In this document: in pieces, positions 1-64,000 of the stretch
Layout: each line of letters starts with the position of its first letter
Numbering within the stretch: the first letter of the stretch is position 1
Assembly: GCA_023053545.1 (NCBI GenBank)
Contig: JAKZAN010000046.1
Location: forward strand, 310,001-374,000
DNA from: Lepidurus packardi
Taxonomy: Eukaryota > Arthropoda > Branchiopoda > Notostraca > Triopsidae
Direction: 5' to 3'
DNA: 64,000 nt
The notes under the pieces: model-generated
What the model saw: only the letters and a program-made list of their open reading frames with translations
What the model was told of the DNA's origin: nothing
Databases searched by the model: none
Translations under genes and position numbers: made by a program

Positions 1-3000
1 GGTCTCTGATTGGGTCTCTAATCGGGTCTCAATCGGGTCTCTAATCGGGTCTCTAAACGGGTCTCTAATCGGGTCTCTGATCGGGTCTCTGATCGGGTCT
101 CTGATCGGGTCTCTAATCGGGTCTCTGATCGGGTCTCTGATCGGGTCTCTAATCGGGTCTCTGATCGTGTCTCTGATCGGGTCTCTAATCGGGTCTCTAA
201 TCGGGTCTCTAATCGGGTCTCTGATCGAGTCTCTGATCGGGTCTCTAATCGGGTCTCTGATCGGGTCTCTGATCGGGTCTCTAATCGGGTCTCTAATCGG
301 GTCTCTGATCGGGTCTCTAATCGGGTCTCTAATCGGGTCTCTGATCGGGTCTCTAATCGGGTCTCTAATCGGGTCTCTGATCGGGTCTCTAATCGGGTCT
401 CTAATCGGGTCTCTGATCGGGTCTCTGATTGGGTCTCTAATCGGATCTCTAATCGGGTCTCTAATCGAAGTCTCTAATCGAGGTCTCTGATCGGGTCTCT
501 AATCCGGTCTCTAATCGGGTCTCTGATCGGGTCTATAATCGGGTTATCAGACGTGCACTTTGCCCGGGACTCTAATCGGGTCTCTAATCGGGTCTCTGAT
601 CGGGTCTCTGATTGGGTCTCTAATCGGGTCTCAATCGGGTCTCTAATCGGGTCTCTAAACGGGTCTCTAATCGGGTCTCTGATCGGGTCTCTGATCGGGT
701 CTCTGATCGGGTCTCTGATCGGGTCTCTGATCGGGTCTCTAATCGGGTCTCTGATCGGGTCTCTAATCGGGTCTCTAATCGGGTCTCTAATCGGGTCTCT
801 GATCGAGTCTCTGATCGGGTCTCTAATCGGGTCTCTGATCGGGTCTCTGATCGGGTCTCTGATCGGGTCTCTAATCGGGTCTCTAATCGGGTCTCTGATC
901 GGGTCTCTGATTGGGTCTCTAATCGGGTCTCTAATCGGGTCTCTAATCGACGTCTCAAATCGAGGTCTCTGATCGGGTCTCTAATCCGGTCTCTAATCGG
1001 GTCTCTAATCGGGTCTGTGATCGGGTCTCTAATCGGGTCTCTGATCGGATCTCTGATCGGGTCTCTGATCGGGTCTCTGATCGACTCTCTGATCGGGTCT
1101 CTGATCGGGTCTCTAATCGGGTCTCTAATCGGGTACTCTGATCGGGTCTCTGATCGGGTCTCTAATCGGGTCTCTAATCGGGTCTCTAATCGGGTCTCTG
1201 ATCGGGTCTCTGATCGGGTCTTTAATCGGGTCTCTGATCGGGTCTCTGATCGGGTCTCTGATCGGGTCTCTGATCGGGTCTCTGATCGGGTCTCTAATCG
1301 AGGTCTCTGATCGGGTCTCTAATCCGGTCTCTAATCGGGTCTCTGATCGGGTCTATAATCGGGTTATCAGACGTGCACTTTGACCGGGACTCTAATCGGG
1401 GTCTCTTATCGGGTCTCTAACCGTGTCTCTGACGGGTCTCTGATCGGGTCTCTGATCGGGTCTCTGATCGGGTCTCTTATCGCGTCTCTGATCGGGTCTC
1501 TGATCGGTTCTCTAATCGGGTTAACAGACGTGCACTAATGCGACGCGAACGCGACGTTGGCCGTCTCAAAAAACCAAAAAACAAACAAACAGACGTGCAA
1601 TTTGATCGGGTCTCTGATCGGGTCTCTGATCGGGTCTCTAATCGGGTCTCTAATCGGGTCTCTGATCGGGTCTCTGATTGGGTCTCTAATCGGGTCTCTA
1701 ATCGGGTCTCTGATCGGGTCTCTGATTGGGTCTCTAATCGGGTCTCTAATCGGGTCTCTAATCGACGTCTCTAATCGAGGTCTCTGATCGGGTCTCTAAT
1801 CCGGTCTCTAGTCGGGTCTCTAATCGGGTATGTGATCGGGTCTCTAATCGGGTCTATGATCGGGTCTCTGATCGGGTCTCTGATCGGGTCTCTGATCGAC
1901 TCTCTGATCGGGTCTCTGATCGGGTCTTTAATCGGGTCTCTGATCGACTCTCTGATCGGGTCTCTGATCGAGTCTCTGATCGGGTCTCTAATCGGGTCTC
2001 TGATCGGGTCTCTGATCGGGTCTCTAATCGGGTCTCTAATCGGGTCTCTGATCGGGTCTCTAATCGGGTCTCTAATCGGGTCTCTGATCGGGTCTCTAAT
2101 CGGGTCTCTAATCGGGTCTCTAATCGGGTCTCTAATCGGGTCTCTGATCGGGTCTCTGATCGGGTCTTTAATCGGGTCTTTAATCGGGTCTCTGATCGGG
2201 TCTCTGATCGGGTCTCTATTCGGGTCTCTAATCGGGTCTCTGATCGGGTCTCTAATCGGGTCTCTAATCGGGTCTCTGATCGGGTCTCTAATCGGGTCTC
2301 TAATCGGGTCTCTGATCGGGTCTCTAATCGGGTCTCTAATCGGGTCTCTAATCGGGTCTCTGATCGAGTCTCTGATCGGGTCTCTAATCGGGTCCCTGAT
2401 CGGGTTTCTGATCGGGTCTCTAATCGGGTCTCTAATCGGGTCTCTGATCAAGTCTCTAATCGGGTCTCTAATCGGGTCTCTGATCGGGTCTCTAATCGGG
2501 TCTCTAATCGGGTCTCTGATCGGGTCTCTAATCGGGTCTCTAATCGGGTCTCTGATCGGGTCTCTGATTGGGTCTCTGATCGGGTCTCTAATCCGGTCTC
2601 TAATCGGGTCTCTAATCGGGTCTGTGATCGGGTCTCTAATCGGGTCTCTGATCGGGTCTCTGATCGGGTCTCTAATCGGGTCTCTAATCGGGTCTCTGAT
2701 CGGGTCTCTGATCGGGTCTCTAATCGGGTCTCTAATCGGGTCTCTAATCGGGTCTCTGATCGGGTCTCTGATCGGGTCTTTAATCGGGTCTTTAATCGGA
2801 TCTCTGATCGGGTCTCTGATCGGGTCTCTATTCGGGTCTCTAATCGGGTCTCTGATCGGGTCTCTAATCGGGTCTCTGATCGGGTCTCTTATCGCGTCTC
2901 TGATCGGGTCTCTGATCGGGTCTCTAATCGGGTCTCTAATCGGGTCTCTAATCGGGTCTCTGATCGGGTCTCTGATCGGGTCTTTAATCGGGTCTTTAAT

Positions 3001-3130
3001 CGGATCTCTGATCGGGTCTCTGATCGGGTCTCTATTCGGGTCTCTAATCGGGTCTCTGATCGGGTCTCTAATCGGGTCTCTGATCGGGTCTCTTATCGCG
3101 TCTCTTATCGCGTCTCTGATCGGGTCTCTA
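1..3130. repeat. Higher-order block, copy A (transposon-free paralogue)
   Basis: Positions 1 to about 2573 match 17071 onward at a constant offset of 17,070 bp, including rare landmarks (CTAAACGGG near 50, GATCGTGTC at 163, the TTATCAG sites and the 51-bp insert). From 2574 the sequence continues as the copy found to the right of the transposon, at offset 21,346, to about 3130. The only length difference I see at the join is a 50-bp satellite deletion in this copy. It is therefore a transposon-free version of the region spanning the insertion. Confidence 0.85.
1537..1587 (+). repeat. 51-bp A-tailed insert, copy 1 (C subtype)
   Basis: A GC-rich 30-bp head (begins AATGCGACGCGAACGCGACG) is followed by an A-rich tail with scattered C. 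It lies between AACAGACGTGCACT at 1523-1536 and a second copy of that motif starting at 1588, here with CA replaced by AA (GTGCAATTT). The head-tail junction reads GTCTC. Its identity is unknown; the form is that of a short retro-insertion with a target-site duplication. Confidence 0.8.
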
Positions 3131-5488
3131 ATCGGGTCTCTAATCGGGTCTCTGATCGGGTCTCTGATCGGGTCTTTAATCGGGTCTTTAATCGGATCTC
3201 TGATCGGGTCTCTGATCGGGTCTCTATTCGGGTCTCTAATCGGGTCTCTGATCGGGTCTCTAATCGGGTCTCTGATCGGGTCTCTTATCGCGTCTCTGAT
3301 CGGGTCTCTAATCGGGTCTCTAATCGGGTCTCTGATCGGGTCTCTGATTGGGTCTCTAATCGGGTCTCTAATCGGGTCTCTAATCGGGTTTCTAAACGGG
3401 TCTCTAATCGGTTCTCTGATCGGGTCTCTGATCGGGTCTCTGATCGGGTCTCTGATCTGGTCTCTAATCGGGTCTCTAATCGGGTCTCTGATCGGGTCTC
3501 TAATCGGGTCTCTAATCGGGTCTCTGATCGGGTCTCTGATCGGGTCTCTAATCGGGTCTCTGATCGGGTCTCTGATCGGGTCTCTGATCGGGTCTCTAAT
3601 CGGGTCTCTGATCGGGTCTCTGATCGGGTCTCTAATCGGGTCTCTAATCGGGGTTCTGATTGGGTCTCTAATCGGGTCTCTAATCGGGTCTCTGATCGGG
3701 TCTCTAATCGGGTCTCTAATCGGGTCTCTGATCGAGTCTCTGATCGGGTCTCTAATCGGGTCTCTGATCGGGTCTCTGATCGGGTCTCTAATCGGGTCTC
3801 TAATCGGGTCTCTGATCGGGTCTCTAATCGGGTCTCTAATCGGGTCTCTGATCGGGTCTCTAATCGGGTCTCTAATCGGGTCTCTGATCGGGTCTCTAAT
3901 CGGGTCTCTGATCGGGTCTCTGATCGGGTCTCTGATCAGGTCTCTAATCGGGTCTCTGATCGGGTCTCTAATCGGGTCTCTAATCGGGTCTCTAATCGGG
4001 TCTCTGATCGAGTCTCTGATCGGGTCTCTAATCGGGTCTCTGATCGGGTCACTAATCGGGTCTCTAAACGGGTCTCTAATCGGGTCTCTGATCGGGTCTC
4101 TGATCAGGTCTCTGATCGGGTCTCTAATCGGGTCTCTGATCGGGTCTCTGATCGGGTCTCTAATCGGGTCTCTAATCGGGTCTCTGATCGGGTCTCTAAT
4201 CGGGTCTCTAATCGGGTCTCTAATCGGGTCTCTGATCGAGTCTCTGATCGGGTCTCTAATCGGGTTTCTAAACGGGTCTCTAATCGGGTCTCTGATCGGG
4301 TCTCTAATCGGGTCTCTAATCGGGTCTCTGATCGGGTCTCTGATCTGGTCTCTAATCGGGTCTCTAATCGGGTCTCTGATCGGGTCTCTAATCGGGTCTC
4401 TAATCGGGTCTCTGATCAGGTCTCTGATCGGGTCTCTATTCGGGTCTCTAATCGGGTCTCTGATCGGGTCTCTAATCGGGTCTCTAATCGGGTCTCTGAT
4501 CGGGTCTCTGATCTGGTCTCTAATCGGGTCTCTAATCGGGTCTCTGATCGGGTCTCTAATCGGGTCTCTAATCGGGTCTCTAATCGGGTCTCTGATCGAG
4601 TCTCTGATCGGGTCTCTAGTCGGGTCTCTGATCGGGTCTCTGATCGGGTCTCTAATCGGGTCTCTAATCGGGTCTCTGATCGGGTCTCTAATCGGGTCTC
4701 TAATCGGGTCTCTAATCGGGTCTCTGATCGAGTCTCTGATCGGGTCTCTAATCGGGTCTCTGATCGGGTTTCTGATCGGGTCTCTAATCGGGTCTCTAAT
4801 CGGGTCTCTGATCGAGTCTCTAATCGGGTCTCTAATCGGGTCTCTGATCGGGTCTCTAATCGGGTCTCTAATCGGGTCTCTGATCGGGTCTCTAATCGGG
4901 TCTCTAATCGGGTCTCTGATCGGGTCTATGATCGGGTCTCTAATCGGGTCTGTGATCGGGTCTCTAATCGGGTCTCTGATCGGGTCTCTGATCGGGTCTC
5001 TGATCGGGTTTCTGATCGGGTCTCTAATCGGGTCTCTAATCGGGTCTCTGATCGAGTCTCTGATCGGGTCTCTAATCGGGTCTCTGATCGGGTCTCTGAT
5101 CGGGTCTCTAATCGGGTCTGTGATCGGGTCTCTAATCGGGTCTATGATCGGGTCTCTAATCGGGTCTGTGATCGGGTCTCTAATCGGGTCTCTGATCGGG
5201 TCTCTGATCGGGTCTCTGATCGGGTCTCTAATCGGGTCTCTAATCGGGTCTCTGGTCGGGTCTCTGATCGGGTCTCTAATCGGGTCTCTAATCGGGTCTC
5301 TAATCGGGTCTCTGATCGGGTCTCTGATCGGGTCTTTAATCGGGTCTTTAATCGGGTCTCTGATTGGGTCTCTGATCGGGTCTCTATTCGGGTCTCTAAT
5401 CGGGTCTCTGATCGGGTCTCTAATCGGGTCTCTGATCGGGTCTCTTATCGCGTCTCTGATCGGGTCTCTGATTGGGTCTCTAATCGGG

Positions 5489-5516
5489 TTAACAGACGTG
5501 CACTTTGATCGGGTCT
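5489..5516 (+). repeat. TTAACAGACGTGCAC landmark without the insert (empty sites)
   Basis: The motif runs straight from GTGCAC into TTTGATCGGG with no 51-bp insert. Equivalent empty sites start at 7532, 8891, 12821, 14290 and 16964, all in block 1. Filled sites start at 1521, 10591, 15876, 18591, 28542, 30199, 32096, 32935, 34193, 34849, 35287, 35943 and 37393. Confidence 0.85.
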
Positions 5517-7940
5517 CTGATCGGGTCTCTAATCGGGTCTCTAATCGGGTCTCTGATCGGGTCTCTAATCGGGTCTCTGATCGGGTCTCTGATCGGGTCT
5601 TTAATCGGGTCTCTAATCGGGTCTCTAATCGGGTCTCTAATCCTGTTTCTAAACGGGTCTTTAATCGGGTCTCTAATCGGGTCTCTAATCGGGTCTCTAA
5701 TCGGGTTTCTAAACGGGTCTCTAATCGGGTCTCTGATCGGGTCTCTAATCGGGTCTCTAATCGGGTCTCTAATCGGGTTTCTAAACGGGTCTCTAATCGG
5801 TTCTCTGATCGGGTCTCTGATCGGGTCTCTAATCGGGTCTCTGATCGGGTCTCTAATCGGGTCTCTAATCGGGTCTCTGATCGGGTCTCTAATCGGGTCT
5901 CTAATCGGGTCTCTGATCGGGTCTCTGATTGGGTCTCTAAGCGGGTCGCTAATCGGGTCTCTAATCGACGTCTCTAATCGAGGTCTCTGATCGGGTCTCT
6001 AATCCGGTCTCTAATCGGGTCTCTAATCGGGTCTGTGATCGGGTCTCTAATCGGGTCTCTGATCGGGTCTCTAATCGGGTCTCTGATCGGGTCTCTGATC
6101 GGGTCTTTAATCGGGTCTCTAATCGGGTCTCTAATCGGGTCTCTAATCGGGTTTCTAAACGGGTCTCTAATCGGGTCTCTGATCGGGTCTCTAATCGGGT
6201 CTCTGATCTTGTCTCTTATCGACTCTCTGATCGGGTCTTTAATCGGGTCTCTATTCGGGTCTCTAATCGGGTCTCTGATCGGGTCTCTGATCGGGTCTCT
6301 AATCGGGTCTCTAATCGGGTCTCTGATCGGGTCTCTAATCGGGTCTCTAATCGGGTCTCTAATCGGGTCTCTGATCGAGGCTCTGATCGGGTCTCTAATC
6401 GGGTCTCTGATCGGGTCTCTGATCGGGTCTCTAATCGGGTCTGTGATCGGGTCTCTAATCGGGTCTATGATCGGGTCTCTAATCGGGTCTGTGATCGGGT
6501 CTCTAATCGGGTCTCTGATCGGGTCTCTGATCGGGTCTCTGATCGGGTCTCTGATCGGGTCTCTGATCGACTCTCTGATCGGGTCTCTGATCGGGTCTCT
6601 AATCGGGTCTCTGATCGGGTCTTTAATCGGGTCTCTAATCGGGTCTCTAATCGGGTCTCTAATCGGGTTTCTAAACGGGTCTTTAATCGGGTCTCTAATC
6701 GGGTCTCTAATCGGGTCTCTAATCGGGTTTCTAAACGGGTCTCTAATCGGGTCTCTGATCGGGTCTCTAATCGGGTCTCTGATCGGGTCTCTTATCGACT
6801 CTCTGATCGGGTGTTTAATCGGGTCTCTATTCGGGTCTCTGATCGGGTCTCTATTCGGGTCTCTAATCGGGTCTCTGATCGGGTCTCTAATCGGGTCTCT
6901 AATCGGGTCTCTGATCGGGTCTCTGATCGGGTCTCTAATCGGGTCTCTAATCGGGTCTCTGATCGGGTCTCTAATCGGGTCTCTAATCGGGTCTCTAATC
7001 GGGTCTCTGATCGAGTCTCTGATCGGGTCTCTAATCGGGTCTCTGATCGGGTTTCTGATCGGGTCTCTAATCGGGTCTCTAATCGGGTCTCTGATCGAGT
7101 CTCTAATCGGGTCTCTAATCGGGTCTCTGATCGGGTCTCTAATCGGGTCTCTAATCGGGTCTCTGATCGGGTCTCTAATCGGGTCTCTAATCGCGTCTCT
7201 GATCGGGTCTATGATCGGGTCTCTAATCGGGTCTGTGATCGGGTCTCTAATCGGGTCTCTGATCGGGTCTCTGATCGGGTCTCTGATCGGGTTTCTGATC
7301 GGGTCTCTAATCGGGTCTCTAATCGGGTCTCTGATCGAGTCTCTAATCGGGTCTCTAATCGGGTCTCTGATCGGGTCTCTAATCGGGTCTCTAATCGGGT
7401 CTCTGATCGGGTCTCTAATCGGGTCTCTAATCGGGTCTCTGATCGGGTCTATGATCGGGTCTCTAATCGGGTCTGTGATCGGGTCTCTAATCGGGTCTCT
7501 GATCGGGTCTCTGATCGGGTCTCTGATCGGGTTAACAGACGTGCACTTTGATCGCGTCTCTGATCGGGTCTCTAATCGAGTCTCTGATCGGGTCTCTGAT
7601 CGGGTTTCTAATCGGGTCTCTAATCGGGTCTCTAATCGGGTCTCTGATCGGGTCTCTAATCGGTTCTCTGATCGGGTCTCTGATCGGGTCTCTGATCGGG
7701 TCTCTGATTGGGTCTCTAAGCGGGTCTCTAATAGGGTCTGTAATCGACGTCTCTAATCGAGGTCTCTGATCGGGTCTCTTATACGGTCTCTAATCGGGTC
7801 TCTAATCGGGTCTGTGATCGGGTCTCTAATCGGGTCTCTGATCGGGTCTCTAATCGGGTCTCTGATCGGGTCTCTGATCGGGTCTCTGATCGGGTCTCTG
7901 ATCGGGTCTCTAATCGGGTCTCTAATCGGGTCTCTAATCG

Positions 7941-9030
7941 GGTTTCTAAACGGGTCTCTAATCGGTTCTCTGATCGGGTCTCTGATCGGGTCTCTAATCG
8001 GGTCTCTGATCGGGTCTCTAATCGGGTCTCTGATCGGGTCTCTAATCCGGTCTCTAATCGGGTCTCTAATCGGGTCTGTGATCGGGTCTCTAATCGGGTC
8101 TCTGATCGGGTCTCTAATCGGGTCTCTGATCATGTCTCTGATCGGGTCTTTAATCGGGTCTCTAATCGGGTCTCTAATCGGGTCTCTAATCGGGTTTCTA
8201 AACGGGTCTCTAATCGGGTCTCTGATCGGGTCTCTAATCGGGTCTCTGATCGGGTCTCTTATCGACTCTCTGATCGGGTCTTTAATCGGGTCTCTATTCG
8301 GGTCTCTAATCGGGTCTCTGATCGGGTCTCTGATCGGGTCTCTAATCGGGTCTCTAATCGGGTCTCTGATCGGGTCTCTAATCGGGTCTCTAATCGGGTC
8401 TCTAATCGGGTCTCTGATCGAGTCTCTGATCGGGTCTCTAATCGGGTCTCTGATCGGGTCTCTGATCGGGTCTCTAATCGGGTCTGTGATCGGGTCTCTA
8501 ATCGGGTCTATGATCGGGTCTCTAATCGGGTCTGTGATCGGGTCTCTAATCGGGTCTCTGATCGGGTCTCTGATCGGGTCTCTGATCGGGTCTCTGATCG
8601 ACTCTCTGATCGGGTCTCTGATCGTGTCTCTAATCGGGTCTCTAATCGGGTCTCTGGTCGGGTCTCTGATCGGGTCTCTAATCGGGTCTCTAATCTGGTC
8701 TCTAATCGGGTCTCTGATCGGGTCTCTGATCGGGTCTTTAATCGGGTCTTTAATCGGGTCTCTGATCGGGTCTCTGATCGGGTCTCTATTCGGGTCTCTA
8801 ATCGGGTCTCTGATCGGGTCTCTAATCGGGTCTCTGATCGGGTCTCTTATCGCGTCTCTGATCGGGTCTCTGATTGGGTCTCTAATCGGGTTAACAGACG
8901 TGCACTTTGATCGGGTCTCTGATCGGGTCTCTAATCGAGTCTCTGATCGGGTCTCTGATCGGGTCTCTAATCGGGTCTCTAATCGGGTCTCTGATCGGGT
9001 CTCTGATTGGGTCTCTAATCGGGTCTCTAA
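7941..9030. repeat. Higher-order segment repeated at 11871-12960
   Basis: Rare variants recur at a constant offset of 3,930 bp: CTAAACGGG at 7941/11871, GATCATGTC at 8131/12061, and the empty TTAACAG site at 8891/12821. This shows a block-wise duplication of about 1.1 kb that is colinear at these points, independent of the larger A-D copies. Confidence 0.75.
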
Positions 9031-9230
9031 TCGGGTCTCTAATCGGGTCTGTGATCGGGTCTCTAATCGGGTCTCTGATCGGGTCTCTGATCGGGTCTCT
9101 GATCGGGTCTCTGATCGACTCTCTGATCGGGTCTCTGATCGGGTCTCTAATCGGGTCTCTAATCGGGTCTCTGATCGGGTCTCTGATCGGGTCTCTAATC
9201 GGGTCTCTAATCGGGTCTCTGATCGGGTCT

Positions 9231-11040
9231 CTGATCGTGTCTCTGATCGGGTCTCTAATCGGGTCTCTAATCGGGTCTCTAATCGGGTCTCTGATCGAGT
9301 CTCTGATCGGGTCTCTAATCGGGTCTCTGATCGGGTCTCTGATCGGGTCTCTAATCGGGTCTCTAATCGGGTCTCTGATCGGGTCTCCAATCGGGTCTCT
9401 AATCGGGTCTCTGATCGGGTCTCTAATCGGGTCTCTAATCGGGTCTCTGATCGGGTCTCTAATCGGGTCTCTAATCGGGTCTCTGATCGGGTCTCTGATT
9501 GGGTCTCTAATCGGGTCTCTAATCGGGTCTCTAATCGAAGTCTCTAATCGAGGTCTCTGATCGGGTCTCTAATCCGGTCTCTAATCGGGTCTCTGATCGG
9601 GTCTATAATCGGGTTATCAGACGTGCACTTTGCCCGGGACTCTAATCGGGTCTCTAATCGGGTCTCTGATCGGGTCTCTGATTGGGTCTCTAATCGGGTC
9701 TCAATCGGGTCTCTAATCGGGTCTCTAAACGGGTCTCTAATCGGGTCTCTGATCGGGTCTCTGATCGGGTCTCTGATCGGGTCTCTGATCGGGTCTCTGA
9801 TCGGGTCTCTAATCGGGTCTCTGATCGGGTCTCTAATCGGGTCTCTAATCGGGTCTCTAATCGGGTCTCTGATCGAGTCTCTGATCGGGTCTCTAATCGG
9901 GTCTCTGATCGGGTCTCTGATCGGGTCTCTGATCGGGTCTCTAATCGGGTCTCTAATCGGGTCTCTGATCGGGTCTCTGATTGGGTCTCTAATCGGGTCT
10001 CTAATCGGGTCTCTAATCGACGTCTCAAATCGAGGTCTCTGATCGGGTCTCTAATCCGGTCTCTAATCGGGTCTCTAATCGGGTCTGTGATCGGGTCTCT
10101 AATCGGGTCTCTGATCGGATCTCTGATCGGGTCTCTGATCGGGTCTCTGATCGACTCTCTGATCGGGTCTCTGATCGGGACTCTAATCGGGTCTCTAATC
10201 GGGTACTCTGATCGGGTCTCTGATCGGGTCTCTAATCGGGTCTCTAATCGGGTCTCTAATCGGGTCTCTGATCGGGTCTCTGATCGGGTCTTTAATCGGG
10301 TCTCTGATCGGGTCTCTGATCGGGTCTCTGATCGGGTCTCTGATCGGGTCTCTGATCGGGTCTCTAATCGAGGTCTCTGATCGGGTCTCTAATCCGGTCT
10401 CTAATCGGGTCTCTGATCGGGTCTATAATCGGGTTATCAGACGTGCACTTTGACCGGGACTCTAATCGGGGTCTCTTATCGGGTCTCTAACCGTGTCTCT
10501 GACGGGTCTCTGATCGGGTCTCTGATCGGGTCTCTGATCGGGTCTCTTATCGCGTCTCTGATCGGGTCTCTGATCGGTTCTCTAATCGGGTTAACAGACG
10601 TGCACTAATGCGACGCGAACGCGACGTTGGCCGTCTCAAAAAACCAAAAAACAAACAAACAGACGTGCAATTTGATCGGGTCTCTGATCGGGTCTCTGAT
10701 CGGGTCTCTAATCGGGTCTCTAATCGGGTCTCTGATCGGGTCTCTGATTGGGTCTCTAATCGGGTCTCTAATCGGGTCTCTGATCGGGTCTCTGATTGGG
10801 TCTGTAATCGGGTCTCTAATCGGGTCTCTAATCGACGTCTCTAATCGAGGTCTCTGATCGGGTCTCTAATCCGGTCTCTAGTCGGGTCTCTAATCGGGTA
10901 TGTGATCGGGTCTCTAATCGGGTCTATGATCGGGTCTCTGATCGGGTCTCTGATCGGGTCTCTGATCGACTCTCTGATCGGGTCTCTGATCGGGTCTTTA
11001 ATCGGGTCTCTGATCGACTCTCTGATCGGGTCTCTGATCG
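9231..11040. repeat. Higher-order block, copy B
   Basis: This matches copy A at a constant offset of 9,070 bp, from the GATCGTGTC landmark at about 9233 to about 11040, where copy A continues with GATCGAGTC and this copy does not. It contains two TTATCAG landmarks (9614, 10434), the TTAACAG site at 10591 and one 51-bp insert. Only scattered single-base differences are apparent, for example GGACTC for GGTCTC near 10178. Confidence 0.8.
10607..10657 (+). repeat. 51-bp A-tailed insert, copy 2 (C subtype)
   Basis: Same C subtype as copy 1, including the GTGCAATTT change in the downstream motif. It lies at the equivalent place in higher-order copy B. Confidence 0.8.
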
Positions 11041-14000
11041 GGTCTCTAATCGGGTCTCTAATCGGGTCTCTGATCGGGTCTCTGATCGGGTCTCTAATCG
11101 GGTCTCTAATCGGGTCTCTAATCGGGTCTCTGATCGGGTCTCTGATCGGGTCTTTAATCGGGTCTTTAATCGGGTCTCTGATCGGGTCTCTGATCGGGTC
11201 TCTATTCGGGTCTATTATCGGGTCTCTGATCGGGTCTCTAATCGGGTCTCTAATCGGGTCTCTGATCGGGTCTCTGATCGGGTCTCTAATCGGGTCTCTA
11301 ATCGGGTCTCTGATCGGGTCTCTAATCGGGTCTCTAATCGGGTCTCTAATCGGGTCTCTGATCGAGTCTCTGATCGGGTCTCTAATCGGGTCTCTGATCG
11401 GGTCTCTGATCGGGTCTCTAATCGGGTCTCTAATCGGGTCTCTGATCGGGTCTCTAATCGGGTCTCTAATCGGGTCTCTGATCGGGTCTCTAATCGGGTC
11501 TCTAATCGGGTCTCTGATCGGGTCTCTAATCGGGTCTCTAATCGGGTCTCTGATCGGGTCTCTGATTGGGTCTCTAATCGGGTCTCTAATCGGGTCTCTA
11601 ATCGACGTCTCTAATCGAGGTCTCTGATCGGGTCTCTAATCCGGTCTCTAATCGGGTCTCTAATCGGGTCTGTGATTGGGTCTCTAATCGGGTCTCTGAT
11701 CGGGTCTCTGATCGGGTCTCTGATCGACTCTCTGATCGGGTCTCTGATCGGGTCTCTAATCGGGTCTCTAATCGGGTCTCTAATCGGGTCTCTGATCGGG
11801 TCTCTGATCGGGTCTTTAATCGGGTCTTTAATCGGGTCTCTGATCGGGTCTCTAATCGGGTCTCTAATCGGGTTTCTAAACGGGTCTCTAATCGGTTCTC
11901 TGATCGGGTCTCTGATCGGGTCTCTAATCGGGTCTCTGATCGGGTCTCTAATCGGGTCTCTGATCGGGTCTCTAATCCGGTCTCTAATCGGGTCTCTAAT
12001 CGGGTCTGTGATCGGGTCTCTAATCGGGTCTCTGATCGGGTCTCTAATCGGGTCTCTGATCATGTCTCTGATCGGGTCTTTAATCGGGTCTCTAATCGGG
12101 TCTCTAATCGGGTCTCTAATCGGGTTTCTAAACGGGTCTCTAATCGGGTCTCTGATCGGGTCTCTAATCGGGTCTCTGATCGGGTCTCTTATCGACTCTC
12201 TGATCGGGTCTTTAATCGGGTCTCTATTCGGGTCTCTAATCGGGTCTCTGATCGGGTCTCTGATCGGGTCTCTAATCGGGTCTCTAATCGGGTCTCTGAT
12301 CGGGTCTCTAATCGGGTCTCTAATCGGGTCTCTAATCGGGTCTCTGATCGAGTCTCTGATCGGGTCTCTAATCGGGTCTCTGATCGGGTCTCTGATCGGG
12401 TCTCTAATCGGGTCTGTGATCGGGTCTCTAATCGGGTCTATGATCGGGTCTCTAATCGGGTCTGTGATCGGGTCTCTAATCGGGTCTCTGATCGGGTCTC
12501 TGATCGGGTCTCTGATCGGGTCTCTGATCGACTCTCTGATCGGGTCTCTGATCGGGTCTCTAATCGGGTCTCTAATCGGGTCTCTGGTCGGGTCTCTGAT
12601 CGGGTCTCTAATCGGGTCTCTAATCTGGTCTCTAATCGGGTCTCTGATCGGGTCTCTGATCGGGTCTTTAATCGGGTCTTTAATCGGGTCTCTGATCGGG
12701 TCTCTGATCGGGTCTCTATTCGGGTCTCTAATCGGGTCTCTGATCGGGTCTCTAATCGGGTCTCTGATCGGGTCTCTTATCGCGTCTCTGATCGGGTCTC
12801 TGATTGGGTCTCTAATCGGGTTAACAGACGTGCACTTTGATCGGGTCTCTGATCGGGTCTCTAATCGAGTCTCTGATCGGGTCTCTGATCGGGTCTCTAA
12901 TCGGGTCTCTAATCGGGTCTCTGATCGGGTCTCTGATTGGGTCTCTAATCGGGTCTCTAATCGGGTCTCTAATCGGGTTTCTAAACGGGTCTCTAATCGG
13001 TTCTCTGATCGGGTCTCTGATCGGGTCTCTAATCGGGTCTCTGATCGGGTCTCTAATCGGGTCTCTAATCGGGTCTCTGATCGGGTCTCTAATCGGGTCT
13101 CTAATCGGGTCTCTGATCGGGTCTCTGATTGGGTCTCTAAGCGGGTCTCTAATCGGGTCTGTAATCGACGTCTCTAATCGAGGTCTCTGATCGGGTCTCT
13201 AATACGGTCTCTAATCGGGTCTCTAATCGGGTCTGTGATCGGGTCTCTAATCGGGTCTCTGATCGGGTCTCTAATCGGGTCTCTGATCGGGTCTCTGATC
13301 GGGTCTTTAATCGGGTCTCTAATCGGGTCTCTAATCGGGTCTCTAATCGGGTTTCTAAACGGGTCTCTAATCGGGTCTCTGATCGGGTCTCTAATCGGGT
13401 CTCTGATCGGGTCTCTTATCGACTCTCTGATCGGGTCTTTAATCGGGTCTCTATTCGGGTCTCTGATCGGGTCTCTATTCGGGTCTCTAATCGGGTCTCT
13501 GATCGGGTCTCTAATCGGGTCTCTAATCGGGTCTCTGATCGGGTCTCTGATCGGGTCTCTAATCGGGTCTCTAATCGGGTCTCTGATCGGGTCTCTAATC
13601 GGGTCTCTAATCGGGTCTCTAATCGGGTCTCTGATCGAGTCTCTGATCGGGTCTCTAATCGGGTCTCTGATCGGGTTTCTGATCGGGTCTCTAATCGGGT
13701 CTCTAATCGGGTCTCTGATCGAGTCTCTAATCGGGTCTCTAATCGGGTCTCTGATCGGGTCTCTAATCGGGTCTCTAATCGGGTCTCTGATCGGGTCTCT
13801 AATCGGGTCTCTAATCGGGTCTCTGATCGGGTCTCTAATTGGGTCTCTAATCGACGTCTCTAATCGAGGTCTCTGATCGGGTCTCTAATCCGGTCTCTAA
13901 TCGGGTCTCTAATCGGGTCTGTGATCGGGTCTCTAATCGGGTCTCTGATCGGGTCTCTGATCGGGTCTCTAATCGGGTCTCTAATCGGGTCTCTGATCGG

Positions 14001-14461
14001 GTCTCTAATCGGGTCTCTAATCGGGTCTCTAATCGGGTCTCTGATCGAGTCTCTGATCGGGTCTCTAATCGGGTCCCTGATCGGGTTTCTGATCGGGTCT
14101 CTAATCGGGTCTCTAATCGGGTCTCTGATCAAGTCTCTAATCGGGTCTCTAATCGGGTCTCTGATCGGGTCTCTAATCGGGTCTCTAATCGGGTCTCTGA
14201 TCGGGTCTCTAATCGGGTCTCTAATCGGGTCTCTGATCGGGTCTCTTATCGCGTCTCTGATCGGGTCTCTGATTGGGTCTCTAATCGGGTTAACAGACGT
14301 GCACTTTGATCGGGTCTCTGATCGGGTCTCTAATCGAGTCTCTAATCGGGTCTCTGATCGGGTCTCTAATCGGGTCTCTAATCGGGTCTCTGATCGGGTC
14401 TCTGATTGGGTCTCTGATCGGGTCTCTAATCGGGTCTCTGATCGGGTCTCTGATCGGGTCT

Positions 14462-16922
14462 CTAATCGGGTCTCTGATCGTGTCTCTGATCGGGTCTCTA
14501 ATCGGGTCTCTAATCGGGTCTCTAATCGGGTCTCTGATCGAGTCTCTGATCGGGTCTCTAATCGGGTCTCTGATCGGGTCTCTGATCGGGTCTCTAATCG
14601 GGTCTCTAATCGGGTCTCTGATCGGGTCTCTAATCGGGTCTCTAATCGGGTCTCTGATCGGGTCTCTAATCGGGTCTCTAATCGGGTCTCTGATCGGGTC
14701 TCTAATCGGGTCTCTAATCGGGTCTCTAATCGGGATCGGGTCTCTGATCGGGTCTCTAATCGGGTCTCTAATCGGGTCTCTGATTGGGTCTCTAATCGGG
14801 TCTCTAATCGGGTCTCTAATCGAAGTCTCTAATCGAGGTCTCTGATCGGGTCTCTAATCCGGTCTCTAATCGGGTCTCTGATCGGGTCTATAATCGGGTT
14901 ATCAGACGTGCACTTTGCCCGGGACTCTAATCGGGTCTCTAATCGGGTCTCTGATCGGGTCTCTGATTGGGTCTCTAATCGGGTCTCAATCGGGTCTCTA
15001 ATCGGGTCTCTAAACGGGTCTCTAATCGGGTCTCTGATCGGGTCTCTGATCGGGTCTCTGATCGGGTCTCTGATCGGGTCTCTGATCGGGTCTCTAATCG
15101 GGTCTCTGATCGGGTCTCTAATCGGGTCTCTAATCGGGTCTCTAATCGGGTCTCTGATCGAGTCTTTGATCGGGTCTCTAATCGGGTCTCTGATCGGGTC
15201 TCTGATCGGGTCTCTGATCGGGTCTCTAATCGGGTCTCTAATCGGGTCTCTGATCGGGTCTCTGATTGGGTCTCTAATCGGGTCTCTAATCGGGTCTCTA
15301 ATCGACGTCTCAAATCGAGGTCTCTGATCGGGTCTCTAATCCGGTCTCTAATCGGGTCTCTAATCGGGTCTGTGATCGGGTCTCTAATCGGGTCTCTGAT
15401 CGGATCTCTGATCGGGTCTCTGATCGGGTCTCTGATCGACTCTCTGATCGGGTCTCTGATCGGGTCTCTAATCGGGTCTCTAATCGGGTACTCTGATCGG
15501 GTCTCTGATCGGGTCTCTAATCGGGTCTCTAATCGGGTCTCTAATCGGGTCTCTGATCGGGTCTCTGATCGGGTCTTTAATCGGGTCTCTGATCGGGTCT
15601 CTGATCGGGTCTCTGATCGGGTCTCTGATCGGGTCTCTGATCGGGTCTCTAATCGAGGTCTCTGATCGGGTCTCTAATCCGGTCTCTAATCGGGTCTCTG
15701 ATCGGGTCTATAATCGGGTTATCAGACGTGCACTTTGACCGGGACTCTAATCGGGGTCTCTTATCGGGTCTCTAACCGTGTCTCTGACGGGTCTCTGATC
15801 GGGTCTCTGATCGGGTCTCTGATCGGGTCTCTTATCGCGTCTCTGATCGGGTCTCTGATCGGTTCTCTAATCGGGTTAACAGACGTGCACTAATGCGACG
15901 CGAACGCGACGTTGGCCGTCTCAAAAAACCAAAAAACAAACAAACAGACGTGCAATTTGATCGGGTCTCTGATCGGGTCTCTGATCGGGTCTCTAATCGG
16001 GTCTCTAATCGGGTCTCTGATCGGGTCTCTGATTGGGTCTCTAATCGGGTCTCTAATCGGGTCTCTGATCGGGTCTTTGATTGGGTCTCTAATCGGGTCT
16101 CTAATCGGGTCTCTAATCGACGTCTCTAATCGAGGTCTCTGATCGGGTCTATAATCCGGTCTCTAGTCGGGTCTCTAATCGGGTATGTGATCGGGTCTCT
16201 AATCGGGTCTATGATCGGGTCTCTGATCGGGTCTCTGATCGGGTCTCTGATCGACTCTCTGATCGGGTCTCTGATCGGGTCTTTAATCGGGTCTCTGATC
16301 GACTCTCTGATCGGGTCTCTGATCGAGTCTCTGATCGGGTCTCTAATCGGGTCTCTGATCGGGTCTCTGATCGGGTCTCTAATCGGGTCTCTAATCGGGT
16401 CTCTGATCGGGTCTCTAATCGGGTCTCTAATCGGGTCTCTGATCGGGTCTCTAATCGGGTCTCTAATCGGGTCTCTAATCGGGTCTCTAATCGGGTCTCT
16501 GATCGGGTCTCTGATCGGGTCTTTAATCGGGTCTTTAATCGGGTCTCTGATCGGGTCTCTGATCGGGTCTCTATTCGGGTCTCTAATCGGGTCTCTGATC
16601 GGGTCTCTAATCGGGTCTCTAATCGGGTCTCTGATCGGGTCTCTAATCGGGTCTCTAATCGGGTCTCTGATCGGGTCTCTAATCGGGTCTCTAATCGGGT
16701 CTCTAATCGGGTCTCTGATCGAGTCTCTGATCGGGTCTCTAATCGGGTCCCTGATCGGGTTTCTGATCGGGTCTCTAATCGGGTCTCTAATCGGGTCTCT
16801 GATCAAGTCTCTAATCGGGTCTCTAATCGGGTCTCTGATCGGGTCTCTAATCGGGTCTCTAATCGGGTCTCTGATCGGGTCTCTAATCGGGTCTCTAATC
16901 GGGTCTCTGATCGGGTCTCTTA
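14462..16922. repeat. Higher-order block, copy C
   Basis: From about 14776 this matches copy A at offset 14,355 up to about 16922, where it switches to CTTATCGCG while copy A continues differently. Further left the match continues after a length difference of about 42 bp near 14730, where a monomer is broken (CGGGATCGGG). It is followed in tandem by copy D at a spacing of 2,715 bp. Confidence 0.78.
15892..15942 (+). repeat. 51-bp A-tailed insert, copy 3 (C subtype)
   Basis: C subtype with GTGCAATTT downstream, at the equivalent place in higher-order copy C. Confidence 0.8.
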
Positions 16923-18606
16923 TCGCGTCTCTGATCGGGTCTCTGATTGGGTCTCTAATCGGGTTAACAGACGTGCACTTTGATCGGGTCTCTGATCGGG
17001 TCTCTAATCGAGTCTCTAATCGGGTCTCTGATCGGGTCTCTAATCGGGTCTCTAATCGGGTCTCTGATCGGGTCTCTGATTGGGTCTCTAATCGGGTCTC
17101 AATCGGGTCTCTAATCGGGTCTCTAAACGGGTCTCTAATCGGGTCTCTGATCGGGTCTCTGATCGGGTCTCTGATCGGGTCTCTAATCGGGTCTCTGATC
17201 GGGTCTCTGATCGGGTCTCTAATCGGGTCTCTGATCGTGTCTCTGATCGGGTCTCTAATCGGGTCTCTAATCGGGTCTCTAATCGGGTCTCTGATCGAGT
17301 CTCTGATCGGGTCTCTAATCGGGTCTCTGATCGGGTCTCTGATCGGGTCTCTAATCGGGTCTCTAATCGGGTCTCTGATCGGGTCTCTAATCGGGTCTCT
17401 AATCGGGTCTCTGATCGGGTCTCTAATCGGGTCTCTAATCGGGTCTCTGATCGGGTCTCTAATCGGGTCTCTAATCGGGTCTCTGATCGGGTCTCTGATT
17501 GGGTCTCTAATCGGGTCTCTAATCGGGTCTCTAATCGAAGTCTCTAATCGAGGTCTCTGATCGGGTCTCTAATCCGGTCTCTAATCGGGTCTCTGATCGG
17601 GTCTATAATCGGGTTATCAGACGTGCACTTTGCCCGGGACTCTAATCGGGTCTCTAATCGGGTCTCTGATCGGGTCTCTGATTGGGTCTCTAATCGGGTC
17701 TCAATCGGGTCTCTAATCGGGTCTCTAAACGGGTCTCTAATCGGGTCTCTGATCGGGTCTCTGATCGGGTCTCTGATCGGGTCTCTGATCGGGTCTCTGA
17801 TCGGGTCTCTAATCGGGTCTCTGATCGGGTCTCTAATCGGGTCTCTAATCGGGTCTCTAATCGGGTCTCTGATCGAGTCTCTGATCGGGTCTCTAATCGG
17901 GTCTCTGATCGGGTCTCTGATCGGGTCTCTGATCGGGTCTCTAATCGGGTCTCTAATCGGGTCTCTGATCGGGTCTCTGATTGGGTCTCTAATCGGGTCT
18001 CTAATCGGGTCTCTAATCGACGTCTCAAATCGAGGTCTCTGATCGGGTCTCTAATCCGGTCTCTAATCGGGTCTCTAATCGGGTCTGTGATCGGGTCTCT
18101 AATCGGGTCTCTGATCGGATCTCTGATCGGGTCTCTGATCGGGTCTCTGATCGACTCTCTGATCGGGTCTCTGATCGGGTCTCTAATCGGGTCTCTAATC
18201 GGGTACTCTGATCGGGTCTCTGATCGGGTCTCTAATCGGGTCTCTAATCGGGTCTCTAATCGGGTCTCTGATCGGGTCTCTGATCGGGTCTTTAATCGGG
18301 TCTCTGATCGGGTCTCTGATCGGGTCTCTGATCGGGTCTCTGATCGGGTCTCTGATCGGGTCTCTAATCGAGGTCTCTGATCGGGTCTCTAATCCGGTCT
18401 CTAATCGGGTCTCTGATCGGGTCTATAATCGGGTTATCAGACGTGCACTTTGACCGGGACTCTAATCGGGGTCTCTTATCGGGTCTCTAACCGTGTCTCT
18501 GACGGGTCTCTGATCGGGTCTCTGATCGGGTCTCTGATCGGGTCTCTTATCGCGTCTCTGATCGGGTCTCTGATCGGTTCTCTAATCGGGTTAACAGACG
18601 TGCACT

Positions 18607-18657
18607 AATGCGACGCGAACGCGACGTTGGCCGTCTCAAAAAACCAAAAAACAAACA
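18607..18657 (+). repeat. 51-bp A-tailed insert, copy 4 (C subtype)
   Basis: C subtype with GTGCAATTT downstream, at the equivalent place in higher-order copy D. Confidence 0.8.
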
Positions 18658-19693
18658 AACAGACGTGCAATTTGATCGGGTCTCTGATCGGGTCTCTGAT
18701 CGGGTCTCTAATCGGGTCTCTAATCGGGTCTCTGATCGGGTCTCTGATTGGGTCTCTAATCGGGTCTCTAATCGGGTCTCTGATCGGGTCTCTGATTGGG
18801 TCTCTAATCGGGTATCTAATCGGGTCTCTAATCGACGTCTCTAATCGAGGTCTCTGATCGGGTCTATAATCCGGTCTCTAGTCGGGTCTCTAATCGGGTA
18901 TGTGATCGGGTCTCTAATCGGGTCTATGATCGGGTCTCTGATCGGGTCTCTGATCGGGTCTCTGATCGACTCTCTGATCGGGTCTCTGATCGGGTCTTTA
19001 ATCGGGTCTCTGATCGACTCTCTGATCGGGTCTCTGATCGAGTCTCTGATCGGGTCTCTAATCGGGTCTCTGATCGGGTCTCTGATCGGGTCTCTAATCG
19101 GGTCTCTAATCGGGTCTCTGATCGGGTCTCTAATCGGGTCTCTAATCGGGTCTCTGATCGGGTCTCTAATTGGGTCTCTAATCGGGTCTCTAATCGGGTC
19201 TCTAATCGGGTCTCTGATCGGGTCTCTGATCGGGTCTTTAATCGGGTCTTTAATCGGGTCTCTGATCGGGTCTCTGATCGGGTCTCTATTCGGGTCTCTA
19301 ATCGGGTCTCTGATCGGGTCTCTAATCGGGTCTCTAATCGGGTCTCTGATCGGGTCTCTAATCGGGTCTCTAATCGGGTCTCTGATCGGGTCTCTAATCG
19401 GGTCTCTAATCGGGTCTCTAATCGGGTCTCTGATCGAGTCTCTGATCGGGTCTCTAATCGGGTCCCTGATCGGGTTTCTGATCGGGTCTCTAATCGGGTC
19501 TCTAATCGGGTCTCTGATCAAGTCTCTAATCGGGTCTCTAATCGGGTCTCTGATCGGGTCTCTAATCGGGTCTCTAATCGGGTCTCTGATCGGGTCTCTA
19601 ATCGGGTCTCTAATCGGGTCTCTGATCGGGTCTCTGATTGGGTCTCTAATCGGGTCTCTAATCGGGTCTCTAATCGACGTCTCTAATCGAGGT

Positions 19694-19701
19694 CTCTGAT
19701 C
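19694..19701. repeat. Target-site duplication, left (CTCTGATC)
   Basis: Eight bases directly outside the left inverted repeat recur directly outside the right one at 23920-23927. Removing the element plus one copy restores an in-phase satellite (GGTCTCTGATC followed by GGGTCTCTAATCC). The target is itself a 12-bp repeat and the element starts with GGGT as the monomer does, so a 9-bp duplication (CTCTGATCG) with slightly asymmetric ends cannot be excluded. Confidence 0.8.
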
Positions 19702-19845
19702 GGGTAGGAGACGATTCACCACAGCCAAAACCTGTTTTTACTAATCCTGTCAACTCACCACAACTGCCCTCTAGTGACAATTCACCACACGACAATTCAC
19801 CACAGTATGATAATTTAATACTGACATAGTGGAAACCCGCCTTAA
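19702..19845 (+). repeat. Left terminal inverted repeat, 144 bp
   Basis: Starts GGGTAGGAGACGATTCACCA and ends at CTTAA. It is the exact reverse complement of 23776-23919 over all 144 bases and diverges immediately inward. It contains four copies of an (A/G)A(T/C)TCACCAC-type motif and a CTCF-like motif. Confidence 0.95.
19764..19777 (-). promoter_or_regulatory. CTCF-like motif in the left inverted repeat
   Basis: Read on the minus strand this is TCACTAGAGGGCAG, which fits the animal CTCF core CCASYAGRKGGCRS at 13 of 14 positions. Because it lies in the inverted repeat it recurs at 23844-23857 on the plus strand, giving a divergent pair. Binding is not shown; chance or a shared transposon-end motif is possible. 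Confidence 0.35.
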
Positions 19846-20445
19846 GGTAGGCAAGGTTACTGGAACCAAGGTTCTATCATCGGGCAGGGCTAGCATAGGG
19901 AATACTTTGCCTCTTTCCTGAAAGCGCGCGGATTTTGAGACACGGGAAGCGACTACGTTCTGTTGCTATATTCTTAATATATGAAATGTTTATATAATTA
20001 ATTTTTAGGAGTTCGACATCGCCCTGTATATTTAGTTCTTTTTTTTTCGTAGAACGATCGAGACAACAGCTGTTGGAATGGTAGACCATGGAGTATTTGT
20101 TTCTTCTTCAGTTACTTGATGCCACAGAATAGCTCCTTATTCTTCAAATACTTATGGCGAACTTCAGTGGTGCATGTTTTGTTCTTGCTATAAAAAAAAG
20201 CTTTTGTTTTTCCACTAAAATGTATATAGAGGAGGGTAGGAGATGGAGGAGAGTAGGAATAGGAACAAGAGTAGCGTTACGCAAAAAGGGAATTCCAAGG
20301 GGATTCCTTTCAAACAAGGTAGCCTCAGGTAAGCTTTCTCAGGTTTTCCACTAAGTGAAGGGAACTTATATCTATGAAATTTTACCTGTACTCCCGTATT
20401 TATATTCACAACTCCAGAAGTGCTAGATATTACTTACCTCGAAGC
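19846..20445 (+). promoter_or_regulatory. Transposon 5' region between inverted repeat and transposase start
   Basis: About 600 bp that I do not read as coding. It holds a TATA-like TATATAG at 20223-20229 and a strong splice donor (CAG then GTAAGC) at 20329. A usable acceptor CAG ends at 20417, so a 5' untranslated intron 20329-20417 is possible. That intron would remove an in-frame upstream ATG at 20374 and leave the ATG at 20446 first. Promoter and intron assignments are inference. Confidence 0.35.
19878..19901 (+). repeat. 24-bp subterminal direct repeat, left copy
   Basis: This short segment (core CATCGGGCRGGGCTAGC) recurs in the same orientation at 23740-23763, just inside the right inverted repeat. 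The copies agree at 21 of 24 positions, and all three differences are A/G. Being direct rather than inverted, it is not an extension of the terminal repeats. Confidence 0.7.
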
Positions 20446-20686
20446 ATGGATCTGTGCGTTGTATGTGGCAAACGCGTAACACACCGACAGCAAGCACTTG
20501 GGCCGTGCGATGATTGCGGTCTTTGGCAGCACCGTATTTGCAATACCGGTAGACATTCCCTTCTTTCTTCCCAAATTATATTTTATTTCACTAACTAACT
20601 TAGGAATCACGCCGCGGCAGTACCGACAGCTTCAGGAAGCTGATGACTTTGCATGGTCCTGCAACGTTTGTCGTGAAAGACTGTTG
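20446..20686 (+). other. PHD finger coding region split by a 55-bp intron
   Basis: Exons 1 and 2 encode residues 1-62. The finger spacing is C-x2-C, 13 residues, C-x2-C, 4 residues, H-x2-C, 21 residues, C-x2-C, all within the PHD range. The intron (20549-20603) has a CTAAC branch-like motif at 20591 and joins the two halves in phase within codon 35. PHD fingers commonly read histone H3 tails; whether this one does is not known. Confidence 0.85.
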
Positions 20687-23059
20687 GTAATTACCCACCA
20701 GTTGCATTTTAATAATATACCTTTAATACGTCGTATTTGTTTAGTGTTCTTCGGCATCCGCAGAAACAAACCATTCGGTGAACTTGTCTTTCGACATGCC
20801 AATAGCGCATAGCACTGCCATTAATGTAAACCTATTCAAGACTGCAATATCAGTATATTCTATTTCTCATAATTGTCTTCCATAGGAACTGGATAATTCC
20901 TTACCTCCTCTTGGGACTACCTCGCCATCCATGGCAACTGCCCTCCAGCGCGGCGACACGGCTAACACCCAGGTAAATTTTCAGCTTGATTGTGAAAAAT
21001 TAAATAAAAGAAAATGTTTCTTCTCCTTAGAATCGTAGCAAAGAAGCCATTACAGCTCGCCCATCTTCGATGACTGCTGCTTTAAATATAACCTACGTTG
21101 TAGACCGGATTTCCGACGAAGTATTTATTTATCCCGAATTTATATATAACTAAACAATTACTTATTTTCAATTCAGCAGGTTAATGGTAGAGACAGGCTG
21201 GCTGGGACACCTCCTTTTCTTTCCAGTGGATCTTCAAACTATGATCACGAGGACGGCGATACTGAGGCTAGTAACGACACCATCACCGAAGATATTGAAG
21301 ATATAATCAGCCAGGTATACACTATACATAAAGTTAAGCTCTAAATTAAATGTTATTCGTTTTTTAGATTGACACTATTAATATCACCAATCCGGAAATC
21401 CCTTTTACAGTTCCGCAACGGATCGAGGAAGATTCACTGATTACCGAACCTGTTCGCACTGATGCTGTCCATAACGAAATTACATACACAGTAATTGAAC
21501 GCGGCACAGAACGAGGAAAACCAGCACTGGCAGATTCTTGCGGGTGGAAATACGTCCGACACCGGGTGCAGAAGAACGGTACAGTGGACTGGATCTGTTC
21601 CGTACATAGGATGGTTCTTAAGTGCCCTGGCTTCGTGAAGCAAACGGGATCGAGCTTCGTTTTGGTGCGCAAGCACATTTGCAACAGTCAAGCTGATGGG
21701 AGAGACAAGGCTGTAGAAATGAAGCGAGACATGAAGGATGCTGCCATGAAAGGTATTTGGATTACGTCGATTTTGCAAAAAAGTTTTAATAATAAAGGAA
21801 AATTCAAACAGACCCATTCCGCTCTGCACAAAACATCGTAGAAGATGTGTTGATTGCCCATACAGGAGGGAACGCTGTGCCCGAGGCCTTGCCAGCTTTT
21901 CCTGCTCTCGCCCGCTTGACCAACAGGGCACGAGAAAAGCAGCGACCAAGACACCCGATGTCCTTGGACTTCGAGCTCAACACGGCTCATGTCCCACCAG
22001 GATTTCTACAGTGGGATTCATTTAACGCGGACAACGGAGTACAAACGCGTAGACATTTAATTTTTGCAACTGACAGCATGCTTACCCTTTTGGCGAATGC
22101 TGTCCAGTGGTTTTGCGACGCTACTTTTTACGTCGTAAGGCCTCCATTTACTCAACTATTTTCCATCCACGCATTCATAAAGCACGGAGGAAATATCAAA
22201 CAGGTATTTGGCTGACTATTTAATCTAGGAAAAAAAATACTAATTAGTATTTCAGGTGCCAATGGTCTTCAGTCTGATGTCTGGCAAAACGGTGCAGGAT
22301 TACAAAGATGTCTTACTAGCCATAGTCCGCCGCTGTCCGCACTTGCCACGTGTTTCAAACATATTAATGGATTTCGAAGCAGCCATTTGGCAAGCAGCGA
22401 AGTTCGTTATGCCACACGTGACTCTGCGCGGCTGCTCGTTCCACTGGAGCCAAGCGGTATATCGAAAGATCCAGGAAGTAGGACTCCAACGACAGTACAG
22501 GAACGAAGAAACGATCCGCAGCTTTTGCCGGTAATGTTGTTATGTCGAAATCTTCACTATTTACATACTTATACTCCTATCATTTAGGATGATACTAGCC
22601 CTCCAGTTCTTGCCGGCAGAGCACATCCCTCCCGCCCTGGATAGTCTAACGAGACAAAATGAGAATTCGCTTGTTGGTCAAGTTTGTCAGTATGTAAAGC
22701 GTACCTGGGTCGATTCCACGATCTGGCCACCGCAGTCCTGGTCGGCGTTCGGCCGTGCCATCAGGACAAACAACGACCTCGAATCTTGGCACGCTAGGCT
22801 TAATCGGAAAGCACAAAAGAAGGGTCTAAACCTTTACATGCTCCTCGAGCTACTGAAAAGGGAGGCAGAGATCGTCAAAATTAGCGTGCAGCTAATTACA
22901 GAAGACCGCCTATCAAGGGTTCAGAAGAAGCACCAGCAGGAGGTAGATGCGAAGTTGGAGCAGCTGTTTGTAAAGTACAGTGACGGACAGTTGGGTGCTG
23001 CCGAATTGTTGAAGCACTGTTCTTACGTATACGACCCTATCGGAAATGAAGATAAATAA
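20446..23059 (+). CDS. PHD-FLYWCH-MULE transposase, 9 exons, 674 aa
   Basis: Transposase of the host element, expected to bind its ends and cut and join DNA in the nucleus. Exons inferred from phase and GT-AG sites are 20446-20548, 20604-20686, 20886-20972, 21031-21120, 21177-21314, 21368-21752, 21812-22203, 22256-22530 and 22588-23059 (TAA), 2,025 nt in all. Residues 4-57 form a C4HC3 PHD finger: C4, C7, C21, C24, H29, C32, C54, C57, with W52 two residues before the last Cys pair. Residues about 92-205 are acidic and low in complexity. Residues about 206-272 form a FLYWCH-type finger (W242, C244, C253, H270, C272; the last ligand is Cys instead of the usual His). The MULE core follows, with candidate catalytic D398 (WFCDATF), D465 (MDFEAA) and E583 (NNDLESWH), plus GCSFHW at 485-490. 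Start chosen: ATG with A at -3 and G at +4, directly before the PHD finger. Exact exon 5 start could be 21177 or 21180. Confidence 0.9.
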
Positions 23060-23138
23060 TTTTACATTTATTTTAGATTTATTTGTTTTACATTTATTTT
23101 AGATTTATTTTTTTTAGATTTATTTTAGATTTATTTTA
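23060..23138 (+). repeat. T-rich tandem repeat after the transposase stop
   Basis: Degenerate copies of TTTATTTTAGAT follow the stop codon, with a 26-bp unit beginning TTTTACATTTATTTTAGAT present twice. It is probably in the 3' untranslated region. No function is evident. Confidence 0.7.
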
Positions 23139-23406
23139 TGACAATGTGGTAAACTACTGTTTGCATGCCAACTATTGTATTATTTTCTGACTGTTTTGAT
23201 TCTATACCGTGATTGTGCCTAATTTTTATCTCTCGTTTTGACGAATCTGCGAATTTTGACTATACGCTAGAGTACTAGTGAATATACGTATGTTTGTGTA
23301 CAATGTTTATAAATATATATTGATGGTTTATAGAAACTTATCCTAAACTGTCCTTGCCCAAGTGAAGATGAAAACTTTAACCACTTAATCATAATTACTA
23401 ATAAAT
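23139..23406 (+). other. Probable 3' untranslated region and poly(A) signal
   Basis: AT-rich, no convincing open frame. An AATAAA hexamer lies at 23400-23405, about 340 bp after the stop codon. It is the best poly(A) candidate seen, but in AT-rich sequence such hexamers occur by chance. Confidence 0.35.
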
Positions 23407-23739
23407 TTGAATACAAACTACAAATCGTTTGAATTTGAACAAAACTACAAGTACAACTTTTAAAACTCGTTTTCAGGATTGCTCACGTTTAATGATTAAT
23501 ATATTTGAATACAAACTACAACTCGTTTTCACGACGTGTTCACGTTTTGTTTGTGTACAAACTACAACTCGTTTTGTGTTACAAACTACTACAACTCGTA
23601 CAACTACGTCTACAATTTGACTACAAACTACAACTCGTTTAAATTTGAATACAAACAACAACTCGTTTTCACGATGTGTTCACGTTTTGTTTATGTACAG
23701 GGAGTCAAGAACGACATCTCTCCCGAAATAATAACAAAG
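23407..23739 (+). repeat. Subterminal degenerate repeats (TACAAACTACAACTCGTTT)
   Basis: Several imperfect copies of TACAAACTACAACTCGTTT occur here. A longer 53-bp unit is present at 23507-23559 and again at 23647-23699, with three mismatches and a spacing of 140 bp. Subterminal repeats in MULE or Phantom elements may be transposase-binding sites; that is inference, and no equivalent is seen at the left end. Confidence 0.7.
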
Positions 23740-23763
23740 CATCGGGCGGGGCTAGCGTGGGGA
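23740..23763 (+). repeat. 24-bp subterminal direct repeat, right copy
   Basis: Matches 19878-19901 in the same orientation at 21 of 24 positions. It lies 12 bp inside the right inverted repeat, whereas the left copy lies 32 bp inside. Confidence 0.7.
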
Positions 23764-23775
23764 GTGACGAAGGCT

Positions 23776-23919
23776 TTAAGGCGGGTTTCCACTATGTCAG
23801 TATTAAATTATCATACTGTGGTGAATTGTCGTGTGGTGAATTGTCACTAGAGGGCAGTTGTGGTGAGTTGACAGGATTAGTAAAAACAGGTTTTGGCTGT
23901 GGTGAATCGTCTCCTACCC
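23776..23919 (-). repeat. Right terminal inverted repeat, 144 bp
   Basis: Exact reverse complement of 19702-19845, ending CTCCTACCC. The following base starts the 8-bp target duplication. Confidence 0.95.
23844..23857 (+). promoter_or_regulatory. CTCF-like motif in the right inverted repeat
   Basis: TCACTAGAGGGCAG on the plus strand, the mirror of the site at 19764-19777. Only the first base departs from the CTCF core consensus. Confidence 0.35.
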
Positions 23920-23927
23920 CTCTGATC
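23920..23927. repeat. Target-site duplication, right (CTCTGATC)
   Basis: Matches 19694-19701; the satellite then resumes with GGGTCTCTAATCC in phase with the left side. Confidence 0.8.
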
Positions 23928-26900
23928 GGGTCTCTAATCCGGTCTCTAATCGGGTCTCTAATCGGGTCTGTGATCGGGTCTCTAATCGGGTCTCTGATCG
24001 GGTCTCTGATCGGGTCTCTAATCGGGTCTCTAATCGGGTCTCTGATCGGGTCTCTGATCGGGTCTCTAATCGGGTCTCTAATCGGGTCTCTAATCGGGTC
24101 TCTGATCGGGTCTCTGATCGGGTCTTTAATCGGGTCTTTAATCGGATCTCTGATCGGGTCTCTGATCGGGTCTCTATTCGGGTCTCTAATCGGGTCTCTG
24201 ATCGGGTCTCTAATCGGGTCTCTGATCGGGTCTCTTATCGCGTCTCTGATCGGGTCTCTGATCGGGTCTCTAATCGGGTCTCTAATCGGGTCTCTAATCG
24301 GGTCTCTGATCGGGTCTCTGATCGGGTCTTTAATCGGGTCTTTAATCGGATCTCTGATCGGGTCTCTGATCGGGTCTCTATTCGGGTCTCTAATCGGGTC
24401 TCTGATCGGGTCTCTAATCGGGTCTCTGATCAGGTCTCTTATCGCGTCTCTTATCGCGTCTCTGATCGGGTCTCTAATCGGGTCTCTGATCGGGTCTCTA
24501 ATCGGGTCTCTGATCGGGTCTCTTATCGCGTCTCTGATCGGGTCTCTGATCGGGTCTCTAATCGGGTCTCTAATCGGGTCTCTAATCGGGTCTCTGATCG
24601 GGTCTCTGATCGGGTCTTTAATCGGGTCTTTAATCGGATCTCTGATCGGGTCTCTGATCGGGTCTCTAATCGGGTCTCTAATCGGGTCTCTGATCGGGTC
24701 TCTGATCGGGTCTTTAATCGGGTCTTTAATCGGATCTCTGATCGGGTCTCTGATCGGGTCTCTATTCGGGTCTCTAATCGGGTCTCTGATCGGGTCTCTA
24801 ATCGGGTCTCTGATCGGGTCTCTTATCGCGTCTCTGATCGGGTCTCTAATCGGGTCTCTAATCGGGTCTCTGATCGGGTCTCTGATTGGGTCTCTAATCG
24901 GGTCTCTAATCGGGTCTCTAATCGGGTTTCTAAACGGGTCTCTAATCGGTTCTCTGATCGGGTCTCTGATCGGGTCTCTGATCGGGTCTCTGATCTGGTC
25001 TCTGATCGGGTCTCTAATCGGGTCTCTAATCGGGTCTCTGATCGGGTCTCTGATCGGGTCTCTAATCGGGTCTCTGATCGGGTCTCTGATCGGGTCTCTG
25101 ATCGGGTCTCTAATCGGGTCTCTGATCGGGTCTCTGATCGGGTCTCTAATCGGGTCTCTAATCGGGGTTCTGATTGGGTCTCTAATCGGGTCTCTAATCG
25201 GGTCACTAATCGGGTCTCTAAACGGGTCTCTAATCGGGTCTCTGATCGGGTCTCTGATCGGGTCTCTGATCGGGTCTCTAATCGGGTCTCTGATCGGGTC
25301 TCTGATCGGGTCTCTAATCGGGTCTCTAATCGGGTCTCTGATCGGGTCTCTAATCGGGTCTCTAATCGGGTCTCTAATCGGGTCTCTGATCGAGTCTCTG
25401 ATCGGGTCTCTAATCGGGTCTCTGATCGGGTCTCTGATCGGGTCTCTAATCGGGTCTTTGATCGGGTCTCTGATCGGGTCTCTGATCGGGTCTCTGATCG
25501 ACTCTCTAATCGGGTCTCTGATCGGGTCTCTGATCGGGTCTCTAATCGGGTCTCTAATCGGGTCTCTAATCGGGTCTCTGATCGGGTCTCTGATCGGGTC
25601 TCTATTCGGGTCTCTAATCGGGTCTCTGATCGGGTCTCTAATCGGGTCTCTAATCGGGTCTCTGATCGGGTCTCTGATCTGGTCTCTAATCGGGTCTCTA
25701 ATCGGGTCTCTGATCGGGTCTCTAATCGGGTCTCTAATCGGGTCTCTGATCGAGTCTCTGATCGGGTCTCTAATCGGGTCTCTGATCGGGTCTCTGATCG
25801 GGTCTCTAATCGGGTCTCTAATCGGGTCTCTGATCGGGTCTCTAATCGGGTCTCTAATCGGGTCTCTGATCGGGTCTCTAATCGGGTCTCTAATCGGGTC
25901 TCTGATCGGGTCTCTAATCGGGTCTCTGATCGGGTCTCTGATCGGGTCTCTGATCAGGTCTCTAATCGGGTCTCTGATCGGGTCTCTAATCGGGTCTCTA
26001 ATCGGGTCTCTAATCGGGTCTCTGATCGAGTCTCTGATCGGGTCTCTAATCGGGTCTCTGATCGGGTCACTAATCGGGTCTCTAAACGGGTCTCTAATCG
26101 GGTCTCTGATCGGGTCTCTGATCAGGTCTCTGATCGGGTCTCTAATCGGGTCTCTGATCGGGTCTCTGATCGGGTCTCTAATCGGGTCTCTAATCGGGTC
26201 TCTGATCGGGTCTCTAATCGGGTCTCTAATCGGGTCTCTAATCGGGTCTCTGATCGAGTCTCTGATCGGGTCTCTAATCGGGTCTCTGATCGGGTCTCTG
26301 ATCGGGTCTCTAATCGGGTCTCTGATCGGGTCTCTGATCGGGTCTCTGATCGGGTCTCTGATCGACTCTCTAATCGGTTCTCTGATCGGGTCTCTGATCG
26401 GGTCTCTAATCGGGTCTCTAATCGGGTCTCTAATCGGGTCTCTGATCGGGTCTCTGATCGGGTCTCTATTCGGGTCTCTAATCGGGTCTCTGATCGGGTC
26501 TCTAATCGGGTCTCTAATCGGGTCTCTGATCGGGTCTCTGATCTGGTCTCTAATCGGGTCTCTAATCGGGTCTCTGATCGGGTCTCTAATCGGGTCTCTA
26601 ATCGGGTCTCTGATCAGGTCTCTGATCGGGTCTCTATTCGGGTCTCTAATCGGGTCTCTGATCGGGTCTCTAATCGGGTCTCTAATCGGGTCTCTGATCG
26701 GGTCTCTGATCGGGTCTCTAATCGGGTCTCTAATCGGGTCTCTAATCGGGTCTCTGATCGGGTCTCTGATCGGGTCTTTAATCGGGTCTCTGATCGGGTC
26801 TCTGATCGGGTCTCTGATCGGGTCTCTGATCGGGTCTCTAATCGAGGTCTCTGATCGGCTCTCTAATCCGGTCTCTAATCGGCTCTCTAATCCGGTCTCT

Positions 26901-28557
26901 AATCGGGTCTCTGATCGGGTCTCTAATCGGGTCTCTGATCGGGTCTCTGATCGGGTCTCTGATTGGGTCTCTAATCGGGTCTCTAATCGGGTCTCTAATC
27001 GGGTTTCTAAACGGGTCTCTAATCGGTTCTCTGATCGGGTCTCTGATCGGGTCTCTGATCGGGTCTCTGATCTGGTCTCTAATCGGGTCTCTAATCGGGT
27101 CTCTGATCGGGTCTCTAATCGGGTCTCTAATCGGGTCTCTGATCGGGTCTCTGATCGGGTCTCTAATCGGGTCTCTGATCGGGTCTCTGATCGGGTCTCT
27201 GATCGGGTCTCTGATCGGGTCTTTAATCGGGTCTCTGATCGGGTCTCTGATCGGGTCTCTGATTGGGTCTCTAATCGGGTCTCTAATCGGGTCACTAATC
27301 GGGTCTCTAAACGGGTCTCTAATCGGGTCTCTGATCGGGTCTCTGATCGGGTCTCTGATCGGGTCTCTAATCGGGTCTCTGATCGGGTCTCTGATCGGGT
27401 CTCTAATCGGGTCTCTAATCGGGTCTCTGATCGGGTCTCTAATCGGGTCTCTAATCGGGTCTCTAATCGGGTCTCTGATCGAGTCTCTGATCGGGTCTCT
27501 AATCGGGTCTCTGATCGGGTCTCTGATCGGGTCTCTAATCGGGTCTCTGATCGGGTCTCTGATCGGGTCTCTGATCGGGTCTCTGATCGACTCTCTAATC
27601 GGGTCTCTGATCGGGTCTCTGATCGGGTCTCTAATCGGGTCTCTAATCGGGTCTCTAATCGGGTCTCTGATCGGGTCTCTGATCGGGTCTCTATTCGGGT
27701 CTCTAATCGGGTCTCTGATCGGGTCTCTAATCGGGTCTCTAATCGGGTCTCTGATCGGGTCTCTGATCTGGTCTCTAATCGGGTCTCTAATCGGGTCTCT
27801 GATCGGGTCTCTAACCGGGTCTCTAATCGGGTCTCTGATCGAGTCTCTGATCGGGTCTCTAATCGGGTCTCTGATCGGGTCTCTGATCGGGTCTCTAATC
27901 GGGTCTATAATCGGGTCTCTGATCGGGTCTCTAATCGGGTCTCTAATCGGGTCTCTGATCGGGTCTCTGATCTGGTCTCTAATCGGGTCTCTAATCGGGT
28001 CTCTGATCGGGTCTCTAATCGGGTCTCTAATCGGGTCTCTAATCGGGTCTCTGATCGAGTCTCTGATCGGGTCTCTAGTCGGGTCTCTGATCCGGTCTCT
28101 GATCGGGTCTCTAATCGGGTCTCTAATCGGGTCTCTAATCGGGTCTCTGATCGGGTCTCTGATCGGGTCTCTGATCGGGTCTCTGATCGGGTCTCTAATC
28201 GGGTCTCTAATCGGGTCTCTAATCGGGTCTCTGATCGGGTCTCTGATCGGGTCTTTAATCGGGTCTCTGATCGGGTCTCTGATCGGGTCTCTGATCGGGT
28301 CTCTGATCGGGTCTCTAATCGAGGTCTCTGATCGGCTCTCTAATCCGGTCTCTAATCGGGTCTCTGATCGGGTCTATAATCGGGTTATCAGACGTGCACT
28401 TTGACCGGGACTCTAATCGGGGTCTCTTATCGGGTCTCTAACCGTGTCTCTGACGGGTCTCTTATCGGGTCTCTGATCGGGTCTCTGATCGGGTCTCTTA
28501 TCGCGTCTCTGATCGGGTCTCTGATCGGGTCTCTAATCGGGTTAACAGACGTGCACT

Positions 28558-28608
28558 AATGCGACGCGAACGCGACGTTGGCCGTCTCAAAAAACCAAAA
28601 AACAAACA
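28558..28608 (+). repeat. 51-bp A-tailed insert, copy 5 (intermediate subtype)
   Basis: Has the GTCTC head-tail junction of block 1 copies but the unchanged GTGCACTTT downstream motif of the other block 2 copies. It is thus intermediate between the two subtypes. Confidence 0.8.
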
Positions 28609-30214
28609 AACAGACGTGCACTTTGATCGGGTCTCTGATCGGGTCTCTGATCGGGTCTCTAATCGGGTCTCTAATCGGGTCTCTGATCGGGTCTCTGATT
28701 GGGTCTCTAATCGGGTCTCTAATCGGGTCTCTGATCGGGTCTCTGATTGGGTCTCTAATCGGGTCTCTAATCGGGTCTCTAATCGACGTCTCTAATCGAG
28801 GTCTCTGATCGGGTCTCTAATCCGGTCTCTAATCGGGTCTCTAATCGGGTATGTGATCGGGTCCTAATCGGGTCTATGATCGGGTCTCTGATCGGGTCTC
28901 TGATCGGGTCTCTGATCGACTCTCTGATCGGGTCTCTGATCGGGTCTTTAATCGGGTCTCTAATCGGGTCTCTGATCGGGTCTCTGATCGGGTCTTTAAT
29001 CGGGTCTTTAATCGGGTTTCTGATCGGGTCTCTGATCGGGTCTCTATTCGGGTCTCTAGTCGGGTCTCTGATCGGGTCTCTAATCGGGTCTCTAATCGGG
29101 TCTCTGATCGGGTCTCTGATCGGGTCTCTAATCGGGTCTCTAATCGGGTCTCTGATCGGGTCTCTAATCGGGTCTCTAATCGGGTCTCTAATCGGGTCTC
29201 TGATCGGGTCTCTAATCGGGTCTCTAATCGGGTCTCTGATCGGGTCTCTAATCGGGTCTCTAATCGGGTCTCTGATCGGGTCTCTGATTGGGTCTCTAAT
29301 CGGGTCTCTAATCGGGTCTCTAATCGACGTCTCTAATCGAGGTCTCTGATCGGGTCTCTAATCCGGTCTCTAATCGGGTCTCTAATCGGGTCTGTGATCG
29401 GGTCTCTAATCGGGTCTCTGATCGGGTCTCTGATCGGGTCTCTGATCGGGTCTCTGATCGACTCTCTGATCGGGTCTCTGATCGGGTCTCTAATCGGGTC
29501 TCTAATCGGGTCTCTAATCGAGGTCTCTAATCGGGTCTCTAATCGGGTCTCTGATCGGGTCTCTAATCGGGTCTCTAATCGGGTCTCTGATCGGGTCTCT
29601 AATCGGGTCTCTAATCGGGTCTCTGATCGGGTCTCTAATCGGGTCTCTAATCGGGTCTCTAATCGGGTCTCTGATCGGGTCTCTAATCGGGTCTTTAATC
29701 GGGTCTCTGATCGGGTCTCTGATTGGGTCTCTAATCGGGTCTCTAATCGGGTCTCTAATCGACGTCTCTAATCGAGGTCTCTGATCGGGTCTCTAATCCG
29801 GTCTCTAATCGGGTCTCTAATCGGGTCTGTGATCGGGTCTCTAATCGGGTCTCTGATCGGGTCTCTGATCGGGTCTCTGATCGGGTCTCTGATCGGGTCT
29901 CTAATCGGGTCTCTAATCGGGTCTCTGATCGGGTCTCTGATCGGGTCTCTGATCGACTCTCTAATCGGGTCTCTGATCGGGTCTCTGATCGGGTCTCTAA
30001 TCGGGTCTTTAATCGGGTCTCTGATCGGGTCTCTGATTGGGTCTCTAATCGGGTCTCTAATCGGGTCTCTAATCGACGTCTCTAATCGAGGTCTCTGATC
30101 GGGTCTCTAATCCGGTCTCTAATCGGGTCTCTAATCGGTCTGTGATCGGGTCTCTAATCGGGTCTCTGATCGGGTCTCTGATCGGGTCTCTAATCGGGTT
30201 AACAGACGTGCACT

Positions 30215-30265
30215 AATGCGACGCGAACGCGACGTTGGCCGTCTTAAAAAACCAAAAAACAAACA
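30215..30265 (+). repeat. 51-bp A-tailed insert, copy 6 (T subtype)
   Basis: Head-tail junction reads GTCTT; downstream motif is GTGCACTTT. The following array starts with a TTTCTAATC variant shared by several T-subtype copies. Confidence 0.8.
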
Positions 30266-31439
30266 AACAGACGTGCACTTTGATCGGGTCTCTGATCGGG
30301 TTTCTAATCGGGTCTCTGATCGGGTCTCTGATCGGGTCTCTAATCGGGTCTCTAATCGGGTCTCTGATCGGGTCTCTAATCGGGTCTCTAATCGGGTCTC
30401 TAATCGGGTCTCTGATCGAGTCTCTGATCGGGTCTCTAATCGGGTCTCTGATCGGGTCTCTGATCGGGTCTCTGATCGGGTCTCTAATCGGGTCTCTGAT
30501 CGGGTCTCTAATCGGGTCTCTAATCGGGTCTCTGATCGGGTCTCTAATCGGGTCTCTAATCGGGTCTCTGATCGGGTCTCTAATCGGTTCTCTAATCGGG
30601 TCTCTGATCGGGTCTCTAATCGGTTCTCTGATCGGGTCTCTGATTGGGTCTCTAATCGGGTCTCTAATCGGGTCTCTAATCGACGTCTCTAATCGAGGTC
30701 TCTGATCGGGTCTCTAATCCGGTCTCTAATCGGGTCTCTAATCGGGTCTGTGATCGTGTCTCTAATCGGGTCTCTGATCGGGTCTCTGATCGGGTCTCTG
30801 ATCGGGTCTCTGATCGACTCTCTGATCGGGTCTCTGATCGGGTCTCTGATCGGGTCTCTAATCGGGTCTCTAATCGGGTCTCTGATCGGGTCTCTGATCG
30901 GGTCTCTGATCGGGTCTCTGATCGGGTCTCTGATCGACTCTCTAATCGGGTCTCTGATCGGGTCTCTGATCGGGTCTCTAATCGGGTCTCTAATCGGGTC
31001 TCTAATCGGGTCTCTGATCGGGTCTCTGATCGGGTCTTTAATCGGGTCTTTAATCGGGTCTCTGATCGGGTCTCTGATCGGGTCTCTGATCGGGTCTCTA
31101 TTCGGGTCTCTAATCGGGTCTCTGATCGGGTCTCTAATCGGGTCTCTAATCGGGTCTCTGATCGGGTCTCTGATCTGGTCTCTAATCGGGTATCTAATCG
31201 GGTCTCTGATCGGGTCTCTAATCGGGTCTCTAATCGGGTCTCTGATCGAGTCTCTGATCGGGTCTCTAATCGGGTCTCTGATCGGGTCTCTGATCGGGTC
31301 TCTAATCGGGTCTCTAATCGGGTCTCTGATCGGGTCTCTAATCGGGTCTCTAATCGGGTCTCTGATCGGGTCTCTAATCGGGTCTCTAATCGGGTCTCTG
31401 ATCGGGTCTCTAATCGGGTCTCTAATCGGGTCTCTGATC

Positions 31440-32235
31440 GGGTCTCTGATTGGGTCTCTAATCGGGTCTCTAATCGGGTCTCTAATCGACGTCTCAAATC
31501 GAGGTCTCTGATCGGGTCTCTAATCCGGTCTCTAAGCGGGTCTCTAATCGGGTCTGTGATCGGGTCTCTAATCGGGTCTCTGATCGGGTCTCTGATCGAC
31601 TCTCTGATCGGGTCTCTGATCGGGTCTCTAATCGGGTCTCTAATCGGGTCTCTGATCGGGTCTCTGATCGGATCTCTAATCGGGTCTCTAATCGGGTCTC
31701 TAATCGGGTCTCTGATCGGGTCTCTGATCGGGTCTTTAATCGGGTCTCTGATCGGGTCTCTGATCGGGTCTCTGATCGGGTCTCTGATCGGGTCTCTGAT
31801 CGGGTCTCTAATCGAGGTCTCTGATCGGCTCTCTAATCCGGTCTCTAATCGTGTCTCTGATCGGGTCTATAATCGGGTTATCAGACGTGCACTTTGACCG
31901 GGACTCTAATCGGGGTCTCTTATCGGGTCTCTAACCGTGTCTCTAACCGTGTCTCTGATCGGGTCTCTGATCGGGTCTCTGATCGGGTCTCTGATCGGGT
32001 CTCTAATCGGGTCTCTGATCGGGTCTCTAATCGGGTCTCTGATCGGGTCTCTTATCGCGTCTCTGATCGGGTCTCTGATCGGGTCTCTAATCGGGTTAAC
32101 AGACGTGTACTAATGCGACGCGAACGCGACGTTGGCCGTCTTAAAAAACCAAAAAACAAACAAACAGACGTGCACTTTGATCGGGTCTCTGATCGGGTTT
32201 CTAATCGGGTCTCTGATCGGGTCTCTGATCGGGTC
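31440..32235. repeat. Tandem higher-order unit of 839 bp, first copy
   Basis: Landmarks recur at offset 839: GTCTCAAATC at 31491/32330, TTATCAG at 31878/32717, TTAACAG at 32096/32935 and the 51-bp insert. The second copy is about 32279-33074. The copies agree closely, with single-base differences such as GTGTAC for GTGCAC at 32107. Confidence 0.8.
32112..32162 (+). repeat. 51-bp A-tailed insert, copy 7 (T subtype)
   Basis: T subtype. The upstream motif carries a private C-to-T change (GACGTGTACT). Confidence 0.8.
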
Positions 32236-32950
32236 TCTGATCGGGTCTCTAATCGGGTCTCTAATCGGGTCTCTGATCGGGTCTCTGATTGGGTCTCTAA
32301 TCGGGTCTCTAATCGGGTCTCTAATCGACGTCTCAAATCGAGGTCTCTGATCGGGTCTCTAATCCGGTCTCTAAGCGGGTCTCTAATCGGGTCTGTGATC
32401 GGGTCTCTAATCGGGTCTCTAATCGGGTCTCTGATCGACTCTCTGATCGGGTCTCTGATCGGGTCTCTAATCGGGTCTCTAATCGGGTCTCTGATCGGGT
32501 CTCTGATCGGGTCTCTAATCGGGTCTCTAATCGGGTCTCTAATCGGGTCTCTGATCGGGTCTCTGATCGGGTCTTTAATCGGGTCTCTGATCGGGTCTCT
32601 GATCGGGTCTCTGATCGGGTCTCTGATCGGGTCTCTGATCGGGTCTCTAATCGAGGTCTCTGATCGGCTCTCTAATCCGGTCTCTAATCGTGTCTCTGAT
32701 CGGGTCTATAATCGGGTTATCAGACGTGCACTTTGACCGGGACTCTAATCGGGGTCTCTTATCGGGTCTCTAACCGTGTCTCTAACCGTGTCTCTGATCG
32801 GGTCTCTGATCGGGTCTCTGATCGGGTCTCTGATCGGGTCTCTAATCGGGTCTCTGATCGGGTCTCTAATCGGGTCTCTGATCGGGTCTCTTATCGCGTC
32901 TCTGATCGGGTCTCTGATCGGGTCTCTAATCGGGTTAACAGACGTGCACT

Positions 32951-33001
32951 AATGCGACGCGAACGCGACGTTGGCCGTCTTAAAAAACCAAAAAACAAAC
33001 A
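32951..33001 (+). repeat. 51-bp A-tailed insert, copy 8 (T subtype)
   Basis: T subtype, in the second copy of the 839-bp unit. Confidence 0.8.
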
Positions 33002-34208
33002 AACAGACGTGCACTTTGATCGGGTCTCTGATCGGGTTTCTAATCGGGTCTCTGATCGGGTCTCTGATCGGGTCTCTAATCGGGTCTCTAATCGGGTCTC
33101 TGATCGGGTCTCTAATCGGGTCTCTAATCGGGTCTCTAATCGGGTCTCTGATCGAGTCTCTGATCGGGTCTCTAATCGGGTCTCTGATCGGGTCTCTGAT
33201 CGGGTCTCTAATCGGGTCTCTAATCGGGTCTCTGATCGGGTCTCTAATCGGGTCTCTAATCGGGTCTCTGATCGGGTCTCTAATCGGGTCTCTAATCGGG
33301 TCTCTGATCGGGTCTCTAATCGGTTCTCTAATCGGGTCTCTGATCGGGTCTCTGATTGGGTCTCTAATCGGGTCTCTAATCGGGTCTCTAATCGACGTCT
33401 CTAATCGAGGTCTCTGATCGGGTCTCTAATCCGGTCTCTAATCGGGTCTCTGATCGGGTCTGTGATCGGGTCTCTAATCGGGTCTATGATCGGGTCTCTG
33501 ATCGGGTCTCTAATCGGGTCTCTGATCGACTCTCTGATCGGGTCTCTGATCGGGTCTCTAATCGGGTCTCTGATCGGGTCTCTAATCGGGTCTCTGATCG
33601 GGTCTCTAATCGGGTCTCTAATCGGGTCTGTAAGCGGGTCTCTGATCGGGTCTCTAATCGGGTCTTTAATCGGGTCTCTGATCGGGTCTCTGATTGGGTC
33701 TCTAATCGGGTCTCTGATCGGGTCTCTAATCGGGTCTCTAATCGGGTCTCTGATCGGGTCTCTGATCGGGTCTCTAATCGGGTCTCTAATCGGGTCTCTA
33801 ATCGGGTCTCTGATCGGGTCTCTGATCGGGTCTTTAATCGGGTCTCTGATCGGGTCTCTGATCGGGTCTCTGATCGGGTCTCTGATCGGGTCTCTAATCG
33901 GGTCTCTAATCGGGTCTCTAATCGGGTCTCTGATCGGGTCTCTGATCGGGTCTCTGATCGGGTCTATAATCGGGTTATCAGACGTGCACTTTGACCGGGA
34001 CTCTAATCGGGGTCTCTTATCGGGTCTCTAACCGTGTCTCTAACCGTGTCTCTGATCGGGTCTCTGATCGGGTCTCTGATCGGGTCTCTGATCGGGTCTC
34101 TAATCGGGTCTCTGATCGGGTCTCTAATCGGGTCTCTGATCGGGTCTCTTATCGCGTCTCTGATCGGGTCTCTGATCGGGTCTCTAATCGGGTTAACAGA
34201 CGTGCACT

Positions 34209-34259
34209 AATGCGACGCGAACGCGACGTTGGCCGTCTTAAAAAACCAAAAAACAAACA
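34209..34259 (+). repeat. 51-bp A-tailed insert, copy 9 (T subtype)
   Basis: T subtype; first insert of the 1,094-bp unit. Confidence 0.8.
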
Positions 34260-34864
34260 AACAGACGTGCACTTTGATCGGGTCTCTGATCGGGTCTCTA
34301 ATCGGGTCTCTAATCGGGTCTTTAATCGGGTCTCTGATCGGGTCTCTGATTGGGTCTCTAATCGGGTCTCTGATCGGGTCTCTAATCGGGTCTCTAATCG
34401 GGTCTCTGATCGGGTCTCTGATCGGGTCTCTAATCGGGTCTCTAATCGGGTCTCTAATCGGGTCTCTGATCGGGTCTCTGATCGGGTCTTTAATCGGGTC
34501 TCTGATCGGGTCTCTGATCGGGTCTCTGATCGGGTCTCTGATCGGGTCTCTAATCGGGTCTCTAATCGGGTCTCTAATCGGGTCTCTGATCGGGTCTCTG
34601 ATCGGGTCTCTGATCGGGTCTATAATCGGGTTATCAGACGTGCACTTTGACCGGGACTCTAATCGGGGTCTCTTATCGGGTCTCTAACCGTGTCTCTAAC
34701 CGTGTCTCTGATCGGGTCTCTGATCGGGTCTCTGATCGGGTCTCTGATCGGGTCTCTAATCGGGTCTCTGATCGGGTCTCTAATCGGGTCTCTGATCGGG
34801 TCTCTTATCGCGTCTCTGATCGGGTCTCTGATCGGGTCTCTAATCGGGTTAACAGACGTGCACT

Positions 34865-34915
34865 AATGCGACGCGAACGCGACGTTGGCCGTCTTAAAAA
34901 ACCAAAAAACAAACA
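34865..34915 (+). repeat. 51-bp A-tailed insert, copy 10 (T subtype)
   Basis: T subtype; second insert of the 1,094-bp unit, 656 bp after the first. Confidence 0.8.
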
Positions 34916-35302
34916 AACAGACGTGCACTTTGATCGGGTCTCTGATCGGGTTTCTAATCGGGTCTCTGATCGGGTCTCTGATCGGGTCTCTAATCGGGTC
35001 TCTAATCGGGTCTCTGATCGGGTCTCTAATCGGGTCTCTAATCGGGTCTCTAATCGGGTCTCTGATCGAGTCTCTGATCGGGTCTCTAATCGGGTCTCTG
35101 ATCGGGTCTCTGATCGGGTCTCTGATCGGGTCTCTGATTGGGTCTCTGATCGGGTCTCTAATCGGGTCTCTAATCGGGTCTCTGATCGGGTCTCTAATCG
35201 GGTCTCTAATCGGGTCTCTGATTGGGTCTCTGATCGGGTCTCTAATCGGGTCTCTGATCGGGTCTCTGATCGGGTCTCTAATCGGGTTAACAGACGTGCA
35301 CT

Positions 35303-35353
35303 AATGCGACGCGAACGCGACGTTGGCCGTCTTAAAAAACCAAAAAACAAACA
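35303..35353 (+). repeat. 51-bp A-tailed insert, copy 11 (T subtype)
   Basis: T subtype; counterpart of copy 9 one tandem unit later. Confidence 0.8.
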
Positions 35354-35958
35354 AACAGACGTGCACTTTGATCGGGTCTCTGATCGGGTCTCTAATCGGG
35401 TCTCTAATCGGGTCTTTAATCGGGTCTCTGATCGGGTCTCTGATTGGGTCTCTAATCGGGTCTCTGATCGGGTCTCTAATCGGGTCTCTAATCGGGTCTC
35501 TGATCGGGTCTCTGATCGGGTCTCTAATCGGGTCTCTAATCGGGTCTCTAATCGGGTCTCTGATCGGGTCTCTGATCGGGTCTTTAATCGGGTCTCTGAT
35601 CGGGTCTCTGATCGGGTCTCTGATCGGGTCTCTGATCGGGTCTCTAATCGGGTCTCTAATCGGGTCTCTAATCGGGTCTCTGATCGGGTCTCTGATCGGG
35701 TCTCTGATCGGGTCTATAATCGGGTTATCAGACGTGCACTTTGACCGGGACTCTAATCGGGGTCTCTTATCGGGTCTCTAACCGTGTCTCTAACCGTGTC
35801 TCTGATCGGGTCTCTGATCGGGTCTCTGATCGGGTCTCTGATCGGGTCTCTAATCGGGTCTCTGATCGGGTCTCTAATCGGGTCTCTGATCGGGTCTCTT
35901 ATCGCGTCTCTGATCGGGTCTCTGATCGGGTCTCTAATCGGGTTAACAGACGTGCACT

Positions 35959-36009
35959 AATGCGACGCGAACGCGACGTTGGCCGTCTTAAAAAACCAAA
36001 AAACAAACA
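35959..36009 (+). repeat. 51-bp A-tailed insert, copy 12 (T subtype)
   Basis: T subtype; counterpart of copy 10 one tandem unit later. Confidence 0.8.
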
Positions 36010-37408
36010 AACAGACGTGCACTTTGATCGGGTCTCTGATCGGGTTTCTAATCGGGTCTCTGATCGGGTCTCTGATCGGGTCTCTAATCGGGTCTCTAAT
36101 CGGGTCTCTGATCGGGTCTCTAATCGGGTCTCTAATCGGGTCTCTAATCGGGTCTCTGATCGAGTCTCTGATCGGGTCTCTAATCGGGTCTCTGATCGGG
36201 TCTCTGATCGGGTCTCTGATCGGGTCTCTGATTGGGTCTCTGATCGGGTCTCTAATCGGGTCTCTAATCGGGTCTCTGATCGGGTCTCTAATCGGGTCTC
36301 TAATCGGGTCTCTGATCGGGTCTCTAATCGGTTCTCTAATCGGGTCTCTGATCGGGTCTCTGATTGGGTCTCTGATCGGGTCTCTAATCGGGTCTTTAAT
36401 CGGGTCTCTGATCGGGTCTCTGATTGGGTCTCTAATCGGGTCTCTAATCGGGTCTCTAATCGACGTCTCTAATCGAGGTCTCTGATCGGGTCTCTAATCC
36501 GGTCTCTAATCGGGTCTCCAATCGGGTCTGTGATCGTGTCTCTAATCGGGTCTCTGATCGGGTCTCTGATCGGGTCTCTGATCGGGTCTCTGATCGACTC
36601 TCTGATCGGGTCTCTGATCGGGTCTCTAATCGGGTCTTTAATCGGGTCTCTGATCGGGTCTCTGATTGGGTCTCTAATCGGGTCTCTAATCGGGTCTCTA
36701 ATCGACGTCTCTAATCGAGGTCTCTGATCGGGTCTCTAATCCGGTCTCTAATCGGGTCTCCAATCGGGTCTGTGATCGTGTCTCTAATCGGGTCTCTGAT
36801 CGGGTCTCTGATCGGGTCTCTGATCGGGTCTCTGATCGACTCTCTGATCGGGTCTTTAATCGGGTCTCTGATCGGGTCTCTGATCGGGTCTCTGATCGGG
36901 TCTCTGATCGGGTCTCTAATCGGGTCTCTAATCGGGTCTCTGATCGGGTCTCTGATCTGGTCTCTAATCGGGTATCTAATCGGGTCTCTGATCGGGTCTC
37001 TAATCGGGTCTCTAATCGGGTCTCTGATCGAGTCTCTGATCGGGTCTCTAATCGGGTCTCTGATCGGGTCTCTGATCGGGTCTCTAATCGGGTCTCTAAT
37101 CGGGTCTCTGATCGGGTCTCTAATCGGGTCTCTAATCGGGTCTCTGATCGGGTCTCTAATCGGGTCTCTAATCGGGTCTCTGATCGGGTCTCTAATCGGG
37201 TCTCTAATCGGGTCTCTGATCGGGTCTCTGATTGGGTCTCTAATCGGGTCTCTAATCGGGTCTCTGATCGAGTCTCTGATCGGGTCTCTGATCGGGTCTC
37301 TAATCGGGTCTCTGATCGGGTCTCTAATCGGGTCTCTGATCGGGTCTCTTATCGCGTCTCTGATCGGGTCTCTGATCGGGTCTCTAATCGGGTTAACAGA
37401 CGTGCACT

Positions 37409-37459
37409 AATGCGACGCGAACGCGACGTTGGCCGTCTTAAAAAACCAAAAAACAAACA
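37409..37459 (+). repeat. 51-bp A-tailed insert, copy 13 (T subtype)
   Basis: T subtype; the last insert in the window. None is seen in the 12-bp blocks after 39442. Confidence 0.8.
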
Positions 37460-39193
37460 AACAGACGTGCACTTTGATCGGGTCTCTGATCGGGTTTCTA
37501 ATCGGGTCTCTGATCGGGTCTCTGATCGGGTCTCTAATCGGGTCTCTAATCGGGTCTCTGATCGGGTCTCTAATCGGGTCTCTAATCGGGTCTCTAATCG
37601 GGTCTCTGATCGAGTCTCTGATCGGGTCTCTAATCGGGTCTCTGATCGGGTCTCTGATCGGGTCTCTAATCGGGTCTCTAATCGGGTCTCTGATCGGGTC
37701 TCTAATCGGGTCTCTAATCGGGTCTCTGATCGGGTCTCTAATCGGGTCTCTAATCGGGTCTCTGATCGGGTCTCTAATCGGGTCTCTAATCGGGTCTCTG
37801 ATCGGGTCTCTGATTGGGTCTCTGATCGGGTCTCTAATCGGGTCTTTAATCGGGTCTCTGATCGGGTCTCTGATTGGGTCTCTAATCGGGTCTCTAATCG
37901 GGTCTCTAATCGACGTCTCTAATCGAGGTCTCTGATCGGGTCTCTAATCCGGTCTCTAATCGGGTCTCCAATCGGGTCTGTGATCGTGTCTCTAATCGGG
38001 TCTCTGATCGGGTCTCTGATCGGGTCTCTGATCGGGTCTCTGATCGACTCTCTGATCGGGTCTCTGATCGGGTCTCTGATCGGGTCTCTAATCGGGTCTC
38101 TAATCGGGTCTCTGATCGGGTCTCTGATCGGGTCTCTGATCGGGTCTCTGATCGGGTCTCTGATCGGGTCTCTGATCGACTCTCTAATCGGGTCTCTGAT
38201 CGGGTCTCTGATCGGGTCTCTAATCGGGTCTCTAATCGGGTCTCTAATCGGGTCTCTGATCGGGTCTCTGATCGGGTCTTTAATCGGGTTTTTAATCGGG
38301 TCTCTGATCGTGTCTCTGATCGGGTCTCTGATCGGGTCTCTGATCGGGTCTCTAATCGGGTCTCTAATCGGGTCTCTGATCGGGTCTCTGATCTGGTCTC
38401 TAATCGGGTATCTAATCGGGTCTCTGATCGGGTCTCTAATCGGGTCTCTAATCGGGTCTCTGATCGAGTCTCTGATCGGGTCTCTAATCGGGTCTCTGAT
38501 CGGGTCTCTGATCGGGTCTCTAATCGGGTCTCTAATCGGGTCTCTGATCGGGTCTCTAATCGGGTCTCTAATCGGGTCTCTGATCGGGTCTCTAATCGGG
38601 TCTCTAATCGGGTCTCTGATCGGGTCTCTAATCGGGTCTCTAATCGGGTCTCTGATCGGGTCTCTGATTGGGTCTCTAATCGGGTCTCTAATCGGGTCTC
38701 TGATCGAGTCTCTGATCGGGTCTCTGATCGGGTCTCTAATCCGGTCTCTAAGCGGGTCTCTAATCGGGTCTGTGATCGGGTCTCTAATCGGGTCTCTGAT
38801 CGAGTCTCTGATCGGGTCTCTGATCGGGTCTCTGATCGGGTCTCTAATCGGGTCTCTAATCGGGTCTCTGATCGGGTCTCTAATCGGGTCTCTAATCGGG
38901 TCTCTAATCGGGTCTCTGATCGAGTCTCTGATCGGGTCTCTGATCGGGTCTCTAATCGGGTCTCTAATTGGGTCTCTGATCGGGTCTCTAATCGGGTCTC
39001 TAATCGGGTCTCTGATCGGGTCTCTAATCGGGTCTCTAATCGGGTCTCTGATCGGGTCTCTAATCGGTTCTCTAATCGGGTCTCTGATCGGGTCTCTAAT
39101 GGGGTATCTAATCGGGTCTCTAATCGACGTCTCTAATCGAGGTCTCTGATCGGGTCTCTAATCCGGTCTCTAATCGGGTCTCTAATCGGGTCT

Positions 39194-39541
39194 GTGATCG
39201 GGTCTCTAATCGGGTCTATGATCGGGTCTCTGATCGGGTCTCTGATCGGGTCTCTGATCGACTCTCTGATCGGGTCTCTGATCGGTTCTCTAATCGGGTC
39301 TCTGATCGACTCTCTGATCGGGTCTCTGATCGGGTCTCTAATCGGGTCTCTAATCGGGTCTCTGATCGGGTCTCTGATCGGGTCTCTAATCGGGTCTCTA
39401 ATCGGGTCTCTAATCGGGTCTCTGATCGGGTTTCTGATCGGGGACTGAATGAATTCCTTACGGACTGAATGAATTCCTTACGGACTGAATTAATTTCATA
39501 CGGACTGAATTAATTCCTTACTGACTGAATTAATTCCTTAC
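39194..39541. repeat. Duplicated 12-bp/20-bp satellite junction, copy 1
   Basis: The junction and its flanks recur at 58482-58829 with a constant offset of 19,288 bp. On the 12-bp side about 250 bp match with three base differences; about 99 bp of the 20-bp side look identical before the copies diverge (ACGG here, ACGT there). At the junction four G residues are shared (39440-39443). Confidence 0.85.
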
Positions 39542-42500
39542 GGACTGAATTAATTCCTTACGGGCTGAATTAATTCCTTACTGACTGAATTAATTCCTTA
39601 CGGACTGAATTAATTCCTTACGGACTGAATTAATTCCTTACGGACTGAAATATTTCCTTACGGACTGAATTAATTCTTTAGGATTGATTGAATTCCTTTT
39701 TTACTGAATTAATTCCTTACGGACTGAAATAATTCCTTACGGACTGAATTAATTTCTTACGGACTGAATTAATTCCTTACGGACCTAATTAATTCCCTAC
39801 GGACGGAATTAATTCTTTACGGACTTAATTAATTCCTTACGAACTTAATTAATTCCTTACGTACTTAATTAATTCCTTACGGACTGAATTAATTCCTTAC
39901 GGACTGAATTAATTCATTACGGACTGAATTTATTCCTTACGGACTGAATTATTTCCTTACGGACTGAATTAATTCTTTAGGATTGATTGAATTCCTTTCT
40001 TACTGAAAAAATTCCTTACGGACTGAATTAATTTCTTAATTAATTCCTTACGGACTGAATTAATTTCATACGTACTGAATTAATTAATTACGGACTATTA
40101 ATCCATTACGGACTGAAATAAATCCTTACGGACTTAATTAATTCCTTACGGACTGAATTAATTCCTTACGGACTGAATTAATTCCTTACGGACTGAATTA
40201 GTTCCTTACGGACTGAATTAATTCTTTAGGATTGATTGAATTCCTTTCTTACTGAATTAATTCCTTACGGACTGAATGAATTCCTTACGGACTGAATTAA
40301 TTTCATACGGACTGAATTAATACCTTACGGACTGAATTAATTTCATCCGGACTGAATTAATTCATTAAGCACTTAATTAATCCATTACGGACTGAATTAT
40401 TTCCTTACGTATTGAAGTTATTCCTTACGGACTGAATTAATTCCTTACGGACTGAATTAATACCTGACGGACTGAATTAAATCCTTACGGACTGAATTAA
40501 TTCCTTACGGACTTAATTAATTCCTTACGGACTGAATTAATTTCATCCGGACCTAATTAATTCCATACGGACGGAATTAATTCCTTTCGGACTGAATTAA
40601 TTCCTTACGGACTGAATTAATCCATTATGGACTTAATTAATTCCGTAAGGAATGAATGAATTAGTTACGGACTGAAATAATTCCTTACGGACTAAATTAA
40701 TTCCTTACGAACTGAATTAATTCCTTACGGACTGAATTAATTCCTTACGGACTGAATTAATTCCTTACGGACTGAATTATTTCCTTACGGACTGAATTAA
40801 TTCTTTAGGATTGATTGAATTCCTTTCTAACTGAAAAAATTCCTTACGGACTGAATTAATTCATTACGGACTTAATTAATCCATTACAGACTTAATTAAT
40901 TCCTTACGGACTGAATTAATTCCTTACGGACTGTATTAATTCCTTACGGACTGAATTAGTACCTTACGGACTGAATTAATAGTTTAGGATTGATTGAATT
41001 CCTTTCTTACTGAATTAATTCCTTACGGACTGAATTAATTTCATACGGACTGAATTAATACCTTACGGACTGAATTAATTCCTTACGGACTGAATTAATT
41101 CCTTAATTCCTTAATTAATTCCTTACGGACTGAATTAATTTCATCCGGACTGAATTAATTCATTACGCACTTAATTAATCCATTACGGACTGAATTATTT
41201 CCTTACGTACTGAAGTTATTCCTTACGGACTGAATTTATTCCTTACGGACTGAATTAATTCCTTACGGACTGAATTAATTCCTTACGGACTGAATTAATT
41301 CCTTAATTAATTCCTTACGGACTGAATTAATTTCATCCGGACTGAATTATTTCCTTACGGGCTGCATTAATTCCTTACGTACCTAATTAATTCCTTACGG
41401 TCTGAATTAATTCCGTACGGATTTAATTAATTCCTTACGGACTGAATTAATTCCTTACGGACTGAATTAATCCATTATGGACTTAATTAATTCCGTAAGG
41501 AATGAATGAATTAATTACGGACTGAAATAATTCCTTACGGACTAAATTAATTCCTTACGAACTGAATTAACTCCTTACGGACTGAATTAATTCCTTACGG
41601 ACTGAATTAATTCCTTACGGACTGAATTATTTCCTTACGGACTGAATTAATTCTTTAGGATTGATTGAATTCCTTTCTTACTGAAAAAATTCCTTACGGA
41701 CTGAATTAATTCCTTAATTAATTCCTTACGGACTGAATTAATTTCATACGGACTGAATTAATTCATTACGGACTTAATTAATCCATTACGGACTGAATTA
41801 ATTCCTTACGGACTGAATTAATTCCTTACGGACTGAATAAGTTCCTTACGGACTGAATTAATTCTTTAGGATTGATTGAATTCCTTTCTTACTGAATTAA
41901 TTCCTTACGGACTGAATGAATTCCTTACGGAATGAATTAATTTCATACGGACTGAATTAATACCTTACGGACTGAATTAAATCCTTACGGACTGAAATAA
42001 TTTCTTACGGACTGAATTAGTACCTTACGGACTGAATTAAATCTTTACAGACTGAATTAATTTCATACGGACTGAATTAATTCATTACGGACTTAATTAA
42101 TCCATTACGGACTGAATTAATTCATTACGCACTTAATTCTTCCATTACGGACTGAATTAATTCCTTAAGGACTGTATTAATTCCTTACGGATTGAATTAA
42201 TACCTTTCGGACTGAATTAAATCCTTACGGACTGAATTAATTCCTTACGGACTTAATTAATTCCTGAAGGACTTAATTAATTCCTTATGGACTGAATTAA
42301 TTCATTACGGACTGAATTAATTCATTACGGACTGAATTAATACCTTACGGACTGAATTAAATCCTTACGGACTGAGTTAATTCCTTACGGACTTAATTAA
42401 TTCCTTACGGACTGAATTAATTCCTTACGGACTGAATTAATTCCTTACGGACTGAATTAATTCCTTACTGATTGAATTAATTCATACGGACTAAATTAAT

Positions 42501-44860
42501 TCCTTACGGACTGAATTAATTCTTTATGATTGATTGAATTCCTTACTTACTGAATTAATTAGTTACGGACTGAATTAATTCCTTACGGACTGAATTAATT
42601 CCTTACGGACTGAATTAACTACTTAGGGACTGAATTAATTCCTTACGGACTGAATTAATTCTTTAGGGACTGAATTGATTCCTTACGGACTGAATTAATT
42701 CATTACGTACTTAATTAAATCCTTACTGACTTAATTAACTACTTACGGACTGAATTAATTTCTTACGGACTGAATTAATTCCTTACTGACTTTATAAATT
42801 CCTTACGGATTATATCAATACCTTACGGACTTAATTAATTCTTTACGGAATGATTTACTTCCTTACGGACTGAATTAATTACTTACGGACTGAATTAGTT
42901 CCTTACGGACTAAATTATTTACATACGGCCTGAATTAATTTCTTACGGACTGAATTAATTCATTACGGACTTCATTAATCCATTACGGACTTAATTAATT
43001 CATTACGGACTGAATTAATTCATTACGGACTGAATTAATTCATTACGGACTTCATTAATTCCTTACGGACTGAATTAATTCCTTACGGCCTGATTTAATT
43101 CCTTACAGACTGAATTAATTCCTTACGGCCTGATTTAATTCCTTACAGACTGGATTAATTCCTTATGGACTGAATTAATTCCTTACGAACTTAATTAATT
43201 CCTTACGGACTTAATTAATTCCTTACGGACTGAATTGTTTCCTTACGTACTGAATTTAATTCCATAAGGCCTGAATTAATTTCTTATGGACTGAATTAAT
43301 TCATTACGGACTTCATTAATATATTACGGACTTAATTAATTCATTACGGACTGAATTAATTCATTACGGACTGAATTAATTCATTACGGACTTAATTACT
43401 TCCTTACGGACTGAATTAATTCCTTTCGGCCTGATTTAATTCCTTACAGACTGAATTAATTCCTTACGGCCTGATTTAATTCCTTACAGACTGGATTAAT
43501 TCCTCATGGACTGAATTAATTCCTTACGAACTTAATTAATTCCTTACGGACTTAATTAATTCCTTACGGACTGAATTAATTGTACTGATTGTACTGAATG
43601 TATTTCTTACGGACTGAATTAATTCCTTACGGACTGAATTAATTCATTACGGACTTAAATAATTCATTACGGACTGAAATAATTCATTACGGACTGAATT
43701 AATTCCTTACGGACTGAATAAATTCCTTACGGACTGAATTAATTCTTTATGATTGATTGAATTCCTTATTTACTGAATTAATTAGTTACGAACTGAATTA
43801 ATTCATTACGGACTGAATTAATACCTTACGGACTGAATTAAATCCTTACGGACTGAATTAATTCCTTACGGACTGAATTAATACCTTACGGACTGAATTA
43901 AATCCTTACAGACTGAATTAATTCCTTACGGACTGAATTAATTCCTTAATTCCTTAATTAATTCCTTACGGACTGAATTAATTTCATCCGGACTATATTA
44001 ATTCATTACGCACTTAATTAATCCATTACGAACTGAATTAATTCCTTAAGGACTGTATTAATTCCTTACGGACTGAATTAATACCTTACGGACTGAATTA
44101 AATCCTTACAGACTGAATTAATTCCTTACGGACTGAACTTATTCCTTACGGACTGAATTAATTCCTTACGGACTGAATTAATTCCTTACGGACTGAATTA
44201 ATTCCTTAATTAATTCCTTACGGACTGAATTAATTTCATCCGGACTGAATTAATTCATTACGCACTTAATTAATCCATTACGGACTGAATTAATTCCTTA
44301 CGGACTGTATTAATTCCTTACGGACTGAATTAATACCTTACGGACTGAATTAAATCCTTACGGACTGAATTAATTCCTTACGGACTTAATTAATTCCTTA
44401 CGGACTTAATTAATTCCTTACGGACTGAATTAATTCATTACGGACTGAATTAATTCATTACGGACTGAAATAATACCTCACGGACTGAATTAAATCCTTA
44501 CGGACTGAATTAATTCCTTACGGACTTAATTAATTCCTTACGGACTGAATTAATTCCTTACGGACCTAATTAATTCCTTACGGACGGAATTAATTCTTTA
44601 CGGACTTAATTAATTCCTTACGGACTTAATTAATTCCTTACGTACTTAATTAATTCCTTACGGTCTGAATTAATTCCGTACGGATTTAATTATATCCGTA
44701 AGGAATGAATGAATTAATTACGGACGGAAATAATTCCTTACGGACTAAATTAATTCCTTACGGACTGAATTAATTCCTTACGGACTGAATTAATTCCTTA
44801 CGGACTGAATTAATTCCTTACGGACTGAATTATTTCCTTACGGACTGAATTAATTCTTTA

Positions 44861-47800
44861 GGATTGATTGAATTCCTTTCTTACTGAAAAAATTCCTAAC
44901 GGACTGAATTAATTCCTTAATTAATTCCTTACGGACTGAATTAATTTCATACGGACTGAATTAATTCATTACGGACTTAATTAATCCATTACGGACTGAA
45001 TTAATTCCTTACGGACTTAATTAATTCCTTACGGACTGTATAAATTCCTTACGGACTGAATTAATTCCTTACGGACTGAATTAGGTCCTTACGGACTGAA
45101 TTAATTCTTTAGGATTGATTGAATTCCTTTCTTACTGAATTAATTCCTTACGGACTGAATGAATTCCTTACGGACTGAATTAATTTCATACGGACTGAAT
45201 TAATACCTTACGGACTGTATTAATTCCTTACGGACTGAATTAATACCTTACGGACTGAATTAAATCCTTACGGACTGAATTAATTCCTTACGGACTGAAT
45301 TAATACCTTACGGACTGAATTAATACCTTACGGACTGAATTAATTCCTTACGGACTGAATTAATACCTTACGGACTGAATTAAATCCTTACGGACTGAAT
45401 TAATTCCTAACGGACTTAATTAATTCCTTACGGACTGAATTAATTCAATTAGGACTTAATTAATTCCTTACGGACTGAATTAATTCCTTACGGACCTAAT
45501 TAATTCCTTACGGACGGAATTAATTCTTTACGGACTTAATTAATTCCTTACGGACTTAATTAATTCCTTACGTACTTAACTAATTCCTTACGGTCTGAAT
45601 TAATTCCGTACGGATTTAATTAATTCCTTACGGACTGAATTAATTCATTATGGACTTAATCAATTCCGTAAGGAATGAATGAATTAATTACGGACTGAAA
45701 TAATTCCTTACGGACTAAATTAATTCCTTACGGACTGAATTAATTCCTTACGGACTGAATTAATTCCTTACGGACTGAATTAATTCCTTACGGACTGAAT
45801 TTTTTCCTTACGGACTGAATTAATTCTTTAGGATAGATTGAATTCCTTTCTTACTGAATTAATTCACTACGGACTGAAATAATTCCTTACGTACTTAATT
45901 AATTCCTTACGGTCTGAATTAATTCCGTACGGATTTAATTAATTCCGTAAGGAATGAATGAATTAATTACGGACGGAAATAATTCCTTACGGACTAAATT
46001 AATTCCTTACGGACTGAATTAAGTCCTTACGGACTGAATTAATTCCTTACGGACTGAATTAATTCCTTACGGACTGAATTATTTCCTTACGGACTGAATT
46101 AATTCTTTAGGATTGATTGAATTCCTTTCTTACTGAAAAAATTCCTAACGGACTGAATTAATTCCTTAATTAATTCCTTACGGACTGAATTAATTTCATA
46201 CGGACTGAATTAATTCATTACGGACTTAATTAATCCATTACGGACTGAATTAATTCCTTACGGACTTAATTAATTCCTTACGGACTGTATAAATTCCTTA
46301 CGGACTGAATTAATTCCTTACGGACTGAATTAGGTCCTTACGGACTGAATTAATTCTTTAGGATTGATTGAATTCCTTTCTTACTGAATTAATTCCTTAC
46401 GGACTGAATGAATTCCTTACGGACTGAATTAATTTCATACGGACTGAATTAATACCTTACGGACTGTATTAATTCCTTACGGACTGAATTAATACCTTAC
46501 GGACTGAATTAAATCCTTACGGACTGAATTAATTCCTTACGGACTGAATTAATACCTTACGGACTGAATTAATACCTTACGGACTGAATTAATTCCTTAC
46601 GGACTGAATTAATACCTTACGGACTGAATTAAATCCTTACGGACTGAATTAATTCCTAACGGACTTAATTAATTCCTTACGGACTGAATTAATTCAATTA
46701 GGACTTAATTAATTCCTTACGGACTGAATTAATTCCTTACGGACCTAATTAATTCCTTACGGACGGAATTAATTCTTTACGGACTTAATTAATTCCTTAC
46801 GGACTGAATTAATTCCTTACGGACTGAATTAATTCATTATGGACTTAATCAATTCCGTAAGGAATGAATGAATTAATTACGGACTGAAATAATTCCTTAC
46901 GGACTAAATTAATTCCTTACGGACTGAATTAATTCCTTACGGACTGAATTAATTCCTTACGGACTGAATTAATTCCTTACGGACTGAATTTTTCCTTACG
47001 GACTGAATTAATTCTTTAGGATAGATTGAATTCCTTTCTTACTGAATTAATTCACTACGGACTGAAATAATTCCTTACGGACTGAATTAATTCCTTACGG
47101 ACTAAATTAATTCTTTAATTAATTCCGTACGGACTGAATTAATTCATTTCGGACTTAATTAATCGATTACGGACTGAATTAATTCTTTACGTAATGAACT
47201 TATTCCTTACGGACTGAATTAATTCCTTACGGACTGAATTAATACCTTACGGATTTAATTAATTCCTTACGGTCTGAATTAATTCCGTACGGATTTAATT
47301 AATTCCTTACGGACTGAATTAATTCCTTACGGACTGAATTAATTCATTATGGACTTAATTAATTCCGTAAGGAATGAATGAATTAATTACGGACTGAAAT
47401 AATTCTTTACGGACTGAATTAATTCCTTGCGGACTGAATTAGTTCCTTACGGACTGAATTAATTCTTTAGGATTTATTGAATTCCTTTCTTACTGAATTA
47501 ACTACATACGGACTGAATGAATTCCTTACGGACTGAATTAATTCCTTACCCACTGAATTAATACCTTACGGATTTAATTAATTCCTTACGGTCTGAATTA
47601 ATTCCTTACAGACTGGATTAATTCCTCATGGACTGAATTAATTCCTTACGAACTTAATTAATTCCTTACGGACTTAATTAATTCCTTACGGACTGAATTA
47701 ATTGTACTGATTGTACTGAATGTATTTCTTACGGACTGAATTAATTCCTTACGGACTGAACTAATTCCTTACGGACTTAAATAATTCCTTACGGACTGAA

Positions 47801-50800
47801 TTAATTCATTACGGACTGAATTAATTCATTACGGACTGAATTAATACCTCACGGACTGAATTAAATCCTTACGGACTGAAATAATTCCTTACGGACTTAA
47901 TTAATTCCTTACGGACTGAATTAATTCATTACGGACTGAATTAATTCCTTACGGACTGAATTAATTCCTTACGTACTTAATTAATTCCTTACGGTCTGAA
48001 TTAATTCCGTACGGATTTAATTAATTCCTTACGGACTTAATTAATTCCTTACGGACTTAATTAAATCCATACGGACTTAAGTAATTCCTTACGGACTTAA
48101 ATAATTCTTTACGGAATTAATTAATTCATTACGGAATTTATTAATTCATTACGGATTCAATTAATTCATTACGGACTTTCTTAATTCATTACGGACTTAA
48201 TTAGTTCCTTACGGACCTAATTCATTTATTACGGACTTAATTAATTCATTACGAACTTAAATAATTCATTACGGACTTAATTAAATCCTTACGGACTTAA
48301 TTAATTCATTACGGACTTAATTAATTCCTTACGGAATTAATTCATTCATTACGGAATTAAATAATTCATTACGGATTGAATTAATTCATTACGGACTTTA
48401 TTAATTCTTTACGGACTTAATTAATTCCTTACGGACTTAATTAATTCTTTTCGGAATTAATTAATTCATTACGGAATTTATTAATTCATTTCGGATTCAA
48501 TTAATTCATTACGGACTTTCTTAATTCATTACGGACTTAATTAATTCCTTACGGACCTAATTCATACATTACGGACTTTATAAATTCCTTAGGGACTTAA
48601 TTAATTTCTTACGGACTTAGTTAAATCATAACGGACTAAATTAATTCCTTACGGACTTAATTAATTCCTTACGGACTTAATTAATTCCTTACGGAATTAA
48701 TTAATTCCTTACGGCCTTAACTAAATCCCTACGGACTTAATTAATTCCTTACGGACTTAATTAATTCTTTAGGAATTAATTAATTCATTACGGAATTTAT
48801 TAATTCATTACGGATTCAATTAATTCATTACGGACTTTCTTAATTCATTACGGACTTAATTAATTCCTTACAGACTTAATTAATTCAGTAAGGACTTAAT
48901 TAATTCCTTACGGACTTAATTAATTCCTTACGGACTTAATTATTTCATTACGGACTTAATTAATTCCTTACGGACTTAACTAATTCCTTGCGGCCTTAAT
49001 TAAATAAATACGTACTTAATTAATTCCTTACGGTCTGAATTAATTCCGTACGGATTTAATTAATTCCGTAAGGAATGAATGAATTAATTACGGACGGAAA
49101 TAATTCCTTACGGACTAAATTAATTCCTTACGGACTGAATTAATTCCTTACGGACTGAATTAATTCCTTACGGACTGAATTAATTCCTTACGGACTGAAT
49201 TATTTCCTTACGGACTGAATTAATTCTTTAGGATTGATTGAATTCCTTTCTTACTGAAAAAATTCCTAACGGACTGAATTAATTCCTTAATTAATTCCTT
49301 ACGGACTGAATTAATTTCATACGGACTGAATTAATTCATTACGGACTTAATTAATCCATTACGGACTGAATTAATTCCTTACGGACTTAATTAATTCCTT
49401 ACGGACTGTATAAATTCCTTACGGACTGAATTAATTCCTTACGGACTGAATTAGGTCCTTACGGACTGAATTAATTCTTTAGGATTGATTGAATTCCTTT
49501 CTTACTGAATTAATTCCTTACGGACTGAATGAATTCCTTACGGACTGAATTAATTTCATACGGACTGAATTAATACCTTACGGACTGTATTAATTCCTTA
49601 CGGACTGAATTAATACCTTACGGACTGAATTAAATCCTTACGGACTGAATTAATTCCTTACGGACTGAATTAATACCTTACGGACTGGATTAATACCTTA
49701 CGGACTGAATTAATTCCTTACGGACTGAATTAATACCTTACGGACTGAATTAAATCCTTACGGACTGAATTAATTCCTTACGGACTTAATTAATTCCTTA
49801 CGGACTTAATTAATTCCTTACGGACTGAATTAATTCATTACGGACTGAATTAATTCATTACGGACTGAATTAATACCTCAGGGACTGAATTAAATCCTTA
49901 CGGACTGAATTAATTCCTAACTTACTTAATTAATTCCTTACGGACTGAATTAATTCAATTAGGACTTAATTAATTCCTTACGGACTGAATTAATTCCTTA
50001 CGGACCTAATTAATTCCTTACGGACGGAATTAATTCTTTACGGACTTAATTAATTCCTTACGGACTTAATTAATTCCTTACGTACTTAACTAATTCCTTA
50101 CGGTCTGAATTAATTCCGTACGGATTTAATTAATTCCTTACGGACTGAATTGATTCCTTACGGACTGAATTAATTCATTATGGACTTAATCAATTCCGTA
50201 AGGAATGAATGAATTAATTACGGACTGAAATAATTCCTTACGGACTAAATTAATTCCTTACGGACTGAATTAATTCCTTACGGACTGAATTAATTCCTTA
50301 CGGACTGAATTAATTCCTTACGGACTGAATTTTTTCCTTACGGACTGAATTAATTCTTTAGGATAGATTGAATTCCTTTCTTACTGAATTAATTCACTAC
50401 GGACTGAAATAATTCCTTACGGACTGAATTAATTCCTTACGGACTAAATTAATTCTTTAATTAATTCCGTACGGACTGAATTAATTCATTTCGGACTTAA
50501 TTAATCGATTACGGACTGAATTAATTCCTTACGTAATGAACTTATTCCTTACGGACTGAATTAATTCCTTACGGACTGAATTAATACCTTACGGATTTAA
50601 TTAATTCCTTACGGTCTGAATTAATTCCGTACGGATTTAATTAATTCCTTACGGACTGAATTAATTCCTTACGGACTGAATTAATTCATTATGGACTTAA
50701 TTAATTCCGTAAGGAATGAATGAATTAATTACGGACTGAAATAATTCTTTACGGACTGAATTAATTCCTTACGGACTGAATTAGTTCCTTACGGACTGAA

Positions 50801-51190
50801 TTAATTCTTTAGGATTTATTGAATTCCTTTCTTACTGAATTAACTACATACGGACTGAATGAATTCCTTACGGACTGAATTAATTCCTTACCCACTGAAT
50901 TAATACCTTACGGATTTAATTAATTCCTTACGGTCTGAATTAATTCCTTACAGACTGGATTAATTCCTCATGGACTGAATTAATTCCTTACGAACTTAAT
51001 TAATTCATTACGGACTGAATTAATACCTCACGGACTGAATTAAATCCTTACGGACTGAAATAATTCCTTACGGACTTAATTAATTCCTTACGGACTGAAT
51101 TAATTCATTACGGACTGAATTAATTCCTTACGGACTGAATTAATTCCTTACGTACTTAATTAATTCCTTACGGTCTGAATTAATTCCGTA
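44861..51190. repeat. Higher-order copies within the 20-bp satellite
   Basis: A landmark pair (GGATTGATTG followed by a run of A and TTCCTAACGG) starts at 44861, 46110 and 49231, and again at 60915. Stretches after 46110 and after 49231 match over roughly 2 kb at an offset of about 3.1-3.3 kb, with a few length differences. These are approximate limits read by eye. Confidence 0.6.
48010..49008. repeat. T-type sub-array of the 20-bp satellite
   Basis: Here most monomers carry CTTAATTAA in place of CTGAATTAA and often CATTACGGA in place of CCTTACGGA. A distinctive run (ACGGAATTTATTAATTC, ACGGATTCAATTAATTC, ACGGACTTTCTTAATTC) marks it. It is paralogous to 51190-52421 but lacks the 12-bp island found there. 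Confidence 0.75.
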
Positions 51191-52316
51191 CGGATTTAAT
51201 TAATTCCTTACGGAATTAATTAATTCCTTACGGACTTAATTAAATCCATACGGACTTAATTAATTCCTTACGGACTTAAATAATTCTTTACGGAATTAAT
51301 TAATTCATTACGGAATTTATTAATTCATTACGGATTCAATTAATTCATTACGGACTTTCTTAATTCTTTACGGACTTAATTAGTTCCTTACGGACCTAAT
51401 TCATTTATTACGGACTTAATTAATTCATTACGAACTTAAATAATTCATTACGGACTTAATTAAATCCTTACGGACTTAATTAATTCATTACGGACTTAAT
51501 TAATTCCTTACGGAATTAATTCTCTAATCGGGTTTCTGATCGGGTCTCTGATCGGGTCTCTGATCGGGTCTCTGATCGGGTCTCTGATCGGGTCTCTATT
51601 CGGGTCTCTGATCGGGTCTCTGATCGGGTCTCTGATCGGGTCTCTGATCGGGTCTCTGATCGGGTCTCTAATCGAGGTCTCTGATCGGGTCTCTAATCCG
51701 GTCTCTAATCGGGTCTCTGATCGGGTCTATAATCTTATAATTCCTTACGGAATTAATTCATTCATTACGGAATTAAATAATTCATTACGGATTGAATTAA
51801 TTCATTACGGACTTTATTAATTCTTTACGGACTTAATTAATTCCTTACGGACTTAATTAATTCTTTTCGGAATTAATTAATTCATTAGGGAATTTATTAA
51901 TTCATTACGGATTCAATTAATTCATTACGGACTTTCTTAATTCATTACGGACTTAATTAATTCCTTACGGACCTAATTCATTCATTACGGACTTTATAAA
52001 TTCCTTAGGGACTTAATTAATTTCTTACGGACTTAGTTAAATCATAACGGACTAAATTAATTCCTTACGGACTTAATTAATTCCTTACGGACTTAATTAA
52101 TTCCTTACGGAATTAATTAATTCCTTACGGCCTTAACTAAATCCCTACGGACTTAATTAATTCCTTACGGACTTAATTAATTCTTTAGGAATTAATTAAT
52201 TCATTACGGAATTTATTAATTCATTACGGATTCAATTAATTCATTACGGACTTTCTTAATTCATTACGGACTTAATTAATTCCTTACAGACTTAATTAAT
52301 TCAGTAAGGACTTAAT
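49170..52316. repeat. Segmental duplication, copy 1 (second copy 60854-64000)
   Basis: This stretch matches 60854-64000 at a constant offset of 11,684 bp, checked at 49231, 51517, 51734 and 52316. Private variants are shared (GGACTGGATT, CCTCAGGGACTG, the island and both its edges). No net insertion or deletion is seen over 3.1 kb. The second copy runs off the window, so the true length is unknown. Confidence 0.88.
51521..51734. repeat. 12-bp satellite island inside the 20-bp array, copy 1
   Basis: 214 bp of 12-bp monomers interrupt the 20-bp array, then TTA leads back to it. The 20-bp sequence TAATTCCTTACGGAATTAAT occurs at both edges (51501-51520 and 51738-51757). The uninterrupted paralogue near 48320-48350 has it once. 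The monomer order (a TTTCTGATC monomer, four G-type, one CTATTC) matches 55460-55550 and 55875-55965. Confidence 0.9.
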
Positions 52317-53734
52317 TAATTCCTTACGGACTTAATTAATTCCTTACGGACTTAATTATTTCATTACGGACTTAATTAATTCCTTACGGACTTAACTAAT
52401 TCCTTGCGGCCTTAATTAAATCCATACGGACTTAATTAATTCCTTACGGACTTAAATAATTCCTTACGGAATTAATTAATTCCTTACGGCCTTAACGAAA
52501 TCCCTACGCACTTAATTATTTCCTTACGGACTTAATTAATTCCTTACGGACTTAATTATTTCATTACGGACTTCATTAATTCCTTACGTACTTAATTAAC
52601 TCACTACGGACTTCATTAATTCCCTACGGAATTTATTAATTCATTACGGACTTTATAAATTCCTTAGGGACTTTAGAAATTCCTTAGGTACTTAATTAAT
52701 TCCTTACGGACTTAGTTAATTCATTACGGACTTTATAAATCCTTAGGACTTTATAAGTCCTTAGGGACTTAATTAATTCCTTACGGACTTAATTAATTCA
52801 TTACGAACTTAATTAATTCATTACGGACTTAATTAATTCTTTACGGAATTAAATAATTCATTACGGAATTTATTAATTCATTACGGAATTAATTAAATCC
52901 TTACGGACTTAATTAATTCATTACGGAATTAAATAATTCATTACGGATTTAATTAATTAATTACGGACTTTATGAATTCATTTCGGAATTAATTAATTCC
53001 TTACGGACTTAATTAATTCACTACGGACTTTATTAATTCATTACGGACTTAATTATTTCCTTAGGGACTTCAATAATTCATTTCGGACTTCATTAATTCA
53101 TTACGGAATTTATAAATTCCTTAGGAACTTAATTAATTCCTTACGGACTTAATTAATTCCTTACGGCCTTAATTAAATCTTTACGGAATTAATTAATTCA
53201 TTACGGAATTTATTAATTCATTACGGATTCAATTAATTCATTACGGACTTTCTTAATTCATTACGGACTTAATTAATTCCTTACGGACCTAATTCATTCA
53301 TTACGGACTTTATAAATTCCTTAGGGACTTAATTAATTCCTTACGGATTTACTTAATTCATAACGGACTTAATTAATTCCCTACGGACTTAATTAATTCC
53401 TTACGGCCTTAATTAAATCCCTACGGACTTAATTAATTCAGTACGGACTTAATTAATTCCTTACGGATTTAACTAATTCCTTACGGACTTAATTAATTCA
53501 TTACGGAATTTATTAATTCATTACGGACTTAATTAAATCCTTACAGACTTAATTAATTCAGTAAGGACTTAATTGATTCCTTACGGACTTAATTAATTCC
53601 TTACGGAATTTATTAATTCATTACGGACTTAATTATTTCCTTAGGGACTTCATTAATTCATTTCGGACTTCATTAATTCATTACGGACTTCAATATTTCC
53701 TTAGGGACTTCATTAATTCATTACGGACTTTATA
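51735..53734. repeat. 20-bp satellite array, block 2 (T-type)
   Basis: Mostly T-type monomers (CTTAATTAATTC, often ATTACGGA). It ends in ACGGACTTTATA, abutting TCTAATCGGG of the 12-bp satellite at about 53735. Nothing else is seen in it. Confidence 0.95.
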
Positions 53735-56700
53735 TCTAATCGGGTCTCTGATCGGGTCTCTAATCGGGTCTCTGATCGGGTCTCTGATCGGGTCTCTGAT
53801 CGGGTCTCTGATCGGGTCTCTGATCGGGTCTCTGATCGGGTCTCTGATCGGGTCTCTGATCGGGTATCTAATCGTGTCTCTGATGGGTTTTCTAATCGGG
53901 TCTCTAATCGGTTCTCTAAACGGGTCTCTAATCGGGTCTCTGATCGACTCTCTGATCGGGTCTCTGATCGGGTCTCTAATCGGGTCTCTAATCGGGTCTC
54001 TGATCGGGTCTCTGATCGGGTCTCTAATAGGGTCTCTAATCGGGTCTCTAATCGGGTCTCTAATCGGGTCTCTAATCGGGTCTCTGATCGGGTCTCTGAT
54101 CGGGTCTCTGATCGGGTCTCTGATCGGGTCTCTGATCGGGTCTCTGATCGGGTCTCTAATAGGGTCTCTAATCGGGTCTCTAATCGGGTCTCTAATCGGG
54201 TCTCTTATCGGGTCTCTAACCGTGTCTCTGATCGGGTCTCTGATCGGGTCTCTGATCGGGTCTCTGATCGGGTTTCTGATCGGGTCTCTAATCGGGTCTC
54301 TAATCGGGTCTCTGATCGGGTCTCTAATCGGGTCTCTAATCGGGTCTCTGATCGGGTCTCTAATCGTGTCTCTAATCGGGTCTCTGATCGGGTCTCTAAT
54401 CGGGTCTCTGATCGGGTCTCTGATCGGGTCTCTGATCGGGTCTCTGATCGGGTCTCTGATCGGGTCTCTGATCGGGTCTCTGATCGGGTCTCTAATCGAG
54501 GTCTCTGATCGGGTCTCTAATCCGGTCTCTAATCGGGTCTCTGATCGGGTCTATAATCGGGTTATCAGACGTGCACTTTGACCGGGACTCTAATCGGGGT
54601 CTCTTATCGGGTCTCTAACCGTGTCTCTGATCGGGTCTCTGATCGGGTCTCTGATCGGGTCTCTGATCGGGTCTTTGATCGGGTCTCTAATCGGGTCTCT
54701 AATCGGGTCTCTGATCGGGTCTCTAATCGGGTCTCTAATCGGGTCTCTGATCGGGTCTCTAATCGTGTCTCTAATCGGGTCTCTGATCGGGTCTCTAATC
54801 GGGTCTCTGATCGGGTCTCTGATCGGGTCTCTGATCGGGTCTCTGATCGGGTCTCTGATCGGGTCTCTGATCGGGTCTCTGATCGGGTCTCTGATCGGGT
54901 CTCTGATCGGGTCTCTAATCGAGGTCTCTGATCGGGTCTCTAATCCGGTCTCTAATCGGGTCTCTGATCGGGTCTATAATCGGGTTATCAGACGTGCACT
55001 TTGACCGGGACTCTAATCGGTGTCTCTTATCGGGTCTCTAACCGTGTCTCTGATCGGGTCTCTGATCGGGTCTCTAATCGGGTCTCTGATCGGGTCTCTG
55101 ATCGGGTCTCTAATCGGGTCTCTGATCGGGGCTCTTATCGCGTCTCTGATCGGGTCTCTTATTGGGTCTTCAATCGGGTCTCTGATCGGGTCTCTGATCG
55201 GGTCTCTGATCGACTCTCTGATCGGGTCTCTGATCGGGTCTCTAATCGGGTCTATAATCGGGTTATCAGACGTGCACTTTGACCGGGACTCTAATCGGGG
55301 TCTCTTATCGGGTCTCTAACCGTGTCTCTGACGGGTCTCTGATCGGGTCTCTGATTGGGTCTCTAATCGGGTCTCTAATCGACGTCTCTAATCGAGGTCT
55401 CTGATCGGGTCTCTAATCCGGTCTCTAATCGGGTCTCTAATCGGGTCTGTGATCGGGTCTCTAATCGGGTTTCTGATCGGGTCTCTGATCGGGTCTCTGA
55501 TCGGGTCTCTGATCGGGTCTCTGATCGGGTCTCTATTCGGGTCTCTGATCGGGTCTCTGATCGAGGTCTCTGATCGGGTCTCTGATCGGGTCTCTGATCG
55601 GGTCTCTAATCGAGGTCTCTGATCGGGTTATCAGACGTGCACTTTGACCGGGACTCTAATCGGGGTCTCTTGTCGGGTCTCTAACCGTGTCTCTAACCGT
55701 GTCTCTGATCGGGTCTCTGATCGGGTCTCTGATCGGGTCTCTGATCGGGTCTCTAATCGGGTCTCTGATCGGGTCTCTAATCGGGTCTCTGATCGGGTCT
55801 CTTATCGCGTCTCTGATCGGGTCTCTAATCCGGTCTCTAATCGGGTCTCTAATCGGGTCTGTGATCGGGTCTCTAATCGGGTTTCTGATCGGGTCTCTGA
55901 TCGGGTCTCTGATCGGGTCTCTGATCGGGTCTCTGATCGGGTCTCTATTCGGGTCTCTGATCGGGTCTCTGATCGAGGTCTCTGATCGCGTCTCTGATCG
56001 GGTCTCTGATCGGGTCTCTAATCGGGTCTCAAATCGGGTCTCTAATCGGGTCTCTGATCGGGTCTCTGATCGGGTCTTTAATCGGGTCTTTAATCGGGTC
56101 TCTGATCGGGTCTCTGATCGGGTCTCTAATCGGGTCTCTAATCGGGTCTCTGATCGGGTCTCTAATCGGGTCTCTAATCGGGTCTCTAATCGGGTCTCTG
56201 ATCGAGTCTCTGATTGGGTCTCTAATCCTGTCTCTAATCGGGTCTCTGATCGGGTCTCTAATCGGGTCTCTAATCGGGTCTCTAATCGGGTCTCTGATCG
56301 AGTCTCTGATCGGGTCTCTGATCGGGTCTCTGATCGGGTCTCTAATCGGGTCTCTAATCGGGTCTCTGATCGGGTCTCTAATCGGGTCTCTAATCGGGTC
56401 TCTAATCGGGTCTCTGATCGAGTCTCTGATCGGGTCTGTAATCGGGTCTCTGATCGGGTCTCTGATCGGGTCTCTAATCGGGTCTCTAATCGGGTCTCTG
56501 ATCGGGTCTCTAATCGGGTCTCTAATCGGGTCTCTGATCGGGTCTCTAATCGGGTCTCTGATCGAGTCTCTGATCGGGTCTCTGATCGGGTCTCTGATCG
56601 GGTCTCTAATCGGGTCTCTAATCGGGTCTCTGATCGGGTCTCTAATCGGGTCTCTAATCGGGTCTCTAATCGGGTCTCTGATCGAGTCTCTGATCGGGTC

Positions 56701-58730
56701 TGTAATCGGGTCTCTGATCGGGTCTCTGATCGGGTCTCTAATCGGGTCTCTAATCGGGTCTCTGATCGGGTCTCTAATCGGGTCTCTAATCGGGTCTCTG
56801 ATCGGGTCTCTAATCGGGTCTCTAATCGGGTCTCTAATCGGGTCTCTGATCGAGTCTCTGATCGGGTCTCTGATCGGGTCTCTGATCGGGTCTCTAATCG
56901 GGTCTCTAATCGGGTCTCTGATCGAGTCTCTGATCGGGTCTCTGATCGGGTCTCTGATCGGGTCTCTAATCGGGTCTCTAATCGGGTCTCTGATCGGGTC
57001 TCTAATCGGGTCTCTAATCGGGTCTCTAATCGGGTCTCTGATCGAGTCTCTGATCGGGTCTGTAATCGGGTCTCTGATCGGGTCTCTGATCGGGTCTCTA
57101 ATCGGGTCTCTAATCGGGTCTCTGATCGGGTCTCTAATCGGGTCTCTAATCGGGTCTCTAATCGGGTCTCTGATCGAGTCTCTGATCGGGTCTGTAATCG
57201 GGTCTCTGATCGGGTCTCTGATCGGGTCTCTAATCGGGTCTCTAATCGGGTCTCTGATCGGGTCTCTAATCGGGTCTCTAATCGGGTCTCTGATCGGGTC
57301 TCTAATCGGGTCTCTAATCGGGTCTCTGATCGGGTCTCTAATCGGTTCTCTAATCGGGTCTCTGATCGGGTCTCTAATCGGGTCTCTAATCGGGTCTCTA
57401 ATCGACGTCCCTAATCGAGGTCTCTGATCGAGTCTCTAATCCGGTCTCTAATCGGGTCTCTAATCGGGTCTGTGATCGGGTCGCTAATCGGGTCTTTGAT
57501 CGGGTCTCTGATCGGGTCTCTGATCGGGTCTCTGATCGACTCTCTGATCGGGTCTCTGATCGGGTCTCTGATCGGGTCTCTGATCGACTCTCTGATCGAG
57601 TCTCTGATCGGGTCTCTAATCGGGTCTCTAATCGGGTCTCTAATCGGGTCTCCGATCGGGTGTCTGATCGGGTCTCTGATCGGGTCTCTGATCGACTCTC
57701 TGATCGGGTCTCTGATCGGGTCTCTAATCGGGTCTCTAATCGGGTCTCTGATCGGGTCTCTGATCGGGTCTCTAATCGGGTCTCTAATCGGGTCTCTAAT
57801 CGGGTCTCTGATCGGGTCTCTGATCGGGTCTTTAATCGGGTCTTTAATCGGGTCTCTGATCGGGTCTCTGATCGGGTCTCTAATCGGGTCTCTAATCGGG
57901 TCTCTGATCGGGTCTCTAATCGGGTCTCTAATCGGGTCTCTAATCGGGTCTCTGATCGAGTCTCTGATCGGGTCTCTAATCGGGTCTCTAATCGGGTCTC
58001 TGATCGGGTCTCTAATCGGGTCTCTAATCGGGTCTCTAATCGGGTCTCTGATCGAGTCTCTGATCGGGTCTCTGATCGGGTCTCTGATCGGGTCTCTAAT
58101 CGGGTCTCTAATCGGGTCTCTGATCGGGTCTCTAATCGGGTCTCTAATCGGGTCTCTAATCGGGTCTCTGATCGAGTCTCTGATCGGGTCTCTAATCGGG
58201 TCTCTGATCGGGTCTCTGATCGGGTCTCTAATCGGGTCTCTAATCGGGTCTCTGATCGGGTCTCTAATCGGGTCTCTAATCGGGTCTCTGATCGGGTCTC
58301 TAATCGGGTCTCTAATCGGGTCTCTGATCGGGTCTCTAATCGGTTCTCTAATCGGGTCTCTGATCGGGTCTCTAATCGGGTCTCTAATCGGGTCTCTAAT
58401 CGACGTCTCTAATCGAGGTCTCTGATCGGGTCTCTAATCCGGTCTCTAATCGGGTCTCTAATCGGGTCTCTAATCGGGTCTGTGATCGGGTCTCTAATCG
58501 GGTCTATGATCGGGTCTCTGATCGGGTCTCTGATCGGGTCTCTGATCGACTCTCTGATCGGGTCTCTGATCGGGTCTCTAATCGGGTCTCTGATCGACTC
58601 TCTGATCGGGTCTCTGATCGGGTCTCTAATCGGGTCTCTAGTCGGGTCTCTGATCGGGTCTCTGATCGGGTCTCTAATCGGGTCTCTAATCGGGTCTCTA
58701 ATCGGGTCTCTGATCGGGTCTCTGATCGGG
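53735..58730. repeat. 12-bp satellite array, block 3
   Basis: Same monomer as blocks 1 and 2. It carries four TTATCAG landmarks (54562, 54985, 55263, 55628) but no TTAACAG site and no 51-bp insert. A 423-bp tandem duplication is marked by the first two TTATCAG sites. GTCTGTAATC variants cluster near 56430-57195. It ends in the duplicated junction with the 20-bp satellite. Confidence 0.97.
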
Positions 58731-58829
58731 GACTGAATGAATTCCTTACGGACTGAATGAATTCCTTACGGACTGAATTAATTTCATACGGACTGAATTA
58801 ATTCCTTACTGACTGAATTAATTCCTTAC
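58482..58829. repeat. Duplicated 12-bp/20-bp satellite junction, copy 2
   Basis: Counterpart of 39194-39541. The last 12-bp monomer ends at 58730 and GACTGAATGAATTCC begins at 58731. Confidence 0.85.
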
Positions 58830-61800
58830 GTACTGAACTTATTCCTTACGGACTAAATTATATCCTTACGGACTGAATTAATTCCTTACGGACTGAATTA
58901 ATTCCTTACGGACTGAATTAATTCCTTACGGACTGAAATATTTCCTTACGGACTGAATTAATTCTTTAGGATTGATTGAATTCCTTTCTTACTGAATTAA
59001 TTCCTTACTGACTTAATTAAATCCTTACAGACTAAATTAATTCCTTATGGACTTAATTAATTCCGTAAGGAATGAATTAATTAATTACGGACTGAATTAA
59101 TTCCTTACGGACTGAATTAATTCTATAATTAATTCCTTACGGACTGAGTTAATTTCATACGGACTGAATTAATTCATTACGGACTTAATTAATCGATTAC
59201 GGACTGAATTAATTCCTTACGTACTGAACTTATTCCTTACGGACTGAATTATATCCTTACGGACTGAATTAATTCCTTACGGACTGAATTAATTCCTTAC
59301 GGACTGAATTAATACCTTACAGACTGAATTACATCCTTACGGACAGAATTAATTCCTTACGGACTGAATTAATTCCTTACGGACTGAATTTATTCCTTAC
59401 GGACTGAATTAGTTCCTTACGGACTGAATTAATTCCTTACGGACTGAATTAATACCTTACGGACTGAATTAAATCCTTACGGACTGAATTAATTCCTTAC
59501 GGACTGAATTAATTCATTACGGACTTAATTAAATCCTTACAGACTGAATTAATTCCTTAATTAATTCCTTACGGACTGAGTTAATTTCATACGGACTGAA
59601 TTAATTCATTACGGACTTAATTAATCGATTACGGACTGAATTAATTCCTTACGTACTGAACTTATTCCTTACGGACTGAATTATATCCTTACGGACTGAA
59701 TTAAGTCCTTACGGACTGAAATAATTCCTTACGGACTGAATTAATTCCTTACGGACTGAATTACATCCTTACGGACAGAATTAATTCCTTACGGACTGAA
59801 TTAATTCCTTACGGACTGAATTTATTCCTTACGGACTGAATTAGTTCCTTACGGACTGAATTAATTCCTTACGGACTGAATGAATTCCTTACGGACTGAA
59901 TGAATTCCTTACGGACTGAATTAATTTCATACGGACTGAATTAATTCCTTACTGACTGAATTAATTCCTTACGTACTGAACTTATTCCTTACGGACTGAA
60001 TTATATCCTTACGGACTGAATTAATTCCTTACGGACTGAATTAATTCCTTACGGACTGAATTAATTCCTTACGGACTGAAATATTTTCTTACGGACTGAA
60101 TTAATTCTTTAGGATTGATTGAATTCCTTTCTTACTGAATTAATTCCTTACTGACTTAATTAAATCCTTACAGACTAAATTAATTCCTTATGGACTTAAT
60201 TAATTCCGTAAGGAATGAATTAATTAATTACGGACTGAATTAATTCCTTACGGACTGAATTAATTCTATAATTAATTCCTTACGGACTGAGTTAATTTCA
60301 TACGGACTGAATTAATTCATTACGGACTTAATTAATCGATTACGGACTGAATTAATTCCTTACGTACTGAACTTATTCCTTACGGACTGAATTATATCCT
60401 TACGGACTGAATTAATTCCTTACGGACTGAATTAATTCCTTACGGACTGAATTAATACCTTACAGACTGAATTACATCCTTACGGACAGAATTAATTCCT
60501 TACGGACTGAATTAATTCCTTACGGACTGAATTTATTCCTTACGGACTGAATTAGTTCCTTACGGACTGAATTAATTCCTTACGGACTGAATTAATACCT
60601 TACGGACTGAATTAAATCCTTACGGACTGAATTAATTCCTTACGGACTGAATTAATTCATTACGGACTTAATTAAATCCTTACAGACTGAATTAATTCCT
60701 TAATTAATTCCTTACGGACTGAGTTAATTTCATACGGACTGAATTAATTCATTACGGACTTAATTAATCGATTACGGACTGAATTAATTCCTTACGTACT
60801 GAACTTATTCCTTACGGACTGAATTATATCCTTACGGACTGAATTAAGTCTTTACGGACTGAATTAATTCCTTACGGACTGAATTATTTCCTTACGGACT
60901 GAATTAATTCTTTAGGATTGATTGAATTCCTTTCTTACTGAAAAAATTCCTAACGGACTGAATTAATTCCTTAATTAATTCCTTACGGACTGAATTAATT
61001 TCATACGGACTGAATTAATTCATTACGGACTTAATTAATCCATTACGGACTGAATTAATTCCTTACGGACTTAATTAATTCCTTACGGACTGTATAAATT
61101 CCTTACGGACTGAATTAATTCCTTACGGACTGAATTAGGTCCTTACGGACTGAATTAATTCTTTAGGATTGATTGAATTCCTTTCTTACTGAATTAATTC
61201 CTTACGGACTGAATGAATTCCTTACGGACTGAATTAATTTCATACGGACTGAATTAATACCTTACGGACTGTATTAATTCCTTACGGACTGAATTAATAC
61301 CTTACGGACTGAATTAAATCCTTACGGACTGAATTAATTCCTTACGGACTGAATTAATACCTTACGGACTGGATTAATACCTTACGGACTGAATTAATTC
61401 CTTACGGACTGAATTAATACCTTACGGACTGAATTAAATCCTTACGGACTGAATTAATTCCTTACGGACTTAATTAATTCCTTACGGACTTAATTAATTC
61501 CTTACGGACTGAATTAATTCATTACGGACTGAATTAATTCATTACGGACTGAATTAATACCTCAGGGACTGAATTAAATCCTTACGGACTGAATTAATTC
61601 CTAACTTACTTAATTAATTCCTTACGGACTGAATTAATTCAATTAGGACTTAATTAATTCCTTACGGACTGAATTAATTCCTTACGGACCTAATTAATTC
61701 CTTACGGACGGAATTAATTCTTTACGGACTTAATTAATTCCTTACGGACTTAATTAATTCCTTACGTACTTAACTAATTCCTTACGGTCTGAATTAATTC

Positions 61801-63204
61801 CGTACGGATTTAATTAATTCCTTACGGACTGAATTGATTCCTTACGGACTGAATTAATTCATTATGGACTTAATCAATTCCGTAAGGAATGAATGAATTA
61901 ATTACGGACTGAAATAATTCCTTACGGACTAAATTAATTCCTTACGGACTGAATTAATTCCTTACGGACTGAATTAATTCCTTACGGACTGAATTAATTC
62001 CTTACGGACTGAATTTTTTCCTTACGGACTGAATTAATTCTTTAGGATAGATTGAATTCCTTTCTTACTGAATTAATTCACTACGGACTGAAATAATTCC
62101 TTACGGACTGAATTAATTCCTTACGGACTAAATTAATTCTTTAATTAATTCCGTACGGACTGAATTAATTCATTTCGGACTTAATTAATCGATTACGGAC
62201 TGAATTAATTCCTTACGTAATGAACTTATTCCTTACGGACTGAATTAATTCCTTACGGACTGAATTAATACCTTACGGATTTAATTAATTCCTTACGGTC
62301 TGAATTAATTCCGTACGGATTTAATTAATTCCTTACGGACTGAATTAATTCCTTACGGACTGAATTAATTCATTATGGACTTAATTAATTCCGTAAGGAA
62401 TGAATGAATTAATTACGGACTGAAATAATTCTTTACGGACTGAATTAATTCCTTACGGACTGAATTAGTTCCTTACGGACTGAATTAATTCTTTAGGATT
62501 TATTGAATTCCTTTCTTACTGAATTAACTACATACGGACTGAATGAATTCCTTACGGACTGAATTAATTCCTTACCCACTGAATTAATACCTTACGGATT
62601 TAATTAATTCCTTACGGTCTGAATTAATTCCTTACAGACTGGATTAATTCCTCATGGACTGAATTAATTCCTTACGAACTTAATTAATTCATTACGGACT
62701 GAATTAATACCTCACGGACTGAATTAAATCCTTACGGACTGAAATAATTCCTTACGGACTTAATTAATTCCTTACGGACTGAATTAATTCATTACGGACT
62801 GAATTAATTCCTTACGGACTGAATTAATTCCTTACGTACTTAATTAATTCCTTACGGTCTGAATTAATTCCGTACGGATTTAATTAATTCCTTACGGAAT
62901 TAATTAATTCCTTACGGACTTAATTAAATCCATACGGACTTAATTAATTCCTTACGGACTTAAATAATTCTTTACGGAATTAATTAATTCATTACGGAAT
63001 TTATTAATTCATTACGGATTCAATTAATTCATTACGGACTTTCTTAATTCTTTACGGACTTAATTAGTTCCTTACGGACCTAATTCATTTATTACGGACT
63101 TAATTAATTCATTACGAACTTAAATAATTCATTACGGACTTAATTAAATCCTTACGGACTTAATTAATTCATTACGGACTTAATTAATTCCTTACGGAAT
63201 TAAT
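58731..63204. repeat. 20-bp satellite array, block 3
   Basis: Two tandem 1,143-bp units come first: the GAATGAATTCC start at 58738 recurs at 59881, and the TTCCTTACTGACTTAATT stretch at 59001 recurs at 60144. The second unit breaks off near 60850, where the 11,684-bp-offset duplication of 49170 onward begins. Confidence 0.95.
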
Positions 63205-63418
63205 TCTCTAATCGGGTTTCTGATCGGGTCTCTGATCGGGTCTCTGATCGGGTCTCTGATCGGGTCTCTGATCGGGTCTCTATTCGGGTCTCTGATCGGG
63301 TCTCTGATCGGGTCTCTGATCGGGTCTCTGATCGGGTCTCTGATCGGGTCTCTAATCGAGGTCTCTGATCGGGTCTCTAATCCGGTCTCTAATCGGGTCT
63401 CTGATCGGGTCTATAATC
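63205..63418. repeat. 12-bp satellite island, copy 2
   Basis: Second copy of the island at 51521-51734 with the same two edges, at offset 11,684. It belongs to the segmental duplication and is not an independent insertion. Confidence 0.9.
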
Positions 63419-64000
63419 TTATAATTCCTTACGGAATTAATTCATTCATTACGGAATTAAATAATTCATTACGGATTGAATTAATTCATTACGGACTTTA
63501 TTAATTCTTTACGGACTTAATTAATTCCTTACGGACTTAATTAATTCTTTTCGGAATTAATTAATTCATTAGGGAATTTATTAATTCATTACGGATTCAA
63601 TTAATTCATTACGGACTTTCTTAATTCATTACGGACTTAATTAATTCCTTACGGACCTAATTCATTCATTACGGACTTTATAAATTCCTTAGGGACTTAA
63701 TTAATTTCTTACGGACTTAGTTAAATCATAACGGACTAAATTAATTCCTTACGGACTTAATTAATTCCTTACGGACTTAATTAATTCCTTACGGAATTAA
63801 TTAATTCCTTACGGCCTTAACTAAATCCCTACGGACTTAATTAATTCCTTACGGACTTAATTAATTCTTTAGGAATTAATTAATTCATTACGGAATTTAT
63901 TAATTCATTACGGATTCAATTAATTCATTACGGACTTTCTTAATTCATTACGGACTTAATTAATTCCTTACAGACTTAATTAATTCAGTAAGGACTTAAT
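63419..64000. repeat. 20-bp satellite array, block 4 (T-type, continues past the window)
   Basis: T-type monomers matching 51735-52316 to the last base of the window. Confidence 0.95.

Follow-up and report, generated by a model that had tools for sequence, protein, structure and literature searches.

A PHD finger in a probable Rehavkus-type Mutator-like transposase of Lepidurus packardi

Two short exons at positions 20446-20686 of a DNA stretch from the branchiopod Lepidurus packardi encode a putative PHD finger, and exons of a Mutator-like (MULE) transposase lie downstream of them. The locus raises the question whether the finger belongs to the transposase and, if so, what it would contact. 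The stretch, hereafter the window, comprises 64,000 nucleotides (G000:C35:310001-374000) of a genome assembly of 108.6 Mb in 344 contigs, and positions given without a contig are those of the window. Our answer to the first part is that the PHD exons very probably encode the N-terminus of the transposase of a Rehavkus-type Mutator-like DNA transposon, which appears intact and autonomous and lies in a 12-bp satellite. The second part can be answered more tentatively, and several readings are weighed below.

The transposase gene and its finger segments

The gene model consists of ten exons on the forward strand (20446-23059) with GT-AG borders, which join into a single open frame of 694 aa with a stop codon at 23057-23059. 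Exon 1 (20446-20548) holds the start codon and the PHD ligands C4, C7, C21, C24, H29, and C32, and exon 2 (20604-20686) completes the finger with W52, C54, and C57; the two meet in phase 1 within a Gly codon and together encode 62 aa. Four linker exons follow, at 20745-20825 (exon 3), 20886-20972 (exon 4), 21031-21099 (exon 5), and 21177-21314 (exon 6). The linker between finger and core (20745-21314) is built entirely of symmetric phase-0 exons, the lengths of which are divisible by three. In a second family of elements in the same genome (family B, described below), the linker contains an exon-plus-intron unit of ∼133 bp in tandem (copy L037, 2589-2874, reverse strand). Exon 7 (21368-21752) encodes a C2HC finger-like segment with W262, C264, C273, H290, and C292. 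The MULE domain starts in exon 8 (21812-22203), which contains the first catalytic Asp (CDATF, D418). Exon 9 (22256-22530) carries D485, the second catalytic Asp (MDFE), together with the pair C506/H509 of the CH motif (GCSFHW), and exon 10 (22588-23059) provides the catalytic Glu (NNDLESW, E603), the C-terminus, and the stop. The catalytic roles of D418, D485, and E603 are assigned by motif and are presumed here; the order of these residues and of C506/H509 agrees with the description of MULEs, and the Pfam MULE profile (PF10551) matches the window protein with 32.7 bits (cut-off 27.6). The first-pass annotation had proposed a PHD finger joined in phase to FLYWCH and MULE exons. The in-phase joining of the PHD exons to the MULE domain stands, while the FLYWCH domain finds no profile match; exons 1-2 also join further exons as proposed, eight of them and not seven.

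Residues 4-57 contain all eight C4HC3 ligands, with W52 two residues ahead of the C54/C57 pair, and the PHD assignment previously made from this pattern is borne out by profile searches. The Pfam profile PF00628 scores 24.9 bits with the 62-aa query, just above its gathering cut-off of 24, and falls below the cut-off with longer queries (23.6 bits for 76 aa and 17.7 for the whole protein); by its score, the single-sequence PHD call is a threshold match. In searches of the PDB, the finger alone matches the Pygopus PHD (E 1.2e-4), and a three-finger profile built from the L. packardi genome matches Pygopus PHD chains at E 3.6e-8. The profile comprises two transposase-linked fingers, from family A (the family of the window element) and family B, and a third for which linkage to a transposase is unproven. 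This third member is a PHD exon pair on contig C3 (L025/L049) with a complete set of eight ligands, and no transposase was found within 4.5 kb downstream of it. An open reverse frame near this exon pair (L049, 1000-1536) appears to resemble the C-terminal part of hAT transposases that serves dimerisation. For the window finger, C1, RING, and other folds score below PHD.

The exon 7 segment is FLYWCH-like by position and by its spaced Cys/His pattern only. The pattern (W-x-C ... C ... H-x-C) is invariant across the three families compared, and the position resembles that in Muta1, for which the available description places the FLYWCH finger at residues 24-92 and the first Asp at D214; the window segment lies similarly far upstream of D418. 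FLYWCH gave no Pfam match at E values up to 10, whether in the window protein or in any of three family members. A genome-wide search with PF04500 scored four candidates and gave one weak match on another contig, with none at the window locus, and a PDB profile search with the exon 7 segment returned two matches, neither of them a FLYWCH chain. An AlphaFold2 model of the finger-like part by itself (99 residues) had a mean pLDDT of 57, a quality too low to be informative; a Foldseek search with this model, which gave no match at E <= 0.001, was counted neither way.

Ends, setting, and classification of the element

The transposon extends from 19702 to 23919 (4218 bp), is of the cut-and-paste type, and is inserted within a 12-bp satellite array, which constitutes the host DNA around it as far as the window was read. 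Cut-and-paste movement by the DDE core is attributed to the element because of its family membership, and the core would cut and rejoin the element ends. The terminal inverted repeats (TIRs) are 144 bp long and 100% complementary (5' TIR, 19702-19845, forward strand; 3' TIR, 23776-23919, reverse strand). They are flanked by an 8-bp target site duplication (TSD), ctctgatc, at 19694-19701, inside the 12-bp satellite, and at 23920-23927. Since the host DNA is itself a 12-bp repeat, the TSD was deduced from the satellite phase, which restarts past the element. Among ten elements with ends read, the TSD is 8 bp in eight, 9 bp in one (L037), and lacking in one that is rearranged (L030), where two of the eight, the window element and L029, lie in satellite with identical flanks and may represent a single event. 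Directly 3' of the stop codon are three copies of a 26-bp tandem repeat (23059-23138), and a minisatellite-like repeat with a period of ∼66 bp (2.8 copies, 63% matches) is located 5' of the 3' TIR (23502-23699). An open transposase gene, paired TIRs, and a TSD are all present in the window element, which on sequence grounds corresponds to the anatomy of an autonomous MULE. Elsewhere in the window, a 20-bp satellite (GGACTGAATTAATTCCTTAC) occupies most of 39442-53729 and 58730-63986, and a repeat in the final 500 bases of contig C1 (L051) resembles it by eye.

Rehavkus elements are characterized by a PHD zinc finger, long TIRs, and a minisatellite ahead of the 3' TIR (PMC6446971, Table 1, section 8). 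The same source lists a TIR length of 26-400 bp and a TSD of 9 bp for Rehavkus, and TSDs of 8-11 bp for MULEs at large. The window element agrees strongly with this description, in its PHD finger, its MULE-related DDE domain, its 144-bp TIR, which is in the range of 26-400 bp, and its minisatellite, albeit an imperfect one; the 8-bp TSD departs from the 9 bp listed. Rehavkus elements of Repbase, such as Rehavkus-1_TC of Tribolium, are likewise described as having a MULE-type transposase with a PHD finger in one gene, long TIRs, and a tandem repeat before the 3' TIR, and an apparent arthropod host is a further point in common. There are also differences. The listed TIR range is surpassed by most family B copies, and the Rehavkus descriptions consulted mention no second finger, whereas the window transposase has the C2HC segment. 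Because the TSD length does not match and Rehavkus was compared by description rather than by sequence, we use the label 'Rehavkus-type' and not that of a formal member. In PMC13359780, Rehavkus serves as an outgroup, and the word PHD is absent from its main text.

The first-pass annotation had not recognised the order of domains as a standard one for the family. That the order is non-standard does not hold, as the PHD finger is already listed as the zinc finger of Rehavkus (PMC6446971), and its publication there also rules out a new domain fusion; the window element is a new specimen of a known kind. Animal MULEs of the Phantom/Muta1 type are similar in having a MULE DDE core, the CH motif, TSDs of 8-9 bp, and a finger-like segment ∼125 aa before the first Asp. 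They differ in the finger itself: it is termed FLYWCH, or else is SWIM or absent, with PHD not listed for them, and the window segment does not score as FLYWCH. PHD fingers are also borne by CR1/L2 LINEs, but there they belong to a retrotransposon ORF1 rather than to a DDE transposase. A Pygopus entry (2vpb or 3zpv) is the top structure match in seven of nine PHD rows of Table 1 in PMC4120745, the authors of which were, in 2014, aware of no functional study of the CR1/L2 ORF1 PHD fingers.

Possible contacts of the PHD finger

In the mechanism that we favor, the C2HC segment, placed as the FLYWCH finger of Muta1, would bind the motifs repeated in the TIRs, and the PHD finger would serve as an accessory contact to the host. 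The residues of the Pygo PHD that form the histone H3 pocket are W366, V350, A356, Y379, and L382 (PMC2726290), and by our own reading of the alignment they correspond to W27, V11, A17, Y41, and L44 in the window finger. The Trp that divides the pocket is common to both, Val and Ala provide the pocket base in the window copy, and Tyr and Leu the T3/A1 side. A17 is replaced by Gly in family B and V11 by Met in the third family, so that only W27, Y41, and L44 are invariant among the three fingers compared. The cage for methylated K4 is retained in part: Trp27 is kept, whereas Y341 and D352, the walls of the K4-methyl pocket in Pygo, align with D2 and H13. The window finger, which is part of a different protein, thereby differs from its closest solved relative in having neither the lid Tyr nor the Asp of EVND.

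The residues give a mixed picture. In our view, the most likely partner of the finger is the N-terminus of histone H3, without a strict choice of H3K4me3, a proposal to which we give slightly less than an even chance. Such a contact would tether the transposase complex to chromatin. The PHD finger of RAG2, which reads H3K4me3, is likewise found within a transposase system, but on a separate subunit. A more far-reaching version, in which the transposase family has its own histone H3 reader for choosing landing sites, selected as long as the catalytic core, and in which the C2HC segment adds a second finger, so that DNA and chromatin would each be read by a finger of their own, seems to us unlikely. 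For the integration guided by chromatin state that the first-pass annotation had suggested, no test was found in the literature searched.

A different reading is that the PHD-fold finger is itself the DNA-binding module for the TIR motifs and has no histone role. The precedent is the cysteine-rich domain of piggyBac, which adopts a PHD-like cross-brace fold and recognises a motif that is repeated at both ends of the transposon (PMC8086355); that domain is C-terminal in its transposase. The distribution of motifs in the L. packardi elements also fits: TCACCACA occurs four times in the TIR of the window element and not at all between the TIRs on either strand, and five copies of AACGGGCCCA were counted in the family B TIR, where alone this motif was counted. 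Both would be candidate binding sites of the transposase. However, the protein has a second conserved Cys/His segment that can be placed as the Muta1 FLYWCH finger, and the closest solved relatives of the PHD finger are the histone-reading Pygopus PHDs, and we consider a DNA-binding role of the PHD finger improbable. Alternatively, the finger could be a structural or protein-contact module, used in multimer assembly or for a host partner, that engages neither histones nor DNA. The partial retention of the K4-methyl pocket would be consistent with such a module, as would the Pygo PHD, the rear face of which binds BCL9 (PMC2726290). The invariance of Trp27, Tyr41, and Leu44, the equivalents of histone-pocket residues, in the three fingers argues against it, weakly, since these residues may serve the fold, and a pure protein-contact role is also doubtful in our estimate.

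Copies in the genome and the age of the fusion

The same fusion was looked for in related elements, as had been suggested, and is present in family B. The family B finger is 49% identical to that of the window, and its intron splits the same Gly codon, likewise in phase 1. The family (ten copies, L033-L042) has the order finger, linker exons, C2HC segment, and one copy, L037, has a complete MULE core and is 46% identical to the window protein from exon 7 onward. Because family B shares the finger, the intron position, and the intron phase, we conclude from the comparison of the two families that the joining of the PHD finger to the MULE transposase is real and old. Between families A and B, dN is 0.43 for the finger (57 codons) and 0.47 for exon 9 (91 codons, dS 2.9). 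These values are comparable, which indicates that the finger has been held about as tightly as catalytic exon 9; the NG86 output of -1 for dS of the finger is read as saturation. That exons 1-2 instead form a small gene of their own, or a fragment captured from the host, and are not spliced to the transposase is highly improbable: family B has the same exons and the same phase-1 intron at the corresponding 5' position of its gene, the borders of every later exon are in phase, and dN is similar for finger and exon 9.

Individual copies are less well preserved. Family A is found in five places, and the finger is complete only in the window. Of 4218 positions, L029 and the window element differ at 3, and two of these differences change the ligand C24 to Phe in L029; in L030 a 3-bp deletion removes one residue between the first two Cys. 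No PHD exon could be aligned in L031 and L032, the latter of which gave one weak, unlinked PHD-profile match. Eleven B-type fingers (L033-L042 and L047; fragments L022 and L026 left out) include six with full ligands, four that have lost the N-terminal part, and one (L047) that has lost the first Cys. As judged from these copies, selection keeps the finger between families, and decay occurs there in individual copies.

The window element (19702-23919) and L029 (1669-5886) are ∼90 kb apart, both in satellite and with the same immediate flanks. Given these flanks and the 3 differences in 4218 positions, one of the two probably arose when the satellite expanded rather than through transposition; farther out, the satellite flanks are too repetitive for proof. 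Family B is distributed over contigs C1, C2, C3, C4, and C5 in copies of ∼4-5 kb, the main stretches of which are 98-99.9% identical, with some end stretches at 88-97%. A segment of ∼265 bp with the first catalytic Asp is missing from nine of the ten copies and kept only in L037, and it looks as if deletion derivatives, driven in trans, had spread recently. TIR alignments extend over 616-856 bp in seven of the ten copies and 139-428 bp in the other three, and L037 carries an A/T-rich repeat ahead of its 3' TIR, at a position matching that of the window minisatellite. L047 (C6:152000-160000) is a mosaic of a B-type finger and two core stretches that are 96-97% identical to the window element of family A.

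A further family, C, is found on contig C5 (L043-L046) and carries FLYWCH-like and MULE exons. Three of its loci (L043-L045, G000:C5:11142268-11175576) repeat in tandem every ∼3.7 kb, with a finger-like exon of ∼54% identity, and give the impression of a transposon that has expanded into a satellite. With the PHD profile, L044, L045, and L046 yielded nothing, and L043 yielded two matches, on the opposite strand before the first unit; since the coding matches of family C are partial, it is not counted as a PHD-less family. Searches of viral and bacterial/archaeal (GTDB) contigs, collections that exclude animals, gave no confirmed homologues. In the L. packardi assembly, contigs C52, C214, and C43 contain COX1-type genes without stops and may be bacterial symbionts or contamination, and elsewhere there are many broken, NUMT-like COX1 stretches with TGA codons. 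Read as Trp, these codons indicate an animal host, and the encoded protein appears to be of an arthropod, perhaps a crustacean.

The window element, intact-looking and with its exon borders and perfect ends, adds a probable specimen to Rehavkus, a group of which very few elements were known as of 2019 (PMC6446971, section 8). It shares a single genome of 108.6 Mb with a second family, the copies of which closely resemble one another. If the PHD finger does read histones, these elements would allow a direct test of whether chromatin guides the insertions of a DDE transposase.
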